Source: Crocinitomicaceae bacterium (lineage in GTDB: Bacteria > Bacteroidota > Bacteroidia > Flavobacteriales_D > Crocinitomicaceae). Taken from it: DNA of 64,000 nt. The translations under genes were made by a program, and so were the position numbers. Below are positions 1 through 64,000 of this stretch, piece by piece (positions within the stretch are counted from its first letter, which is position 1; each line of letters opens with the position of its first letter). The notes beneath the pieces are model-generated. The model saw nothing but the letters and a program-made list of their open reading frames with translations. It was not told where the DNA came from and searched no databases. The stretch covers positions 186,001 to 250,000 of the forward strand of contig JAQXBM010000022.1 of NCBI GenBank assembly GCA_029252405.1. Reading direction: 5' to 3'.

Positions 1-2
1 AT

Positions 3-125
3 GACGGAGAGCGGGTTGCTCAATTGGTGTTTGCGGAATTCAAACAAGCACAATGGGTTCAGGCAGATGTTCTTTCTGACACAGAACGTGGAGAAGGAGG
101 ATTCGGAAGTACAGGAGTGAAATAG
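3..125 (+). CDS. dut: dUTP diphosphatase, C-terminal fragment (cut by window edge)
   Basis: Only the last 40 codons are inside the window, read in the third forward frame and ending in TAG. The peptide ends in [12 protein letters not shown], which matches the glycine-rich motif 5 of trimeric dUTPases; this flexible C-terminal arm closes over the active site of the neighbouring subunit. The preceding [10 protein letters not shown] matches conserved motif 4. The enzyme hydrolyses dUTP to dUMP and pyrophosphate, keeping uracil out of DNA and supplying dTMP synthesis. The start lies left of position 1. The next gene begins 33 bases downstream on the same strand, so an operon is likely. The assignment rests on a short but very characteristic tail. 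Confidence 0.88.
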
Positions 126-158
126 GTCACTTCAAATACTAATGACAAAAGAAATACA

Positions 159-1178
159 ATGAAAATAATAGTACCAATGGCAGGGCGAGGAAGCCGATTA
201 AGACCACATACCTTAACCGTTCCAAAACCGCTCGTTCCAGTTGCTGGAATGCCAATTGTACACCGTTTGGTGAAAGACATCGCCGAAGTAGTTGATGATG
301 AAATTGATGAAATCGCTTTCATTTTGGGTGATCCAGCCTTTTTTGGAGATGATGTGGTTGAAAGCTTAACGAAGTTGGCGAACGGGTTGGGTGCAAAAGC
401 ATCTATCTACCGCCAAGATGAGCCTTTGGGAACAGGTCATGCTATCATGTGTGCGAAAGATTCCTTGCAAGGACCAGCGGTAATTGCTTATGCTGATACC
501 TTGATTCAAGCAGATTTCGAACTTGACCCTGCAGCTGACGCTGTTATTTGGGTAAAATCTGTCGATCGACCTGAAGCCTACGGAGTTGTGAAGCTCAATG
601 ACAATAAAGAAATCGTAGAGCTAGTTGAAAAACCTGCGGAGTTCGTGAGCGATTTAGCCGTAATTGGAATCTACTATTTCAAAGATGTGTCAGAACTAAA
701 AGCGGAATTGCAGACAGTTCTCGACAACAATATTATCCATGGTGGAGAATACCAAATCAACGATGGCATCAAAGGAATGATGGCTAAAGAGAAGGTTTTC
801 AAAACGGGTGAGGTGGAGCAATGGATGGACTGCGGAAACAAAAAAGTGACCGTTGAAACCAATCAGCAAGTATTAAAAAACGAAGCGAAGAAAGGAAAAC
901 AACTTATTCCTGATTCGTGTGAATTGGAAAACAGCATTGTAATCAAACCTTGCTTTATTGGCGAAGGAGTGAAATTAACGAACTCAATTGTTGGGCCTTA
1001 CGTAAGCATTGGGGCAAACACGGAAATTACAAATAGCCGAGTAAGCAATTCAATCATTCAACACGAAGTAAGCATTTCAAAAGGAGTAATTGAAAATTCA
1101 ATGATTGGTTCTTACGCAAAGTTCAATGGTTTGGCGCGAGATTTGAGCGTTGGTGACTATTCTACAATCGATGAGTAA
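159..1178 (+). CDS. Sugar nucleotidyltransferase (NTP transferase with C-terminal left-handed beta-helix)
   Basis: A 339-residue cytosolic protein. The N-terminus IIVPMAGRGSRLRPHT...PKPLVPV is the nucleotide-binding signature GxGxRxxPxT...PKP of sugar-1-phosphate nucleotidyltransferases (glucose-1-phosphate thymidylyl/uridylyl or mannose-1-phosphate guanylyl type). Residues about 1-235 form the Rossmann-like catalytic domain, with an EKP motif near 157-159 (a motif typical of the sugar-binding region). Residues about 245-330 show spaced hydrophobic hexads (SIVIKP, SIVGPY, SIIQHE) of a left-handed beta-helix. The family makes NDP-sugars for surface polysaccharide. Which sugar and nucleotide cannot be read from the sequence. 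Its stop overlaps the next gene (ATGAGTAA), indicating coupled translation. Confidence 0.86.
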   Translation: MKIIVPMAGRGSRLRPHTLTVPKPLVPVAGMPIVHRLVKDIAEVVDDEIDEIAFILGDPAFFGDDVVESLTKLANGLGAKASIYRQDEPLGTGHAIMCAKDSLQGPAVIAYADTLIQADFELDPAADAVIWVKSVDRPEAYGVVKLNDNKEIVELVEKPAEFVSDLAVIGIYYFKDVSELKAELQTVLDNNIIHGGEYQINDGIKGMMAKEKVFKTGEVEQWMDCGNKKVTVETNQQVLKNEAKKGKQLIPDSCELENSIVIKPCFIGEGVKLTNSIVGPYVSIGANTEITNSRVSNSIIQHEVSISKGVIENSMIGSYAKFNGLARDLSVGDYSTIDE

Positions 1179-2880
1179 ATTTATACTATACAATATTGCC
1201 TTTGTTCTGCTTCTCGCTTCATGCGGAGGAACGAAAGAAGTCACGACTAGCGGGGATTCCGAGCCGCCGAACAACAAATACATCGAAACATTTCACGAAG
1301 GTGTTCGATTGAAATCAACGGATCGAGTTGATGAAGCCATTGAGAAATTCCAAGAATGCTTGCTCATCAAACAAGATGATGACGCGGTTTATTATGCGCT
1401 TTCGGAATTGGAATTAATGCGTGACAACAAGGACGCTTCATCAAACTATATCCTAAAGGCAGCAGAAATTGATCCAGACAATACTTGGTATATCCAAGAG
1501 TTGGCGTACATGTATCTGAACAAGAAGGATTATGCCAACGCACTCAAGAACTTCGATAAACTAACGAAGATTGAACCCGGAAATATTGATTGGTTGTACG
1601 GAACGGCGCAAGCCTCAATGGAGAGTGGAAACCTCAATAAGTGCATGGAGTCGATGAATCGAATTGAAGATCAATTGGGCTTGAACCCTCAAGTATCTCT
1701 TCAAAAATATTCGATTTACATGGAAGCTGGAAAGCCGGATGAAGCATTCAACGAATTAGTGAAAGCCCGGGAAGTATTCCCAGATGAACCGTCATTGATT
1801 GGAACTCAAGTCGATTTCTATTACCAAACGGAGCAACCTGACAAAGCAGCGAATATGTTGGAGGAATTGGTGAAAGCTGATCCGAATAACGGTCGTGCTC
1901 ACTTGGCCTTGGCAGATGTGTATCGTAGAGAAGGAAATGAAGCGAAGGCGTTTGAATCGTTGAAAATGGCCTTCAAATCGGATAATGTTGATGTTGACAC
2001 GAAAATGGGAGTTCTCATCAAAGTGCACGAAAACAGTTTTGAAATCGATCCAGAAATCTACGAATTAGTGGATATTATGATTGAAAAATATCCGAACGAA
2101 GCGAAAGCACATTCCATTCACGGCGATTATTTACTGAGTGCAGAGAAGGAAGAAGAAGCACTAGCGGCCTATAAAAAAGCCTTGGATTTCGATGCCAATC
2201 AGTACCCAATCTGGAACCAAGTGTTGATCATGGAGTACCAACAGGGTAAACACGAAGATTTGTATCAAGACAGTAAGCGCTGCCTTGAATTGTTCCCGAC
2301 CATTGGAACAGTGTATCTTCTGAACGGGGTCAGTGCAAACCAAACGAAACGCTATACGGAAGCCTTGGAAGTATTGTCTGTCGGGAAGGAAATGGTCTAC
2401 AATGACAAGGCGATCAGCGCTGAGTTTTTGGGACAACTAGGAGAAGCAAGTTTCGGACTCAAGGAGTACACGGAGGGCAAAGCATATTACAAAAAGGCAT
2501 TGGAGACTGATCCAAATAGTCAGCTCATCAAAAACAATTATGCGTATCGTTTGGCGAACGCAAATATGGATTTGGAAGTAGCAGAATCGTTGATGGATCA
2601 AGTGATTCAACGAGCACCAAAAGAACCACAGTTTTTAGACACCTACGGATGGGTTCTCTTTCAAAAGAAGGACTACTCCAAGGCAAGAGCGCAGTTTGAA
2701 TTGGCTTACACCTACAATACGAAGGACGAAGCGATTTTAGAGCACTTGGGAGATACTTATTTCAAATTGAACGATACTGAGAAGGCTTTGGTCTGGTGGA
2801 ATAAAGCGAAAGAAGTCAAATCGAATGATTTACTAGAGAAGAAAATTGCTGATAAAAAATACTATGCGCCACAATTATAA
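1171..2880 (+). CDS. TPR-repeat lipoprotein
   Basis: A protein of about 569 residues. I chose the ATG at 1171 because it gives a clean lipoprotein signal (MSKFILYNIAFVLLLASCGG, lipobox LLAS-C18); a longer in-frame start at 1150 would spoil it. The rest is an array of tetratricopeptide repeats, for example A.Y.LNKKDYANALKNFDKLTKIEPGN and AYYKKALETDPNSQLIKNNYAYRLA. Such repeats build protein-binding superhelices, and the mature protein is probably anchored in the outer membrane facing the periplasm. It overlaps the upstream nucleotidyltransferase by 8 bases and the downstream DUF4292 gene by 17, so the three are probably co-translated. The partner is unknown; neighbours suggest an envelope role. 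Confidence 0.85.
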   Translation: MSKFILYNIAFVLLLASCGGTKEVTTSGDSEPPNNKYIETFHEGVRLKSTDRVDEAIEKFQECLLIKQDDDAVYYALSELELMRDNKDASSNYILKAAEIDPDNTWYIQELAYMYLNKKDYANALKNFDKLTKIEPGNIDWLYGTAQASMESGNLNKCMESMNRIEDQLGLNPQVSLQKYSIYMEAGKPDEAFNELVKAREVFPDEPSLIGTQVDFYYQTEQPDKAANMLEELVKADPNNGRAHLALADVYRREGNEAKAFESLKMAFKSDNVDVDTKMGVLIKVHENSFEIDPEIYELVDIMIEKYPNEAKAHSIHGDYLLSAEKEEEALAAYKKALDFDANQYPIWNQVLIMEYQQGKHEDLYQDSKRCLELFPTIGTVYLLNGVSANQTKRYTEALEVLSVGKEMVYNDKAISAEFLGQLGEASFGLKEYTEGKAYYKKALETDPNSQLIKNNYAYRLANANMDLEVAESLMDQVIQRAPKEPQFLDTYGWVLFQKKDYSKARAQFELAYTYNTKDEAILEHLGDTYFKLNDTEKALVWWNKAKEVKSNDLLEKKIADKKYYAPQL

Positions 2881-3652
2881 CATATTGATCGTTGCCTTTG
2901 CGGCTTTGCTGCTTGCTTCGTGTGGAAATCGCAAGGTTAACGGTGACAAATTACCAAAGGTAAAAGACAAAGTCTTGGTTGAGGTTTTGGATAGTTTGTC
3001 AGCGCAGAACTTTGACTCTTTCTACACAAAGATGAATGCGCAATACATAGATTCTTCTCGTGACATATCATTCAAAGTTTCATTGAGAATGATTCAAGAC
3101 AGTGCTATTGGAGCAACGATTAAGAAGTTTGGACTTCCATTCGTCAATTCTGTTATTTCTAAAGATTCTGTAAAAGCTACTTTCTTGCAGGATAAGTGCT
3201 ACTCGCGCCAAAACATTGATTTCTTAAAGGAGAGTTTTGGTGTCAGTTTCACGCATCGCAACATGGAAGAGCTACTCATGGGATTCCCTATTGGGTATAA
3301 CGAAGAGTTGGATTATGATCGCGTGAAAGATCCTTACGCGTATATCCTTTCGACTGAACTCAAAAAGGATGGTGATTCTGGTGATGCATTGGATATTTAT
3401 TACGAATTCAACAAGGACGTCAATCAATTGAAGTCGACTACACTTTTCAGTGAATCTGATAGCACGGAAATCAAAATTGATTACCTCACACGACAATTGG
3501 TAGACGGATATTCCGTACCAGAATCTTTGGATATCGTTATTAGAACACCGAAACAAGAACTAAGTATTGAACTGGTATATAGGAAATCACGGGTAAATAA
3601 GCCCGAAACAATTCACTTCGTAATCCCAGATAGTTATGAGCCATGTAAGTAG
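2864..3652 (+). CDS. DUF4292-family lipoprotein
   Basis: About 262 residues. The ATG at 2864 gives MRHNYNILIVAFAALLLASCGN, a lipoprotein signal with lipobox LLAS-C20; an in-frame ATG at 2846 would add six residues before it. Overall length, the early KVKDKVLVEVLDSLSAQNFDSFYTKMNAQY segment and the beta-rich remainder fit the Bacteroidota DUF4292 family, whose fold recalls LolA/LolB-type lipid or lipoprotein carriers. That functional parallel is inference. It overlaps the TPR lipoprotein upstream and the EnvC-like gene downstream (17 bases at 3636-3652), forming a compact envelope operon. Confidence 0.78.
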   Translation: MRHNYNILIVAFAALLLASCGNRKVNGDKLPKVKDKVLVEVLDSLSAQNFDSFYTKMNAQYIDSSRDISFKVSLRMIQDSAIGATIKKFGLPFVNSVISKDSVKATFLQDKCYSRQNIDFLKESFGVSFTHRNMEELLMGFPIGYNEELDYDRVKDPYAYILSTELKKDGDSGDALDIYYEFNKDVNQLKSTTLFSESDSTEIKIDYLTRQLVDGYSVPESLDIVIRTPKQELSIELVYRKSRVNKPETIHFVIPDSYEPCK

Positions 3653-4913
3653 ATTGTTGCTTGTTGGAATGTTGCTGTGCGTTGGAAACGTACTCGCGCA
3701 AAGTGCCGACAAACTCAAAAAGGAGCAAGCCCGCTTGGAGAAGAATATTTCAAGCACCGAATCGCTGTTGGCGAAATCCAAGACGAAAACAAAGGCTTCT
3801 TTGAACGATCTGCGCGTTATCCAAAACCAAATTGAATACCGCGAGCGATTATTGAAGAACTACGACAATCAAATTCGCGGGGCTGAGCTCACAGTCCTTC
3901 AAAAAGAGAAACAAATTATCGAATTGCGTGAAAAAGTAACGCAACTGAAAGCGCAATACAAGAAGTTGCTGATTTACGCGTACAAACACCGAAATAACTA
4001 CGGTAAGTTGATGTACATTTTCACAGCTGACAGCTACAACGAAGCGAGAAAAAGAAACGGATATTTACGTCGATTGTCAGATGTTCAACTCAAACAATTC
4101 CTCGTCATTCAGCAAAATCAAGAGTTGATATCCGAGGAAATTGGTGTTGTGAATTCTGAAAAAGAGAATAAGTTGGTTGTTCTCAACGAAAAGAAACGAG
4201 AACGCGGTCAGATAGAAATAGACCGTAAGCAAAAGGAGAAAGTATATCAAGAATTCAAGCAGGAGGAAGAGTTGCTTTTATCTAAATTGAAGGAAGATCA
4301 GAAAAAGAAAGAAGTGTTACGCAGACGTATCGCTGCCGCCATTCAACGCGAATTGGAATTAGCTGAGGCAAAACGAAAGGAACGCGAAGCTGCAGCACTC
4401 GCCGCCGCCAAAAAGAATGAAGCGTCAACAACAACGACTTCAACGCCAGCTGTGACCTTGGCGGAAACCAAAGAATCGGAGTTACTGAGCAACAATTTCG
4501 CATCGAATCGCGGTAGATTGCCTTGGCCGGTGGAAAAAGGAAACATCACGGAGAACTTTGGTAAGAATCCACATCCGACCTTGAAGAACGTATCAACGAA
4601 CAACCGCGGAATTGATATTGGTGCACCACTTAACGCTCAAGTACGATCAGTATTTGAAGGTGAAGTGACTAGTGTATTAAACATCCCAGGAGCTGGAAAA
4701 GTAGTGATCATCAAACACGGAAACTACCGAACGGTGTACTCCAATTTACAGGATACTTACGTGAAATCTGGCTCGAAAGTGACAACCAAAAAAGTGATAG
4801 GCTCTTTACTTGCCAAGGGCGGAGAAACAATCTCTGTAGTTCACTTCGAAGTGCACAAAGTGGTTGGGAATAACGTGACTTGCTTGAACCCAACGCTTTG
4901 GGTGACGCATTAA
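3636..4913 (+). CDS. EnvC/NlpD-like murein hydrolase activator (coiled coil plus M23 domain)
   Basis: A 425-residue exported protein. Residues 1-21 are a signal peptide ending VLAQ. Residues about 25-265 are a highly charged coiled coil, ending in an Ala/Glu/Arg/Lys-rich linker and then a Thr/Ala-rich stretch. Residues about 285-425 form a LytM/M23 domain: NRGIDIGAPLNAQVRSVFEGEV, then GNYRTVYSNLQ and VVHFEVHK. M23 peptidases use HxxxD and HxH zinc sites. Here the first position is N(RG)ID and the usual HLS is replaced by YSN, so the zinc ligands look degenerate, as in EnvC, which activates amidases rather than cutting peptidoglycan. A role in septal peptidoglycan splitting follows by family. 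The start overlaps the DUF4292 gene. Confidence 0.85.
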   Translation: MSHVSRLLLVGMLLCVGNVLAQSADKLKKEQARLEKNISSTESLLAKSKTKTKASLNDLRVIQNQIEYRERLLKNYDNQIRGAELTVLQKEKQIIELREKVTQLKAQYKKLLIYAYKHRNNYGKLMYIFTADSYNEARKRNGYLRRLSDVQLKQFLVIQQNQELISEEIGVVNSEKENKLVVLNEKKRERGQIEIDRKQKEKVYQEFKQEEELLLSKLKEDQKKKEVLRRRIAAAIQRELELAEAKRKEREAAALAAAKKNEASTTTTSTPAVTLAETKESELLSNNFASNRGRLPWPVEKGNITENFGKNPHPTLKNVSTNNRGIDIGAPLNAQVRSVFEGEVTSVLNIPGAGKVVIIKHGNYRTVYSNLQDTYVKSGSKVTTKKVIGSLLAKGGETISVVHFEVHKVVGNNVTCLNPTLWVTH

Positions 4914-5070
4914 TTTCAAACACTATGCCTTTGCGTCTTCGCATTCTTTGCGGTTGAACAAGCACAACATGAATCAAACGCACGATCAAGTAAGAGATAA
5001 AGGATTGTTCATAGCAGGCGAGCAATTCCCTAAAAAAGCTTAAAATCGTTCAGAGTCAACACTTTTCATC

Positions 5071-5078
5071 TATTTTTG
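5071..5078 (+). promoter_or_regulatory. Bacteroidota -7 promoter element before the NlpC/P60 gene
   Basis: TATTTTTG matches the Bacteroidota sigma-A -7 consensus TAnnTTTG. It ends only 4 bases before the ATG at 5083, so a transcript starting the usual 6-8 bases downstream would begin at or within the start codon (a leaderless mRNA) or initiation uses another site. No clear -33 TTG is seen. Confidence 0.4.
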
Positions 5079-5082
5079 CACC

Positions 5083-5562
5083 ATGAAATGGCTGTTTAGC
5101 ATCTTTTTATTGATCTCAGTCCCGATGACTAGCGGGTTCGCAAATGCCCAAGAGTCGTGGGAGCAAAAAGCAGATTCTATCGTAGATATCGCCAAAGCAC
5201 AACTCGGTGTTCCATACGTGTGGGCAACGTCATCTCCAGGAAAAAGTTTCGACTGTTCTGGTTTTACAGCGCACGTCTACGGTTCAATGGACATCACCAA
5301 ATGCAGAAGCTCAAAAGGCTACGCGGCCATTGGGCGTAAAATCAATATGTCTGAAGTAAGAAAAGGTGATTGCCTATTGTTCGCTGGAACAACTCCAGGT
5401 AGTAAAACGGTTGGTCACGTTGGAATCGTAATTGAAAAGAATGAGGACGGCATCAAGTTCATCCATTGCTCCAGTTCAAAACGTCACTTTGGTGTTGTGA
5501 TTACCCATTACGAATCTTCAGGTTATCCGAAACGTTTCCTTCAAGCACGAAGACTGTTTTGA
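5083..5562 (+). CDS. NlpC/P60 family cysteine peptidase (C40), secreted
   Basis: A 159-residue exported protein with signal peptide (about residues 1-22, ending ANAQ) followed by a single NlpC/P60 domain. The catalytic Cys is C58 in KSFDCSGFTAHVYG, the His is H112 in TVGHVGIVIE, and a third polar position is H128 in KFIHCSSS. The family cleaves D-glutamyl-meso-diaminopimelate bonds in peptidoglycan stem peptides. There is no SH3 or LysM targeting domain, so it is a minimal enzyme. It lies 169 bases after the EnvC-like gene and 48 bases before the pyrophosphatase gene, next to other wall-related genes. Confidence 0.88.
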   Translation: MKWLFSIFLLISVPMTSGFANAQESWEQKADSIVDIAKAQLGVPYVWATSSPGKSFDCSGFTAHVYGSMDITKCRSSKGYAAIGRKINMSEVRKGDCLLFAGTTPGSKTVGHVGIVIEKNEDGIKFIHCSSSKRHFGVVITHYESSGYPKRFLQARRLF

Positions 5563-5580
5563 TGAAGAAAGAATTAACAC

Positions 5581-5596
5581 TTCGCGAAAGCGCGAA
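5581..5596 (+). other. Short perfect stem-loop between NlpC/P60 and pyrophosphatase genes
   Basis: TTCGCG-AAAG-CGCGAA is a perfect 6-bp GC-rich stem with a four-base loop, in the 48-base gap 15 bases before the ppa ATG. There is no T tract after it, so it is more likely an RNA-processing or translation-modulating hairpin than a terminator. Confidence 0.4.
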
Positions 5597-5610
5597 AACC
5601 AACATAACAT

Positions 5611-6162
5611 ATGAGTATTGATCCAACTAACCCTTGGCACAAAGTAGAAATCGGCGAAAACGCTCCGACATGCGTGAATGGAATCATTGAAATTCCGAAA
5701 AATACCAGAGCAAAATATGAGTTAGACAAGGAATCAGGAATGTTGATCCTTGATCGCGTGCTCTATTCCTCGATGTATTATCCGGCAAATTACGGGTTCA
5801 TTCCAAGAACGTATTGCGACGATAAAGATCCACTGGACATTTTAATCCTTTCTCAAATTGCTGTAGTTCCGATGTGTATCGTTTCTGCGAAAGTAATTGG
5901 CGTGATGCGCATGATCGACAAAGGTGAAATGGACGATAAAATTATTGCAGTAGCCGAGCACGACATGAGTGTAGCCCACTTCAACGATATTTCAGAATTG
6001 CCAGAACATCATTTGAAGGAAATCAAAAACTTCTTCGAGGACTACAAGAAATTGGAGAACAAAACGGTTGAAGTCGATGCGTTCCAGAATGCTGAGGAGG
6101 CTCGAAAAGTAGTTCGTCAGAGTCAAATTGACTACGAACACTATGTAAAAAACAATAAGTAG
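5611..6162 (+). CDS. ppa: Inorganic diphosphatase (family I)
   Basis: A 183-residue cytosolic enzyme hydrolysing pyrophosphate to phosphate, pulling biosynthetic reactions forward. The metal-binding signature [11 protein letters not shown] contains D71, D73 and D76, equivalent to the three catalytic Asp of bacterial family I enzymes. Upstream are the family elements [11 protein letters not shown] (residues 27-37) and [11 protein letters not shown] (57-67). Length is normal for a bacterial hexameric enzyme. The start ATG sits in aacataacATATG with no strong Shine-Dalgarno, which is usual in this phylum. The gene ends in TAG. Confidence 0.95.
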
Positions 6163-6450
6163 ACGAAGCCAGGACTTTATTGAAACAATCTGGTTTTAAC
6201 TACCTAGATCATTGGCATTCAATTCGAGTGTTGAAGAAATAGATTTATCCGTTTAAGTCGCTGGAGCATATCGCCCTTTTTGAAGATTGTCAAAATGGGT
6301 ACTGAGCTCTTTTTTTTCTTCATTACTAGCAGGTTGAAATTGAAGTACATCTCAAACTTCGAGAAAAGTTAAAATAGATTTCTGCTGTTCAAAGCGTGTA
6401 TAGAATTTAATAAAGTGGTAACTTAGCCTAAAATTTAATTCACCATTTAC

Positions 6451-7827
6451 ATGAAACAACTATTATTCTCTATTCTAGCAGCAGGAACACTCTTGTTTAG
6501 TACCAATCAAGCTCAGGCGCAATGCATCACAGCGATCGAACTAGATGGGGTAAATGATTATCTCCATTCTCCATTTGCTAATTACGATTTTACCAATTTC
6601 ACAATTGAAATGTTCATCAACTCTCCGGACTTTAGTCCTAATGAGGTGTACGTTAACTGGAATCAAGACTCAAGAGTTATTTTCGGTGGATGGGCAGTTG
6701 ATGGAAGTTTTAATGGTGGAGCAATAGGTTTCTCACCGCAAGAAATCAACTCAGGTGCTGGAACTACGCCTCAAACGAATAACTGGCATCACGTAGCTTA
6801 TGTTTATGACGGCTCAACACAAAAGATTTATATCGGAGGGTTAGAAGTAGCTAGTGTGCCAACTGGTGGTGCGCTGAGTCAAGGAAACGCGATCTATAAC
6901 AGCGGTCTTACAATTGGTGCGAGCTATACTCAAGGACAGCAGTTTACAAATACACAGTTTGAAGATGTTCGTATTTGGAACGTGGCAAGAACGGGTACTG
7001 AAATCGCTAATAACGCAATCGCAACCTTAACAGGAAGCGAAACAGGTTTGGTTGCCTACTATCGTTTTGAAGATGGGGTAGGAAGCACAACAGTGACAGA
7101 TTTAACAGGAAATGGAAATACATTAACGTTGAATAATATGGATCCTGCAACAGATTGGATTCCGGGAGTTTTTTCTCAGCCTGTTCAAGCAACAGATGTC
7201 GTTTTTAATTGCGGTGCATACACATGGGTTGACGGAAACACGTACGCAGTAGATAATAATACGGCTCAGTACACTTTCGTTGGAGGTGCAGCAGGAGGAT
7301 GTGACAGCATCGTTACCTTGGATTTGACAGTTGGTACGCCAGCAGATATTTCAGTAACTGACAATTCACCAACTTTTATGTCAAATGACGTTTCCGCCGG
7401 AGTAACTTACCAATGGATCGATTGTTTAAATGGAAATGCTCCGATTCCTGGAGAAACTAACCAAAGCTTCACTGGATCTCAAGGTGGTTCGTATGCCGTG
7501 ATCGTAACAGCAGCAAACGGTTGTAGAGATACATCTGCTTGTTTTGATGTGCCAATCTTATCATTGGATGAGTCGAGTTTAGAATCTGGATTAATACTCG
7601 CTCCGAACCCAACAAACGGAGTGTTTTCGATTTCTACATTGACATACACTGGGGAGTTGAACATTCAAGTAATGGACTTAACGGGTAAATTGATTTACAC
7701 GTCAACAGAAAACGTTACGCCAAGTGCTTCTGCAAACATTGATTTGAAAGATGCTGCAAATGGTGTCTACATCGTTCGTGTATCAGACATAAAAGAATCA
7801 CGCTCAATTCGAGTGGTGAAGAAATAA
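6451..7827 (+). CDS. Secreted LamG-domain protein with T9SS type A sorting domain
   Basis: A 458-residue exported protein. Residues 1-23 are a signal peptide (ending AQAQ). Residues about 25-210 form a LamG/concanavalin-like jelly roll (IELDGVNDYLHSP, FTIEMFINSP, NNWHHVAYVYDGSTQKIYIGG, FEDVRIWNVART), a fold that often binds carbohydrate. Residues about 240-370 contain Ig-like segments with Cys pairs. Residues about 378-458 are a T9SS type A sorting domain: LAPNPTNGVFSI, LNIQVMDLTGKLIY, GVYIVRV ending in basic residues. It is therefore expected to cross the outer membrane through T9SS and be attached to, or released from, the surface. Ligand unknown. It is monocistronic, with a terminator 20 bases after the stop. 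Confidence 0.87.
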   Translation: MKQLLFSILAAGTLLFSTNQAQAQCITAIELDGVNDYLHSPFANYDFTNFTIEMFINSPDFSPNEVYVNWNQDSRVIFGGWAVDGSFNGGAIGFSPQEINSGAGTTPQTNNWHHVAYVYDGSTQKIYIGGLEVASVPTGGALSQGNAIYNSGLTIGASYTQGQQFTNTQFEDVRIWNVARTGTEIANNAIATLTGSETGLVAYYRFEDGVGSTTVTDLTGNGNTLTLNNMDPATDWIPGVFSQPVQATDVVFNCGAYTWVDGNTYAVDNNTAQYTFVGGAAGGCDSIVTLDLTVGTPADISVTDNSPTFMSNDVSAGVTYQWIDCLNGNAPIPGETNQSFTGSQGGSYAVIVTAANGCRDTSACFDVPILSLDESSLESGLILAPNPTNGVFSISTLTYTGELNIQVMDLTGKLIYTSTENVTPSASANIDLKDAANGVYIVRVSDIKESRSIRVVKK

Positions 7828-7846
7828 GAATTCTTTAAGAATTAGT

Positions 7847-7895
7847 AAAAGGAGTTTTTCTACCGATAGTTGTCGGAAGAAGGGCTCCTTTTTTG
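7847..7895 (+). terminator. Rho-independent terminator after the LamG gene
   Basis: AAAAGGAG (7847-7854) pairs with CTCCTTTT at 7885-7892, within a T run. The interior forms a second stem around CCGATAGTTGTCGG (7863-7876), giving one long hairpin. Confidence 0.8.
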
Positions 7896-7968
7896 TTTGA
7901 GTGGCGCCCGTTAAAAAACGTTAAGCCCATGTTAACGTTCGTTCCTTTATCTATATTCGTTAACTGAC

Positions 7969-9585
7969 ATGAAGCGAATCCGCGTAAATTTTATTCTCAT
8001 TCTTGTTGTGGCAGCGATGCTTGCGCTTCTGCTTATTCAGGCGTTCCAAACTTCGGCGCTGTACGATCAGAAATCAACTGAATTTAAAGAGCGTTTAACG
8101 ACAACACTAGATCGAATTGCATTATCCCACGAGAAGGCAGAAGATATCAGAAGATATATGCATGTCGTAGATCGCGATTTTAGTGGGAAATACAAGGATA
8201 TTCTGAAAGAAGAATTCCAGAATCTACTGTCATCAAAAGAGGAAATTTCCATTCGAGACACGACCATTTTCAAAGATGGTGAAATGCAAGATTATTTGGT
8301 CATTGAAGGAAGAACTTATGATTCCATTTCTGGATTGAGTGCCGAGCAGCGTGTTCTTGCTAGGGACGTTAGAAAACTGAAGGACTTGCTTGGCGAAGAA
8401 TCTGCTGACGTGGATAAGGATTCTCTCAATATTGCAATTCAGTTAGATCAACGAGTAGTGCAGCAGCTTTTCCGAAAGACGAAGTTCATCAATGAGATGA
8501 TTATCGAGGCGTATAAGAACAATGCCTACCAGAACCAAAGTGATAGAGTAGAGTTGAGCTTCTTAGACTCTGTGCTCAAAACGGAGTTGATGACAGGGAA
8601 ATTTCCAAAAGACTATGTGTTCATGGTGACGGATGCCTATAATCAACCTTTGGATTTCGAGAAAACTCCATCGAACTATTCGAGTAAATTGGACAGTGCA
8701 GAGGCGTCGAGAACACAACTGTTCCCTGGCAATTCGTTGGACGAGGAGTTGTTTCTACACGTGTCTTTCCCAAAACAAAAATCGTTTCTGATTAAAGAAA
8801 TGTGGGCTCCGCTATTGGTGAACTTTGCATTGGTCTTACTCATCATTGTCGCCTTTGTTTTTATGTTCAGGACAATTCTCACTCAAAAGAAGTTATCCGA
8901 ACTCAAAAGTGATTTCATTTCAAACATGACGCACGAGTTCAAAACACCGATTTCCACCATTTCTCTCGCCTGCCAAGCGATGAATGACAAGGACATGATG
9001 GGTGAAACAGCGCTGGAAACATCCGCACCATATGTGAAGATGATCTCGGCGGAAAATGAACGTTTGGGGATCTTAGTTGAACGGATACTTCAAAGCGCAA
9101 CGCTGGATAAAAAGGAAGTCCGAATGCGCAACGAAGAATTGAAATTGAACGAAATCATCTCAGATATTGCTGAACGCGCCAAGTTCGGGATTACACATCC
9201 TGATGGGAAAATCAGCGTGAGTATCCCTGACGAAGTAATTACAACGGTGGGCGATAGATTCCATGTAACCAATATGATTTCCAACCTTATTGATAATGCA
9301 ATCAAATACAGTAACGGAAAGCCAACGGTCGATGTAAGCCTAACGCGAGAAGGAAACAAGACATTGATTGCTGTGAAGGATCAAGGTGTCGGAATAAAAA
9401 AAGAACACATCAACAAAATATTTGACAAATTATACCGTATTCCAACAGGTAACGTTCACAATGTGAAAGGCTTCGGCTTGGGGTTAAGCTATGTAAAGGC
9501 AATTGCTGAATTACATGGTTGGACCGTCAATGTGAAAAGTAAGTTTGGAGGCGGATCTGAATTTATAGTCACTATAACTGATTAA
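7969..9585 (+). CDS. Sensor histidine kinase (RprX-like)
   Basis: A 538-residue inner-membrane kinase. TM1 is residues about 8-25 and TM2 about 281-301, enclosing a periplasmic sensor region of about 255 residues with no recognised ligand motif. The HisKA dimerisation helix carries the phospho-acceptor H322 in SNMTHEFKTPIS. The HATPase domain shows the N box NLIDNAIKYSN, G1 box DQGVGI and G2 box GFGLGLSYVK. It autophosphorylates H322 and passes phosphate to the regulator encoded directly downstream (one base between stop and start). The architecture resembles RprX of Bacteroides. The signal sensed is unknown. A TATATTCG sequence just upstream, near 7952-7959, resembles a -7 promoter box. Confidence 0.9.
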   Translation: MKRIRVNFILILVVAAMLALLLIQAFQTSALYDQKSTEFKERLTTTLDRIALSHEKAEDIRRYMHVVDRDFSGKYKDILKEEFQNLLSSKEEISIRDTTIFKDGEMQDYLVIEGRTYDSISGLSAEQRVLARDVRKLKDLLGEESADVDKDSLNIAIQLDQRVVQQLFRKTKFINEMIIEAYKNNAYQNQSDRVELSFLDSVLKTELMTGKFPKDYVFMVTDAYNQPLDFEKTPSNYSSKLDSAEASRTQLFPGNSLDEELFLHVSFPKQKSFLIKEMWAPLLVNFALVLLIIVAFVFMFRTILTQKKLSELKSDFISNMTHEFKTPISTISLACQAMNDKDMMGETALETSAPYVKMISAENERLGILVERILQSATLDKKEVRMRNEELKLNEIISDIAERAKFGITHPDGKISVSIPDEVITTVGDRFHVTNMISNLIDNAIKYSNGKPTVDVSLTREGNKTLIAVKDQGVGIKKEHINKIFDKLYRIPTGNVHNVKGFGLGLSYVKAIAELHGWTVNVKSKFGGGSEFIVTITD

Positions 9586-9586
9586 T

Positions 9587-10282
9587 ATGAAAAAGAATAC
9601 TTCCATTTTACTAGCAGAGGACGATTTGAACCTTGGACAATTGCTCCAAACTTTTTTGAAGACAAAAGGCTTTGAAGTATCATTGGCTCAAAACGGTAAA
9701 ACGGCATTGGAGCGATTCCACGAAGGGTCGTTTGATTTCTGCATTTTCGATGTCATGATGCCTGAAATGGATGGCTTTACACTCGCAAAGGAAATTCGCG
9801 AAATTGACAAGCAAACACCGATCTTATTCTTGACGGCTAAGGCGATGAAGGAAGACAAGCTCGAAGGGTTCTCTCTTGGTGCCGATGATTACCTCACGAA
9901 GCCATTCGCCATGGAAGAATTGTTGGCGCGAATTAACGCAATCTTGCGTCGAGTAGATACTTCTGATGAGGAAGAAGATGGATCAAGAATGATTGGAGCA
10001 ATCAAATATGAACCAGAATTGCGCTTACTTCATTTAGAAGAAGAAACGAAAAAACTGACGACAAAGGAAAACCAACTTTTGACCTTGCTTGTCAAAAATC
10101 AGAACGATATCTTGGATCGCCAAGCAGCATTGCGCGCTATCTGGGGAGATGACAATTATTTCAACGGTCGAAGCATGGATGTTTATATCGCGAAATTGCG
10201 TAAAGCACTGAAAAGCGACGAATCAATTGAAATCATGAACGTTCACGGAAAAGGGTTTAAGTTGATCGTGAAGGAGGCTTAA
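9587..10282 (+). CDS. OmpR-family response regulator (RprY-like)
   Basis: A 231-residue DNA-binding regulator. The receiver domain spans residues about 6-120, with acidic pocket E11-D12-D13, phospho-acceptor D55 in FDVMMPEMDG and conserved K105 in LTKPF. The C-terminal winged helix covers residues about 140-230 (LTTKENQLLTLLVKNQ, GRSMDVYIAKLRKAL, NVHGKGFKL). It is the obvious partner of the kinase gene ending one base upstream (TAATATG junction). Target promoters cannot be read here. The operon seems to end at a perfect 19-bp inverted repeat 12 bases downstream. Confidence 0.93.
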   Translation: MKKNTSILLAEDDLNLGQLLQTFLKTKGFEVSLAQNGKTALERFHEGSFDFCIFDVMMPEMDGFTLAKEIREIDKQTPILFLTAKAMKEDKLEGFSLGADDYLTKPFAMEELLARINAILRRVDTSDEEEDGSRMIGAIKYEPELRLLHLEEETKKLTTKENQLLTLLVKNQNDILDRQAALRAIWGDDNYFNGRSMDVYIAKLRKALKSDESIEIMNVHGKGFKLIVKEA

Positions 10283-10294
10283 AATGTAGAATGC

Positions 10295-10336
10295 GAGTTA
10301 GGAATTAAGAATTACACAATTCTTAATTCCTAACTC
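10295..10336. terminator. Perfect 19-bp inverted repeat between convergent genes
   Basis: The arm gagttaggaattaagaatt (10295-10313) is followed by the loop ACAC and an exact reverse complement (10318-10336). It fills almost the whole 62-base gap between the plus-strand regulator gene and the minus-strand VOC gene. The AT-rich 19-bp stem could stop transcription in both directions, although no long T tract follows. It could also be the remnant of a small repeated palindromic element. Confidence 0.6.
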
Positions 10337-10344
10337 AACTATTC

Positions 10345-10701
10345 TTAATTTTCCGTCTCGGTCCAAACAGCCAATTCATTTCCCGATGGATCCATGAACT
10401 GGAATCGCTTTCCTCCAGGAAAAGAGAATATTGGAACGTTGATAGTTCCACCAGCGACTTCAATTTTTCGGATCACTGCTTCTAAATCATCGTGAAATAT
10501 GACAATCAAGGCGCCGTTCGTGATAGGCTCATCAGAAGCCTCAAAACCTCCTGCGATTCCGCTTGTTTTCTCTTCAAATGAAACATAGCTCGGTCCGTAA
10601 TCTGTGAATTCCCATTCAAAAACGTAGGAGTAAAATTCCTTAATAGCTGCAAGATCCATTGCCTTGAACTCGATGTAATTAATGTGATTGTTTGTTGCCA
10701 T
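10345..10701 (-). CDS. VOC-superfamily (glyoxalase-like) protein
   Basis: A 118-residue cytosolic protein with the beta-alpha-beta-beta-beta modules of the vicinal oxygen chelate fold: NHINYIEFKAMDLAAIKEFYSYVFEWEFTDYG at the start and IFSFPGGKRFQFMDPSGNELAVW at the end. Members include glyoxalases, fosfomycin-resistance proteins and many proteins of unknown substrate. The first-strand residues give no confident metal site, so enzymatic activity is unproven. It lies 6 bases downstream of the interrupted DinB-like gene in the same direction and probably shares its transcript. Confidence 0.82.
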   Translation of the reverse strand: MATNNHINYIEFKAMDLAAIKEFYSYVFEWEFTDYGPSYVSFEEKTSGIAGGFEASDEPITNGALIVIFHDDLEAVIRKIEVAGGTINVPIFSFPGGKRFQFMDPSGNELAVWTETEN

Positions 10702-10707
10702 GTTTGA

Positions 10708-11181
10708 TTAGGTATTTGGTTTTCGTATCAAGCGTTTCAAAATCACAATCTGTCCCAAATGATAATGCATGTGCTCAATCATTCCATGAATATTGCGAAA
10801 GTAACTGCCGTATTTTTCATCCGTGAAAGCTTCTTTTAATTGATCTTCAGGCAATCCTTCAATCAGTAAAGCCGCACCTTCAGCGTTCTTCCAAGCGGTA
10901 TTCTGAATCTTTTGCCAATCAGCATCAGATGAAATTTCTGGGCACAAAAAACTCAATTCATCTTTTGAAGTCAATGCTTTCCCATTCAAAACATCCAAAA
11001 GCGCAGTTACGTAGTACGTCGTGTGAAAAGTTAAGACAGCAATTGTGTTAAAATCATCAATTTTTGTTGTCGCTTCTTTCTACGAAACATCTGATAGGAC
11101 GTCTTTCAAATTCGTTGTGGTCCAATTTCCACCGAAGTGAATATCCCGTAAATGCTTTGCCGTTTGCTCGGTGAGGGTCAT
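10708..11181 (-). pseudogene. DinB/DUF1572-like protein interrupted by an in-frame TAG
   Basis: Read on the minus strand, an ATG at 11181-11179 opens MTLTEQTAKHLRDIHFGGNW..., and the frame runs to a TAA at 10708 except for one amber codon at 11080-11082 (codon 34). The sequence around it reads LSDV-S-stop-KEATTKID. Relatives of this DinB-superfamily group carry Trp there (as recalled for the family), so a single TGG-to-TAG change explains it. After the stop come VLTFHTTYYVTALLDVLNG and the C-terminal HGMIEHMHYHLGQIVILK, with the expected His residues of the four-helix metal-binding bundle. A downstream TTG could start only the last 96 codons, which would lack helix 1. It may be a recent pseudogene or a sequence error. 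Confidence 0.75.
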
Positions 11182-11194
11182 GAACTAACGATAA

Positions 11195-12685
11195 TTATTC
11201 TGTCAAAGATGGATACCAGATTGTTTGAATTTCCTCTAGTTCCAAATCGCTCTCTTGGTTGACATAAACCGTGTATCCTTCGACGATTAGTGCTTGCATT
11301 TTTTCTGATGATGGAATGGTGTTGTAAGCTGTGCAATTGGAATGAAACATTAACTCAATGGGGCGGTTCACATTGAAAACGACAACTTTTTCTTGTTGGT
11401 TGATTTGGTCGGAAAGCTCCGTAATATCATTTTGCCAATCGGGAGAGTTCACTGTTTGAAAAGGCTTCGCGCGTTCTATGGTAAAGCGAATGGGTAAGGC
11501 TATCAAGGCGACAACACCAAGGATTGGGACCCAACGGTAGTTGAATCTTTTTCGAAAACGAATCAAGAAATCGATGAATAAGGCAAGTACCAGAAATACA
11601 GCAGGAGCTGCGAAAACAGTGTAGCCTTGCATCTTCGTCATCACGATTGAAAAGAAAATGTAGGGAACAGCAATCCAGATGAACAAGGCCCAGTACTTCC
11701 AGTTTGTGCGTTTACGAATGGTCTTGTAGGCGAACCATATCAACGGGAGGTAAATCAACTCACCGTAATTGATGCGCAACATTGTGAAATGGTAATACCA
11801 AGGTTGAACACTTACATCCAATGTTTCAAAAACGTGCTTGGAATTAAAGGTGCTTTCCCAAGCTGCTTCCAACGGGAATTCACTGTGAATGTACAATTGC
11901 CAAGGTAAAACAACCGCTGCTATCGCCGCACATAAGACCAATCCGTGAGCCAGTATTTCTTTGAAACTGAATCGTTTTGAATACAGGAGAAAAGCTCCCC
12001 AAATTGGCAACACGATGAGCGCAGGAAGCCACTTGGACAAAACGGCTAATCCAATGGCGATCCCACAAAGAATATTCAGAAAGAGGGATTTTCGTTGAGC
12101 AAATTCCCATCCTAAATAAATCGCCAGCTGAATGAAAAAGAGGAAGAATATGTCAATGTGATCGGTAGCAACACGACCGCTGGATATTTCCAAAATCAGT
12201 CCGTTTGTAGCATAGAAAACGGCAGCGAAGAGACCGACTCTCCGACTGAATAATTGCTTTCCGAATCGATAAGAAATGATTGTTCCGAGCGAGGTCAATA
12301 AGATGGACGGGAGTCGAACTGCGAAGCTGTTCACACCAAAAACCGCCAAACTCGACATGATTCCCCACAAAGGAACAGGTTGTTTGTGCAACCAAATGTG
12401 ATTGTACGTCCACATCTTGTAATCGTACTCCAAAATAGGCTTGTCGAAAAGCGTTGGAACCAAGGGATGATTCAACATGTTTTTAGCAACAAGTGCATGA
12501 TAGCGTTCATCCCAAGGGTGTAAAAATAGATCTGATGACATGTATACCTTCAGCAATAAACCGATCAATACGATCAGTCCAATAGCAAAGGTGTATTTCT
12601 GATTTTTGAATGATCGCCAAGAAGCCCAAGCCGAAAGTGCAATTACGACGAGTAAAATAGATCCAAGAAGTGGTGAGTTGTACAC
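11195..12685 (-). CDS. GT39/ArnT-like membrane glycosyltransferase
   Basis: A 496-residue polytopic membrane protein with about 11-12 hydrophobic helices. After TM2 comes DLFLHPWDERYHALVAKNM, with the acidic D-E pair in the first periplasmic loop typical of the PMT/ArnT (GT39/GT83) superfamily. ILTSLGTIISYRFGKQLFSRRVGL and RVATDHIDIFFLFF are further family landmarks. Such enzymes transfer a sugar from a polyprenyl-phosphate carrier to lipid A, protein or another acceptor on the periplasmic face. Donor and acceptor are not evident. A C-terminal periplasmic domain of about 90 residues follows the last helix. It stands alone, with the broken DinB gene 13 bases downstream. Confidence 0.82.
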   Translation of the reverse strand: MYNSPLLGSILLVVIALSAWASWRSFKNQKYTFAIGLIVLIGLLLKVYMSSDLFLHPWDERYHALVAKNMLNHPLVPTLFDKPILEYDYKMWTYNHIWLHKQPVPLWGIMSSLAVFGVNSFAVRLPSILLTSLGTIISYRFGKQLFSRRVGLFAAVFYATNGLILEISSGRVATDHIDIFFLFFIQLAIYLGWEFAQRKSLFLNILCGIAIGLAVLSKWLPALIVLPIWGAFLLYSKRFSFKEILAHGLVLCAAIAAVVLPWQLYIHSEFPLEAAWESTFNSKHVFETLDVSVQPWYYHFTMLRINYGELIYLPLIWFAYKTIRKRTNWKYWALFIWIAVPYIFFSIVMTKMQGYTVFAAPAVFLVLALFIDFLIRFRKRFNYRWVPILGVVALIALPIRFTIERAKPFQTVNSPDWQNDITELSDQINQQEKVVVFNVNRPIELMFHSNCTAYNTIPSSEKMQALIVEGYTVYVNQESDLELEEIQTIWYPSLTE

Positions 12686-12743
12686 GAAGCTTCAATTGTC
12701 GATGAACGGCTGCAATTTACAAAAATGAGCTATTCAATACGTG

Positions 12744-13595
12744 TCAATCATCTTCGCCGAACTCGAATTCTTCAATGTTTGGTGCGAAATGATCGTTTTC
12801 CCACTTTAAGACAAGAGTATGAATGGTGGTTTTCATCCAATTCATATCCTCATCCATTGATTCACCAAACTCCCGTTTGTAAACCACTGCTTCGTGGTAT
12901 CCTTCTTCATCATCAGGAAAAGCAACGCTTTCATCGAACCAAAATGCACCACCATCGGCCACACTTGACAATTGCAGTGCTTCAACAAGTCGTTCTCCAG
13001 TATCGAAAAGGTAGGTTTTCCCTCCATCTACTCCACACGCTTCTGCAAATAAGTTGATGCTGAAAATATTGTCAACTCCGTCCAATCCTCGATTATTCGA
13101 AGCTGCAATGAAGAATGAGTTGGTGTTCAAGTCTGATTCATGTCCGTAATATTCGCCGTCTGCCCGAATCATGCGTGTACGAACTTTATAATCGATGTAT
13201 TCGTAATCATCACCATCTCGATTAACACCTGCAGCCGTCACCAAAAACACAACATCGTCTCGTCGAACGTGATCTAAAGCAATCAGTCCGCCAAGGATGT
13301 AGCCTTTTTTTCCATCAACTTTAACCTTGTACCAATTCCATTCTAGACCGTTCAAGGAAGTTTTTTCGTCGCTTTTTCGAATGATTTCTACTTCCGAGCC
13401 GATTTCCAAGGTGTCAATTGCCTTTGAAGAAGCGGACGGCCCCGATCGAAATACGACATTGTCTCCATACAGCAACTCAGTGCTGCCATCTTCAAATTCA
13501 TAGTCAGGGCTAACAATGCGTTCATTGTCATATTGAGCATTTGCCGAGAGTGCAATCAACAAAGAAAATAAGGTGATAATTTGATTGAATTTCAT
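12744..13595 (-). CDS. Secreted protein with bacterial SH3-like domain
   Basis: A 283-residue protein with a signal peptide (residues 1-20, ending ANAQ). Residues about 45-105 resemble a bacterial SH3 domain: VVFRSGPSASSKAIDTLEIGSEVEIIRK...WYKVKVDGKKGYILGGLIA has the strand pattern and the final W-x-K-V...G-x-I/V-x-G signature. The remaining 175 residues are acidic, and I do not recognise them. SH3b domains often bind cell-wall peptides, which would suit an envelope protein, but no catalytic motif is visible. It is flanked by 58 bases to the glycosyltransferase start and 72 bases to the next gene. Confidence 0.68.
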   Translation of the reverse strand: MKFNQIITLFSLLIALSANAQYDNERIVSPDYEFEDGSTELLYGDNVVFRSGPSASSKAIDTLEIGSEVEIIRKSDEKTSLNGLEWNWYKVKVDGKKGYILGGLIALDHVRRDDVVFLVTAAGVNRDGDDYEYIDYKVRTRMIRADGEYYGHESDLNTNSFFIAASNNRGLDGVDNIFSINLFAEACGVDGGKTYLFDTGERLVEALQLSSVADGGAFWFDESVAFPDDEEGYHEAVVYKREFGESMDEDMNWMKTTIHTLVLKWENDHFAPNIEEFEFGEDD

Positions 13596-13667
13596 GTGTT
13601 TGATTTTGATAGGAGGAAATTACAATTATTGAACCAAGAAAAGTGGAAGTTTGATTAATCGTATAGA

Positions 13668-14663
13668 CTATTTGATTATCTGATAAATGACCACTGAAGC
13701 TACACCTTCCTTTTTCAGTCTTTTTGAAACACCTAAAGCGATAAGCTCGTCATTGTCTGAATAAGTCACATCCCAAAAGGTCCCGTTTCCAAGTCGTGAT
13801 TCGATTGTGCCATTGATAATGTTGAGTAGAACCGCTCCTTTTTTCTGAAAAGCAAATACCGCGTACGTACCGTCAGAATTGACATCCAATGAAGTAACGG
13901 TTCCTTGTAAATCCCAAATTCGTACATCTCGCCAATACTTTGAATTGATTTGCACCACTGAAGCTCCATCATTTACAAATACGTAATGACCATCCGTGGA
14001 AAACGCCAAATCATTTGCATCCTTATCCGATTTTCGATATTTCAGCAGTGATCCAGACTCCAAATCATAAATGCGAACACCAGCATTCTCTCCCGCAAAT
14101 GAGACGCCCAAGTACTTTCCGTCGTCACTCACCTTTATGGCCGTAGGCACCGCAGCTCCATGTTTGTTTTCATCAAAATAGACAGTTGATTCCTCGAGCG
14201 TTTCTAGATTCAACCTTACGATTTGGTAGGTGTATTTTTCCGTTGATGCAACGACGATCGCATCTTTTGTCCCTTTAATGATTGCTGATAATCCATAAGG
14301 TCGTTCCGTTTGGGTTGAGGTCATCCCCGAACTGTCCAAAACGTTAAGGTTGTTATGCATATCTGCAATGTCCTTCGCTTCGGTATTGTAGTTGGAATTT
14401 CCATTCATCCAACGTCCTGTTCCATCGTAGCTACTTTTATTGACAGTATATCCAGGGATTTCGGTTGTACTCGATAATTTCTGACTTGGGATATCCCACA
14501 CAACTAAATCGTCCCAATCGCCCAAAACTTTCGTTCCATCTTCTGAAAAATGAACCGTTCGGATGCTTTCGTTGTATCCCGAGTATTCAATTGGACCAAT
14601 AATGTTTAGTTGAGCGCTCGATGAAAACGCGATAACGCTGAATAGGAAAAGGACCTTGTACAT
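13668..14663 (-). CDS. Secreted WD40-like beta-propeller protein
   Basis: About 331 residues. I chose the ATG at 14663, which gives the signal peptide MYKVLFLFSVIAFSSSAQ; a longer open frame upstream to 14807 lacks one. The mature part shows repeated blades with SEDGTKVLGDWDDLVVWDI, SDDGKYLGVSF...VRIYDLESGSLL, STDGHYVFVND, RDVRIWDLQGTV and NSDGTYAVFAF, typical of WD40/YVTN propellers. Such propellers are binding scaffolds, and the ligand is unknown. It is probably periplasmic or exported; no T9SS tail is seen. Confidence 0.75.
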   Translation of the reverse strand: MYKVLFLFSVIAFSSSAQLNIIGPIEYSGYNESIRTVHFSEDGTKVLGDWDDLVVWDIPSQKLSSTTEIPGYTVNKSSYDGTGRWMNGNSNYNTEAKDIADMHNNLNVLDSSGMTSTQTERPYGLSAIIKGTKDAIVVASTEKYTYQIVRLNLETLEESTVYFDENKHGAAVPTAIKVSDDGKYLGVSFAGENAGVRIYDLESGSLLKYRKSDKDANDLAFSTDGHYVFVNDGASVVQINSKYWRDVRIWDLQGTVTSLDVNSDGTYAVFAFQKKGAVLLNIINGTIESRLGNGTFWDVTYSDNDELIALGVSKRLKKEGVASVVIYQIIK

Positions 14664-14899
14664 AGATGAATTATTAAAGTGTTGAGCGAGTAAGACTAAG
14701 TTAGGTAAATTGTGAGAAATAAATGAGTTTGATGTATTTTGTGGGGAACGCTTTGTTTGATTGAAGAATGAGAGGGCCCGAATACATCTCAAATAACAAT
14801 TTAACACGTCCCAAATTATAATTTAGGGCGATGCAGCGGCAGTTCAACCATAGATTTGTCTCAACGTTTCAATTCTGAAGCGCACTAAAAAAGATAAAA

Positions 14900-15490
14900 A
14901 TGAAAAGTATAGTTTTGATCGCAAGTTTGGTTTTTGGAATGACACAAGGGATTTGTCAAGAACAAGTGAGCGTTAAGAAAAAGAGTTCTGTTGAACTGAC
15001 GTATGAGGATTTTGAAACAAGCGTCGTTCAGATTAAAAACAAGTCATTGCAAACCATTGATGTTAAGGTTGAGGACGCTACAACGAAAAAGTGGATCAAA
15101 GGATTTGGATTAGGTCCCAAAGGAAAAGTTTCTGTTGATGTGAAGCCTGGGCAAGTGCTTATTTTCACAAATGATTCAAAAACGAAGGTTGACGTCGCAC
15201 TGGATTTCATCAAGCGTAAAGCACCAAAGGAAGCTGCAGTAAGCAACAAAATGATCACGTTCACCTTGCACAACTCAAGTGCCAAATCGATTCCATTGGT
15301 CATTCCAGCAGTGATGAATCCGAATTTATCACCGTTCTCAAACAGTGGAGTGAAACTGAAAGTAGGGCAGAAAATCTACTATAAGAAAAATGGCAAAAAG
15401 AAGCTTTTGCTGGAGGTTGATGATTCAATTAGTGATGGTGAGAAACTCGATATTGCCAAGCTCATCAAGAAACTTGAAAAAGAAAAGTAG
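14900..15490 (+). CDS. Secreted protein of unknown function
   Basis: A 196-residue exported protein with a signal peptide at residues 1-19 (ending GICQ). The mature part is Lys-rich and predicted beta-rich, with two similar halves: one around IKNKSLQTIDVKVED...GPKGKVSVDVKPGQVLIFTND and one around TLHNSSAKSIPLVIP...GVKLKVGQKIYYKKN. This suggests an internal duplication of an Ig- or fasciclin-like strand pattern. It ends in a basic helix (KLIKKLEKEK). I do not recognise the family. The AraC regulator gene starts 27 bases downstream and may be co-transcribed. Confidence 0.65.
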   Translation: MKSIVLIASLVFGMTQGICQEQVSVKKKSSVELTYEDFETSVVQIKNKSLQTIDVKVEDATTKKWIKGFGLGPKGKVSVDVKPGQVLIFTNDSKTKVDVALDFIKRKAPKEAAVSNKMITFTLHNSSAKSIPLVIPAVMNPNLSPFSNSGVKLKVGQKIYYKKNGKKKLLLEVDDSISDGEKLDIAKLIKKLEKEK

Positions 15491-15517
15491 TTTTAAACCT
15501 CAGTTCGATACGGTCAG

Positions 15518-16651
15518 ATGACAATATATACAACACCACTTCAGTTCGGTTATTTCTTCAGTTTAGCAATGTGGCTGGTCTTCTTGTACCGCGGATTTAA
15601 TCAGAATCGACTTTCAGATAAAATGCTGGGCTGGGTGATGTTTATTCTGGCAATGGAACTGCAAGATTACACCTTTGGATTTGCAGGAATCAATGTGCTT
15701 TGGAACGAGTTAAATGGATTTCCCCGTGATGTGACCTTGCTTTTCGGACCAATTATCTATTTCTACTTCAAAAGTCAGATTAACCGTTCGTTCACTGTCA
15801 GGAGGAGAAGTTTGATCCACTTTCTACCCTATACGATCTACTTTTTATATCACATTTTCTTCTTTGTGCAGGGGCCTGAAGCAGTGGAGTGGAGGCAGAG
15901 TTCCACGATGGATAATGTGCTGTTTTACATTCTTCTTATCGGTACTTGGGTGAGTTACATTTTCTACTTCACGCAGTGTTTGAAAATCTACAGGCGATAC
16001 AAACGCTGGTCCTTGAATCAGTTCAGTAATTTGGAATTAATCGGTTTTAACTGGTTCCGAAATTTCATTTACGCCATGATTATTTGGCTGATCAGTAGAC
16101 AAATCATGAATGTTTTAGACATCATTTTCGATCTCGATTTTCATCAGGATTGGTGGTGGAATTTAGTACTCGTCGCTGTGACATTTTACATTGGCTTGGC
16201 CGGTTACTCCCAAGTTCAGCCTGCGCAAATCAACTTCAATTTTGATGAATTACTCAAGGATGAGGTAAAGGAAGAAGCGCAGGAAATAGAACGCAAAGAT
16301 GATGCTAATCACAGAATCGACATGCTCGCAAAGCAGCTATCTGAAGTGATGGAGAAGGAAAAGTTGTTTCTCAATCAAGATTTGAACTTGCAGTACCTTT
16401 CGAAGCGACTAAAAACGAATTCAGTTGAGCTTTCAGCGACGATTAATCAAACTTTCAAAAAGAACTTCAACGATTACATTAACGCGCTCCGTGTGGAGGA
16501 ATTCATCCGACTTTCTCAAGACGAGAAGCGTTCGCACTTTACCTTATTATCGAATGCGTACGATGCAGGATTCAGTTCCAAGTCAACGTTTAACCGCGGG
16601 TTCAAGAAAATCAAGGGCGCTGCGCCAAGAGAGTACCTCGCGAAAAAGTAG
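15518..16651 (+). CDS. Membrane-anchored AraC-family transcriptional regulator
   Basis: A 377-residue protein with an N-terminal membrane region (residues about 1-235, six or seven helices, e.g. FGYFFSLAMWLVFLYRG and WWWNLVLVAVTFYIGLAGY) and a cytoplasmic C-terminal AraC/XylS domain (residues about 275-375). The double helix-turn-helix shows LNLQYLSKRLKTNSVELSATINQTF and AYDAGFSSKSTFNRGFKKIKGAAPREYL, matching the second-HTH signature. This 7TM-plus-AraC layout is common in Flavobacteriales. It should sense a membrane or extracytoplasmic cue and bind DNA from the membrane. Targets are unknown; the secreted protein gene 27 bases upstream is a candidate. Confidence 0.84.
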   Translation: MTIYTTPLQFGYFFSLAMWLVFLYRGFNQNRLSDKMLGWVMFILAMELQDYTFGFAGINVLWNELNGFPRDVTLLFGPIIYFYFKSQINRSFTVRRRSLIHFLPYTIYFLYHIFFFVQGPEAVEWRQSSTMDNVLFYILLIGTWVSYIFYFTQCLKIYRRYKRWSLNQFSNLELIGFNWFRNFIYAMIIWLISRQIMNVLDIIFDLDFHQDWWWNLVLVAVTFYIGLAGYSQVQPAQINFNFDELLKDEVKEEAQEIERKDDANHRIDMLAKQLSEVMEKEKLFLNQDLNLQYLSKRLKTNSVELSATINQTFKKNFNDYINALRVEEFIRLSQDEKRSHFTLLSNAYDAGFSSKSTFNRGFKKIKGAAPREYLAKK

Positions 16652-16663
16652 AAGGTTTTAGGC

Positions 16664-16692
16664 ACAAAAAAACCCACCTTCTCAGGTGGGTT
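16664..16692. terminator. Bidirectional terminator between AraC and DUF2911 genes
   Basis: AACCCACCT (16671-16679), loop TCTC and AGGTGGGTT (16684-16692) form a perfect 9-bp stem. The A run at 16664-16672 provides a T tract for the minus-strand gene that ends at 16713, and the hairpin also sits just after the plus-strand AraC stop. Confidence 0.85.
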
Positions 16693-16712
16693 CTAATATT
16701 CGTTTCAAGCAA

Positions 16713-17564
16713 TTACTTCACTTTCTTGCTCCACTCTTGGATGGATTCTGTATTCATTTTTACGTAATTGTCGTAGTTCGCTTCTTTAGCAGCTGCCAAT
16801 GAAAGCTTCGCAGTTGAAATTGCCTCTTTGTATTGACCTAATTCTGCTTGAATCAATGCTTTTCTTCGCAAGTACCAGAATGGATCATCTCCACGCATTT
16901 CCAACGCTGTGTTGATGTATTCCAACGCAGTGTTCATTTCCATTTTCTGTGACAAGTAGAAATCTGCCGCTTTGTAGTAATCTCCAGCGCTTGGTCCAGC
17001 CATTGTCTTTTTAATGTCAGCCATAACTGCTTCAGTCGTTGTAACTGAGAATGCCGCAACCGCTTTCACCTTATCCCAAGAGAAAGTCAACTCAGCACCA
17101 TCCATTTGCACATTGTCAATTCCAACTGTAAACGATTCAGTAACTGAAGACATTTTGCTAACAACTGCAGTTGTTTGTAACGCTACGTTTTCTTCCTTCC
17201 AGTCTTCTGGAGTTCCCCAGTTTTCAGTGTCAGTGTAGAAATAAACATCCCATGACTTCCCGTTCTTTGGAGTCGTGAAAATCGCGTACGTTCCAGCTTC
17301 CAATGTATCTTTTCCGAAGATGAGAGAATTGTCTACTGTGATCATCGTGTTTTTGTTTGCACCAGTTCGCCACATTTTGTCGTAAGGAACGAGTTCACCA
17401 AAAATCACACGGTCTCTTTTCGCTGGACGTGAATATTCAACAGTTACTTCTGTAAGTCCCACTGTTTGCCATGCCTTTGCTGCTGGACTCGGTTGTGGAG
17501 TTTTGATTTGTGCTGTAAGTGAGAAACTTCCCAAACACAAAAGTGCAATCATTATCTTTTTCAT
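16713..17564 (-). CDS. DUF2911 protein with TPR-like C-terminus
   Basis: A 283-residue exported protein. Signal peptide at residues 1-18 (ending LTAQ). Residues about 20-170 carry the DUF2911 pattern: VTVEYSRPAKRDRVIFGELVPYDKMWRTGANKNT, KDTLEAGTYAIFTTPKNGKSWDVYFY and LTFSWDKVKA. Residues about 190-283 form TPR-like helices (AADFYLSQKMEMNTALEYINTALEM, EAISTAKLSLAAAKEAN). DUF2911 proteins are abundant in Bacteroidota and periplasmic or outer-membrane associated, but no biochemical function is established. A TAATTTTG element lies at 17592-17599 on the minus strand, 28 bases upstream of the ATG. Confidence 0.88.
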   Translation of the reverse strand: MKKIMIALLCLGSFSLTAQIKTPQPSPAAKAWQTVGLTEVTVEYSRPAKRDRVIFGELVPYDKMWRTGANKNTMITVDNSLIFGKDTLEAGTYAIFTTPKNGKSWDVYFYTDTENWGTPEDWKEENVALQTTAVVSKMSSVTESFTVGIDNVQMDGAELTFSWDKVKAVAAFSVTTTEAVMADIKKTMAGPSAGDYYKAADFYLSQKMEMNTALEYINTALEMRGDDPFWYLRRKALIQAELGQYKEAISTAKLSLAAAKEANYDNYVKMNTESIQEWSKKVK

Positions 17565-17591
17565 AATCTCTAAATTTCAAATTCGTGAGCC

Positions 17592-17599
17592 CAAAATTA
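17592..17599 (-). promoter_or_regulatory. Putative -7 element of the DUF2911 gene
   Basis: On the minus strand TAATTTTG matches TAnnTTTG, 28 bases before the ATG at 17564. No convincing -33 TTG is present at the usual distance, so this is a motif call only. Confidence 0.4.
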
Positions 17600-17744
17600 A
17601 CGAAACTAAAGTGTTTATTCGGCTGATTATTAGAGGAATTCTGATAATTTCGAGGTATATCTCTGTAAATTAAGTGTTTAACAATTGCCTTTTCACGTTA
17701 AACAATTATTCAGTAGATTTGAATTCAATTAAATTTAGTCAGTC

Positions 17745-20192
17745 TTGAAACGATTCTTATTATTCTTTTTTACGACAATCACTTTATCATCTTTTGCAAA
17801 CGAAGGAAGTGGAGAGATTTTTGTCAACTTACAGAAACTGCACTCTCTCAAACGCGTGTTGTACGTGGCTGCGCATCCTGATGATGAGAATACACGAGCA
17901 TTGGCTTGGTTTTCTCTGGGTGAAAAAGCTGAGACGGCTTATTTTTCCCTGACACGTGGAGATGGAGGTCAGAATTTGATCGGGAATGAGTTGAGTGAAG
18001 AGCTCGGAGTTTTGAGAACGCAGGAATTGCTCGCAGCACGATCTCACGATGGAGCAAAACAATACTTCTCACGCGCCGTTGACTTCGGTTATTCGAAATC
18101 CGCTGAGGAATCGTTTGAGCTTTGGGGAAGAGAAATTTTGCTTTCAGATTTAGTGTTGATCATTCGAAAATTCAAACCTGAAGTTATTGTTACGCGCTTT
18201 CCACCGGACGAACGGGCTGGACACGGACATCATACGGCTTCGGCATTATTGGCGATTGAAGCGTTCGAAAAAGCAGCAGATAAATCCTACGAACCGAATC
18301 AAGTGAAAGAATACGGGACATGGCAATCGACTTCAATTTATTGGAATACGTCATATTGGTGGGATGAAAACATCAAGGGCATGGCGGAAGGCGATCCGAA
18401 TTATTTGATTACTGATATCGGTGGTTACAATGCGCAATTGGGAATGTCCTACAATGAGGTTGGGACTTTGGCGCGTAGTGAACACAAATGCCAAGGATTT
18501 GGAGGAATTATTGAACGCGGTAGTCGTGTGGAGTACTTCAAGCATATGGCAGGTGAAAAACTTACGGGGTCTTTCTTTGAAAAGTCAAAAGAGTCGTGGT
18601 CCAAAATGGGCGACAAACAACTGGAAAAGGACTTTCAAGATGCAATAAACTCCTTTGATTTCATTGATGTTTCTAAAAACGTTCCGCGATTAATAAAGAT
18701 TTTGAAAGGGTTGAAACAACTGCCTTCGTCATATATCGTAGATGAAAAGATTTCACGCTGTGAGACGATCATCAAAGATTGTTTGGGATTGCACGCTGAA
18801 TTAGTGGGCGATCAATTCTCGTTTACACAAGGCGACAACCTTACATTGAAAGCGAATTTGATCAATCGTTCTGGTTTGGACCTTAAATTATCCAAAGTTG
18901 AATTGAGTACGGGTGAAACACAAACTGTGGATTCAGTATTGCTTTTGAATGATCGTTTTGAATTGCAATTGACATCCAATGGAAATACAGAAATTTCTAA
19001 TCCTTATTGGTTGAATGCACCTTTCACAACGTTGTTTGAAGTAAAAGATCCAGCTAATTTGTGCGCACCAGAAAGTCGACCGAGCATCACTGCACGATTT
19101 ACAATTATGGTGGATGGCGAAGCCTTCGGGATGACCATTCCAGCAACATACAAATGGCGCGATCCTTCTTACGGAGAAAGACGCCGACCATTTATTTCCA
19201 CACCCGATTTCACAGCAAGTTTTGAGCAGAAGCAACTGTTGATGAAGGCTGGAGATCGAAAAGAAGTTCGAATTAAAGTCAAGAATTTCAGAGATAGTTT
19301 GGACACGAAGTTCACGCTCAACGTACCAGAAGGCTGGAGAGTGAAACCTCAAGAATTTGACGTTTCGTTCAAGTCTAAGCATGCTGAGGAATGGCTGACA
19401 TTTACGATTCAAACTGGTGACAATCCACAATCAGGAACTGTGATGGTTTCGGATTCGGATGGAAATCCACTCATGAATTATAAAGAAATTGCCTACGATC
19501 ACATTCCAACCCAAGCCTTATTCCGCAAAGCGACAATGGAATGCAAAGTGTTGGACGCAAAGATCAATGAAGGAAGAATCGCCTACATCAAAGGTGTAGA
19601 AGATGCCGTTCCTCAAGCGATTGAGCAATTAGGTTTCACAGTGGATTTATTCGAAGTGAAAGATATCCCAAGCATCGACTTTAGCAAGTACCAAACGGTC
19701 GTATTGGGGATTCGAATTTACAACGTACACCCTGAGTTATTCAATTACACGAACCAATTGAACTCGTACGTTGAGAACGGCGGAAACTTGGTGATGCAAT
19801 ACAATACCGCTTCTCGATCGATCAGAGAGAAGAAGTTCGGGCCCGTTCCCTTTGAGTTATCTCGAAACAGGGTAACGGAAGAAGATGCGGTAGTGACTTT
19901 CTTAGCGCCGGATCATCAAATCATGACGTCACCTAACGCAATCACAAAAGCCGATTTCGATAATTGGGTGCAAGAGCGAGGGTTGTATTTCGCCAATAAC
20001 TGGGACGAAAACTATACACCACTTTTCTCTTGGGCTGATAAAGGAGAAGATGCTCAAACAGGAGCACTCATTGTCACGAAATACGGAAAAGGACAGTTTG
20101 TTTATTCAGGAATTTCCTTCTTCAGAGAATTGCCAAATGGTGTCATTGGCGCGTACAGATTATTCGCAAACATCTTAAGCTATCAGCCATGA
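17745..20192 (+). CDS. PIG-L/LmbE-family deacetylase, large secreted form
   Basis: An 815-residue protein starting at TTG. Signal peptide at residues 1-18. The PIG-L zinc site is AAHPDDENT (H44, D46, D47) with the second element ERAGHGHHTAS (H160, H162, H163). These metallo-amidohydrolases remove N-acetyl groups from GlcNAc-type substrates. After the catalytic domain (about 30-290) come Ig/NEW3-like beta regions (about 350-620) and a C-terminal class-I-amidotransferase-like domain (about 630-815). This long multidomain form is exported, unlike the small cytosolic deacetylases. Its stop overlaps the start of a microprotein gene (ATGA), which in turn overlaps a sodium:solute symporter gene. A linked cleave-and-import role is inference. 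Confidence 0.86.
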   Translation: MKRFLLFFFTTITLSSFANEGSGEIFVNLQKLHSLKRVLYVAAHPDDENTRALAWFSLGEKAETAYFSLTRGDGGQNLIGNELSEELGVLRTQELLAARSHDGAKQYFSRAVDFGYSKSAEESFELWGREILLSDLVLIIRKFKPEVIVTRFPPDERAGHGHHTASALLAIEAFEKAADKSYEPNQVKEYGTWQSTSIYWNTSYWWDENIKGMAEGDPNYLITDIGGYNAQLGMSYNEVGTLARSEHKCQGFGGIIERGSRVEYFKHMAGEKLTGSFFEKSKESWSKMGDKQLEKDFQDAINSFDFIDVSKNVPRLIKILKGLKQLPSSYIVDEKISRCETIIKDCLGLHAELVGDQFSFTQGDNLTLKANLINRSGLDLKLSKVELSTGETQTVDSVLLLNDRFELQLTSNGNTEISNPYWLNAPFTTLFEVKDPANLCAPESRPSITARFTIMVDGEAFGMTIPATYKWRDPSYGERRRPFISTPDFTASFEQKQLLMKAGDRKEVRIKVKNFRDSLDTKFTLNVPEGWRVKPQEFDVSFKSKHAEEWLTFTIQTGDNPQSGTVMVSDSDGNPLMNYKEIAYDHIPTQALFRKATMECKVLDAKINEGRIAYIKGVEDAVPQAIEQLGFTVDLFEVKDIPSIDFSKYQTVVLGIRIYNVHPELFNYTNQLNSYVENGGNLVMQYNTASRSIREKKFGPVPFELSRNRVTEEDAVVTFLAPDHQIMTSPNAITKADFDNWVQERGLYFANNWDENYTPLFSWADKGEDAQTGALIVTKYGKGQFVYSGISFFRELPNGVIGAYRLFANILSYQP

Positions 20193-20302
20193 GCGAGGAA
20201 AAAGACGGAACGAATTGGACGGCGTGGTACATCGGATTGATGTTGTTCCTGCTCATTCAAATTATCGTGTATTTATTGATCACTAATTATTACGCCAAAT
20301 GA
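20189..20302 (+). CDS. 37-residue single-pass membrane microprotein
   Basis: The short open frame starts at an ATG overlapping the TGA of the deacetylase gene (ATGA, 20189-20192) and ends with a TGA overlapping the ATG of the symporter gene (ATGA, 20299-20302). It encodes a charged N-terminus (MSEEKDGTNWT) followed by one hydrophobic helix of about 20 residues (residues about 13-32) and a short tail, NYYAK. The exact four-base overlaps on both sides and the clean transmembrane segment strongly favour a real gene. By position it could be an accessory subunit of the symporter, like other small subunits of secondary transporters. No homologue is recognised with certainty. Confidence 0.7.
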   Translation: MSEEKDGTNWTAWYIGLMLFLLIQIIVYLLITNYYAK

Positions 20303-22017
20303 GTTTAATCGATTGGTTGGTATTGATGGGTACGCTCGCGTTAATCGTTGGGTACGGAACTTGGAAGACGCGCAAAAACAGCAATCTTCAGAGTTATCTC
20401 AAAGGAAATAATTCTGAAAACTGGGCAACGATTGGTCTATCGATCATGGCGACGCAAGCCAGCGCGATTACCTTTCTTTCGACCCCAGGTCAGGCCTACG
20501 AAAGTGGAATGGGCTTCGTGCAGTTCTATTTTGGTTTGCCCTTGGCGATGATCGTTATTTCGATCTTTTTCCTACCCGTCTATTATCGACTGAAAGTCTA
20601 CACGGCATATCAATATTTAGAGCAACGTTTTGATGTGAAGGTGCGTTCATTCACTGCCTTTTTATTCCTAGCGTCTCGTGGATTGGCGGCAGGAATTACC
20701 ATCTACGCCCCTTCAATTATCCTTTCAACCATTCTAGGATGGAACTTGCAACTAACCTGTTTACTCATTGGAGGACTCGTAATTATTTACACTGTTTCAG
20801 GCGGAAGTAGAGCGGTTTCTCTGACTCAGAAATGGCAAATGGGAATCATTATGGCGGGGATGTTCTTTGCGCTATACTATGTGGTAGGAAGTTTCCCAGA
20901 GAACATTGGTTTCATGGACGGCGTCGACATTGCTGGAAGCTTGGGTAAAATGGAAATCATTGACTTGAGCCCTGACCTAAGTAATCGCTACACCTTACTT
21001 TCCGGATTAACAGGTGGATTCTTCTTATTCGTTTCATATTTCGGAACGGATCAATCACAAGTTCAGCGTTATTTAGGAGGTAAATCTTTGAAAGAATCGA
21101 GAATGGGATTGATGTTCAACGGTCTACTCAAAATCCCAATGCAGTTCTTCATATTAATTGTTGGGGTGATGGTATTCGTATCGTTTCAATTCAACAGGCC
21201 ACCGATTGTTTTCAATCCAGTTACCGTTGAAATGACGGCTGAGCAGCAACTTGAATTGGATGCTATCGAAGCGGAATACGATGTTGTTTTCGAAGAGAAA
21301 AGATCCTTGCTCAAAGATTTCAAAAGTCCAGAGAAGAGTGCAGAGAATACGATGATTCAGAACTTGCAAATTGAACAGGATTCATTGCGCCAAAGCTATA
21401 AGTCGACCTTGATGAAAATTGATCCTGATTTCGAGGAGAAAGATTCAGATTATATCTTCTTGACCTTCATTCTTAATTACCTTCCGCATGGACTGATCGG
21501 ATTATTGCTCGCGGTGATTTTCTCGGCGGCAATGTCGTCTACGGCAGGTGAATTGAACGCGCTCGCAGCCACTACGACCATCGATTATTACAAGAAATTC
21601 TGGTCGAAATCTGATGATGAAAAGAAAGACCTTCGCGTAAGTAAAATGTTGACAGTGGCTTGGGGATTACTCGCCATATTAATCGCACTCACCGCAGGAA
21701 TGTTCGAGAATTTAATTCAACTCGTGAATATTCTTGGGTCCTTGTTCTACGGAACGATTCTGGGAATCTTCCTCTTGGCATTGTTCTTCAAAAAGACGCA
21801 CGCGACTGCCGCTTTGATTGGAGGTTTGGTGGCGCAGATTACCGTTTTGTCAGTTCACCTCTTGAAAACGTACGAAATCATCGATATCGGCTATTTGATG
21901 TACAACTTCATTGGTTGTGCTGTGGTAATTTTGGTTGGACTGATTGTTCAGATGATGATTGGAAACAAGAACGAAGACACATCAATAATCGATAGTAGCG
22001 ATTCCTTGAATGAATAG
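20299..22017 (+). CDS. Sodium:solute symporter (SSS family)
   Basis: A 572-residue inner-membrane transporter with about 13 helices. Family landmarks are WATIGLSIMATQASAITFLSTPGQAYESG near the N-terminus (unwound TM1/Na+ site region), the central GGFFLFVSYFGTDQSQVQRYLGGKS, and AVIFSAAMSSTAGELNALAATTTIDYYK, which carries the conserved Ser/Thr-rich Na+ site of TM8. An unusually long charged insert (residues about 308-385, rich in Glu, Lys and Asp) separates two helices and is probably cytoplasmic. The substrate is unknown. Translation is coupled to the upstream microprotein and deacetylase, so a sugar or amino-sugar product of the deacetylase is one possible substrate (inference). Confidence 0.88.
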   Translation: MSLIDWLVLMGTLALIVGYGTWKTRKNSNLQSYLKGNNSENWATIGLSIMATQASAITFLSTPGQAYESGMGFVQFYFGLPLAMIVISIFFLPVYYRLKVYTAYQYLEQRFDVKVRSFTAFLFLASRGLAAGITIYAPSIILSTILGWNLQLTCLLIGGLVIIYTVSGGSRAVSLTQKWQMGIIMAGMFFALYYVVGSFPENIGFMDGVDIAGSLGKMEIIDLSPDLSNRYTLLSGLTGGFFLFVSYFGTDQSQVQRYLGGKSLKESRMGLMFNGLLKIPMQFFILIVGVMVFVSFQFNRPPIVFNPVTVEMTAEQQLELDAIEAEYDVVFEEKRSLLKDFKSPEKSAENTMIQNLQIEQDSLRQSYKSTLMKIDPDFEEKDSDYIFLTFILNYLPHGLIGLLLAVIFSAAMSSTAGELNALAATTTIDYYKKFWSKSDDEKKDLRVSKMLTVAWGLLAILIALTAGMFENLIQLVNILGSLFYGTILGIFLLALFFKKTHATAALIGGLVAQITVLSVHLLKTYEIIDIGYLMYNFIGCAVVILVGLIVQMMIGNKNEDTSIIDSSDSLNE

Positions 22018-22088
22018 TTTTATGATGGAAACGAAGCGAAAGTACTCTCCACTATTTTCTTAATTTTAGTATTAAATCGAATTAGACA

Positions 22089-23126
22089 ATGATTGTATCC
22101 AAGAACTTTGTGACCGCAAGGACGCTGTTTTTCACGCTTGCGCGCATAAGAATTTTGATAGGTTTCACGATCGTAATCGCAGTGCTGTATCACTTCGAAT
22201 TAATCAAGGTGAACCTACCGTGGCTTCCACTTTCTGTGATCGGTACCGCTGTAGCATTTTATGTTGGTTTCAAAAACAACCAATCGTATGACCGTTTATG
22301 GGAAGCCCGTAAAATTTGGGGAGGAATTGTCAATGACAGTCGAACTTGGGGTATGATGGTTGACGGGTATGTTTCCAACTTGCATGCTGAAAACAAAAAG
22401 ACCGAAGAAGAATTACATGAAATCAAGCAGGGTTTAGTTTACAGGCATATTGCATGGCTCTATCAACACAGAAGACAACTCTTGGTGCCTACACCTTGGG
22501 AACATGTGAGTCAGAAAACGAAACGCGGGGAGAGTCTGCAAAGAACAATTCAAAAAAGGGGGGCTGGTTTGTTCGATCGACAAAACGGTCAAGTCGACAT
22601 GGAACATTTCCTTGATTCTGAGGAATTCGAGCGAATTTCAAAACATAAAAACTCTGCGACGCAACTCATCAATGAGCAGTCAAGAGTGCTAAGTCAATTG
22701 AGAGAAGAAGGAGTGATTGATGATTTCCGACACATGGAAATGGAAAATGTTCTTAAGAGCTTTTACACCCTGCAAGGAAAGAATGAGCGAATCAAGAAAT
22801 TTCCACTGCCGAGGCAGTACGCCAACATGAGTCGAATTTTCGTCTTCATTTTCATGGCACTTTTGCCCTTCAGCATGTTGCCAGCACTGATGGCAGAAGC
22901 CGGAGATTATGGACTGTTAATCGGTGTTCCTGTTACCATACTCATCGCTTGGGTGTATTTCATGATGGAGGCGGTAGGCGATTTTTCTGAGAATCCCTTT
23001 CAGGGCGTTTTATGGGATATCCCCATGTTGTCGCTTTGTAGAACGATAGAAATTGATTTGCGCGAAATGCTCAAGGAAACGGATTTGCCGGATCCAGTTC
23101 AAGCACACGATAACACCTTAATGTAG
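22089..23126 (+). CDS. Bestrophin-like anion channel protein, copy 1
   Basis: A 345-residue membrane protein of the bestrophin/UPF0187 family. TM1 is about 20-35 and TM2 about 42-60, then the family block FYVGFKNNQSYDRLWEARKIWGGIVNDSRTWG. A helical cytosolic stretch follows (about 95-235), then two further helices (FVFIFMALLPFSMLPALMA; VTILIAWVYFMMEAVGD) and NPFQGVLWDIPMLSLCRTIEIDLREML. Bacterial members form pentameric channels passing anions or cations. It is followed 8 bases later by a second, clearly paralogous gene, suggesting duplication and perhaps mixed pentamers. Start: ATG at 22089 after aattagaca, with no strong Shine-Dalgarno. Confidence 0.9.
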   Translation: MIVSKNFVTARTLFFTLARIRILIGFTIVIAVLYHFELIKVNLPWLPLSVIGTAVAFYVGFKNNQSYDRLWEARKIWGGIVNDSRTWGMMVDGYVSNLHAENKKTEEELHEIKQGLVYRHIAWLYQHRRQLLVPTPWEHVSQKTKRGESLQRTIQKRGAGLFDRQNGQVDMEHFLDSEEFERISKHKNSATQLINEQSRVLSQLREEGVIDDFRHMEMENVLKSFYTLQGKNERIKKFPLPRQYANMSRIFVFIFMALLPFSMLPALMAEAGDYGLLIGVPVTILIAWVYFMMEAVGDFSENPFQGVLWDIPMLSLCRTIEIDLREMLKETDLPDPVQAHDNTLM

Positions 23127-23134
23127 AGCGCACG

Positions 23135-24169
23135 ATGTTAATAGAAAAAACAATAAAAGCAAGGACGCTCATTATTTGGACATGGTTCAATATAGTGTGG
23201 TTGTTGGCGTTTTCAGGAGCTGTAGCAGCGTTGTACGCTTTTGAACTCATTAAGTTTGAGATCCCTTGGTTACCAGTTTCGGTCATTGCGACGGCAGTAG
23301 CGTTTTACGTCGGTTTCAAGAACAGTCAGGCCTATGATAGAATGTGGGAAGCACGTAAGATTTGGGGAGGAATTGTCAATGATAGTCGATCGTGGGGAAT
23401 GATGGTCGATGGGTACGTTTCGAATCAATTTGCCGAGGATAAACTCAGTGACGAAGAGTTGCAGCAAATCAAAACCCGCCTTATGTATCGACACGTCGCA
23501 TGGTTGTATGCGCATAGAAGTCAATTGCTCATCCCAACTTCTTGGGAACATGTTAGTCAGGGAAAACGTACAGGAAAAGTTGCAAAATACTATCAAGATA
23601 CATTCGGAATTGGATTGGTAGCAGATGAAGCAACAAAGGTCAACTTGGAGAGTTTTCTTCCTAAAGATGAACACGAGCGTTTGATCAATTTTAAGAATAC
23701 TGCAACGCAGATCATCAATGAGCAATCAAGAGATATTCAAGAATTACGAGAAAGAGGATTGATTGATGATTTCCGTCACGTGGAAATGGTGAAAGTCTTG
23801 AGGGGTTTCTACGCGTTGCAAGGAAAAAACGAACGTATCAAGAAGTTTCCTTTGCCTCGACAATATGCCAACATGAGTCGCATTTTCGTGTTTATTCTTG
23901 TCGCACTTTTGCCTTTTAGCATGATGCCAGCCCTTCAAGCAATGGGAGAATGGGCGTTTTGGTTATCTATTCCAGTAACGGCGCTTGTCGGTTGGATTTA
24001 TGTGATGATGGAGTCCATAGGCGATTACACCGAAAACCCCTTTCAAGGAATGGCGAACGATATTCCAATGCTCTCGCTCTGTCGAATTATTGAGATTGAT
24101 TTGCGCGAAATGCTCGGGGAAACAGATTTACCACCAAATGTGGAAGCGAAGAAAGGAATTTTGATGTAG
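23135..24169 (+). CDS. Bestrophin-like anion channel protein, copy 2
   Basis: A 344-residue paralogue of the preceding gene, sharing long blocks: FYVGFKNSQAYDRMWEARK, IWGGIVNDSRSWGMMVDGYV, GKNERIKKFPLPRQYANMS and ENPFQGMANDIPMLSLCR. The two differ mainly in the N-terminal leader, the loop at about residues 140-190 (DTFGIGLVADEATKVNLES here) and the last 12 residues. Nucleotide sequences have diverged widely at third positions, so the duplication is not recent. The 8-base spacing to copy 1 argues for one transcript. Function as in copy 1: oligomeric ion channel in the inner membrane. Confidence 0.9.
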   Translation: MLIEKTIKARTLIIWTWFNIVWLLAFSGAVAALYAFELIKFEIPWLPVSVIATAVAFYVGFKNSQAYDRMWEARKIWGGIVNDSRSWGMMVDGYVSNQFAEDKLSDEELQQIKTRLMYRHVAWLYAHRSQLLIPTSWEHVSQGKRTGKVAKYYQDTFGIGLVADEATKVNLESFLPKDEHERLINFKNTATQIINEQSRDIQELRERGLIDDFRHVEMVKVLRGFYALQGKNERIKKFPLPRQYANMSRIFVFILVALLPFSMMPALQAMGEWAFWLSIPVTALVGWIYVMMESIGDYTENPFQGMANDIPMLSLCRIIEIDLREMLGETDLPPNVEAKKGILM

Positions 24170-24192
24170 TTCGCGTATTGAGAAACGAGTGA

Positions 24193-24612
24193 TTACTCTG
24201 CATCAATCACCTCCATTCCGACGAAATCAGCATCAGCGTGGCCTGCAAAGCGCTTTACAAATGGGCGCGCAAAAACTTGATCACCATTCAGTCGGTAATT
24301 GAAGGTAACTGTTTCTGATCCATCTGAGAAGTTGAATTGGACCGTTTGTTTCATATAAGTCAATGAAGGATCTGTCGTGTAAAGTCGACCACTGATGACC
24401 CATTTATCACCCAGTAAATTCTTTCGTGCACTGATGAATTCGCACTCCACGTAGATTTCGGAAACGAGTTCACGAATTTGTTCCTTTTCATCCAACCCAG
24501 TCTTTTCAAGGAATTCCTTTTTGGTATCGTTGGATGCCGTGTAATAGAAAATCGTACCACCGACAACAAGAATGATTGTGATTAGACCAATAATATAGAC
24601 TATACTTTTCAT
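24193..24612 (-). CDS. Single-pass membrane protein of unknown function
   Basis: A 139-residue protein with an N-terminal hydrophobic helix (residues about 4-24) that acts as anchor or uncleaved signal, followed by a charged helix (NDTKKEFLEKTGLDEKEQIRELVSEI) and a beta-rich domain of about 80 residues (LLGDKWVISGRLYT...QTVQFNFSDGSETVTFNYRLNGDQVFARPFVK). It was not matched to a named family. It is convergent with the bestrophin pair, whose stop is only 23 bases away, and no terminator hairpin is obvious between them. Confidence 0.6.
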   Translation of the reverse strand: MKSIVYIIGLITIILVVGGTIFYYTASNDTKKEFLEKTGLDEKEQIRELVSEIYVECEFISARKNLLGDKWVISGRLYTTDPSLTYMKQTVQFNFSDGSETVTFNYRLNGDQVFARPFVKRFAGHADADFVGMEVIDAE

Positions 24613-24762
24613 AGCGGGAATTTCATCTTACTCAAAGATAACTAAAAGGTGAATGCGAAGAATAACCAAAAAGTATACACTATTTGAAATTACGTTTAAG
24701 AGTTTTGGCCTTCCCTGTGCCGACCTTTGTCTCATTCTTCTTAATCACAAAAACAAATAAAG

Positions 24763-25713
24763 ATGAGCACGAACAAATTTGGAAAACAAGGCTGGACGCC
24801 AAAAAGAATAGAGGATTTAACTGGTAAGACTTTCGTCATAACTGGAACTACTAGCGGTACAGGATTCGAAGCAGCGAAAATACTGTTGTCAAAAGGGGCA
24901 AAAGTGGTGATGCTCAACCGTAATCCACAAAAATCGGAGGACACAATCGCAAGGTTGAAACAAGAACTTGGCAATGAAATAGATGTATCCAATATCCGTA
25001 TGGATTTGGCGCAACAAGCTTCAGTTAGAAAAGCAGCGGAGGAGGTACTAAAAACAGTTCCTCAAATCGATGCTTTAATGTTGAACGCTGCCATCGCTCA
25101 AGTGCCACAACAAACGTTAACGGTTGATGGTTTTGAAAGTCAACTCGGTGTGAACCATTACGGCAACTTCTTGCTACAAGCGCTACTTTATCCTCGAATT
25201 GAAGAATCGAAAGGGCGAATTGTGACGGTAGGAAGTATGGGATACAATTTGGGCATTAAAACCATCCAGTTTGATGATATGAACTGGGATGAGAAATACA
25301 GTCCAAACGGTGTGTACAGCCAAAGCAAATTGGCCCAGATAATGACTGTTTACGAATTGCAGGAGAAACAAAAGAAAGCAAGTAAAACTGATGTGAAAAC
25401 GTATGCATGTCACCCTGGTGCTTCCAGTACATCGTTAATTAAAACGAGTGGTAGTTTATTGACGCGGTTCATATGGCAAATAATGAAATTGACTCCAATG
25501 GTGCAATCCGCAGAGAAAGGAGCGTATCCTGAATTGATGTGTGCTACAGAACCAGACTTGGATCAAGAGGCTTTTTATGGTCCTACTGGTCGAAATTATT
25601 GGACAGGGCCCGTTGGCGAATGCAAGTTGGAGCCTCATGCAAAGGACAAAGCGGTAATGGAAAAGCTATGGGATTTATCAGAAAAGGAAACGGGAGTTCA
25701 ATGGAATTTTTAA
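24763..25713 (+). CDS. Short-chain dehydrogenase/reductase
   Basis: A 316-residue cytosolic oxidoreductase of the classical SDR type. The cofactor motif TGTTSGTGFEAAK (residues about 27-39) is the TGxxxGxG loop, followed by VVMLNRNPQKSE, whose Arg/Asn favour NADP(H). The strand LMLNAAIAQ corresponds to NNAG. The catalytic Ser is in VTVGSMGY and the YxxxK pair is in VYSQSKLAQ (residues about 185-193). Overall layout resembles retinol or protochlorophyllide-reductase-like SDRs. The substrate is unknown. An AraC regulator gene starts 53 bases downstream and may control it. Confidence 0.9.
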   Translation: MSTNKFGKQGWTPKRIEDLTGKTFVITGTTSGTGFEAAKILLSKGAKVVMLNRNPQKSEDTIARLKQELGNEIDVSNIRMDLAQQASVRKAAEEVLKTVPQIDALMLNAAIAQVPQQTLTVDGFESQLGVNHYGNFLLQALLYPRIEESKGRIVTVGSMGYNLGIKTIQFDDMNWDEKYSPNGVYSQSKLAQIMTVYELQEKQKKASKTDVKTYACHPGASSTSLIKTSGSLLTRFIWQIMKLTPMVQSAEKGAYPELMCATEPDLDQEAFYGPTGRNYWTGPVGECKLEPHAKDKAVMEKLWDLSEKETGVQWNF

Positions 25714-25766
25714 TTTAAAACGGAACAAGAACGCAATGATTCGTACATTTAAATACAGCAATTAGA

Positions 25767-26678
25767 ATGGAACATTTCAAAACACTCTCGGCATATTTCA
25801 AGTATTTAGAGCTGCCTCGACCCGAGCATCCAATGTTCAGCGTCTTGAATGCAACTGGAGATAGTTTTCTCCCATGCCCAAAAGAGAGTTCCCCTCCGAT
25901 CACAAATGATTGCTATAACATCAGCCTGAAGAAGATTGTTAAAGGAGATTTGAACTACGGAAGGACGAAGTACGACTTCACGAATGGAGCGATGGTCTTC
26001 ATGTCTCCAAGGCAAGTGATGCAATGGGACAGCAGGGCGTCCTTCGAGCAGAGTGGCTTTTCCATTAACTTTCACGAATATTTCATCAAAGGCACAGAGT
26101 TAGCGCAGCAGATCAAGAAATACGGATTCTTTTCTTACTCAGTGAATGAAGCGTTGCACCTTTCCCCAAGTGAGGAGAAGCAGATGGAATCGATTGTCGA
26201 GAACATTGAAATTGAGTATCACAATAATCAAGACGCATTTAGCAAGGAAATCATTATTGCACACTTGAGTACATTGCTTAAGTATGCGAATCGTTTTTAC
26301 GAAAGACAATTTCTCAATAGGAAGGAACTTTCAAATGATTTACTCGAACAATTTAACGAACAGTTGGAAGAGTATTTTCAATCAGGTGAATTGCAGTTGA
26401 AAGGTGTCCCAAGCATTGAGTTCATTGCAGATAAGATGTCAGTTACCCAAAGGTACCTCAGCGATACACTCAAGAAGGAAACAGGGAAAACTACCACGGA
26501 ACATTTGCATTTGTTCTTGATAGATGAAGCGAAAAATCTACTCCTCGTTCCTGACGCTTCAATTTCTGAAACGGCCTATCAGCTTGGTTTTGGGTATCCT
26601 CAATATTTCTCGCGATTGTTCAAGAAGAAAGTAGGTGTGTCTCCCAAAGAGTTTGTCGAGAGTCATTCTATGAATTGA
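25767..26678 (+). CDS. AraC-family transcriptional regulator
   Basis: A 303-residue cytosolic regulator. The N-terminal part (about 1-170) is a cupin-like ligand domain. The C-terminal AraC/XylS domain (about 205-300) shows the first HTH in IEFIADKMSVTQRYLSDTLKKETG and the second in ISETAYQLGFGYPQYFSRLFKKKVGVSPKEF, a textbook AraC signature. It lies 53 bases downstream of the SDR gene in the same direction; in this phylum such AraC-SDR pairs are common and the regulator often acts on the neighbour (inference). Confidence 0.9.
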   Translation: MEHFKTLSAYFKYLELPRPEHPMFSVLNATGDSFLPCPKESSPPITNDCYNISLKKIVKGDLNYGRTKYDFTNGAMVFMSPRQVMQWDSRASFEQSGFSINFHEYFIKGTELAQQIKKYGFFSYSVNEALHLSPSEEKQMESIVENIEIEYHNNQDAFSKEIIIAHLSTLLKYANRFYERQFLNRKELSNDLLEQFNEQLEEYFQSGELQLKGVPSIEFIADKMSVTQRYLSDTLKKETGKTTTEHLHLFLIDEAKNLLLVPDASISETAYQLGFGYPQYFSRLFKKKVGVSPKEFVESHSMN

Positions 26679-26698
26679 GCAATCTCTCGTTTAGGAGC

Positions 26699-26740
26699 AA
26701 AAAAGCCTCCTCATTCTCGAGCGATCGAGAAAGGGAGACT
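26699..26740 (-). terminator. Terminator of the ThuA-like gene (also facing the AraC gene)
   Basis: Read on the minus strand, a long imperfect hairpin (outer arms AGTCTCC and GGAGGCT, inner CTCGA/TCGAG) is followed by a six-T tract at 26704-26699. It lies between convergent genes. Confidence 0.7.
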
Positions 26741-26773
26741 TATACTTTGTGCTAAGGCTTTTCTTAGAATCAA

Positions 26774-27559
26774 TTAAAGTTGTCCGAGCCAGGATAAGGA
26801 GTTCAATGCATATTGAGGGTTTCCACCATTCTGGAATTCCCCTGGACCAGGCACTGTACTAGTGGTATCACCTAGCCATCCGGCATCTCCACCAATCACA
26901 ACACGACCTCGACCCACAGGTGCAACTTCGCTCAATGCAATATTCCATACTACTCCATCTGTAACGGGCTCACCATTCTGGATATTTTCGACGTTCCCTA
27001 GACCTCTTAAGCTCGCTACAGTCTCACTGAATGAATTCGGGTAGACAGCACAAAAGCTCCGCGTTACAATCGATTCAACTAATTGAGATCTGAAACCCTC
27101 GGTAATAGGCCAATTGGATTCGCCAGTAATTGTTGGATGGTCAGATAAGTTAGAATCAGAGAGGGTCACTGCTGAGTTCTCAGCGCTAGAGGACTTACTG
27201 TAAGCGGCAGCCTCATACGCCGACCAATATGTTGAACATACCGACCCGGTGTATCGCACATGATTATTGTTCAAGTTATCATCGCCAAAAGCAGCGTGAT
27301 TCGCCATACACCAAAGTCCTCCGCCACCACTGACGTATTGAGTAATTGCTGCAAGCTCACTTTGCAAAAATGGGTCGTTCATTCTGTTCGTGAGTACCAA
27401 GACGTCATAATCGTCGAGCATTTCGGTTGTCAATTCACCCCAACTAATGTCGTAGTCAAAGCCAGCGTTTGTCAGCGTCTCGAATAGGCCATTTAGCCTA
27501 TCATCTGTGTCAAGTTGTGTTTGGACCTGTTGTCCGTAACGATCAAAAAGAATTTTCAT
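26774..27559 (-). CDS. ThuA-like / class I amidotransferase-fold protein
   Basis: About 261 residues. I chose the ATG at 27559 (MKILFDRYGQQVQTQL); an in-frame ATG ten codons upstream adds MKRCCIKPTI and is less likely. The order of strands and helices (VLVLTNRMNDPFLQSELAAITQYVSGGGGLWCMANHAAFGDD, then GRVVIGGDAGWLGD near the end) fits a flavodoxin-like glutamine-amidotransferase or ThuA-type fold. There is a Gly-rich nucleophile-elbow region but no Cys at the expected nucleophile position, so it probably lacks amidotransferase chemistry. No signal peptide. The family assignment is tentative. Confidence 0.5.
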   Translation of the reverse strand: MKILFDRYGQQVQTQLDTDDRLNGLFETLTNAGFDYDISWGELTTEMLDDYDVLVLTNRMNDPFLQSELAAITQYVSGGGGLWCMANHAAFGDDNLNNNHVRYTGSVCSTYWSAYEAAAYSKSSSAENSAVTLSDSNLSDHPTITGESNWPITEGFRSQLVESIVTRSFCAVYPNSFSETVASLRGLGNVENIQNGEPVTDGVVWNIALSEVAPVGRGRVVIGGDAGWLGDTTSTVPGPGEFQNGGNPQYALNSLSWLGQL

Positions 27560-27681
27560 AATAGTGGGTTTAATACAGCATCGTTTCAATACTGTGGTTT
27601 AGTCCCAAAATTATGGATCATCAGGATACGAGAACAGGGTGAAAACACCTGTTTTATTTGAGGGATGAAACATTTAGAAAC

Positions 27682-27709
27682 AAAAAAGCCCAGCTTGTGA
27701 AGGCCGGGC
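27682..27709 (-). terminator. Hairpin with T tract, minus strand
   Basis: On the minus strand GCCCGGCC...AGCTGGGC forms an imperfect GC-rich stem followed by a six-T tract (27687-27682). It lies about 80 bases downstream of the tRNA-Leu 3' end, as a second terminator. Confidence 0.55.
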
Positions 27710-27756
27710 AATCTTACAAACTCAGGGTGGAAGCCCCTTCGCAAGTGTTTTAAGAT

Positions 27757-27788
27757 GAAAAAAGCCTTCTCAATTAAGAGAAGGCTTT
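27757..27788 (-). terminator. Terminator directly after tRNA-Leu
   Basis: AAAGCCTTCTC (27761-27771), loop of six, GAGAAGGCTTT (27778-27788): a perfect 11-bp stem. Read on the minus strand it is followed by Ts (27763-27757), two bases after the tRNA 3' end. Confidence 0.88.
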
Positions 27789-27790
27789 AG

Positions 27791-27874
27791 TACTCGAGGC
27801 GGGACTTGAACCCGCACGCCCCAAAGAGCACAGGATTTTAAGTCCGGCGTGTCTACCAATTCCACCACTCGAGC
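27791..27874 (-). tRNA. tRNA-Leu (anticodon TAA)
   Basis: Minus strand, 84 nt. It starts GCTCGAGTGGTGGAATTGG with the D-loop GGTAGACAC, has the anticodon loop CTTAAAA (anticodon TAA), a long variable arm typical of class II tRNAs, the T-loop GGTTCAAGTCC and the acceptor 3' strand CTCGAGT plus discriminator A. CCA is not encoded. It probably reads UUA/UUG codons. A perfect terminator follows immediately. Confidence 0.93.
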
Positions 27875-27897
27875 ATTTTTTTGAGTAGTGTCTAACT

Positions 27898-27913
27898 CCC
27901 GATAGCTATCGGG
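27898..27913. repeat. Perfect palindrome CCCGATAGCTATCGGG
   Basis: A 16-bp perfect palindrome between the two tRNA genes. Its CCGATAG core recurs in the loops of the terminators at 7863 and 51545. It may be an interspersed palindrome or part of a terminator stem. Confidence 0.7.
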
Positions 27914-27914
27914 A

Positions 27915-27927
27915 CCACCACTCGAGC
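27915..27927 (-). repeat. Duplicated 13-bp 5' end of tRNA-Leu
   Basis: CCACCACTCGAGC repeats exactly the sequence at 27862-27874, which is the first 13 bases of tRNA-Leu. It lies two bases from the palindrome and 40 bases beyond the tRNA 5' end. It looks like a tRNA fragment left by recombination. Confidence 0.6.
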
Positions 27928-27999
27928 TTGTGCTGACTTTTACGTCAGTACATTTAACTTATCGGACAGATAAGTTTGGTATTCTTTTACAAGTTTCTG

Positions 28000-28071
28000 A
28001 GCGGGCGATGAGATTCGAACTCACGACCCTAACCTTGGCAAGGTTATGCTCTACCTCTGGGCTACGCCCGC
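28000..28071 (-). tRNA. tRNA-Gly (anticodon GCC)
   Basis: Minus strand, 72 nt. Acceptor GCGGGCG pairs with CGCCCGC, discriminator T. D-arm GCCCAGAGGTAGAGC, anticodon stem-loop AACC-TTGCCAA-GGTT (anticodon GCC), T-arm GTGAGTTCGAATCTCAT. CCA is not encoded. It lies upstream of tRNA-Leu in the same direction and may be co-transcribed with it. Confidence 0.95.
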
Positions 28072-28303
28072 TTGTAATATTCAATTCTTTGGTGGGTAAT
28101 CCAAAGCCGTATTTCGTTTAACACGGGCGACAAATTTAACAAACTATTTCGAAATGCTGCTTCACGAAGATGAAATTTTTCAATCAAATCTTAAGATGCC
28201 GCACTTCGGCTCCGTTCAGTGCTCGGTGAATGGTTAACTGAGGGTTGAGCAAGCCGATGTGTAAGCATCAAGACCTTTACGAAGTCCGTCATCTCAATCT
28301 CTA

Positions 28304-30940
28304 TTACCCTCCAGTTAACTTCTTAATCTCATTCAATTTCATCAAAGCCTCAACAGGCGTCAACGTATTGATATCAATCGTCACCAATTCCTCGTGAATT
28401 TGCTCTAAAACGGGATCATTCAACTGGAAGAAGCTCAATTGCATGTCATCCAAACCATCTGCAGCTTTCACTGTTTTCTTCTTGTTAGGAGTTTTTGTAA
28501 CGGTTGTTTCTGTTAATTCGTGACTTGCTTCGAGTTGATCCAACATTGATTCTGCGCGCTGAATAACTTGATTTGGCATTCCCGCTAACTTCGCCACATG
28601 GATCCCGAACGAGTGCTCACTGCCACCCTCAACCAGTTTACGCAGGAATAAAATCTTCTTCCCAACTTCTTTTACTGATACATTGAAATTCTTGATTCGC
28701 TCAAAACGATTCGTCATTTCGTTTAGCTCGTGGTAGTGCGTTGCAAAAAGTGTTTTCGCTTTGAACTTCGGATGTTCGTGCAAGTACTCTGTAATCGCCC
28801 AAGCAATCGAAATACCATCATAAGTTGATGTTCCACGACCAATTTCATCCAATAAAATCAAGGATCGACTTGATAGATTGTTCAAAATACTCGACGTTTC
28901 ATTCATCTCCACCATGAAGGTCGATTCACCCGAAGAAATATTATCGGATGCACCAACTCGCGTGAATACTTTGTCCACAAGACCAAGCGAAGCCGATTCA
29001 GCAGGAACAAACGATCCCATTTGCGCCATCAATGAAATTAACGCCGTTTGACGAAGTAAAGCACTCTTACCAGACATATTTGGTCCAGTAATCATCATGA
29101 TTTGCTGCTTGTTGCTATCGAGTAAAACATCGTTGGACACATATTGCTCACCAACAGACATTTGTCGTTCAATCACAGGATGACGACCTTCTTTGATATC
29201 CATCACGAAGGATTCATTCATTTCTGGTTTTACGTAATTGTTCGATTCGGCAATTTCAGAAAAAGACAACAACACATCCAATTGAGCAATCAATACGGCA
29301 TCCAACTGAATGGGCTGTGTATAATCGGCCATTCCGAACACTAAATCTTGGAACAAACGTGATTCTAAGGCATGGATTTTTTCTTCCGCCCCCAAAATCT
29401 TCGATTCGTATTCCTTTAATTCTTCGGTGATGTAGCGCTCTGCATTCACTAAAGTTTGTTTACGAATCCATTCCTCAGGAACTTTATCGCGGTGCGTATT
29501 TCGAACTTCAATGTAATATCCAAAGACATTGTTGAAGCTGATTTTCAAACTGGTGATCCCTGTTCGTTCGCTTTCCCGCTGCTGGAGTTGATCCAAGTAG
29601 TCTTTTCCCGAGAAGGCAATTGCGCGAAGATCATCTAACTCCTTATTGAAACCATCCGCAATGACTTTCCCTTTTCCAATTGAAATAGCGGCTTCGTCGT
29701 GCAATGATTTGTTAATCGTGTCGAGCAATTTCTCACAAGGATTGATCCGATCCGCCAATTTCGCGAGCACTTCAGAATTCATTCCGCCAATCAATTCTTT
29801 GATTGGTTTAAGTTGCAGCAGCGTTCGTTTTAATTGAAGAATTTCTCTTGGATTGATTTTCCCAACCGCCACTTTAGAAATGATTCGTTCCAAATCGCTG
29901 ATATCTTTCAATCGTTCTCCCAAAGCAAAACTCGATTCTTCGTCTGACAAAAGTGACTGAACAGCATCCAATCGATCTTGAATCGGTTTTAAATCTTTCA
30001 AAGGCAACACTACCCAACGCTTGAGCATTCGTCCACCCATGGCCGTTTTGGTCTGATCGAGAACATCGATTAAGGTAGTTGCATTTTCGTGTGGAGAGCT
30101 GATCAATTCTAAGTTTCGAACCGTAAATCGATCCAGCCAAACGTAACGTTCTTCCTCAATTCTTGAAATTGCCGAAATGTGACCCAGGCGATCGTGTTGG
30201 TTTTCGGATAAATAATGAACAATTGATCCTGCAGCGATAATTCCTGCGTCTAAACCTTCGATCCCAAACCCTTTCAATGACTTCGTCCCGAATTGCTTGT
30301 TCAAGCGCTCCAATGCATAGTCAGTAGTGTAAATCCAATCTTCTAATCGGTAAGAGTAGTATCGATTTCCAATCAATTCATCAAAATCTTTCGACTTTTG
30401 CTTGTTGTACAGAATCTCAGTTGGCTCAAATCCTTGAATCAACTTATCGATGTATTCGTTTGTTCCTTCTGCTATCAAAAACTCACCCGTTGAAACATCC
30501 AAAAAGGAAATTCCAGTAATGTTTTTCTCAAAATGAACAGAGCAGAGGAAGTTGTTTTTCTTCGTTTCAAGGACTTGATCACTAAAGGAAACTCCTGGCG
30601 TTACAAGTTCAGTTACACCTCGTTTTACAATCTTTTTCGTCAGCTTTGGATCTTCCAATTGATCGCAAATAGCAACACGTTGACCGGCACGCACCAATTT
30701 GGGTAAATAGGTGTCCATGGAGTGATGCGGGAATCCAGCCAATTCAGTTTCAGATGCAGATCCTGCACCGCGTTTCGTCAAAACGATCCCTAAAATCTTG
30801 GATGCAGTAACAGCGTCTTCTCCGAACGTTTCGTAGAAATCGCCCACGCGAAATAAGAGCAATGCCTGTGGGTGCTTCGCCTTGATTTGATTGTATTGCT
30901 TCATCAAGGGAGTCTCTTTTCCAGCTTTTTTCTTCGCCAT
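28304..30940 (-). CDS. mutS: DNA mismatch repair protein MutS
   Basis: An 878-residue MutS1. Residues about 1-120 form the mismatch-recognition domain: LLFRVGDFYETFGEDA contains the conserved F-Y-E element (G-D-F-Y-E) that stacks on the mispair. Connector, lever and clamp domains follow. The ATPase domain has Walker A GPNMSGKSALLRQTA (near residue 620), the signature TFMVEMNETSSIL, Walker B LILLDEIGRGTSTYDG and the late GGSEHSFGIHVAKLAGMP. It binds mispairs and recruits MutL. Divergent from the TrmH-type methyltransferase gene, with 94 bases between the start codons. A mutS defect would raise the mutation rate, but this copy looks intact. Confidence 0.97.
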   Translation of the reverse strand: MAKKKAGKETPLMKQYNQIKAKHPQALLLFRVGDFYETFGEDAVTASKILGIVLTKRGAGSASETELAGFPHHSMDTYLPKLVRAGQRVAICDQLEDPKLTKKIVKRGVTELVTPGVSFSDQVLETKKNNFLCSVHFEKNITGISFLDVSTGEFLIAEGTNEYIDKLIQGFEPTEILYNKQKSKDFDELIGNRYYSYRLEDWIYTTDYALERLNKQFGTKSLKGFGIEGLDAGIIAAGSIVHYLSENQHDRLGHISAISRIEEERYVWLDRFTVRNLELISSPHENATTLIDVLDQTKTAMGGRMLKRWVVLPLKDLKPIQDRLDAVQSLLSDEESSFALGERLKDISDLERIISKVAVGKINPREILQLKRTLLQLKPIKELIGGMNSEVLAKLADRINPCEKLLDTINKSLHDEAAISIGKGKVIADGFNKELDDLRAIAFSGKDYLDQLQQRESERTGITSLKISFNNVFGYYIEVRNTHRDKVPEEWIRKQTLVNAERYITEELKEYESKILGAEEKIHALESRLFQDLVFGMADYTQPIQLDAVLIAQLDVLLSFSEIAESNNYVKPEMNESFVMDIKEGRHPVIERQMSVGEQYVSNDVLLDSNKQQIMMITGPNMSGKSALLRQTALISLMAQMGSFVPAESASLGLVDKVFTRVGASDNISSGESTFMVEMNETSSILNNLSSRSLILLDEIGRGTSTYDGISIAWAITEYLHEHPKFKAKTLFATHYHELNEMTNRFERIKNFNVSVKEVGKKILFLRKLVEGGSEHSFGIHVAKLAGMPNQVIQRAESMLDQLEASHELTETTVTKTPNKKKTVKAADGLDDMQLSFFQLNDPVLEQIHEELVTIDINTLTPVEALMKLNEIKKLTGG

Positions 30941-31034
30941 TAGTGTTAAGTCGATTGATTGTTTAATTTGGTACCGTAAAAGTAGCGGCGATGGTGCAGT
31001 TCACAAAATATCAGCGCCCCTTGTTATCCACAAA

Positions 31035-31571
31035 ATGAACAAGAAATTAAAACTTTGGGAATTGGATCGCGTCTCGGAAGACGAGTTTAAGGTGCAGGAG
31101 AAATTCCCGATTACAGTTATTCTGAACGATATCCGAAGTCTAACGAATGTTGGTTCTTTCTTTCGTACCTGCGATGCATTCAATATTGATAAATTGTATT
31201 TGTGTGGGATTACGGCTACTCCGCCTCACCGCGAAATTCAAAAAACGGCGCTCGGAGCAACGGAATCCATGGAATGGGAGCACCGTGAATCTGCAATTGA
31301 TTTAGTCAAGGAGTTGAAAGCTGACGGAGTGACAATTTGTAGTGTTGAACAAACGGAAAAAACTACGTTACTTCAAGATGTCGCCATCCTGCCTGAAAAA
31401 CGTTTCGCCTTAGTAATGGGCAACGAAGTCAATGGAGTAGATCAAGACATTATCGACGAATCAGATTACATCATTGAAATTCCACAGTTCGGAACGAAAC
31501 ACAGTTTGAACGTTTCAGTTTGTGCTGGAATTGTGATGTGGGAATTCGCAAAACGATTTATCGATAAATAA
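31035..31571 (+). CDS. TrmH/SpoU-family RNA 2'-O-methyltransferase
   Basis: About 178 residues from the ATG at 31035 (MNKKLKLWELDR). The frame is open further upstream, but that part overlaps the mutS start region and lacks family similarity. SPOUT knot motifs are visible: motif 1 NDIRSLTNVGSFFRTCDAF, motif 2 FALVMGNEVNGVDQ and motif 3 IEIPQFGTKHSLNVSVCAG. These bind S-adenosylmethionine in the trefoil knot of a dimer. The enzyme methylates a ribose 2'-OH in tRNA or rRNA; the exact position is not evident. A short perfect hairpin follows 8 bases after the stop. Confidence 0.9.
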   Translation: MNKKLKLWELDRVSEDEFKVQEKFPITVILNDIRSLTNVGSFFRTCDAFNIDKLYLCGITATPPHREIQKTALGATESMEWEHRESAIDLVKELKADGVTICSVEQTEKTTLLQDVAILPEKRFALVMGNEVNGVDQDIIDESDYIIEIPQFGTKHSLNVSVCAGIVMWEFAKRFIDK

Positions 31572-31579
31572 TCATTTCG

Positions 31580-31600
31580 CACCTCGCACGAGGTGTTTTA
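31580..31600 (+). terminator. Terminator after the TrmH-type gene
   Basis: CACCTCG (31580-31586), two-base spacer, CGAGGTG (31589-31595), followed by TTTTA. Short but perfect stem, 8 bases after the stop codon. Confidence 0.7.
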
Positions 31601-31765
31601 TAGCGCAATTCAGCCCTATTTCAAGCTATCCATTGACCACAATAAGCTGTGGTGAGCTGCTAATTTGAGCGATTTACACCAAAGAATCATCCTCTTGCGG
31701 CAAAAGAGTTCGTTTCCATCATTTCTGACAAGAAACGCTATAAATTGTGTGAAAATTCTAAACAC

Positions 31766-34711
31766 ATGCGATCTATACTTCTGGCATTTTTGATGCTTTC
31801 AATCAATTGGTCTTTTGCACAAATTACAATTGATAATACAACGTATTCGCCCACACAACTCGTCGATGGAGTCTTAATTCCTGTTGGAAGTGGTACTACC
31901 ATTTCCAATGTTCAATTCAGCGGTGTTTACAATAGCTCAAATCGATATCAGGTTGGACACTTTTCAACTGCAGGGACGACGTTAGCCGGAATGGGAATTA
32001 CAAGCGGTTTGGTTCTTTCAACAGGGAATACAGCAAACATTCCATTGGCCCTTGGGACAAATCCAGGGTCGGCGGCACAAATGTCTACGGGATATACATC
32101 TTGTACAGCTGGAGAAATAAGAGAAGGTGGAACATGTGGAACATTTGTTAATGATGTTAATGTACTTGCCGGATCGAACAACTATTACAACGCAGCCATT
32201 CTAGAATTCGACTTTGTTCCAGTATCGAGTAATGTAGAGTTCAAATACATGTTTGGATCGGAAGAATATGAAGATGACGGTGGATGGATAAATTACCAGT
32301 GTTCTTCATACAACGATAAATTTGGTTTTTTGATTAGTGGACCTGGAATCGCAGGAGTGGCTGGTTATGATAATAATGCAGTAAACATTGCGACGCTTGC
32401 CAATGGATCGGAAGTAGGAATCAACTCCGTCAATAACGGAATTGTTGGTTCAAGCGGTGGTGCCCCGAGTGCATCTAACTGCTCAGGTGTAAATCCTGCA
32501 TGGGTTCAAAATGCATCAACTGCTGAGTTTCTTGGGACAATTGACGGGACGCAGTTGAACGGAAACACGATTGTTCTTACAGCTTCACGAAGTGGATTGA
32601 CTCCGGGACAAACATATCATATTCGTTTAATTGTTACTGACGTAAATGACGCTGCATACGACGCGGTTGTTTATTTGGAAGCGGGGAGTTTTACTACTCA
32701 ATCACCATGTACTCCACCAGCAAACCCAACTGCTTCGGTAACGGTGCAGCCAGATTGCACAACGCCAACAGGAACCATTTTAGTTACAGCACCAACAGGC
32801 CCGACGATTGAATACTCCGTCGATGGGGTAACGTATCAACCAGGAGGAACATTTGCAGGATTGGTGCCAGGATCTTACGACGTGTTCGCTCAGGATATGT
32901 CCACGGGTTGTGTCTCTGATACAACAATAGTCGTCGTTAATCCATTGCCGCAGTCGCCAGCCAATCCAACAGCATCGGTGACGATTCAACCTGATTGTAC
33001 AACTCCAACAGGAACAATAATTGTCACTGCTCCACTCGGCGCAACATTGGAATACAGCGTTGATGGAGTTACGTATCAATCGGGAACAACATTCAGTGGT
33101 CTTGCGCCGGGAAATTATGATGTGACAGTGCAAAACACAAGTACAGGATGTACATCTGGAACAACTAGTTTAACAGTGAATGCAGTTCCAACTGCTCCAG
33201 CCAATCCAACAGCATCGGTAACGATTCAACCTGATTGTACAACTCTAACAGGAACAATAGTAGTCACAGCACCAATTGGCGCAACCTTGGAATACAGTGT
33301 AGACGGAGTTACGTATCAATCGGGAACAACATTCAGTGGTCTTGCGCCTGGAAATTACGATGTGACCGTTCAAAACACAAGTACAGGATGTACATCTGGA
33401 ACGACTAGTTTAACGGTGAATGCAGTTCCAGCTGCTCCAGCCAATCCAACAGCATCGGTAACGATTCAACCTGATTGTACAACTCCAACTGGTACTATAG
33501 TTGTCACAGCACCAACTGGTGCAACTTTGGAATACAGTGTCGATGGAGTTACATATCAATCGGGAACAACATTCACTGGTCTTGCACCCGGAAATTACGG
33601 TGTGACCGTTCAAAACACAAGTACAGGATGTACATCAGGAACGACAAGTTTAACAGTGAATGCAGTTCCAGGAGCACCAGCCAATCCAACAGCATCGGTA
33701 ACGATTCAACCTGATTGTACGACTCCAACTGGAACTATTGTAGTCACAACACCAACTGGTGCAACTTTAGAATACAGTTTAGATGGAGTTACATATCAAC
33801 CAGGAACATCTTTTAGTGGTCTTGCGCCCGGAAATTACGATGTGACCGTTCAAAACACAAGTACAGGATGTACATCAGGAACGACAAGTTTAACAGTGAA
33901 TGCAGTGCCAAATGGACCAGCAACACCGACGGCTTCTGTAACGATCCAGCCAGATTGTACAGCGCCTACTGGAACAATTGTAGTTACGGCACCAATTGGT
34001 GTGACTTTAGAATACAGTATTGACGCAATCACCTACCAATCATCAACTAGCTTTAGTGGACTCGCACCTGGGAATTATGATCTAACAGTTCTAGACTCAG
34101 GTACGGGCTGCACTTCTGCGTCGGTGTCACTAACGGTTAATCCTGTTCCTGCCGATCCAGTCGCGCCAACCTTCCAATTCATAACGGAAATTGATTGTGA
34201 TAACTCCACTGCTAGCATTGAAATTTTAGGACCAATTGGGAATAATTATCAATTCTACTTGGATGGCGCGATTGCCGCTCCAATAGGTCAATATACGGTT
34301 GACAATCTTCAACCATCAACGAGTTATGTTTTAACTGTAACCGATACTATAACGGGTTGCACTTCAGGGACTACAGGCATTAATGTAGGAGTTATGCCTT
34401 CAGATTCTGATTGCAACCCAGTATCGTGTGGAGATTTATTTGTGCCGACCGCCTTTTCTCCTAATGGGGATAATAACAACGAATCCTTTGGAATTAAAAT
34501 CAATGCAGATTGCGTTGAAGAGATGAATTTACGCGTGTTTGACCGATGGGGAGAACGTGTATTTGAAACGACAGATCCTGAGACAAAATGGGACGGAAGC
34601 TACAGAGGTGAGCCACTCAGCGCCGGTGTGTTTGTCTATACCCTTGAGATTAAATTGAATTTCGAGACAGAAATGCAAAGCTTGTCTGGAAATGTTACAC
34701 TCTTTAAATAA
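31766..34711 (+). CDS. Choice-of-anchor-L surface protein with tandem Ig-like repeats and T9SS type B tail
   Basis: About 981 residues from the ATG at 31766, which gives the signal peptide MRSILLAFLMLSINWSFAQ. Residues about 25-310 form a choice-of-anchor-L domain, with the hallmark FKYMFGSEEYEDDG and the later FGFLISGPGI. Residues about 317-796 are six tandem 80-residue repeats with Cys pairs (PTASVTIQPDCTTPTGT, LEYSVDGVTYQ, GLAPGNYDV, TSTGCTSG), related in style to SprB repeats, then one diverged unit. Residues about 890-981 match the gliding-motility-associated C-terminal domain (FVPTAFSPNGDNNNESF, RVFDRWGERVFET, WDGSYRGEPLSAGVFVYTL). Such type B cargo crosses the outer membrane through T9SS and depends on a partner PorP/SprF protein, encoded 6 bases downstream. 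Likely a surface adhesin. Confidence 0.9.
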   Translation: MRSILLAFLMLSINWSFAQITIDNTTYSPTQLVDGVLIPVGSGTTISNVQFSGVYNSSNRYQVGHFSTAGTTLAGMGITSGLVLSTGNTANIPLALGTNPGSAAQMSTGYTSCTAGEIREGGTCGTFVNDVNVLAGSNNYYNAAILEFDFVPVSSNVEFKYMFGSEEYEDDGGWINYQCSSYNDKFGFLISGPGIAGVAGYDNNAVNIATLANGSEVGINSVNNGIVGSSGGAPSASNCSGVNPAWVQNASTAEFLGTIDGTQLNGNTIVLTASRSGLTPGQTYHIRLIVTDVNDAAYDAVVYLEAGSFTTQSPCTPPANPTASVTVQPDCTTPTGTILVTAPTGPTIEYSVDGVTYQPGGTFAGLVPGSYDVFAQDMSTGCVSDTTIVVVNPLPQSPANPTASVTIQPDCTTPTGTIIVTAPLGATLEYSVDGVTYQSGTTFSGLAPGNYDVTVQNTSTGCTSGTTSLTVNAVPTAPANPTASVTIQPDCTTLTGTIVVTAPIGATLEYSVDGVTYQSGTTFSGLAPGNYDVTVQNTSTGCTSGTTSLTVNAVPAAPANPTASVTIQPDCTTPTGTIVVTAPTGATLEYSVDGVTYQSGTTFTGLAPGNYGVTVQNTSTGCTSGTTSLTVNAVPGAPANPTASVTIQPDCTTPTGTIVVTTPTGATLEYSLDGVTYQPGTSFSGLAPGNYDVTVQNTSTGCTSGTTSLTVNAVPNGPATPTASVTIQPDCTAPTGTIVVTAPIGVTLEYSIDAITYQSSTSFSGLAPGNYDLTVLDSGTGCTSASVSLTVNPVPADPVAPTFQFITEIDCDNSTASIEILGPIGNNYQFYLDGAIAAPIGQYTVDNLQPSTSYVLTVTDTITGCTSGTTGINVGVMPSDSDCNPVSCGDLFVPTAFSPNGDNNNESFGIKINADCVEEMNLRVFDRWGERVFETTDPETKWDGSYRGEPLSAGVFVYTLEIKLNFETEMQSLSGNVTLFK
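32716..34155 (+). repeat. Six in-frame 240-bp tandem repeats in the surface-protein gene
   Basis: Units begin near 32716, 32956, 33196, 33436, 33676 and 33916, exactly 240 bp (80 codons) apart. The central units are nearly identical in DNA (CCAGCCAATCCAACAGCATC recurs at units 2-5), while the outer units have diverged. A weak seventh unit follows from about 34156. This pattern is typical of repeats kept alike by recombination. Confidence 0.93.
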
Positions 34712-34717
34712 GACCTT

Positions 34718-35749
34718 ATGAAATCATTAATAGGAACTATAGCTCTCGTTTTCATGGCTCTTGAAGCTTTTGGACAAGACCCGCACTTTTCGCAGTACGA
34801 GGTGACACCATTAATTGTGAACCCAGCGAATGCCGGATTAAAACATGATCTGCGTGCCGTTGTCAATTATAAAAACCAGTGGGGAGCTGTGGCAACGCCG
34901 TATAAAACTACGGCGTTTTCATTTGACATGCGCACAAACAAGGGTGGCGGGGATAACGCTTATTTTGGCATCGGTGGACAATTTCTTCAGGATAAGTCTG
35001 GAGATGCAAACATGTCTCTGATCCAGGGAAATCTAAACGTATCTGGAATCATTAAACTGGATAACTACAGTAAGTTGAGTCTAGGTTTGATGGGTGGATT
35101 TGGACAGCGAGGGACAGATTACGATAATCTGAGATGGGAGAGTCAATATGCCAATGGAGCGTACAATTCACAACTGAGTTCGAATGAAACATTTGCGACA
35201 CCGACTTTTTCGTATTTCGATGCTGGGGCTGGAATAGCTTGGACTTACGGTAAGGATCAAGGATACATCACAGCGAATGATGGAGTCAAAGCGACAGTTG
35301 GTTTTTCGGCTTCGCATTTTGGACTTCCCGCAGCCTCATTCAATGGATTTGATGTATCTCTAAAGACGAAATTCATCGGTCATGCGTCTATGGAAGTTGG
35401 CAAGGCAAATACAAATTTGACTTTCATTCCTTCTCTCTATTACGTGCAGCAAGGCAAACAACGAGAAGTACTTTTTGGTAGCACCTTTCGCTATTTGTTG
35501 CAGGAAGGGTCACACTTTACAGGATTTAATAAATCATCTTCAATCGGACTTGGAGTGCACTACAGGTTGAAGGACGCTCTTGTGACAAGCCTTCAAGTTG
35601 ATTATGCAAATTATACAGTTGGAATAAGCTACGATTTTAATGTCTCTCAGTTGTCAACAGCATCGAATATGAGAGGTGGACTTGAGCTATTTCTAAGGTT
35701 CGTCACACCGAATCCATTTGGTCGTTCTTCAATCTCTAAATTCAGATAA
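34718..35749 (+). CDS. PorP/SprF family type IX secretion outer-membrane protein
   Basis: A 343-residue protein with a signal peptide (ending AFGQ, residues 1-19) and the family start DPHFSQYEVTPLIVNPANAG, followed by RAVVNYKNQWGAV. The rest alternates hydrophobic strands as expected for a 14-strand FadL-like beta-barrel. PorP/SprF proteins help export or anchor type B T9SS cargo; the gene directly upstream encodes exactly such cargo, so the two form a cargo-partner pair. Stop-to-start distance is 6 bases. Confidence 0.92.
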   Translation: MKSLIGTIALVFMALEAFGQDPHFSQYEVTPLIVNPANAGLKHDLRAVVNYKNQWGAVATPYKTTAFSFDMRTNKGGGDNAYFGIGGQFLQDKSGDANMSLIQGNLNVSGIIKLDNYSKLSLGLMGGFGQRGTDYDNLRWESQYANGAYNSQLSSNETFATPTFSYFDAGAGIAWTYGKDQGYITANDGVKATVGFSASHFGLPAASFNGFDVSLKTKFIGHASMEVGKANTNLTFIPSLYYVQQGKQREVLFGSTFRYLLQEGSHFTGFNKSSSIGLGVHYRLKDALVTSLQVDYANYTVGISYDFNVSQLSTASNMRGGLELFLRFVTPNPFGRSSISKFR

Positions 35750-35791
35750 ACTTGGATTGACTTATTGTCGTGCATCTTGATCCCTTTTTGC

Positions 35792-35799
35792 TATCTTTG
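35792..35799 (+). promoter_or_regulatory. Promoter -7 element of the polysaccharide cluster
   Basis: TATCTTTG is a perfect TAnnTTTG Bacteroidota -7 element, 17 bases before the GTG start at 35817. The best -33 TTG is at 35765-35767, slightly too far (24 bases). Confidence 0.6.
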
Positions 35800-35816
35800 C
35801 GCCCTTAATTACTCTA

Positions 35817-36545
35817 GTGAAGACTTGGATCAAATATATTCTACAAAAGTTATTTGGGTTTCAGACCTATCTATATGTCTTCGCGAAATATAAAATCCGC
35901 ACGCTTCGAAGAGATAAAAAGGAGAACGATTTTTTCCACTTCCTTGGAATGTTGAAAGATGACGAAGGGATCGTACTGGATATTGGTGCAAACTTGGGAA
36001 TCATGACGGTTCACCTGGCTCAAAACCTTCCAAAATCAACCATTCATGCTTTCGAGCCAATGCCTGATAATCAAGCGATTTTCAAGAAAGTTATCGCGAA
36101 GTACCAGCTGAAAAATGTTGTGTTTCACGAAATTGCACTAGGAGATACTGAGGGCAAAGTTCAAATGATTCTTCCTGAAAAAGATGGAGCGAAAATGCAA
36201 GGTCTTAGTCATGTGAAGCACGATTCAATCACCGAATGGAACGAAGGATCTGAATTTGAAGTGCCAATCAAACCCTTGGATTCCATTTTTGTTGATGAAA
36301 AAATTCAGGGGATTAAAATGGATGTTGAGAATTTCGAATACTTCGTTTTGAATGGAGCTAAGGAGTTATTGGCCAAGCATAAGCCAATTGTCTACACGGA
36401 ATTGTGGGACAATGATAACCGTCAAAAGTGCTTTGGCCTCCTCAAAGATTTGGGATATTCGACATTCGCTGTGAAAGGCGATAAATTGGTTCCGTTCAAT
36501 TGCGTCGATCACGACGTCCAAAATTTTATCTTTACAGCCAATTAA
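35817..36545 (+). CDS. FkbM-family methyltransferase
   Basis: A 242-residue cytosolic enzyme starting at GTG. The S-adenosylmethionine-binding motif I is IVLDIGANLGIMTVHLA (residues about 51-67), then HAFEPMPDNQAIFKK (acidic loop binding the ribose) and the FkbM element IQGIKMDVENFEYFVLNGA with the catalytic-region Asp/Glu. FkbM enzymes O-methylate sugars or polyketides. As first gene of a cluster with flippase, chain-length regulator and ligase, it probably methylates a sugar of the surface polysaccharide (inference). Confidence 0.88.
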   Translation: MKTWIKYILQKLFGFQTYLYVFAKYKIRTLRRDKKENDFFHFLGMLKDDEGIVLDIGANLGIMTVHLAQNLPKSTIHAFEPMPDNQAIFKKVIAKYQLKNVVFHEIALGDTEGKVQMILPEKDGAKMQGLSHVKHDSITEWNEGSEFEVPIKPLDSIFVDEKIQGIKMDVENFEYFVLNGAKELLAKHKPIVYTELWDNDNRQKCFGLLKDLGYSTFAVKGDKLVPFNCVDHDVQNFIFTAN

Positions 36546-36573
36546 ACGAACTAACTAACGTTTAGGCTTACGG

Positions 36574-38028
36574 ATGCAGCGCAAATTTCTTTCTGGTCTT
36601 GCTCTCATGTTGATCTTGAATCTCTTGATCAAACCGATCGCTATTTTCGGAATTGATGCCGAAGTGCAAAATAGTGTTGGATCGGCACAATACGGAATCT
36701 ATTTTTCGCTTCTAAGTTTTTCATTTCTGTTTAATATTCTGCTGGATTTTGGAATCAATAATTACAATACGAAGCGAGTTGCCCAACAACAAAAAGAAGC
36801 GGTTTCCGACTTTGGTAAAATTCTCGTTTTGCGTGGAGGATTGTTCGTAGTTTATGCGCTTGTTTCGTTTTCCATCGCGTTCATTTTAGGTTGGGGTGAG
36901 TTCGAAATTTATTTGCTCTACTTCATGGTGCTGAATCAACTATTTGTGACCTCGATTGCTTTCGCACGAAGTTACTTCAATGGGATGTTGATGTTCAAAA
37001 CGGAAGCCTTCCTGAGCGTGCTCGATCGCTTATTGTTGATCGTCTTTTGCGGGGCGCTTCTTTACCTGCCAATCACAGAAGAAAAATTCAAAATTGAATG
37101 GTTTGTGTGGATTCAGACCTTGTGCTATGGATTAGCATTTGTAGTGGCATTTAGTTTATTATTGCGGAAAACGGGAGTTCCGAAGCTCAAATTCCAATCA
37201 AAGTTCTCTGTTCAGCTCATCAAAAAAAGCCTCCCATACGCGCTTTTAATATTGCTGATGATGATCTATACGCGGGTAGATTCTGTGATGATCGAACGGC
37301 TCCATGAGAATGGGAAAATGGAGGCAGGATTCTATGCTCAAGGATTCAGATTGTTCGATGCACTCTTCATGTTTGCCATGATTTTCACAGGCCTACTTTA
37401 CCCGATTTTTTCTCAGCAAATCATTCAAAAGAAAGACTTTAAACCTTTGCTAAGTTCGGCTACAAAATTGCTGTTGGGAGGAACAATTGCTCTGGGAATT
37501 ATTGCCTATTTCAATGCATGGATTATCCTCCATTGGATTTATGATCACGATATTAATTCCAGTGTTGTTCCGTTTCAATGGTTAATGTTAGGCTTCGTTG
37601 GAATGGCGGCTAATTTGCTGTTTGGAACCTTGCTCACAGCCAATGGATCACTCAAGTTTTTGAATTCGGTATCCGCCATTGGAATCCTTGTCAATATTGG
37701 AATGAATGCTTTCCTGATTCCAAAATACGGTGCGAGCGGAGCAGCTTTCGCAACCTTGATTACCCAAGGTTCTGTTTCTGCTGTTCAGATCATTTATTCC
37801 ATGATCTTCTTCTCAATGAAACTTGCAATTCTACCCATCCTTCAGTTTATTGGGTTTGTAGGGATGGTTTGGACGCTTTGTTACTTTGTAAAAGTCGATT
37901 CATTTTTGATGTTTGCCCTCGTTGGAGCAGGCTCTTTTGCAGGGATGTTCGTCTTTGGATTAATTGATTTCAAGCTATTTAAATCCATTCTCACATCGAG
38001 AGGAAAAGAAGAAATTTCTGAGGGATAA
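36574..38028 (+). CDS. Polysaccharide flippase (Wzx / MATE-like)
   Basis: A 484-residue inner-membrane protein with 12-14 predicted helices and charged cytosolic loops, of the polysaccharide biosynthesis (PST/Wzx) family. Landmarks are YGIYFSLLSFSFLFNILLDFGINNYNTKRVAQ at the N-terminus, SLPYALLILLMMIYTRVDSVMIERL mid-protein (the conserved R-x-D in TM7) and NSVSAIGILVNIGMNAFLIPKYGASGAAFATL later. It flips undecaprenyl-linked oligosaccharide units to the periplasm. Neighbours fit a Wzy-dependent type pathway. No glycosyltransferases are present in this part, so repeat-unit synthesis genes lie elsewhere. Confidence 0.87.
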   Translation: MQRKFLSGLALMLILNLLIKPIAIFGIDAEVQNSVGSAQYGIYFSLLSFSFLFNILLDFGINNYNTKRVAQQQKEAVSDFGKILVLRGGLFVVYALVSFSIAFILGWGEFEIYLLYFMVLNQLFVTSIAFARSYFNGMLMFKTEAFLSVLDRLLLIVFCGALLYLPITEEKFKIEWFVWIQTLCYGLAFVVAFSLLLRKTGVPKLKFQSKFSVQLIKKSLPYALLILLMMIYTRVDSVMIERLHENGKMEAGFYAQGFRLFDALFMFAMIFTGLLYPIFSQQIIQKKDFKPLLSSATKLLLGGTIALGIIAYFNAWIILHWIYDHDINSSVVPFQWLMLGFVGMAANLLFGTLLTANGSLKFLNSVSAIGILVNIGMNAFLIPKYGASGAAFATLITQGSVSAVQIIYSMIFFSMKLAILPILQFIGFVGMVWTLCYFVKVDSFLMFALVGAGSFAGMFVFGLIDFKLFKSILTSRGKEEISEG

Positions 38029-38119
38029 AATAATTTGATTTTTTCGCAGTTTATAGACTGAAGTTGACACGAGCTCTTTTCAATAGAAACGTTAACTTCG
38101 CGCTACGAAAAAACTAACT

Positions 38120-39115
38120 ATGAGTCAAAATACGCCTGATTTTCAAGACGAAAGTCAAAATCTTCTCCTTTTTGTTTGGCGAAAACGCAAGATAATTATC
38201 ATCCTTTCTGCGCTTGCATTTGTTGCGTCAATTGCGATTTCATTATTCTTGACGCCTTTATACAAGTCTACTGCCATTGTTTTCCCAACGGCAACGAGTA
38301 CAGTTTCCTTCTCGGAACAACGAAATGCAAAAGCGTCTTCGATGGATTTTGGGGAAGAGGAACAAGCAGAGCAATTGCTTCAAATTTTACAATCTTCTCG
38401 AATTCGAAATAGAATTGTTGAGCGCTTTGATTTATTCAACCATTACGAGATTGATCAAGACGATGAGAATCGCTACTTCAAATTAGGACAAGAATACAGC
38501 AGTCACATTCAATTCTCAAGAACGAAATACGGTTCAATAAGCATCGAAGTGTTGGATCGTGAGCCTGAATTGGCCGCAGAAATTGCAAATAAGATTGTCG
38601 ATTTAATCGATACCGTGAAAAACAACATGGTGAAGGAACGTACGATTCCTGCATTTGACATCAATCGCCGTAAACGCGAAATGTTGGAGACTGAGATCAA
38701 CGGAATTTTAGCCGAATTGGATAGCCTTTCTACGATGGGGGTTGTGACGAGTGAAGGTCGAGCGAATTTGTACCAAGCATACAACGAATCGAAGAGTGCT
38801 GCTGACAAAGCCTTTGTGAAGAATCAAATTGATGTGAACATTAAACATGGTGCTCGTTTCGACGGATTGGAACAACTGCGTGATGAGCGTATCACGAAGC
38901 TGACCAAATTTGAGGATTCTTACGAGCAATCCGAGTCGGATGCGAATGCCAATTTCAACCATAAATTTATCGTTGAACCTGCAGTAGTTGCTGATAAAAA
39001 AGCAAAGCCAAAACGAATGATTATCGTTTTGCTTGCGACCATGGGAGCGTTCTTCTTTGTTGTCTTTGCATTACTTGTTCAAGATCGCATCGCGAAGCTT
39101 CGTAAAATGGCTTAA
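38120..39115 (+). CDS. Wzz-type chain-length determinant protein
   Basis: A 331-residue inner-membrane protein with TM1 (about 29-48) and TM2 (about 300-322) flanking a periplasmic helical domain. The N-terminal membrane-proximal segment SLFLTPLYKSTAIVFPTATST is the Wzz signature, and the C-terminal PAVVADKKAKPKRMIIVLLATMGAFF contains the conserved Pro/Lys before TM2. The middle is a coiled coil (about 190-270). No cytosolic kinase domain is present, so it is a PCP1-like O-antigen chain-length regulator. The stop TAA is followed at once and in the same frame by the O-antigen ligase gene. Confidence 0.88.
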   Translation: MSQNTPDFQDESQNLLLFVWRKRKIIIILSALAFVASIAISLFLTPLYKSTAIVFPTATSTVSFSEQRNAKASSMDFGEEEQAEQLLQILQSSRIRNRIVERFDLFNHYEIDQDDENRYFKLGQEYSSHIQFSRTKYGSISIEVLDREPELAAEIANKIVDLIDTVKNNMVKERTIPAFDINRRKREMLETEINGILAELDSLSTMGVVTSEGRANLYQAYNESKSAADKAFVKNQIDVNIKHGARFDGLEQLRDERITKLTKFEDSYEQSESDANANFNHKFIVEPAVVADKKAKPKRMIIVLLATMGAFFFVVFALLVQDRIAKLRKMA

Positions 39116-40555
39116 TTGCAAGCGCTTCGATCACATACCTTTATTGTTTTAGCGAGTCTGGCTTACATTCTTGTTGCGTGCTATTTAGTTTGGATTGATC
39201 AATCCTATCTTGCGCTCGCACCAGTAGGTTTGATTGCGATGTATTGTGCAATCGTATATACGCAATGGACGTATTTGGCATTAGCCTTACTCACACCATT
39301 ATCAGTCAATATAGAGGAATACACCGATAGTTTTGGTTTGTTCATTCCTACGGAACCCATTCTTTTTGGCCTGTTGATTTTAATGCTCCTGAGGCATATT
39401 CAAGATCGCGCTTTCGAAAAGGAAATTTGGCGACACCCAATCATTTGGGCAGTTTCGTTTTACCTGATTTGGATTTTCGTGACTTCAATTACCAGTCAGC
39501 ACCCGATGGCTTCGTTTAAGTTTTTGCTGACGAAATTGTGGTTTTTTGTACCCATTTTGTTCTATGGTCCGAGTGTGTTTAAACAAACGAAGCACGTCAA
39601 AACCTTCATTTGGTTGCTGACAATCGGAATGGTATTGGCCATTACGTACACGTTGATTGTTCACGCGAGTTATAATTTCGGAGAAAAAGAAGGACACTGG
39701 GTTATGTGGCCATTTTTCAAAGACCACACGATTTATGGAGCTGCAGTGGCTTTCGTAACACCTTTAGTCTTCGGTCTGTATTTCATGAAAAAACACAATC
39801 CCTTGATGCAAGTCACGATCATTGGATTGGCTGCGATCATTGTTCTTGGTTTGTACTTCTCGTATACTAGAGCTGCGCAATTGAGTGTTGTCGCTTCACT
39901 GTGCGTATTGGCGGCCATTAAGTTGAAGATTAAATTTTCTTGGATCGCAGGTGGAGTAGCAATTTTGGGGATATTCTTATTCCTGTCGAAAGATGCCATT
40001 CAGATGGAGCTGGAGCGAAATAAGATTGAACACACGACCAAAGAAGGTTTTAGTGAGCGTATCCAAAGTGCAGCGAATATCACTACAGATGCTTCCAACT
40101 TAGAACGATTGAATAGATGGTCTTGTGCGATAGATATGTTCAAGGAACGTCCTTTGGTTGGATTTGGTCCAGGAACCTACGCCTTTGAATATGCACGCTT
40201 TCAAGATCCTGAAAATTTGACGATTATCTCAACCAACTTTGGTGATGGCGGAAATGCACACAGCGAGTTTTTAGGGCCGCTTTCTGAAATGGGATTCCTT
40301 GGGATGATAGCGATGATTTTAATCGTAATTGCGATTTTCTACAAGGGAATTACCTTGTACCTCAAGTGGCCAGAGGATGATCGGGAAATGCGGACGCTTA
40401 TTCTTTCTATGAATATGGCGTTAGTCACGTACTTCGTACATGGTACATTCAATAACTTCCTCGATACAGACAAAGCCGCTATTCCAGTTTGGGGATTCTG
40501 CGCGGCTTTTATTGCCTTGGAAATAGTTTTGAAGAAGAAGGAGCAATTGGATTAA
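39116..40555 (+). CDS. O-antigen ligase family membrane protein
   Basis: A 479-residue polytopic membrane protein with about 11-12 helices and the Wzy_C/WaaL domain: a large periplasmic loop (about 300-390) carries the conserved RLNRWSCAIDMFKERPLVGFGPGTYAFEYA and then GDGGNAHSEFLGPLSEMGFLG, with the H-S-E/L motif essential in O-antigen ligases. It joins undecaprenyl-linked glycan to lipid A core or to proteins. The first possible start is TTG at 39116, directly after the wzz stop TAA and in the same frame. There is no room for a separate ribosome-binding site except inside wzz, so initiation depends on translation of wzz or on stop-codon read-through. Confidence 0.87.
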   Translation: MQALRSHTFIVLASLAYILVACYLVWIDQSYLALAPVGLIAMYCAIVYTQWTYLALALLTPLSVNIEEYTDSFGLFIPTEPILFGLLILMLLRHIQDRAFEKEIWRHPIIWAVSFYLIWIFVTSITSQHPMASFKFLLTKLWFFVPILFYGPSVFKQTKHVKTFIWLLTIGMVLAITYTLIVHASYNFGEKEGHWVMWPFFKDHTIYGAAVAFVTPLVFGLYFMKKHNPLMQVTIIGLAAIIVLGLYFSYTRAAQLSVVASLCVLAAIKLKIKFSWIAGGVAILGIFLFLSKDAIQMELERNKIEHTTKEGFSERIQSAANITTDASNLERLNRWSCAIDMFKERPLVGFGPGTYAFEYARFQDPENLTIISTNFGDGGNAHSEFLGPLSEMGFLGMIAMILIVIAIFYKGITLYLKWPEDDREMRTLILSMNMALVTYFVHGTFNNFLDTDKAAIPVWGFCAAFIALEIVLKKKEQLD

Positions 40556-40778
40556 TTGGATTTTTGGAGAGCTTTGCTCTTGGATCAATTACGGCTTTGA
40601 GATATCTTCCAGGCTCCGCGAATGAAACCACACAACGAATCCAAGAACAACCTACAATCAACTTCAATCTAACAGGCGAAGCCGAATCTAAAAGCGCAGC
40701 GATCCGAAAATCCCAACGCGAAGCGAATCCAACCAAAACACACGTTTTTTCTCCCTTGAACGTTGTACATTCGTAACA

Positions 40779-43700
40779 ATGTTGATTTTTCTTCGAAACG
40801 CAATACTACTTTGTGCTTTTATACTTCCGTTTTTAGGAGTGGCACAGCATTCTGGGCTCCGCACCATGACTGTTGCGCACGCAGATACAATTCAACTTGA
40901 TTCACTTTCAATTTACCCGAATTCCTTTGATATTAAATGTGGCGATCAACCCTTTTCAGATGACACGTACGAATTGGACTATGCGAAATCCCAAATCATC
41001 CTTCTGGACAAGTGTTCCGATTCCTTAAACATTTCGTTTCGTGTTCTTCCTTTTGATTTAAGCTCGCCGATTGTTGCGCGAGACACCAGCCTCATTTATG
41101 AGGAAAACAAAGGAATGCGGGAGCGATTTATGATTACCTCTCAAGAGACGAATGCCGATATTTTTGGTGGCGCAGGATTGAATAAGCAGGGAAGTATCTC
41201 CCGTGGTATTTCCTTCGGAAACAACCAAGATTTGGGCGTCAACTCAACTTTGAACTTAGAACTTTCTGGTCAGATTGCACCCAATTTGAAATTACTCGCT
41301 TCCGTTTCAGATGACAATTTGCCCATTCAAGCAGATGGAAATACGAATAAGTTGCGCGAGTTCGATCAAGTGTTTATTCAAGTATACAATGATCAATTGA
41401 AGTTGATTGCCGGAGATTTTTGGTTGTACAAACCAACAGGGTATTTCTTGACGTACAAGAAGCGCGCTCAGGGATTGACCATCAATTATCAGTGGTCCCC
41501 AGAAAAAGGCAAAGTATGGAAAACTCAAGCGAGTGGAGCACTTTCACGGGGTAAATTCCAACGGCAAATTATTCAAGGAGTAGAAGGGAATCAAGGACCT
41601 TATCGTTTGCAAGGAGCGCAAAATGAACCTTTCATTATTGTCTTGGCAGGAACGGAAAAAGTATTCATTGACGGAAAGCAACTAGAACGTGGACAGTCCT
41701 TTGACTATGTCATGGATTACAATACGGCCGAAGTAACATTCACAACTAGAAACCAAATCACCAAGGATACGCGGATTGTTGTCGAGTTTCAGTATTCTGA
41801 TCAGAATTATGCCCGAAGTCTTGTCCAATCTTCGACATCGTACAAAACCGACCGCTTTGAATTTTGGATCAACGGTTATTCTGAACAAGATGCACGAAAT
41901 CAAACTTTGCAGCAGGAATTGAGTATTTCCCAGAAGCAGCAGCTGTCCGAAATAGGCGACACCTTGAATTTAGCGCGTGCTTCCAGTATTGATTCCATCG
42001 GGTACTTTGAAAACCAGAACTTGTACAAATTGGTAACTATTTCCGGATACGATTCGGTTTTAGTGTATTCTGTTGATCCTGATTCTGCGCTCTATCGCGC
42101 AACCTTCGAACAAGTTGGGTTTGGTAATGGAGATTACGTTTTCAGCAATTACAACGCGCTCGGAAAAGTGTTCGAATGGGTGGAACCAATAGGAGGTGCT
42201 TCTCAAGGAGATTTTGCACCGTCACGAACGATTATCACTCCAAAACAACGGCAAATGGTGACTTCAGGAATTGCTGTAAAATTGACGAGTCGACTGAAAT
42301 TAGAAACAGAATTGGCGTATTCTAAGATTGATCAGAATACCTTTTCCCGTTTTGACAGTGAAGATGACAACAGCTTTGGTGCGATGACAAAATTGACGGG
42401 TGACATCCCGCTGTCAAAGGATAGTATACCAAATTGGATCTTGCGAACAACCTTGGAAGTAGAAGCAAGGGATAAAAATTTCAGTCCAATTGAACAGTAT
42501 CGAACGGTGGAGTTTGATCGTGATTGGAACACGCGTAACAAAGGATTTGAAGGAAATCAGTTGGAGTCGAAATTGGGCGCAAATTTCAGGAATCGGAATT
42601 ACGGAAATATCAATGTTCAGGGACAGCAATTTTTGATTGGAGGAGATTACCAAGGATTCCGTGGGTTTACGAACGGAAGATGGAAACAAAAGGGGTTCAA
42701 TGCAACCTGGGATGGAAGTTATTTATCTAGTAAAACCACAGAACTGAATGAATTCGTGCGTCACCGCGCTGATATTTCGCAATCACTTGGTTGGTTCAAA
42801 ATTGGATACAAAGACGATCATGAATTGAATCGCTTTACGACAGACATTTTGCAGCTTTCGAGTTACCAATTTTTCGACTATCAAGTCTACTTGGCGAACA
42901 GTGATTCGATCAAAAATGAGTATAGAATATTTTACCGAGAACGCACTGATGATCGATCAGATAGCACCTCACTTCAGCGTGCGGCAAAGGCGAAATCAAT
43001 TGGGGCAGAAGTCAATTTCACTCAATGGAAGAACCAGACCTTGAATATCGTCACGAGCTACCGCGAACTGGTCGTAACGAATGCAAATTTGATCAATTCT
43101 ACACCAGAAAACACGCTCCTCGGGCGAATTGACTATCAACTGAAAGCATTTAAAGGAGCGATCAATTTGAATACCTTCTACGAAGTAGGATCGGGGTTGG
43201 AACTGAAGCGTGAATTTTTGTACATCAAAGTGAATGATGGTCAGGGAGTGTACACATGGATCGATTACAATGCCGATGGAATCAAAGATTTAAACGAATT
43301 TGAGATTGCGCAATTCGCCGATCAAGCGAGCTATATTCGCGTATTCACACCAAGTAACGAATACGTAAAAACCTACTCGAACGAGTTGAATCAATCCTTG
43401 TACATTCGTCCTGAGCGATTGTGGGCATCTAAGCAAGGCTTCTTGAAAGTTGTTTCGCGTTTTTCGAATCAGACCAGGGTAAGAATCAAGCGGAAGACGA
43501 ACATCTTCAATGGAAATGCAGCCTTCAATCCGTTCTTTTCCAATATTTCTGATACTTCACTCATATCGACAGCTTCTAACTTGAGGAACACACTTTATTT
43601 CAATCGCACATCCAGTATTTTTGGCGCGCAATACGTTTTTCAGGATGTTCAGAGCAAAACCTTGTTAGCGAGTGGATTTGATTCGCGATTATTAAAATCA

Positions 43701-44216
43701 CATGAGGTGTCCATTCGTTGGAACATCAAAAAACAGTTTACGCTGGAGGCAAAAGGATCTATTGGCGATAAAGCTTCTGCCGCAGATTACACGACAGGAC
43801 GAGATTACACCCTATCATTCTACGCTGTAGAACCGAGCATTATTTATCAGCCATCAACCACCTTCCGCTTGACATTGGACGGAAGAGCTTCGCAAAAAAC
43901 AAATGATCCATCGCTTGGCGGTGAAGTCTCCGATGTCCTAGAATTCGGGAGTACCTTCAAATACAATCAAGCGGAAAAGGGTAGCTTGATTGGAGGGATA
44001 AAAACCGTGATTATTGAATACGATGGAGACGCCAATTCCGCACTTGGATTTGAAATGTTGGAAGCCTTGAAACCAGGAGTCAATTATACGTGGAATGTCG
44101 GCTATCAGCGTTCGATTTCAAGAAATTTACAATTGTCCATTCAATACAACGGGCGTAAGTCGGAAGGTAATCGCATTATTCATTCCGGAGGAATGGAAGT
44201 CCGTGCGTTTTTCTAG
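40779..44216 (+). CDS. Large outer-membrane beta-barrel-like protein, conserved Bacteroidota type
   Basis: A 1145-residue exported protein. Signal peptide about 1-22 (ending GVAQ). After a short N-terminal domain, residues about 125-300 read ISRGISFGNNQDLGVNSTLNLELSGQIAPNLKLLASVSDDN...QADGNTNKLREFDQVFIQVYND, a strand pattern like TonB-receptor or SprA-like barrels. Residues about 300-1145 are dense in alternating beta strands with many aromatic ends (e.g. NRNYGNINVQGQQFLIGGDY), ending GGMEVRAFF with the C-terminal Phe typical of outer-membrane barrels. Function unknown; exporter, receptor and polysaccharide export roles are all possible. The position after the polysaccharide cluster is suggestive only. 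The ATG follows a TACATTCG near-promoter motif. Confidence 0.65.
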   Translation: MLIFLRNAILLCAFILPFLGVAQHSGLRTMTVAHADTIQLDSLSIYPNSFDIKCGDQPFSDDTYELDYAKSQIILLDKCSDSLNISFRVLPFDLSSPIVARDTSLIYEENKGMRERFMITSQETNADIFGGAGLNKQGSISRGISFGNNQDLGVNSTLNLELSGQIAPNLKLLASVSDDNLPIQADGNTNKLREFDQVFIQVYNDQLKLIAGDFWLYKPTGYFLTYKKRAQGLTINYQWSPEKGKVWKTQASGALSRGKFQRQIIQGVEGNQGPYRLQGAQNEPFIIVLAGTEKVFIDGKQLERGQSFDYVMDYNTAEVTFTTRNQITKDTRIVVEFQYSDQNYARSLVQSSTSYKTDRFEFWINGYSEQDARNQTLQQELSISQKQQLSEIGDTLNLARASSIDSIGYFENQNLYKLVTISGYDSVLVYSVDPDSALYRATFEQVGFGNGDYVFSNYNALGKVFEWVEPIGGASQGDFAPSRTIITPKQRQMVTSGIAVKLTSRLKLETELAYSKIDQNTFSRFDSEDDNSFGAMTKLTGDIPLSKDSIPNWILRTTLEVEARDKNFSPIEQYRTVEFDRDWNTRNKGFEGNQLESKLGANFRNRNYGNINVQGQQFLIGGDYQGFRGFTNGRWKQKGFNATWDGSYLSSKTTELNEFVRHRADISQSLGWFKIGYKDDHELNRFTTDILQLSSYQFFDYQVYLANSDSIKNEYRIFYRERTDDRSDSTSLQRAAKAKSIGAEVNFTQWKNQTLNIVTSYRELVVTNANLINSTPENTLLGRIDYQLKAFKGAINLNTFYEVGSGLELKREFLYIKVNDGQGVYTWIDYNADGIKDLNEFEIAQFADQASYIRVFTPSNEYVKTYSNELNQSLYIRPERLWASKQGFLKVVSRFSNQTRVRIKRKTNIFNGNAAFNPFFSNISDTSLISTASNLRNTLYFNRTSSIFGAQYVFQDVQSKTLLASGFDSRLLKSHEVSIRWNIKKQFTLEAKGSIGDKASAADYTTGRDYTLSFYAVEPSIIYQPSTTFRLTLDGRASQKTNDPSLGGEVSDVLEFGSTFKYNQAEKGSLIGGIKTVIIEYDGDANSALGFEMLEALKPGVNYTWNVGYQRSISRNLQLSIQYNGRKSEGNRIIHSGGMEVRAFF

Positions 44217-44277
44217 TGAGCGCCCACCATCTCGTTTAGGGTTTTTTTTCTACCTTGTTCGTACCCAAAAGTTCTTG

Positions 44278-46335
44278 ATGAAAAGTTGTCTTACAATTCT
44301 ACTCTTATGCGCATTTTCCTGCTTGGGTCAAGATGTTTTTCAGATTAATAAGAATGAATCAGATTTTGGGAAGGCAGCCACGGACGAATTTACCATTTAC
44401 GAATCTACGGACAACGACCTTCTGCCTGAAGAATTTCTTCATCAGAAATCAAATTTTGAAGGGAAAAGTTTAAGTAAGAATGCTGCTGCTTTTGATTTCA
44501 CTTCTTCTTCGCTTTTCTTACACTTTATCATAAAAAACGAGAGCGGAAAGGATCAATCTTTAGTGCTCGAAACGGCTCGGCCATTTACGAATCATGTTGA
44601 TTTGTTCTGTGTTGAAACCAAGGAAACGGTGAGGTCGGGAGATGCGATTCCTTTCGATTCGAAATGCTTGCCTACACATGTTAGTGCGTTGTCTTTGTTC
44701 GTTCCGTCAAGTGAAAGTAGAGAGTACGTTCTTCAAATAAAAAGTGAAGGAGAAAACTTGAATTTGCCAATGGTTTTTCATCAGGTTGATCATTTTTTGG
44801 AGGTGGATGCTGATCGCAAAATTTTCATGGGCATCTTTCTAGGGATATTCCTGTTTGTGATCATAATTTACATGGCATTCTTTCTGATGCTCAAGGAGAA
44901 ACTCTTCTTGATTTATGTGTTGTACGCTACGTTCTCAGGACTTCTGCAGTTTTCGGTAGACGGTTTCATGCATGAATATGTTTTCACTTCAGGAGGTTAT
45001 TTCACACAGCATTGCGTCATTTTTATAGCTGGAGCGGTTGTCATTTTAGGGGTTGAGTATGCGTCGAGATATCTCGCGATAAGTGGATTTTTGAGGAAGC
45101 TGAGGTCGATGCTAATTACGCTTGTCGCCATAACAATGGTGCTTTCGTTGATCCCTCAAGTGAAATTTGAACTCCCTTTTAGATTGATCAATGGATTTTC
45201 GCTGGTTGGACTGATTTTCATGATTGTTGCAGCGCTTGTTCAGAGGAGAAAGATCAAGGTCAGTAACCTTTTCTTGATTGGATTATCGTGTTTGGTGCTA
45301 GGCGGACTCGTATTTGTACTTGGAAACATTGGAGTACTCAACCTCCCATTCATTACGAAAAACGCATTGAAAATTGGAACGCTCTTGGAGATGATCTTCT
45401 TGGCAATTCTAATGGCTGGGCGATACAAAACGTTGCAGGAAGAACGAGAAAAAGCACAGATGCAGTTGTTGAATCAATTGGAAAAAGCGAATGTGCAATT
45501 GGAAATTCAAGTGGCTGAGAGAACCAAGGAAATTGAGTCACAGCGAATTTTATTGAAGGAGAAGAATCAGGATTTCATGGCGAGTGTGACCTATGCCGAA
45601 AGAATTCAGAGCGCTGTACTTTCTAACGAAGATAAATTCAGGAATTTACTGCCCGATTCGTTTGTTCTGTTTCGACCGAAAGATGTTGTTAGCGGTGACT
45701 TTTACTGGATCGATGAATTGAAAGGAAATAAGATTGGTTATGTCACTGCTGATTGCACTGGTCATGGTGTGCCAGGAGCGCTGGTTAGCATCATTGGGAA
45801 CCACTTGCTTGAATCTGGCAAGGCGGAGAACGGCTTACTCAATCCAGGGCGTGCTTTGGATGAAGTAAGCATAGGAATGAATGCCGCGCTAAATTCACAA
45901 TATGCAAGCGAGCAAATCCGCGATGGAATGGATCTCACCTTGTGTCTGATTGATCAAAAAGAAAAGAAATTGCATTTTTCAGGAGCTCGGAATTCGGCTT
46001 ATATCATTCGAAAAGGAGAGTTGATTGAATTGAAAGGTGACCGAAAATCGATTGGATTCAATCCGAAGGAAGAAACGCATGAATTCCAAACGCAAAGCTT
46101 TGATTTGGAAACGGGAGACATGATTTACACCTGTTCTGATGGCTACATGGATCAATTTGGAGGCGAAAGAGGAAAGAAGTTTATGTCCAAGCGACTGAAA
46201 GCGCTATTTGCTGAAATTAGTTCACTTCCACTTGAAGAACAGCGGGAGCAGCTTTCTTCGACCTTAACAGATTGGATTGGTGATCTTGAGCAATTAGATG
46301 ATGTGTTGGTGATTGGGGTTCGAATCGGAGAATAA
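44278..46335 (+). CDS. 7TM-DISM receptor with SpoIIE-type PP2C phosphatase domain
   Basis: About 685 residues from the ATG at 44278 (MKSCLTILLLCAFSCLGQ, signal peptide). Residues about 25-170 form a periplasmic 7TMR-DISMED2-like carbohydrate-binding-type domain. Residues about 185-395 hold seven helices (IFLGIFLFVIIIYMAFFLML and following). A coiled coil spans about 395-470. Residues about 480-685 form a SpoIIE/PP2C phosphatase: RPKDVVSGDFYWID and GYVTADCTGHGVPGALVSIIG hold the metal-binding Asp residues, and YTCSDGYMDQFGG a later one. It should dephosphorylate an anti-anti-sigma-type or other phosphoprotein in response to an outside signal. No obvious partner gene is adjacent. Confidence 0.88.
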   Translation: MKSCLTILLLCAFSCLGQDVFQINKNESDFGKAATDEFTIYESTDNDLLPEEFLHQKSNFEGKSLSKNAAAFDFTSSSLFLHFIIKNESGKDQSLVLETARPFTNHVDLFCVETKETVRSGDAIPFDSKCLPTHVSALSLFVPSSESREYVLQIKSEGENLNLPMVFHQVDHFLEVDADRKIFMGIFLGIFLFVIIIYMAFFLMLKEKLFLIYVLYATFSGLLQFSVDGFMHEYVFTSGGYFTQHCVIFIAGAVVILGVEYASRYLAISGFLRKLRSMLITLVAITMVLSLIPQVKFELPFRLINGFSLVGLIFMIVAALVQRRKIKVSNLFLIGLSCLVLGGLVFVLGNIGVLNLPFITKNALKIGTLLEMIFLAILMAGRYKTLQEEREKAQMQLLNQLEKANVQLEIQVAERTKEIESQRILLKEKNQDFMASVTYAERIQSAVLSNEDKFRNLLPDSFVLFRPKDVVSGDFYWIDELKGNKIGYVTADCTGHGVPGALVSIIGNHLLESGKAENGLLNPGRALDEVSIGMNAALNSQYASEQIRDGMDLTLCLIDQKEKKLHFSGARNSAYIIRKGELIELKGDRKSIGFNPKEETHEFQTQSFDLETGDMIYTCSDGYMDQFGGERGKKFMSKRLKALFAEISSLPLEEQREQLSSTLTDWIGDLEQLDDVLVIGVRIGE

Positions 46336-46401
46336 CTATTCTTGGCGCTTTCAGGCAACTGATAAAAAGCGCTGTCGTCTTAAGGCGATATACTAAAAAT
46401 T

Positions 46402-46941
46402 ATGAATTACATTATTCTTGACTTAGAAGCCACATGTTGGCGTGATAGGTCAATCAAAAATCAAAGTGAAATTATCGAAATTGGAGCTGTCAAAATTAAC
46501 GAGCAGCAGGAAATTATCGGTGAGTTCAATGCATTTATTAAACCTAAACTTCATCCACAAATTTCAGAATTCTGCACAGAATTAACGACGATTGAACAAA
46601 GTGATATCGATAGCGCGGATGATTTCAAAACAGTGATCTCAAACTTTCAGGATTGGATCGACATAGATTCTGACTACCTGCTTTGCAGCTGGGGGTTCTA
46701 TGATAAATCACAGTTTAAAAAGGATTGCGAATTAAATCAACTGTCAACTCAATGGGTGAGAAGCCATATTAGTTTGAAACACCAGTATGGCGAAATAAAA
46801 GGACTCAGACGTCCTATGGGCATGGGAGGTGCTTTGAGAAAAGAGCGAATCGAACTTGAAGGAACTCACCACAGAGGGATTGATGACGCGAGAAATATTT
46901 TAAAGATTTTTCTGAAACATTTTGACCGTTGGAAGCATTGA
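46402..46941 (+). CDS. ERI1/KapD-like 3'-5' exonuclease (DEDDh)
   Basis: A 179-residue cytosolic enzyme. ExoI motif LDLEATCW has D7 and E9, ExoII contains D101 in FYDKSQF, and ExoIII is HHRGIDDARN with H156 or H157 and D161. This is the DEDDh arrangement of the ERI1 subgroup, which trims RNA 3' ends in eukaryotes and has bacterial homologues such as KapD. The RNA or DNA substrate here is unknown. It is a single gene, 66 bases after the phosphatase gene; the gap holds an inverted pair GCGCTTT...AAAGCGC. Confidence 0.88.
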   Translation: MNYIILDLEATCWRDRSIKNQSEIIEIGAVKINEQQEIIGEFNAFIKPKLHPQISEFCTELTTIEQSDIDSADDFKTVISNFQDWIDIDSDYLLCSWGFYDKSQFKKDCELNQLSTQWVRSHISLKHQYGEIKGLRRPMGMGGALRKERIELEGTHHRGIDDARNILKIFLKHFDRWKH

Positions 46942-47004
46942 ATGAAGAATTAGTAAGATTTCTTACGCTTGTTTTGTGATTGAAGAATTAACAAACAGAA
47001 AGTC

Positions 47005-47892
47005 CTAGTCGACTTCTTCAGCATGCTTCAAGTGCATGTTGTACACCATTCCATCAGAAAGGCCAATTTTTGGAACGATCACGCTTTCACACGTCAATTC
47101 TTTCATGATGTACAAGTAGATATCGAGTGCGGGAACGATAACATCGGCACGATCGGGGCGGAATTGGTAACGCGTCATTCGTTCGAAAATAGTCAGCCCG
47201 CTCAATTCATCGCGCAGCTTTTGCATTTGTTCGAACTCAATGGGTTTCATGTGACCTGCACCCAATAGTTTGTGTACTTTGTTGATGTTTCCTCCTGTAG
47301 CGTAAATGTGTCGAACAGTTTTCAAATCGACGTGATTAGCCACCCAATCGCGGATTTGCGACCAGATATCTTCTGAAACTTTCCCTTTCAACAGCCGAAG
47401 CGTTCCAATTTTGAAGGATTTAGAGGCGGTCCGGATACCATCTTCGAATACACTGACTTCGGTACTTCCGCCACCAACATCAATTACGATAAAAGGAATG
47501 GCTTTGTCGATCCCCATCAAAAAGAAGGTCGAAAGAATCAATTTTGCCTCTTCTGAACCGGGTATAATTTCAATGTTTACACCTGTTTCCTCCAAGATCA
47601 TTTTTTGGACGGCCTCTCCGTTTTTGGCTTCACGCATGGCAGAGGTCGCACAGGCGCGTAATTCCTTTACATCAAACAATTCAGAAATCAACTTGAATGC
47701 TTGCATGCTTTTTCGGAAATCAGCTTGCTTTTTCTCGGGGATAACGCCTGTGTCAAATACGCTTTCACCCAATCTCAATGGAATTCTGGTGTATGATAAT
47801 TTCTTTACGAATGACGCTCCTTCCACTTCCGAAACTTCTCCAATGAGAAGTCGAGCGGCGTTTGTTCCTATGTCGATAGCTGCGTATTGCAC
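47005..47892 (-). CDS. Ppx/GppA-family exopolyphosphatase
   Basis: A 295-residue protein of the actin-like ATPase fold. The N-terminal phosphate loop is AAIDIGTNAARLLIGE (residues 4-19) and the second is FIVIDVGGGSTEVSVF (about 133-148). A family catalytic Glu is likely in PGSEEAKLI. A third element, HIYATGGNINKVHKL, follows. This is the short two-domain form without a C-terminal HD domain. It hydrolyses polyphosphate and/or pppGpp; which one is not decidable here. It lies downstream of, and in the same direction as, the interrupted secreted-protein gene. Confidence 0.9.
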   Translation of the reverse strand: MQYAAIDIGTNAARLLIGEVSEVEGASFVKKLSYTRIPLRLGESVFDTGVIPEKKQADFRKSMQAFKLISELFDVKELRACATSAMREAKNGEAVQKMILEETGVNIEIIPGSEEAKLILSTFFLMGIDKAIPFIVIDVGGGSTEVSVFEDGIRTASKSFKIGTLRLLKGKVSEDIWSQIRDWVANHVDLKTVRHIYATGGNINKVHKLLGAGHMKPIEFEQMQKLRDELSGLTIFERMTRYQFRPDRADVIVPALDIYLYIMKELTCESVIVPKIGLSDGMVYNMHLKHAEEVD

Positions 47893-47975
47893 GGAAACAA
47901 ATTTAATAGAATATCATTGCTGTCTCGAGGTCTACCTTCGATACTTATTAACAGGTTTAGGGAAATGAATATGGA

Positions 47976-49103
47976 CTATTTCGAAGCTCCTATATTTATG
48001 CTGAGCACTGTACTAGTTTCGAATGAACGGCCCCGTGAGGTAGCTGGAATCCATGTTTGCTTATCTAATTTATGCCTCAATCGCGCAACAACATCTGATT
48101 TGTCTTCTGCCGCTTGCAGGACTTCTGTGCGAATTCTGCCATTCTTTTGAACAATAATTTCAATTGTGATATTTCCAGAGAACTTTGTGGTCATATCACC
48201 AAGCATCGACTTCAGGTTGTTCACAAACGCTTCGTTTCCTCCCATTGGAGAGGCGTCTTCTTCCACGAAAAAAATCACTTCCTCCACTGGATGTTCTATT
48301 TCTAGCTCGGGATGGATCGGTTCGAATGATTCTGGAATGCCATTTAAACGATCGATTTCTCTTTCCAAGTCATCAATTTTCCGCTTTAAACTGTCAACGT
48401 GTAACTCGTGTTTACGTTCTAATTGTTTTCGTTCCTCAAGCGATTCCTCGACAAGACGAAAATACGATGATAGAGCTCTCACTTCTCCCTCGCTTGAGCT
48501 TACTGGTTTTGGCAGATTCAGACATGCCAGCTGTGTCCAATTCTCCTTACGAAACGGAACTTTTTTAGCTCCTTGATTTGTTGTGATTACGAATTCACCA
48601 TCCCTAAGATCGTCAAATGCCAGTACAAATGGATTGTTATTTTTGAGTTTGTCTTTCTTTGCTACTACAGCTGGTTCGAATGTTATGGTTGAATTAGGGG
48701 TAGTATTACTCCAATCAATTCGCACGGTGTCATTTCTAACTTTTTTGGATTTAGCGATGTCTAGATTAAAACTGATTTCACCCTTTTTCTATGGTCGACC
48801 ATGAACGAATACAGTAATCTTTTTGCCGCTTATCGTGTAATCGTGATCAAGCAGCGGTTGATCTTCGAATTTGAAGTTTACATGTTTCACGAACAAGGTG
48901 TCGCTCAAATGCTTATTGTCGAACGTGTTGATTTGGGTAGCATTAAATCCGTAATGAGATTTATCTCCTGATCCTCCGAGACGGCTTTGTACGCGCTGAA
49001 TAGTGGATTGATCGTCAAGATTAATTGCTACGACCTCAACCTTAAACTGTGCGTTAGCAAAGAAAGGGAGTAAAAAAAGTATGCTGATTATTCTTAGGGT
49101 CAT
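47976..49103 (-). pseudogene. Secreted coiled-coil protein gene interrupted by an in-frame TAG
   Basis: On the minus strand the frame runs from ATG 49103 to the stop at 47976 (375 codons) with a single internal TAG at 48789-48791 (codon 105). Before it: signal peptide MTLRIISILFLLPFFANAQ, then a beta-rich region ending ITVFVHGRP. After it: KKGEISFNLDIAKSKKVRN, a strand region, a charged coiled coil (about 200-240) and a C-terminal domain with NITIEIIVQKNGRI and LRHKLDKQTWIPATS resembling the Bacteroidota TonB-like C-terminal pattern. Continuous coding character on both sides says one gene, now split. Downstream in-frame starts could still make the second part, but without an export signal. 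Family not recognised. Confidence 0.68.
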
Positions 49104-49215
49104 ATTGAGTAAGATGCATTTTTAGTCTAAATTCCATATCTCAGCACAACTGTTAAATGAAGCCGTCACTAGATGATTGGTGCAATTACAAGTAAGTCAG
49201 TTACTTAAGAAGGGA

Positions 49216-50526
49216 CTACTTCTTCCTGAAAAATATCTTCAAAGGAACACCAGTAAACAAGAACTCATCTCTCAAGCGATTTTCCAAGAAACGCTTGTAG
49301 CTATCTGGAATGTACTGAGGCAAGTTACAGAAGAAGGCAAAAGCGGGCGAATGCGTCGGTAATTGTTGAATGTACTTGATACGAACATATTTTCCTTTCA
49401 CCGATGGTGGAGGAGTGGCCATGATGATCTCTTGCATCACATCATTCAACTCTGAAGTTGGAATTTTGCGCGTTCTGTTCTCATGCACTTCCATCACTGT
49501 TTCCAGTGCCTTGTGAATTCGTTGCTTTTCGATGGTTGATGTAAAGATGATCGGTACATCGTTAAATGGTGCTAATTGCTCTCGGATTTTCTCCTCGTAT
49601 TCACCCATTGTTTTGTGGTCCTTTTCGATCAAATCCCACTTGTTGATGAGCACCACAACTCCTTTCGAGTTCTTCTCGATAATGTAGAAGATGTTGAGGT
49701 CCTGCTTTTGAATTCCTTCCGTCGCATCCACCATGAAAACACATACATCGGAGTTTTCAATTGCGCGAATAGAGCGAAGAACCGAGTAATACTCGATGTC
49801 TTCTTGAACCTTCGCTTTCTTTCGAATTCCTGCAGTATCGACTAACATGAAATCGAAGCCAAAAGACTTGTAGCGAGAATTGACCGTGTCGCGAGTCGTT
49901 CCAGAAATGTCCGTTACGATGTTTCGATCTTCACCAGTCAAGGCATTTACGAGAGATGATTTCCCAACGTTTGGTTTTCCAACAATTGCGATGTGCGGTA
50001 AGTTCGACTCTTCGTTCGCTTCATCCACATCCTTGTCAAATTCCTTTATGATGTCATCCAATAATTCTCCAGATCCACTTCCGTTTGTTGCAGAGAGATC
50101 ATATACAACTCCCAAACCAAGCGACCAGAACTCAGAAGACATTCCAACGCGTTGTGTATTATCGACTTTGTTTGCAACAACAAATACTTTCTTTCCTGAT
50201 TTACGGAGTAATTTCGCCACGACTTCGTCCAAATCGACAATTCCTGTCATGACATCCAACATGAAAACAATTACTGATGCTTCTTCAATGGCAATGATCA
50301 CTTGCTTGCGAATTTCAGCTTCGAAGATATCATCAGAACCTTTCACGTAACCTCCAGTATCGATCACTGAAAATTCCGTTCCGTTCCATTCGCCGCGCCC
50401 GTACAAACGATCACGTGTCACCCCGCTAACTTCCTTCACGATCGCGCGATTCGATTCTGTCAACCGATTAAACAAGGTTGATTTCCCGACATTCGGACGT
50501 CCTACAATTGCGATAATATTTCCCAT
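49216..50526 (-). CDS. der: Ribosome biogenesis GTPase Der (EngA)
   Basis: A 436-residue double GTPase. G domain 1: [15 protein letters not shown] (P-loop, residues 8-22), DTGG and NKVD. G domain 2: [16 protein letters not shown] (near residue 182), DTAGI and NKWDLI. The C-terminal KH-like domain (about 350-436) follows. Der assists 50S subunit assembly. The gene is 47 bases downstream of era in the same direction; two ribosome-assembly GTPases thus share a likely transcript. Length is typical. Confidence 0.97.
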
Positions 50527-50573
50527 GACTTCTAACTTGAATGTGCGAATGCACAGCGTTCAATTATTCGGTT

Positions 50574-51449
50574 TTAGTAACCGTATTTCTTCAACTTCTT
50601 TTCAGATCCGCGCCAATCTTTATCGACTTTGACGAATGTTTCCAAAAATACTTTGCTTTCAATAAATTTCTCAATCTCGATACGTGCTTCTCGTCCCAAA
50701 CGTTTCAACATTGTTCCTCCTTTTCCAATGAGGATTCCTTTTTGCGAATCACGCTCAACGATAATCAAAGCACGAATGCGCGTGATTTCTTCTTCTTCGA
50801 TGTATTCTTCAATTTCCACTTGACAAGCGTAAGGGATTTCCTTTTGCGTATGCATGAAAATTTTCTCGCGAATGATTTCTGAAACGAAGAAACGCATTGG
50901 TCGATCAGAGATGGCGTCTTTATCAAAATAGGGTGGACTTTCAGGAATTGCGTCCAAAATGCACTCCCAAACACTATCCACGTTGAATCCATGAAGCGCT
51001 GAAATAGGGAAGACGTTTGCCTTTGGGAGACGACTCTGCCAGTACTCGAGTTTTTCCTTCACGTTTTTCTGATCGGAAAGGTCCATCTTATTGATCAAAC
51101 AGAGCACAGGGATTTCCAAACGCTGAATACGCTCGAGTGTTTCCTTGTGATTCATTTCTGTTTCCTTCGCATCTGTGATGAATAGCAAAACATCGGCATC
51201 TTGGATGGACGAGTTCACGTAACTCATCATGCTATCGTGAAGCTTGTAGGCCGAATTCACAACTCCTGGAGTATCAGAAAAAACGATTTGAGAATCTTCG
51301 TTATTCACGATCCCGAGAATGCGGTGTCGCGTCGTTTGAGCTTTGTTTGTAACGATAGATAATTTCTCACCCACCAAACGATTCATCAACGTCGATTTCC
51401 CAACATTTGGGCTTCCTACAATATTTACAAATCCAGACTTGTGCGCCAT
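50574..51449 (-). CDS. era: Ribosome-binding GTPase Era
   Basis: A 291-residue GTPase. G1 [14 protein letters not shown] (residues 12-25), G3 DTPG, G4 NKMD, and a C-terminal KH domain (about 200-290) with ILIGKGGTMLKRLGREARIEIE, whose GxxG loop binds the 3' end of 16S rRNA. It couples 30S maturation to cell growth. First gene of the era-der pair, preceded by a strong consensus promoter at 51467-51498 on the minus strand. Confidence 0.97.
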   Translation of the reverse strand: MAHKSGFVNIVGSPNVGKSTLMNRLVGEKLSIVTNKAQTTRHRILGIVNNEDSQIVFSDTPGVVNSAYKLHDSMMSYVNSSIQDADVLLFITDAKETEMNHKETLERIQRLEIPVLCLINKMDLSDQKNVKEKLEYWQSRLPKANVFPISALHGFNVDSVWECILDAIPESPPYFDKDAISDRPMRFFVSEIIREKIFMHTQKEIPYACQVEIEEYIEEEEITRIRALIIVERDSQKGILIGKGGTMLKRLGREARIEIEKFIESKVFLETFVKVDKDWRGSEKKLKKYGY

Positions 51450-51466
51450 GTGTCGCTAATTTTCTG

Positions 51467-51498
51467 CAAAGATAACGCTTTCAGCGCAGGTCTAACAA
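51467..51498 (-). promoter_or_regulatory. Bacteroidota sigma-A promoter of era-der
   Basis: On the minus strand TTG (51498-51496) and the perfect -7 element TATCTTTG (51474-51467) are separated by 21 bases. The -7 box ends 17 bases before the era ATG at 51449. Confidence 0.8.
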
Positions 51499-51530
51499 GG
51501 TAACAAGGTTATTTTGGGGCAATTAAGCGC

Positions 51531-51567
51531 AAAAAAGAACCCTTCCGATAGTTTCAGAAGGGTTCTT
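51531..51567 (-). terminator. Terminator after the Lys/Thr-rich protein gene
   Basis: AAGAACCCTTC (51535-51545) pairs perfectly over 11 bp with GAAGGGTTCTT (51557-51567). The A run 51531-51536 gives a T tract on the minus strand, ending the gene that stops at 51586 and insulating the era promoter. Confidence 0.9.
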
Positions 51568-51585
51568 GATCTTAATACTGAATGT

Positions 51586-52671
51586 CTAGCGACGTCCTTT
51601 ACGCGTACTAGTTTTTCGAGTTGATTTAGTTGTTGTCCCTTTTTGCTTTGTTGCACCTGGACGTTTGGTCTTGGTACTTTTCGTCTGTGTTCCTTTTCGT
51701 TGAACAGAATTCGCTTTCTTCGTTTGCGACTTTTTCTGAACAGTTGTCGTTTGCTTTTTCGCTTTAGGAGCTTGAGTTTTCTTGACAGTTGTTTGCTTCT
51801 TTACCTTCGTTGATTGAGGGTTATTCTTCACAACTGTGGTTTCTTTTTTACCCGCTTTAGTATTCGGATTTTTCTTCACGGTTGTCGTTTGCTTTTTAAC
51901 CACTGTTCCGTTATTCGTTTTCTTAACGGTTGTCGTTTTCTTCACTCCAACTTTACCACCTTTGGCTTTCACAGTTGTGGCACTTTTTCCACCTTTGAAG
52001 AAGAAAGGTGAGTGCACGTGGTGTACGCGATAGTATCTGTGAGCTCTGTGACATCTGCGAACTCTTGTTCTTCTGTAGTAAGGTCTGTGGTATCGAATTA
52101 TACGTGGACGGTAAACAGCCCAACCAACTCTTCTCCAAGGACGGTGCCATCTTGGGTAGTATCCCCAGCGGTAAGGTGATCTCCAAGCTACATATCTCGG
52201 TCCGTAAATGTGTCTTACAGGTCGCCAAGTGTTTACATTAACAACGATGCTGGCATTCTTTTCATCTGCTGGTTCGATCATGTATTCTTCACCGTATAGT
52301 TCAGAATCTCCGATAACCTGTAGGTTCACTTTGTCCTCTTCGACTTCTTCCATTTCAAGAACGGCAACATCTTGCGATTCCGTTTCATTTACTGGAACTT
52401 GAAGAGCCAATGAGTGCGCATTGCTGTCGGCGTGATCAACTACACGGATGTAATCTACTTCACCATCTTCGTTAAGGTCAAGGTTATTGACACCATTTGA
52501 TTCAGTGTTCAATTTCTTTTCAAAATCTTCAACGTCTTTTGATTCTTTGAACAATTCAAGAACGCCGTTAAGGTCTAAATTATCTCCTTCCAATCCTGTG
52601 GAGTCGGTTTCTTGAGCGAAGGAAAAGGCTCCAATTAGAGCGACGAATAGTGTTAAACTTGCTTTTTTCAT
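51586..52671 (-). CDS. Secreted protein with histone-like Lys/Thr-rich tail
   Basis: A 361-residue exported protein. Signal peptide about 1-19 (ending FAQ). Residues about 20-150 form an acidic domain, with LDLNEDGEVDYIRVVDHAD resembling an EF-hand-type loop found in a recurrent Bacteroidota protein family. Residues about 150-225 are rich in Arg, Tyr, His and Trp (RYVAWRSPYRWGYYPR). Residues about 230-361 are a low-complexity basic tail of repeated K-K-x-T-T-V-K-K units, ending in many Lys, Arg and Thr. Net charge switches from strongly acidic to strongly basic. It could bind nucleic acid or polyanions outside the cell; function unknown. A TACTTTC motif 19 bases after TTG on the minus strand at about 52706-52735 may be its promoter. 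Confidence 0.72.
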   Translation of the reverse strand: MKKASLTLFVALIGAFSFAQETDSTGLEGDNLDLNGVLELFKESKDVEDFEKKLNTESNGVNNLDLNEDGEVDYIRVVDHADSNAHSLALQVPVNETESQDVAVLEMEEVEEDKVNLQVIGDSELYGEEYMIEPADEKNASIVVNVNTWRPVRHIYGPRYVAWRSPYRWGYYPRWHRPWRRVGWAVYRPRIIRYHRPYYRRTRVRRCHRAHRYYRVHHVHSPFFFKGGKSATTVKAKGGKVGVKKTTTVKKTNNGTVVKKQTTTVKKNPNTKAGKKETTVVKNNPQSTKVKKQTTVKKTQAPKAKKQTTTVQKKSQTKKANSVQRKGTQTKSTKTKRPGATKQKGTTTKSTRKTSTRKGRR

Positions 52672-52813
52672 GGTGTCATTTTTAAGGTGTAACGTTTCTT
52701 AGACTGGTGTCAATCCGAAAGGTTTAATTTGAAAGTAAAAAAAGTTCATTTTTTTTCAATTAGTGCCTGTTGACGGGTACTGCAATGCCAAGAATAATTC
52801 GTAGTTTGGAAAC

Positions 52814-53281
52814 ATGGAAGAGAAAAAGACCTGCCCTCAATGCCGTCACAGAAACAATCATTCGGCCAATTACTGCGAAAACTACGGATCAAAAGTGACA
52901 GATGTAGTAAAGGGGAATCATCAAGGTGGAATACCTGGAGTATTGGACGAGTTTACGGCCTCAGCAAAAAGTAAGACGAATCAGAGTTTGATTCTAGTTG
53001 GGCTTCTTGTTTTGTGCTCAACAACCATTTACTATTTCATCCTGGGGGTAGTTGTTGACATAAGTGATAATTGGGAGTTGTACCAGACTGTGAAACCATT
53101 TTCGTTGGTTGTGTCTTTTCTAGGGATTGGCGCTGCGCTTGTCATTGCCTTAGGAATGACAAGAGGTTCACAAAAAACTGTAGCGATCATTTTTGCTTCC
53201 ATTTACGCCTTAATCCAGTTGTATTGGTTCATGGACTTTTTTCTCCCAGAAGAGGAGCCGTTCCAATATCTTCAATTCTAG
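52814..53281 (+). CDS. Zinc-ribbon membrane protein lacking one zinc ligand
   Basis: A 155-residue protein. Residues 5-27 look like a zinc-ribbon (CPQCRHRNNHSANYCENYGSK), but the expected second knuckle CxxC reads C-E-N-Y, so the fourth Cys is Tyr24 (TAC instead of TGC). Residues about 53-80 and 90-115 and about 120-140 are hydrophobic helices, so it is a small polytopic membrane protein. Zinc-ribbon membrane proteins of this kind are common and poorly understood. The lost Cys may weaken or abolish zinc binding. The likely start is the ATG at 52814, behind a TAGTTTG motif near 52802-52808. Confidence 0.65.
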   Translation: MEEKKTCPQCRHRNNHSANYCENYGSKVTDVVKGNHQGGIPGVLDEFTASAKSKTNQSLILVGLLVLCSTTIYYFILGVVVDISDNWELYQTVKPFSLVVSFLGIGAALVIALGMTRGSQKTVAIIFASIYALIQLYWFMDFFLPEEEPFQYLQF

Positions 53282-53291
53282 AAAGAAGCTA

Positions 53292-53670
53292 TTAGAAATG
53301 GCGTTTTAGTTTCAGAATCACGTTGTTTTTTACTCCGTTATGCGCTTTCAAGACACATGTGTTGTCCGTGAGTTCAGTTGTCTTAAAGTCAAGTTCTTCT
53401 CAAAGGCATTCAAGTGAATAATTCCGAGTGCTTTGTCGTAAGTCCATTTTGAGCGTTGTGATTTATCACTGCCAGGTTCGCCAAGCAGAAGTACATCATC
53501 AGCTTTGAATTCTATCCATGGAGCATTCGATTCATCGTCAAATTGCTGATCATCATCTTCCATTTCACATACTCAACAAACCATTTTCCTTGGATTCGAT
53601 CTTTGAAAATAGCCGAAGTCGTTAACGTGCCAATTAAGACGAGAGCGAATAGAAAGAGAGATTTTTTCAT
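53292..53670 (-). pseudogene. Lipocalin-like secreted protein, two frameshifts
   Basis: On the minus strand the ATG at 53670 opens a signal peptide (MKKSLFLFALVLIGTLTTSA) and IQGKWFVEYVK, typical of the start of small lipocalin-like proteins. The frame must then change near 53570 to read MEDDDQQFDDESN...WIEFKADDVLLLGEPGS...KWTYDKALGIIHLNAFEK, and change again near 53399 to read LDFKTTELTDNTCVLKAHNG, NVILKLKRHF and a TAA at 53292. Each shift is restored by adding one A to a short A run (GAAAT to GAAAAT; AAGAAC to AAGAAAC). The repaired protein would be 126 residues. This may be a decaying gene or two base-calling errors. Confidence 0.7.
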
Positions 53671-53687
53671 GATGTACTTTAGTTGAA

Positions 53688-54170
53688 TTAGAACTCCTTT
53701 TCGTTGCGCTTTATTTCAGGTGTTAAAGTCGTGATCCCCACAATCACTATCAAAATCTCAAGAACAATGAACCAAACTGCTCGTTCATAAAAGACCTTCT
53801 GAACAAGCAAGACAATAAATATTACCGCTACAATAAAAATGATCAAGCGTGAAATGCTCAGTGAAAAGTCAATGACTCCTTCAAATGAAGTTATGTTGAA
53901 AGCTGATAGGAGAGTTAAGATCAAATCCAGAGAAAGCAAAACGTAGATTAAACGACCGTACTTAAAATCTGGTGCTTTGGATTGAAAATAATCGACGATC
54001 GAAAAAAGCCATATTGATGAAACAATTGATCCAACTAAAGAAAGAACGCCATAGTATTTTGGCTCCATAAGTTCTTTGTCAGCGACTATTTGCAAACCAA
54101 GAATCATGAATGGAAGAAGAACCAAGACAATAAAGATTGTCGTTGGGACTTTGAGTATAATGTTTTTCAT
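53688..54170 (-). CDS. Small membrane protein, four predicted helices
   Basis: About 160 residues from the ATG at 54170 (MKNIILKVPTTIFIVLVLLPF); the frame is open further upstream but there it overlaps the peptidase gene. Four hydrophobic segments (about 10-28, 40-60, 75-97 and 105-155, the last possibly two) with a charged C-terminus (EIKRNEKEF). I do not recognise a family. It starts 4 bases after the stop of the S9 peptidase gene, suggesting translational coupling. Confidence 0.6.
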   Translation of the reverse strand: MKNIILKVPTTIFIVLVLLPFMILGLQIVADKELMEPKYYGVLSLVGSIVSSIWLFSIVDYFQSKAPDFKYGRLIYVLLSLDLILTLLSAFNITSFEGVIDFSLSISRLIIFIVAVIFIVLLVQKVFYERAVWFIVLEILIVIVGITTLTPEIKRNEKEF

Positions 54171-54174
54171 AGAT

Positions 54175-56319
54175 CTACTTCGAAATGCCTTCCAGCTGAA
54201 GCATGAAAGAGTACACCATTGCAACTTCTTTGTAACGCTTGAATCGACCTGAAGCTCCACCGTGACCAACGTCCATATTACAGTACATCATCAATTGATT
54301 ATCGTCTGTTTTGTATTCGCGCAATTTTGCAATCCACTTTGCAGGCTCCCAATACTGCACTTGGCTGTCCCAGTATCCCGTTGTAATCAACAAATTCGGG
54401 TAGTCCTTTTTCTCGATGTTGTCGTAAGGTGAATACGTTTTGATGTAATCGTAGTATTCCTTGTCCTTTGGATTTCCCCATTCATCAAACTCACCCGTCG
54501 TCAATGGAATTGATTCATCCAACATTGTTGAAATGACATCCACGAATGGAACTTGAGCAATGACTCCATTCCACATGTCAGGCTGCATATTAGCGATAGC
54601 ACCCATGAGTAATCCACCTGCGCTTCCTCCTTGCGCATACAAATGATCGGATGAGGTATAGTCGTTTTCAATTAAGTATTTACCACAATCGATGAAATCG
54701 TAAAAGGTGTTTTTCTTCTTGAGGAGCTTTCCATCTTCGTACCAATCACGGCCCATTTCCTGACCTCCACGAACATGCGCAATGGCGAAAGCGAATCCAC
54801 GATCGAGCAAGCTCAAACGGATAGAGCTAAAGCTAGGATCCATTGAGTAACCGTAAGATCCGTAGGCATAAAGCAGAACAGGAGCGTTTCCATCACGCTT
54901 GAATCCTTTTTTGTAAACCATCGAAACAGGAACTTTCACTCCATCACGAACGGTCACCATTACGCGCTCAGAGGTATAGTTGTCAGGAGAAAATTTCCCT
55001 CCAAGTACTTCTTGTTGCTTCAACAGTTCTTTCTCTTTGGAGTTCATGTCGTAGTCGTATGTTGATTGCGGAGTTGTCAGAGAAGTATATCCAAAGCGCA
55101 ATGTCTCAGTATCGAATTCAGGATTTGAAAACGTGTAAGCTGCGTAAGCTGGATCATTGAATTCAATGTAGTGCTCCGAATTATCCGCCCATTTAATGAT
55201 GCGCAATTCAATCAAGCCATTTTTACGCTCGGTAACCACCAAATGATTTTTAAAGATGTCAACATCATCTAAATAAACATCTTCACGGTGTCCAATCACT
55301 TCAACCCAGTTGATTTTTTCTGTTTGAGCTAACGGTGTTTTCATCAGCCTAAAATTCTTCGCGTCAAGGTTTGTTGTCACGTAAAAGTGATCTCCAAAAT
55401 GATCGACTGAATATTCCAGGTCGCGCTCGCGTGATTGAAAAACGGTCCACTCACCATCAGGGCTATCGGCATCTAAGAATCGGTATTCAGTTGATAGTGT
55501 TTGGTAGCAAGCAATCATGATAAACTTGCGCGATTTCGTTTTGTAGACGCTACAACCAAAGGTCTCGTCTTTCTCTTCGTATACCAACTTATCATCTTCA
55601 ACAGGAGTTCCAAGAACATGTTGGAAAATTTGGTTTGATCTCAAAGTAACAGGATCCTGTTTGGTGTAGAAAACTGTTTTGTTATCGTTTGCCCAAGTGA
55701 TGCCGCCAGTGGTGTTTTTAATTTCATCTTTGTACGTCTCTCCGGTAGCAAGATTTCTGAAATGGATGGTGTATTGACGTCTAGAAACTAGGTCAACACT
55801 GTATGCCATTAGTTCGTTGTTTTCGCTGATACTTTGACCGCCAATCGAGAAGTAGCTCTGGTCTTTGGCCATCTTAGGCATGTCGAGTAATACTTCTTCG
55901 GATCCGTTCTTATCGCCTTTTTTTCTGCAGCTCAATGGATAATCTTGTCCTTCTTCGAATCGAGTGTAGTAGAGGTATCCATTATTCTTAACTGGAACAG
56001 ATTGGTCATCTTGTTTAATTCGTCCTACGATTTCCTCATACAGCGTCTTCTGAAGTCCTTCAGTGGGTTTCATTACCTCTTTTTGGTAATCATTTTCGGC
56101 ATTCAAATAGTCGAGAACATCATGTGTTTGAGCATCTGGTTTCTCAGCCTCTTTTTGCTCATCGCTCAAGCGCATCCAGAAGTAGTTATCTACCCGAGTA
56201 TCGCCATGAGTTGTTATCTTTTTTTCAATTTTTTTTGCCTTTGGTGCTTCCGTCATAGTTGAAGTTGTAGAACAGCTTGCAAAAATGATTGCAGCTATTG
56301 GATATATTATTTTTTTCAT
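54175..56319 (-). CDS. Prolyl oligopeptidase family lipoprotein (S9A, oligopeptidase B-like)
   Basis: About 714 residues; ATG at 56319 gives MKKIIYPIAAIIFASCSTT with lipobox FAS-C (an ATG two codons upstream at 56325 is also possible). Residues about 30-430 form the seven-bladed propeller, with DNYFWMRL near the N-terminus as in oligopeptidase B. The alpha/beta hydrolase domain has the catalytic Ser in AQGGSAGGLLMG and the catalytic His in DVGHGGASGRFK, with the Asp between them, probably in TGYWDSQV. These peptidases cut short peptides after Pro or basic residues. The lipoprotein signal places it in the periplasm or on the surface. The four-helix membrane protein gene follows 4 bases after. 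Confidence 0.92.
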   Translation of the reverse strand: MKKIIYPIAAIIFASCSTTSTMTEAPKAKKIEKKITTHGDTRVDNYFWMRLSDEQKEAEKPDAQTHDVLDYLNAENDYQKEVMKPTEGLQKTLYEEIVGRIKQDDQSVPVKNNGYLYYTRFEEGQDYPLSCRKKGDKNGSEEVLLDMPKMAKDQSYFSIGGQSISENNELMAYSVDLVSRRQYTIHFRNLATGETYKDEIKNTTGGITWANDNKTVFYTKQDPVTLRSNQIFQHVLGTPVEDDKLVYEEKDETFGCSVYKTKSRKFIMIACYQTLSTEYRFLDADSPDGEWTVFQSRERDLEYSVDHFGDHFYVTTNLDAKNFRLMKTPLAQTEKINWVEVIGHREDVYLDDVDIFKNHLVVTERKNGLIELRIIKWADNSEHYIEFNDPAYAAYTFSNPEFDTETLRFGYTSLTTPQSTYDYDMNSKEKELLKQQEVLGGKFSPDNYTSERVMVTVRDGVKVPVSMVYKKGFKRDGNAPVLLYAYGSYGYSMDPSFSSIRLSLLDRGFAFAIAHVRGGQEMGRDWYEDGKLLKKKNTFYDFIDCGKYLIENDYTSSDHLYAQGGSAGGLLMGAIANMQPDMWNGVIAQVPFVDVISTMLDESIPLTTGEFDEWGNPKDKEYYDYIKTYSPYDNIEKKDYPNLLITTGYWDSQVQYWEPAKWIAKLREYKTDDNQLMMYCNMDVGHGGASGRFKRYKEVAMVYSFMLQLEGISK

Positions 56320-56629
56320 GGTCATCTCTTAGGGTTGAAAAGTAATGATTTGTATTTAGATAAACTGTGGAGTGCCCAATAATATCATATCGTTTCACTT
56401 TTTTTTTGTACATTGGTGGTCCACACGTTAGGTCAAACTCTGCAAGAATGTACCTTGCGAAACGATTATTATTTATTCCATACTCCCGTGGATTTACAAA
56501 TCATTCTGCCTTAGCAGTTTTGATAACAATCTGATTTACATTAGTATTTCTTGGAGTTTTGGGTTGAGTAAAGAATCGAATAGTTTCGTTCATTTTTGTT
56601 GAGGTTATTTTTTTACTACTCCCAATTTA
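56320..56629. other. 310-base divergent intergenic region
   Basis: This lies between the S9 peptidase gene (minus) and the LytTR gene (plus). It is AT-rich, with T runs at 56400-56407 and 56609-56615. I see no open frame with coding character, no strong hairpin and no perfect TAnnTTTG box. Presumably it holds both promoters. Confidence 0.5.
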
Positions 56630-56929
56630 ATGAAGATGAATGATCAACTAGAAATTACTTATAGAGGAACCTCTCAATATTTAGATGTAAACGATATCCA
56701 ATACATCAAGTCTGACAATGTTTACGTCGAAATTTTCACAGCGGGACACCGTTACATCCAACGAAAGTTTTTAGGGCAAATATCACAAGAATTGCCATCT
56801 CAATTTGTACGTGTTCACCGCTCTTACTTAGTAAACATGGACCGATTTTCTGAGTTAAATAAGACCTTCATATTGATCGATGATCACAAAATCCCTGTTT
56901 CTAGAAAATTTAAGCTAGAAGAGGCTTAA
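56630..56929 (+). CDS. Stand-alone LytTR DNA-binding domain protein
   Basis: A 99-residue protein made only of a LytTR domain: LDVNDIQYIKSDNVYVEIFT, then YIQRKFLGQISQELPSQFVRVHRSYLVNM (the conserved F-x-R-x-H-R-S-Y-x-V/I-N core) and IPVSRKF. LytTR domains bind direct repeats in promoter DNA. There is no receiver or membrane domain, so control must come from expression level or from a separate protein. No second LytTR or kinase gene is nearby. Targets unknown; the PKD T9SS gene downstream (145 bases) is a candidate. Confidence 0.88.
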   Translation: MKMNDQLEITYRGTSQYLDVNDIQYIKSDNVYVEIFTAGHRYIQRKFLGQISQELPSQFVRVHRSYLVNMDRFSELNKTFILIDDHKIPVSRKFKLEEA

Positions 56930-57073
56930 GCTAATTACAGCTCCACTTTCAGTGTGTTTTAAGGGTGGAAATACTGCCCTGTTTTCTCTTTTTTTTATAA
57001 AAAAATCAGTTTTGCTGGTTAGGTTTTGATTTGTCGTTGTCACCAACGGTCAAATAATTAAAACTTAATCAAA

Positions 57074-58483
57074 ATGAAAAAGAGAATTTTACTAGCAATG
57101 CTATTATTCGCTTCAGCAGGAAGCGTATCAGCGCAAACTCAGTGTTTCGGCCCGGACCAAGCCGTGAACGGAGATTTCCAAACGTACACTGGAGCCATTT
57201 CTTCCACCAACACGTGGATCAACAACAATTTAGACAATTGGCAGGTGTCTCATGGTACTCCTTCAACTTCTGGAAACTTAGCCATTTGGATGTGGTCATA
57301 TAGTGGTGCAGGTGAGGGCGTTTTCATGGATCACGCGTTCACAGGAGGTCAGACCTACCGAATTACATACGACGTTTCCATGTCGTCTGACGCAAACCCA
57401 ACTTCTACGTTTCTTGTAGACATGACAACTGGATTGACGGCAAATAGTTCGACGACTTATCCAACGCCCGCAACTCAGTTTTCTGTTTCCAATTTGCCTT
57501 GGAGTGCTGGTTCAGCTTCTACAATAACGGAGGTGATCACTGTTCCAACTGGACAGAGTTTCACGCAATTGTGGTTCCGTCCGTTTTTATCTGGTCAACC
57601 CAATCCAAATCAAGCGGCGTGTTCAATTGATAACATTACAATTGAGGAAATGATTGCTTGTCCGTGCGACGTCAATGCAGCATTCGAATATGTAGAAGGT
57701 AATTGCAACTTCGAATTCATCAATGCTTCGATTGCAGGAGCTGATCCATCTAATCAAATTTTAGGATACTCGTGGGACTTTGGAGATGGAAGTACAAGTA
57801 CAGCGGAAAACCCAACGCACAACTTTGCGACTCCTGGAACTTACAACGTTTGTTTAACGACGTGGGGAGCCACAGGAGCAAACTGTTGTACAGATATGAT
57901 GTGTCAAACAGTTGTTGTAACAGATAGTTGTGCACCATGTGATTACATTGCCAATAACGCACAAGCGGCCGTAACGACAACACCAGGAACAGGAGAATGC
58001 ACATTCGAAGCGTCAGGTGTCGATAATGATTTCCCAGGAGCAACAGGATACCACTGGAATTTTGGTGATGGAAACTATGGAAATGGTAAAGAGGTTGAAC
58101 ATACGTATGCTTCAACTGGAGTATATGTTGCTTGCTTGACTGTATTCTATTATGATCCACAGACGGGTGATTGCTGTAGCTATGAAGTTTGCATTGATGT
58201 TCCAGCGAATATCGCAGCTGTTGATCCAACACAAATTGACCTTGGTTCAATCGATTTATTTCCGAACCCTACGGCAGGAGTATTCAACATTAAAATCAAG
58301 AAAGATCAAGTTGAAAACATTGAAGTATACACTTTGGGTGGACAATTGGTGAACGGTTTGGACATCGAAAAAGGAAAGAAAGTTACGACGATCAATGCCA
58401 CAAATTGCGCATCAGGAATGTACATGGTGATGATCACAAGCAAGTCGGGTGATATTTACTCAAAGAAGTTGATCATAGAATAA
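57074..58483 (+). CDS. Secreted PKD-domain protein with T9SS type A sorting domain
   Basis: A 469-residue exported protein. Signal peptide about 1-20 (ending VSAQ). Residues about 25-195 form a jelly-roll domain (AVNGDFQTYTGAISSTNTWINN, TYRITYDVSMSSDAN). Two PKD domains follow: ILGYSWDFGDGSTSTAENP (about 226-285) and GYHWNFGDGNYGNGKEVEH (about 315-375), with Cys-rich linkers. Residues about 395-469 are the T9SS type A domain: IDLFPNPTAGVFNIKI, IEVYTLGGQLVN, GMYMVMITSKSGDIYSKKLI. It should be delivered to the cell surface. PKD domains mediate binding, often to polysaccharide or protein. A terminator lies 24 bases after the stop. Confidence 0.9.
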   Translation: MKKRILLAMLLFASAGSVSAQTQCFGPDQAVNGDFQTYTGAISSTNTWINNNLDNWQVSHGTPSTSGNLAIWMWSYSGAGEGVFMDHAFTGGQTYRITYDVSMSSDANPTSTFLVDMTTGLTANSSTTYPTPATQFSVSNLPWSAGSASTITEVITVPTGQSFTQLWFRPFLSGQPNPNQAACSIDNITIEEMIACPCDVNAAFEYVEGNCNFEFINASIAGADPSNQILGYSWDFGDGSTSTAENPTHNFATPGTYNVCLTTWGATGANCCTDMMCQTVVVTDSCAPCDYIANNAQAAVTTTPGTGECTFEASGVDNDFPGATGYHWNFGDGNYGNGKEVEHTYASTGVYVACLTVFYYDPQTGDCCSYEVCIDVPANIAAVDPTQIDLGSIDLFPNPTAGVFNIKIKKDQVENIEVYTLGGQLVNGLDIEKGKKVTTINATNCASGMYMVMITSKSGDIYSKKLIIE

Positions 58484-58507
58484 ACAACTAGATCACTATT
58501 CTGCGAG

Positions 58508-58546
58508 AGAGGGCGTTCTGATTTATCAGGATGTCCTCTTTTTTTG
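58508..58546 (+). terminator. Terminator after the PKD T9SS gene
   Basis: AGAGG...TTCTGAT / ATCAG...CCTCT forms a long imperfect stem from 58508 to 58539, followed by a seven-T tract. Confidence 0.85.
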
Positions 58547-58574
58547 TTGGGGAATTCAATTTTGGATTCAATGA

Positions 58575-58730
58575 TCACCCTTTTCTTCGATTAAAAAAGA
58601 ATAACGCAATTGCCGCGACGGCCATAAAAAGAGCAAGTCCGTCGTACAAAACGTTAAAGTTCTCAAGGTCTGAGAGGCCAAAGTACAACAGAACTGCAGC
58701 TCAAATTAGAAGGGCATTGTTTGAATTCAC
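58575..58730 (-). pseudogene. Possible two-helix membrane microprotein with in-frame TGA
   Basis: On the minus strand a GTG at 58730 opens VNSNNALLI, then TGA (58703-58701), then AAVLLYFGLSDLENFNVLYD and a second hydrophobic helix (GLALFMAVAAIALFFF) ending NRRKG and TGA at 58575. With the TGA read as Trp (TGG), residues 6-19 would form a continuous helix, giving a 51-residue two-helix protein with a charged cytosolic end. The gene would lie just after the tssC terminator and has no visible promoter, so this is a weak call; a random open stretch is possible. Confidence 0.3.
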
Positions 58731-58744
58731 GAATGCAATTGGAC

Positions 58745-58775
58745 AAAAAAAAGGCTGATCAAACGACCAGCCTTT
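58745..58775 (-). terminator. Terminator of the tssB-tssC transcript
   Basis: On the minus strand AAGGCTG (58775-58769) pairs with CAGCCTT (58757-58751), 11-base loop, followed by an eight-T tract ending at 58745. It lies 28 bases after the tssC stop. Confidence 0.88.
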
Positions 58776-58802
58776 CCGTATAATAGAATAAGATAAATCT
58801 AA

Positions 58803-60161
58803 TTATTCTTGGTTGTATTCACTAGCCCATTCCGTAGCTTCAGGTCCGTCACCTTTGTAACCATCCAATTGGATAACGAAACTTTTCGCTGGGAAATATG
58901 GAGTAATGTGAATATCAAGCAATACACGATCTTTTTGATTTGGATCTTGCTCAATTTTCATGATCTTGAACTTCTCAATAAGGCTGGTTGGCCCTTTGAT
59001 TCCGTCCAAGAACTTAACGATTTGACTTCTCAAATCAGCCTCAGTACGAGTAGTCCAGTTTTCGAACGCTCTTCTGTTCAAGAAATCGAACAATACTTTC
59101 GTAATGTGATCGAATACACGAACAACTGAATACGTCTGTAAACCAAGGTTGTCTCCGTTGAACAATGTCTTAGCAGAGAATGCCATTACTTTACTGTATT
59201 CGTTCACCATTGGTACAAGTCCAGCGCGCTCTAATTCAGAAATTTCACTTTTCTTAAGGTCGAAACGAACATTTTCTACTTCGTTCATTCCTCCAAACTT
59301 CTTACCGGCAACTACCTGCGACATCAAAGTACTGTATACTTTACCTGACAATGCAGATGAAGGTGGAACATAAAGGTTCTCAGCTTCTCCAGAAACTTCG
59401 TCTCTTTTACGCCCAAGCAACCAGTTAGCAGTCATCATTGTGTTCGATTTCCAAACATCTCCACCAGTGTGGTTTGCGTTTGCGAAAATTTCCAATACGT
59501 CATCTGGAGACTCTAAATCTTCAAAATCCGTAATCAATGCTGCTTTGTTTTCGTAAGCGATTTTTGACCACTTATCAAGAACGGCATTTGATCCTAAGTA
59601 TCCTGGGATATTCAAGATTCCGTAGTTATCACGTAAATCTAAACGGTCGAAGTTTTGGTTCAACTCGTTTGATACATAATTGATGAATAATGGATTGTCA
59701 AGGTCTCTCAACTGATCCATACTCGCGTTAATGATCGTAACGTTCTTTACCTTATCTTCTTCAGTATTTTTGTAGAAGTTTGCAACAGCTCTGTAAGATC
59801 TTTCCATCTCTTGAGTCGATGCTAAAGCATTTTTCAAGTTCGTGTTTAACGTTTCGTCTGCTTTTTGTGCACGCTCTACTGCGATATCACGAAGTCCTTC
59901 AACATCTTTACCGCTCTTCAATAGTTCGATCCAAATGTTCAAACGACTTTCAAGTGTTGCACGTTCAGTATCCCATTGAGTATCTTTCAAGAAGATGTTA
60001 CGTCGTGCTTTTCTTTTCGGATTCAAGTTTGAATATCCGTCAATAATATTTTCTAAGAATGAAAACCCACCGTATTCCGCTAACGCGTCTATGGGTGCGC
60101 TAGCAACCGCTGCTCCCGATTCTTCAACCGCTTTCTTTCCGCTTTGTGCTTTTTCAGCCAT
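58803..60161 (-). CDS. tssC: T6SS-iii contractile sheath large subunit TssC (VipB)
   Basis: A 452-residue cytosolic protein. Family landmarks: ENIIDGYSNLNPKRKARRNIFL near the N-terminus, INASMDQLRDLDNPLFINYVSN, GDVWKSNTMMTANWLLGRKRDE in the middle, and TLFNGDNLGLQTYSVVRVFDHI with NWTTRTEADLRSQIVKFLDG near the C-terminus. This matches the Bacteroidota TssC (DUF5458-type) that builds the contractile T6SS sheath with TssB. Contraction fires the Hcp tube and spike into a target cell. The gene follows tssB by 21 bases and is closed by a strong terminator. Confidence 0.9.
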   Translation of the reverse strand: MAEKAQSGKKAVEESGAAVASAPIDALAEYGGFSFLENIIDGYSNLNPKRKARRNIFLKDTQWDTERATLESRLNIWIELLKSGKDVEGLRDIAVERAQKADETLNTNLKNALASTQEMERSYRAVANFYKNTEEDKVKNVTIINASMDQLRDLDNPLFINYVSNELNQNFDRLDLRDNYGILNIPGYLGSNAVLDKWSKIAYENKAALITDFEDLESPDDVLEIFANANHTGGDVWKSNTMMTANWLLGRKRDEVSGEAENLYVPPSSALSGKVYSTLMSQVVAGKKFGGMNEVENVRFDLKKSEISELERAGLVPMVNEYSKVMAFSAKTLFNGDNLGLQTYSVVRVFDHITKVLFDFLNRRAFENWTTRTEADLRSQIVKFLDGIKGPTSLIEKFKIMKIEQDPNQKDRVLLDIHITPYFPAKSFVIQLDGYKGDGPEATEWASEYNQE

Positions 60162-60182
60162 GATAATGTTTTTTTAGGTGAG

Positions 60183-60632
60183 TTATTTGTTAGTTAATTC
60201 TGCCAACGATGCCTCCAATGTCTCAATGATTGCAGTGCGCGTTTCTGGGTTATCCAATGCCTTTTTCAACGCTCTGTTAGAAGTAAGCTGACGAGTAATC
60301 TTCGTGTTTTGCTCTTTCTCTACGTTTAACTTGTTGAGGAACGCACTGTTTTCCTTCATGGCTTTAGGGTTAAAGTCACCAAGGTTTTTGAAATTCATTG
60401 TTTCTTTAACATCTGACCCGTTTTCATCTTGAAACTCTATCTCTAATTTTGGAGCAAATTTCTCAAAGACTTGTTCAACAGTCTCCAATTTATAGATAGC
60501 TTCAGGAGTTACCGGAGTCTCGTTCGTCAGTTTTTGAATTAAAAGTGTTCGATTGGATGGTATGTTAGAAATTGCCTCACTGGCATCCTTTTTTACTTCA
60601 TTACCTCCAATGCCGTAATTGTACATCGACAT
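60183..60632 (-). CDS. tssB: T6SS-iii contractile sheath small subunit TssB (VipA)
   Basis: A 149-residue protein. It lies directly upstream of tssC, the usual sheath pair order. The sequence has the sheath pattern NFKNLGDFNPKAMKENSAFLNKL and a C-terminal helical tail (TRQLTSNRALKKALDNPETRTAIIETLEASLAEL) typical of TssB, which is bound and extracted by the ClpV ATPase during sheath recycling. Length fits the family. It starts at ATG 60632 in front of a 366-base region shared with the divergent tssE gene. Confidence 0.87.
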   Translation of the reverse strand: MSMYNYGIGGNEVKKDASEAISNIPSNRTLLIQKLTNETPVTPEAIYKLETVEQVFEKFAPKLEIEFQDENGSDVKETMNFKNLGDFNPKAMKENSAFLNKLNVEKEQNTKITRQLTSNRALKKALDNPETRTAIIETLEASLAELTNK

Positions 60633-60998
60633 AATAGTGATGGGTTATTTAGTTAATAAATTAATTAGTGCCAATCCTCGTTGTAAAACTTATCGGCATC
60701 AACCAAATTAGAAAAATAATTCGAATTGAAGCGCTTATTGGTTTCTGAATTTTCATTTTTTTCTCAAATTCCTTAACGATTTCAACAATTTTATGTTGAA
60801 AAAAAATTGAAGGAACTGTTATTATTCAGTGCTTTACAGGCGATTGGACATCACGAATTTCTCTCTTTCCCCCTAGTTGCAATTTATTCAGCGAATATTT
60901 AAATTGATATTTTCTGGTTTGTGCCAAGGGTTTTTCACTAATATTTTATTAATATTAGCAGTCCGTTTAACCATAAATTACAAATCGCTAATCACCCG
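60633..60998. promoter_or_regulatory. Divergent control region of the T6SS genes
   Basis: A 366-base gap between tssB (minus) and tssE (plus), strongly AT-rich, without a coding frame. An 8-bp inverted repeat CTAATATT / AATATTAG with a five-base spacer lies at 60938-60958, 40 bases before the tssE ATG, and could be an operator. On the minus side TAATTTGG near 60700-60710 resembles a -7 box. No perfect TAnnTTTG was seen. Confidence 0.45.
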
Positions 60999-61430
60999 AT
61001 GAAGTACATAAAACTTCCAATAAACTTCTCAGATGTTGTCAATGGTAAATCAAGACAATACTGTTCTTACGAAGAATCGATCGCTCAATATCTGATGATG
61101 ATGATCACTTCTCGCTATGGCGAAGTTGTGAGTCGTGCAGATTTTGGATCGGCTATTTGGGAGTTGGAATTTAATCAATTGGTGAAAGTGTATGAATGGG
61201 AGGAACAAGTTCAGAAATCGTTGAGAGATACGATTTCAAAATATGAACACAGATTGGATGACTTAAAAATCGACGTCAAATTGGATCAAATCGACACCGA
61301 CTTTGGCAATATTGAAGAATCAACTCAAGTGAGGAAGCAAGCTTCTATTAGCGTGGAAGGAAAAATTAAGCATTCAGGAACCAGATTTACATTTAATACT
61401 CAGCTCCTTGTGAGCCCATTATCTCAGTAA
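60999..61430 (+). CDS. tssE: T6SS baseplate protein TssE-like (gp25 family)
   Basis: A 143-residue protein with the gp25/GPW lysozyme-like baseplate fold: an N-terminal strand SRQYCSYEESIAQYLMMMITSRYGE, then VVSRADFGSAIWELEF (conserved R-x-D/Y-G and acidic residues of the wedge), the helix EEQVQKSLRDTISKYE and a C-terminal strand pair. TssE occupies the sheath-proximal position in the baseplate wedge with TssF and TssG. First gene of the plus-strand block, with tssF starting 7 bases later. Confidence 0.82.
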   Translation: MKYIKLPINFSDVVNGKSRQYCSYEESIAQYLMMMITSRYGEVVSRADFGSAIWELEFNQLVKVYEWEEQVQKSLRDTISKYEHRLDDLKIDVKLDQIDTDFGNIEESTQVRKQASISVEGKIKHSGTRFTFNTQLLVSPLSQ

Positions 61431-61436
61431 AAGAAC

Positions 61437-63233
61437 ATGGCAATAGTAAAAGGGAAGGATCATAGAAGTATAAAAGAACGATTGCTCAGACGTGCAATGG
61501 GGTTGTGGGGTATCGCTGATCGAGATAAAGTCGATCCGATAGTCGATATGATGCTAGATGTTTTTGCATACGAATTGGCAAGAGTCAATGAAGAAATAAA
61601 AGTATCGGACGGTAAACTCTTGGAACGACTTTCAAGAATATTGGTAGACGACAAATGGTCATTGCCATCTCCTTCGCATGCTTTACTTAAAATGATGCCA
61701 ATTGACAACCAATTGGAAATTACACGTAAGACACAATTCTATTATTCGAAGATGGAGCTTGGGGAAACCAAGGACGTGTTCTTTACACCAATGTGCACGC
61801 ACAATCTCCTTGGAGCGCACGTGCGATGTATGGCTTTTGGGGATGAATTATACCTCCGTGATGAAGATGCCGATATTGAACAAAGCGTAAGATGTCTCAA
61901 AGACAAACGATTTGATGATCACACCATTTGGATTGGAATCAAAATCGATAAAGCGCTTATTGGTGGACAGACTAAATTGCCAATTTGTTTACTGCTGAAG
62001 GATTCAGTTTTGGACAGCCAGCTGAAAACTACCCAAGCGTCAGATGCAAATGGCACAGTGCTTCCAATGGAGAGCAAAGTCTTCGAATCGGAATACCCAA
62101 ATCAAGAACATTATTTCGCTCGAGTAAATCGATACTACCAGAACTATTTGTACGAAATTGATTTGGAAGAAGCTGAAAAGGAATTGGTATTGATGTCGAA
62201 ACAATTCGAAGAGCTCTTTGATAAAATCGACATTGAAGAATACGACGAAGAGCTTTTTTGGATCAAATTAAAACTTCCAGTGACTTTCGATCGGGAAGAG
62301 CTAGAGAAACTTGAAGTGAATCTAAATGTATTCCCTATCGTTAACAGACGTTTTGTTTACAAACAACATTCTTTGGTGAGAAACGGAAGATTGGTATCCC
62401 TTCCAACGGATATTGAAGGTCACGACTTTTTCCTCAATTTGGAACGCTTGCTAGACGATACGGGCTCAAACTATACGCCAGTTTTAGATAGCGACATCAA
62501 TGATCTTTCTGGAACTTATTCATTGTATTTCGGTAATGCCGATCGATTTGATCAACGAAATGCCAAGGGAATGTTGAACCGAATGATCCAAGCGGTTCGA
62601 GAAGAAGGAAGCGCATTTTCAGCAATCGGTTATGATTTGTTGAATGCACACCTTAAAGAACTCAGCTCGAAACTCGATGTACTCGAGAAGAAGGTAAACG
62701 TGTCCTATAAGAATGTAATCGGTAGCGTTGAAAAGCAATATTTGGTAACGGAACCATACGAGAATACAACCTTCTTCGAATGTGAATTTTGGAAAACAAA
62801 TGGAAACCTGGCAAACGGAATTGCGGACAAGACGTATTTCAGCCAATACCAAAGTATTGACGTACAATCAAATGTTATTTCGCTTCAAACTGAAACTGTT
62901 GGGGGAATTATCCGTACAACGACCAAGGAGAAGATCAACAGCCTCAGATCAGGCATCCTTACAAGAGACAGAATTGTGTCGAGAGAAGACATAAGAGCTT
63001 TTGTGAAAGCAATGATCGGAAGCACGCTCGAAGAGGTCGAGGTTCGATCTGGAGTAGCGATCTCTCCTAAGAAAAAGGAAGGTTTGGTGAGGACCACGCA
63101 TGTCACTGTAACACTTTCGTCCAAGTATTCTATGAATAGTGAAAACAAAAAACGAATGGCGCAATTTATTCAGGCTGAGTTAGAGCATCGTTCTGTTCAA
63201 AGCATTCCTTATCAAGTACAAATTAGCGAATAA
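61437..63233 (+). CDS. tssF: T6SS baseplate protein TssF-like
   Basis: A 598-residue cytosolic protein. The N-terminus has SIKERLLRRAMGLWGIADRDK followed by VDPIVDMMLDVFAYELARVNEEI, then LLERLSRILVDDKWSLPSPSHALLKM, the TssF helical-bundle and strand pattern. The middle shows beta-rich wing domains, and the end (ILTRDRIVSREDIRAFVKAMIG...RTTHVTVTLSSKYSMNSENKKRMAQFIQAELEHRS) matches phage gp6-like baseplate folds. TssF pairs with TssG to form the wedge. The Bacteroidota versions diverge strongly from proteobacterial ones, so the name rests on position between tssE and clpV as well as on pattern. Confidence 0.78.
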   Translation: MAIVKGKDHRSIKERLLRRAMGLWGIADRDKVDPIVDMMLDVFAYELARVNEEIKVSDGKLLERLSRILVDDKWSLPSPSHALLKMMPIDNQLEITRKTQFYYSKMELGETKDVFFTPMCTHNLLGAHVRCMAFGDELYLRDEDADIEQSVRCLKDKRFDDHTIWIGIKIDKALIGGQTKLPICLLLKDSVLDSQLKTTQASDANGTVLPMESKVFESEYPNQEHYFARVNRYYQNYLYEIDLEEAEKELVLMSKQFEELFDKIDIEEYDEELFWIKLKLPVTFDREELEKLEVNLNVFPIVNRRFVYKQHSLVRNGRLVSLPTDIEGHDFFLNLERLLDDTGSNYTPVLDSDINDLSGTYSLYFGNADRFDQRNAKGMLNRMIQAVREEGSAFSAIGYDLLNAHLKELSSKLDVLEKKVNVSYKNVIGSVEKQYLVTEPYENTTFFECEFWKTNGNLANGIADKTYFSQYQSIDVQSNVISLQTETVGGIIRTTTKEKINSLRSGILTRDRIVSREDIRAFVKAMIGSTLEEVEVRSGVAISPKKKEGLVRTTHVTVTLSSKYSMNSENKKRMAQFIQAELEHRSVQSIPYQVQISE

Positions 63234-63235
63234 GC

Positions 63236-64000
63236 ATGGAAAGTCTATTTAGTTCTGCACTCAGTTCTGCGATCAAACTCGCGAAAAATTTTGCCGCCAA
63301 TGATGGTCACGAGACCTATGGGGTATCACACCTGGCACTTGCACTTTTTCATGAACCAACAGGTTTAACGGAAGTTCTTCAAAGCATGGAGAAAGATGTT
63401 GCCTACCTCATGGATTGGTTTGAGATGAGACGTGAAGTTTACGCTTCATCAGAAGGTGGTCGAGAAGATGAAGGTACAATCGCAGATGAAAATGTTCAAA
63501 AAGTATTTGAAGAATCTGAAAGATCTAAAATCAAATTGGGAACAGATTACATTGACGGTGTTTGTGTGATGATGGCAATCGTCCGCAAAGGAGTCGTGTA
63601 CGATAATTCGCAGATTGAAACCTTATCAGTTCAAGAGGCGGACTTCCTTCGTTTGTATGATTCTCCCTTACGTTCATCATCAGGGGTTCCTGGAGTTAGC
63701 GGCGGTGGCGAGCAAGATGTGAATATTCAGTCGATAAGCTATTGTACGAACATGCGTACGCAGAAGAACATCGACGAAGGTGGATTGATCATCGGAAGAA
63801 GTAAAGAAATCCGTTCCGTATTTGAAAACTTGGAACGACAAGAAAATAGAGGAGTTCTAGTTGTTGGAGACTCAGGAGTTGGGAAATCAGGCTTTATCAA
63901 AGCATTGATTAAATACATTTCGGAATCGAAAAACCCAATGGTCCAGGAAATGGAGATTTTGGGACTCAACACTGCGAAATTGCTCGCCAATAGTGCGAAC
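63236..64000 (+). CDS. tssH: T6SS AAA+ ATPase ClpV (TssH), 5' part
   Basis: The first 255 codons are in the window; the gene runs off the right edge. The N-terminal Clp-N repeats (SSALSSAIKLAKNFAANDGHETYGVSHLALALF; FEESERSKIKLGTDYIDGVCVMMAIV) are followed by a linker and the first AAA+ domain, with GGLIIGRSKEIRSVFENL and Walker A GDSGVGKS (near residue 218). ClpV binds the TssB helix of contracted sheaths and pulls them apart for reuse. The start codon overlaps no gene and lies 2 bases after the tssF stop, so tssE-tssF-clpV form an operon. Confidence 0.9.
   Translation, partial: MESLFSSALSSAIKLAKNFAANDGHETYGVSHLALALFHEPTGLTEVLQSMEKDVAYLMDWFEMRREVYASSEGGREDEGTIADENVQKVFEESERSKIKLGTDYIDGVCVMMAIVRKGVVYDNSQIETLSVQEADFLRLYDSPLRSSSGVPGVSGGGEQDVNIQSISYCTNMRTQKNIDEGGLIIGRSKEIRSVFENLERQENRGVLVVGDSGVGKSGFIKALIKYISESKNPMVQEMEILGLNTAKLLANSAN

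Follow-up and report, generated by a model that had tools for sequence, protein, structure and literature searches.

A conserved single-helix microprotein as a likely accessory subunit of a clade of bacterial sodium:solute symporters

Sodium:solute symporters of the SSS/SLC5 family are mostly treated as one-chain transporters. Small membrane partners are known for other large transporters. KdpF, AcrZ and similar one-helix proteins of about 30 to 50 residues bind to a far larger protein, a P-type ATPase or an RND pump in these cases, and tune it. A small hydrophobic subunit referred to as DUF4212 or TIGR03647, which is longer and has two helices, is encoded just before the bacterial SSS symporters of the VC_2705 type. 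MAP17 (PDZK1IP1) is a single-helix protein associated with human SGLT2 and SGLT1 and is oriented with its N-terminus outside. According to PMC10803289, MAP17 binds to TM13 of SGLT and its helix contacts the transporter through the extracellular half, and the references of PMC10710835 include a structure of AcrB with its single-helix subunit. In the main text of a review on the SSS family (PMC7918813) the words subunit, accessory, DUF4212 and MAP17 have zero occurrences. Among the structures listed in the current analysis, SGLT1 and SGLT2 with MAP17 are the only partner-helix complexes by title.

In the current analysis we have considered a window of 64,000 nucleotides from a Crocinitomicaceae bacterium, in which a microprotein, MSEEKDGTNWTAWYIGLMLFLLIQIIVYLLITNYYAK, is encoded between a deacetylase-like gene and a symporter gene (Table 1). 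It has one hydrophobic segment, with a best 17-residue Kyte-Doolittle mean of 2.88. The ATGA overlaps that had been claimed on both sides of its frame are present; the TGA of the ATGA at 20189-20192 closes the deacetylase frame, which has a TTG start, and the symporter frame begins with the ATGA at 20299-20302. Neither Pfam nor NCBIfam gave a family for the microprotein in scans of the window protein and of 30 members; the latter took matches up to E 1, where the HMMER filters discard most matches above about 0.1, and no paper on this microprotein was recognised in the literature searched.

Table 1. Features of the microprotein locus, in positions of the window
Feature	Positions	Strand	Description
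PIG-L/LmbE-type zinc deacetylase-like protein	17745..20192	+	815 aa; signal-like N-terminus; PF02585 E 1.5e-14
AHPDD motif of deacetylase	17871-17885	+	residues 43-47
Single-helix microprotein	20189..20302	+	37 aa; W10 and Y14 conserved just before helix; N-in/C-out by charge
Microprotein codons I31-T32	20279..20284	+	periplasmic helix end; predicted symporter contact; strongest inter-protein couplings
Sodium:solute symporter (SSS)	20299..22017	+	572 aa, 13 predicted helices; PF00474 E 5.4e-42; TIGR00813 above cut-off
Symporter codons M218-I220, TM5-TM6 loop	20950..20958	+	predicted microprotein contact; position from L052 model helices
TM7-TM8 loop insertion of symporter	21193..21447	+	~85 charged helical residues, about 299-383

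The symporter belongs to the SSS family by both PF00474 (144.5 against 22.8 bits) and TIGR00813 (239.8 against 184 bits). The Na+/sialic acid symporter SiaT (PDB 5nv9/5nva) is its best solved chain by sequence (E 8e-41) and also the top match by fold, tied with NIS and SMCT1, the LeuT-type fold having been recognised on a model of a relative, L052, rather than of the window protein (5nva, Z 37.8, rmsd 2.5, 464 residues aligned). The insertion between TM7 and TM8 distinguishes the symporter from SiaT, to which residues 301-386 of the query are unaligned; the L052 model has helices at the matching place. Of the SiaT residues that bear on Na+ coupling, serines 342-343 align with S413 and S414, and the Na3 aspartate, D182, aligns with Q177. 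Na+-coupled uptake by this symporter is putative. Plasmid records gave no match to it at 1e-50.

The microprotein resembles DUF4212 in its small size, its hydrophobicity and a gene position immediately ahead of an SSS symporter, and differs from it in its single helix. The DUF4212/TIGR03647 small-subunit profile was unmatched by the 30 members up to E 1 in Pfam and NCBIfam, and the symporter reaches 53.9 bits with the large-subunit model TIGR03648, whose cut-off is 320.75. KdpF and AcrZ, compared through the Pfam and NCBIfam scans only, are similar as small one-helix partners of a large transporter, which in the present case is an SSS symporter. The likeness to MAP17 consists of a single-helix protein that is predicted to bind a transporter, the transporters sharing the SSS/SLC5 fold, and the fold matches include SGLT-MAP17 entries. 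Unlike MAP17, the microprotein is encoded beside its symporter and by its charges has the N-terminus inside, and the MAP17 family is not among the 18 Pfam families matched by any of the 30 members. TM13, the site of MAP17, is seemingly missing from the 13-helix symporter, because the alignments of the model stop near residue 550 of SGLT2.

A set of 223 loci, each made up of a symporter relative and its upstream DNA, has been used to follow the microprotein. Loci were obtained from 30 of the 32 first matches (G006 and G059 yielded none), and one relative set comprises the best 80 of 582. A single-helix frame of 26-62 residues, with a median of 38, adjoins the symporter upstream in 214 of the 223 loci, so the tiny frame is conserved in relatives, the check that the original prediction had put forward; in the remaining loci it is found elsewhere in the genome (5) or is absent (4). 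At this length, and outside Pfam and NCBIfam, the microprotein is easily missed by annotation. A fixed filter (ATG start, 26-65 residues, hydropathy of at least 1.7, stop within -70 to +10 of the next start) is passed upstream of 200 of the 222 symporter homologues having at least 200 nt upstream. In the control, 12 of 325 other frames of at least 250 residues from the named loci and the window pass, 7 of them, by eye, with the C-terminal helix of the symporter itself. The microprotein frame upstream of the symporter is therefore far beyond chance. The 22 symporters failing the filter comprise 11 with the same kind of protein initiated at GTG or TTG, two (L087 and L162) in which the microprotein lies 88 and 190 nt upstream, and the five and four loci just mentioned. 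The microprotein is also present in L099 and L208.

Comparison of close relatives shows purifying selection on the microprotein as a protein, the uncorrected pN/pS being 0.19 (pooled, 47 close pairs). A W-x3-Y motif is found in 198 of 213 microproteins; among the 15 without it, position and hydropathy were the basis for assigning five (L129, L140-L142 and L144), and L109 is likewise doubtful. Profile A3 has one matching place at E<0.1 in the genome of the window, where the two other SSS genes have just unrelated short frames upstream. Among 118 genomes, 44 match A3 at E<1e-5, and the symporter, searched with at most four candidates scored per genome, is also encoded in 43 of these; the 44th, G086, has a symporter remnant beside the microprotein. 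In two further groups the microprotein is beside the symporter in 8 of 8 loci read closely. These surveys of genome sequences show the microprotein to be present almost wherever the symporter clade occurs.

The five symporter loci with a separated microprotein (L120, L124, L127, L130 and L096) include two lineages in which the genome sequences show that it has been kept although no longer beside the symporter. In four genomes of one genus it is located about 15 kb away (pS 0.244, pN 0.026), and in G333 the distance is 108 kb. In L039 and L111-L113 the microprotein was not found by profile, and no natural fusion of microprotein and symporter was seen in loci without it. Adjacent deacetylase and symporter genes with no frame in the gap, which the original prediction had named as the observation that would count against it, do occur in these four loci. 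The absence in L111-L113 reads as a lineage-specific loss, because G086 (L249), of the same tool-assigned genus, keeps the microprotein. Since these four loci lack it, the microprotein appears dispensable for some symporters of the clade.

The orientation of the microprotein has been inferred from its charges, with means over 206 distinct sequences of 3.1 K+R and 2.3 D+E before the helix and 0.48 K+R and 0.12 D+E after it, giving a predicted cytoplasmic N-terminus and outer C-terminus. Coevolution was analysed by mean-field DCA on 209 microprotein-symporter pairs, an effective number of 126. DCA replaced plain mutual information with APC, in which a clade-specific residue (L/N21) was dominant and the maximum (z 7.1) lay inside ten local-shuffle nulls (5.8-7.5); the top-10 mean of the plain score, 6.2, is just above the best null, 6.0. 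The top two inter-protein couplings are T32-I220 (8.4 sd) and I31-M218 (6.8 sd). The former exceeds the strongest coupling in each of 15 locally re-paired nulls; one null, the highest at 7.1, tops the latter. In the 13 nulls with a listed top pair, that pair never comes from the I31/T32-M218/I220 patch. Of 47 sequences with M32, 37 have I220, and of 138 with T32, 31 do. Both couplings remain in the top three under two alternative weightings, with a different pseudocount and in three random subsets, and each of two disjoint clades ranks one of them first, the other not being among the eight pairs shown. The TM5-TM6 loop is periplasmic by helix count, and the covariation places the periplasmic end of the microprotein (I31, T32) putatively on this loop (M218, I220). 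A read-through fusion model, with the microprotein stop read as Gly and both genes as one chain, was built with L052 as query from 43 of 62 candidate relatives having both genes in one frame. Its helix and symporter are confident and its linker is not, and it gives no interface; the VIA-align fold comparison of this model barely tested the microprotein part.

As judged from the sequences, the microprotein is quite likely to be an accessory subunit for the SSS symporter encoded next to it. The original prediction of such a subunit is supported in part, by the conserved helix that goes with the symporter in 214 of 223 loci and by the coevolution signal. Another role for the frame would be that of a translational coupler, handing ribosomes on from the deacetylase gene to the start of the symporter gene while its peptide is inert. 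In keeping with it, the frame overlaps the symporter by 4 nt in 89 of 213 loci, and 20 loci, mostly close relatives, have both overlaps, but 124 loci are without the symporter overlap, the amino acids are conserved as the pN/pS and the W-x3-Y motif indicate, and both genes are kept 15 or 108 kb apart, the former under the low pN noted above, so that the microprotein is not just a coupler, an explanation which we regard as highly improbable. The strict three-gene translational chain claimed earlier accordingly describes the window and does not hold as a general rule. Equally small is the probability that the microprotein serves the deacetylase as a partner or membrane anchor, its position between the genes being operon history. 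The two frames overlap in the window, and 153 of 213 loci have a long deacetylase no more than 300 nt upstream; however, 48 loci with microprotein and symporter have none in the same-strand flank (1.5 to 5 kb), and the trio once proposed is for this reason not a fixed unit. In 10 loci 409-1760 nt separate the deacetylase from a microprotein still adjoining the symporter. The microprotein of G096, G146 and G076 is beside the symporter, and a different contig carries the deacetylase. Of 118 genomes, 44 match the long deacetylase at E 1e-30, none of them from family f34, whose genomes have both microprotein and symporter. Because of the 48 loci in particular, the microprotein is seen to follow the symporter, not the deacetylase, in these genomes.

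Small membrane proteins that regulate membrane stress or other complexes exist, and the microprotein could be an independent protein of this type, only co-regulated with the symporter. The plain MI-APC result, with no clear signal above null, is compatible with this, as is the derivation of the contact from sequence data; yet the symporter is encoded in 43 of the 44 profile-positive genomes, the other having a remnant, and the residue-level couplings lead to one loop on the expected side of the membrane, which makes independence improbable. The microprotein is probably bound to the importer as an additional small subunit, and by analogy it is best explained as one accessory helix beside the 13 helices of an SSS symporter, working in a manner somewhat comparable to that of MAP17 on SGLT2. 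In this comparison the one helix is observed, and the binding is suggested from coevolution only.

The accessory subunit would span the membrane, the charged N-terminus being cytoplasmic, the conserved Trp and Tyr lying at the inner membrane edge and the C-terminus at the periplasmic face. Its helix would pack beside the 13 helices of the symporter, I31 and T32 touching M218 and I220, and this contact may stabilise the transporter or tune the opening of the outer gate. The operon order and the ATGA overlaps would match synthesis of the proteins in many species and would not be essential. The importers of this clade may thus be two-part rather than one-part machines. If true, a widespread bacterial microprotein subunit would provide a simple model for a single helix tuning the SSS fold, and expression of the large chain alone would omit part of the machine. 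A more elaborate proposal, which we consider rather unlikely, is a two-chain SSS clade in Bacteroidota and two further groups, with a 13-helix core and a separate N-in/C-out helix that stands in for TM13, the fourteenth helix in SGLT-type symporters, or occupies the place of MAP17, controls the outer gate via the TM5-TM6 loop and belongs to a transporter fed by the product of the secreted deacetylase.

The upstream protein is a PIG-L member by PF02585 (55.1 against 28.2 bits) and by its AHPDD motif, which is conserved in 97 of 97 full-length relatives taken. Its model (pLDDT 88.8) has MshB and diacetylchitobiose deacetylase as nearest folds, and by these neighbours it is a candidate N-deacetylase acting on a sugar. 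In what is the weakest step of the proposed mechanism, the secreted enzyme would probably N-deacetylate a GlcNAc-type glycoside to give the substrate of the symporter. The locus would then define a putative periplasmic-deacetylase-plus-importer pathway. The amino-sugar role is plausible in view of the GlcNAc-glycoside deacetylase folds and, in one family, of a gene of the glucosamine-6-phosphate isomerase type close to the symporter. Among the 80 of 134 first neighbours scanned, mostly on the same strand, Gfo/Idh/MocA oxidoreductases occur in 15, and none of the 25 families shown is otherwise a constant partner.

The deacetylase, microprotein and symporter genes of the window are listed in the table below. 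The 37-residue frame with an ATGA overlap at each end, as put forward in the original prediction, is borne out in the window sequence, where the ATGA at 20189-20192 joins the deacetylase to the microprotein and that at 20299-20302 joins the microprotein to the symporter. The window microprotein has no match in Pfam at E 0.001 or in NCBIfam at E 0.1, and 30 members scanned singly gave scattered weak matches to unrelated families only (best Ycf70, E 0.00057). No paper recognised as dealing with the microprotein was found in the literature searched, and a term search of the SSS review PMC7918813 gave no match. PMC11364881, a global catalogue of small proteins, may well hold microprotein sequences without an assigned function.

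Genes of the deacetylase-microprotein-symporter locus in the window
Gene	Position	Strand	Features
PIG-L protein (long deacetylase)	17745-20192	+	815 aa; PF02585 match
Microprotein	20189-20302	+	37 aa; ATGA joins at both ends
Symporter	20299-22017	+	572 aa; SSF/SSS PF00474 and TIGR00813 matches

Symporter relatives came from three sets. Of 60 related genomes 32 had one (30 loci taken, without G006 and G059); a survey of 296 genomes of the phylum gave matches in 114, which with that of the window make 115 places, all fetched; and of 582 relatives in genome_contigs the best 80 were kept, Pontibacter, Marivirga, Algibacter, Tenacibaculum and Polaribacter being among the named ones. The three sets comprise 224 loci (L001-L144, L149-L228), or 223 without L223, which has no upstream DNA; L149/L009, L150/L017 and L226/L007 are apparently, from their equal lengths, the same contigs counted twice, and L072 and L082 belong to one genome. 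A small one-helix frame adjoins the symporter, at most 190 nt upstream, in 214 of the 223 loci, which confirms the conservation of the tiny frame in related genomes. One fixed filter is passed upstream of 200 of 222 symporters, whereas of 325 other long frames 12 pass, seven of these 12 being, as judged by eye, the last helix of the symporter itself. Allowing GTG/TTG starts recovers 11 more microproteins and allowing larger gaps those of L087 and L162; in L203 the microprotein is present and the upstream DNA is too short for the fixed filter.

The microproteins are 26-62 residues long (median 38, 212 assigned), and a W-x3-Y motif is found in 198 of 213; among the 15 lacking it, position and hydropathy were the basis for assigning five (L129, L140-L142, L144), and L109 is also doubtful. 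For the microprotein, 47 close pairs taken together give an uncorrected pN/pS of 0.19 (pS 0.52); for the symporter, compared over its first 1500 nt, the value is 0.08 (pS 0.61). The strict three-gene translational chain proposed earlier holds in the window and not generally, both overlaps being present in 20 of 213 loci, and is a local feature. L162 has, some 1.7 kb upstream of its intact microprotein, a second, truncated copy (628-801) that is almost identical to the intact one across the first half and suggests a local duplication.

The microprotein sequence profile at E 1e-4 also matches 4 of 5 genomes in the phylum of the L224 genome (labelled 'Deltaproteobacteria bacterium') and, in the phylum of the L177 genome (labelled 'Opitutales bacterium'), 11 of 194, five of these 11 lying outside the loci read. 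Eight further loci read from these phyla (three and five; L263-L270) have the microprotein between deacetylase and symporter, where it overlaps the symporter start or precedes it by up to about 155 nt.

A search of 118 genomes with the profile alone gave 44 matching genomes at E<1e-5 and 46 at E 0.01, the weaker matches falling in other, mostly long frames. The symporter is encoded in 43 of the 44, beside the microprotein in 39 and separated from it in four; the last is G086. Symporter genomes without a profile match are G171, an absence, and G139, which has a divergent copy seen by eye (L116) and which we infer to belong to the 118-genome sample. In 153 of 213 loci the long deacetylase is no more than 300 nt upstream of the microprotein, and in 10 the distance is 409-1760 nt; it was not found in the same-strand flank (1.5 to 5 kb) of 48, and two flanks are too short to score. 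In three genomes (G096, G146, G076) the deacetylase is on a separate contig and the microprotein remains with the symporter. A search for the long deacetylase at E 1e-30 matched 44 of the 118 genomes, none of them from the family f34. In the window's own genome the profile matches one place at E<0.1, and the short frames upstream of the two other SSS genes (PF00474) are unrelated to the microprotein. The profile co-occurrence, the deacetylase-free loci and the other SSS genes without a microprotein together identify this clade of symporter as the predicted partner. The earlier suggestion, that the microprotein may serve the symporter as a small accessory subunit, has good support from the comparative evidence, with binding and function as predictions.

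Five loci apparently without a microprotein are separations, the microprotein being present elsewhere in the genome. In four genomes of one genus (G158, G097, G112, G085) it lies directly downstream of a 219-234-residue frame, of the WbqC family in G158, and about 15 kb from a symporter that is 96-97% identical to the L125 orthologue, which has its microprotein adjacent. Pooled pS of 0.244 and pN of 0.026 show that these four separated microproteins remain under selection. In G333 the symporter is 108 kb from the microprotein on one contig, and the neighbour gene of the microprotein resembles, by eye, the gene flanking it in the sister genome G341. As the genomes fall in different families the two separations were taken as independent, and the retention of the microprotein in both argues for a protein that would act in trans.

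The finding named beforehand as contrary to the prediction, deacetylase and symporter adjoining with no such frame between them, occurs in L039 and L111-L113, from two families, and a profile search of their genomes (G220, G202, G171, G194) gave nothing above chance level. For L111-L113 loss in the lineage is likely, because G086, of the same genus, keeps an intact microprotein between the deacetylase and a symporter remnant. In this remnant (L249, 2540-3000) about 25 first symporter codons run straight into C-terminal sequence read in a different frame, reflecting gene decay or misassembly. Near position 3500 of L111, L112 and L113 (symporter turned to +) the deacetylase stop overlaps the symporter start by 4 nt, the arrangement that a precise excision of the microprotein gene between its two overlaps would leave.

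Among 206 distinct microprotein sequences the mean K+R is 3.1 before the helix versus 0.48 after it, and the mean D+E 2.3 and 0.12. By the positive-inside rule the K+R values suggest an N-in/C-out topology, the net positive excess before the helix being modest. The microprotein and symporter of the relative L052 were modelled as a single chain with the stop codon read through (pLDDT 86.8, pTM 0.87), giving a helix at 13-35 that a disordered linker (38-50) joins to a symporter counted as 13 membrane helices. Among solved structures SiaT (5nva) heads the fold matches at Z 37.8, level with NIS and SMCT1; against SGLT2 the alignments stop near residue 550, before TM13. By helix count the symporter N-terminus, TM5-TM6 loop and TM7-TM8 loop would be periplasmic. 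The Na3 aspartate of SiaT aligns with Q177 of the window symporter. The TM7-TM8 loop carries a charged helical insertion of about 85 residues (window 21193-21447), kept in position and variable in sequence among relatives, that could bind the secreted deacetylase.

Mean-field DCA of 209 paired sequences (effective 126) ranked microprotein T32 with I220 of the symporter TM5-TM6 loop first (8.4 sd), I31 with M218 of the same loop second (6.8 sd) and I31-I220 fifth. Swapping partners among the 10 nearest relatives gave two nulls with maxima of 5.7 and 6.4, and swapping among the five nearest gave 13 with maxima of 4.5-7.1, each of these 13 with another leading pair; T32-I220 thus exceeds all 15 null maxima and I31-M218 14 of them. 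I220 accompanies M32 in 37 of 47 sequences and T32 in 31 of 138. Both pairs stay in the top three when the weighting is set to 0.7 or 0.9 or the pseudocount to 0.3, and likewise in each of three random draws of 150 sequences. When two disjoint clades of 71 and 138 sequences were analysed, T32-I220 led in the former and I31-M218 in the latter, the other pair being absent from the eight shown for each. Mutual information with APC, a simpler statistic, was not clearly above its null. In the predicted topology the helix end that carries I31 and T32 is periplasmic, as is the loop with M218 and I220, an agreement of sides that was not imposed.

The AHPDD motif is kept in the 815-residue deacetylase and in all 97 full-length relatives taken. 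The nearest folds to its model (pLDDT 88.8) are MshB, a GlcNAc-inositol deacetylase, and diacetylchitobiose deacetylases, the matches being partial (228-295 alignment columns for 815 residues). The commonest family among the neighbours scanned is the Gfo/Idh/MocA oxidoreductase (15 of 80), which together with the deacetylase folds fits a sugar pathway. A candidate amino-sugar module is a reasonable guess for the deacetylase-microprotein-symporter trio. The 15-kb cluster between microprotein and symporter in G158 (L255, G158:C5:106300-125500, 2197-17336), the one of the four such genomes in which the intervening DNA was read through, includes a glucosamine-6-phosphate isomerase-type gene, a 288-residue PIG-L, SusD, MFS, ROK, PcRGLX-like, Na_sulph_symp and other genes, and gives a hint that the symporter is linked to amino sugars. 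In the window, a tandem pair of similar membrane proteins (345 and 344 aa; 22089-24169), which look bestrophin-like, lies 3' of the symporter.
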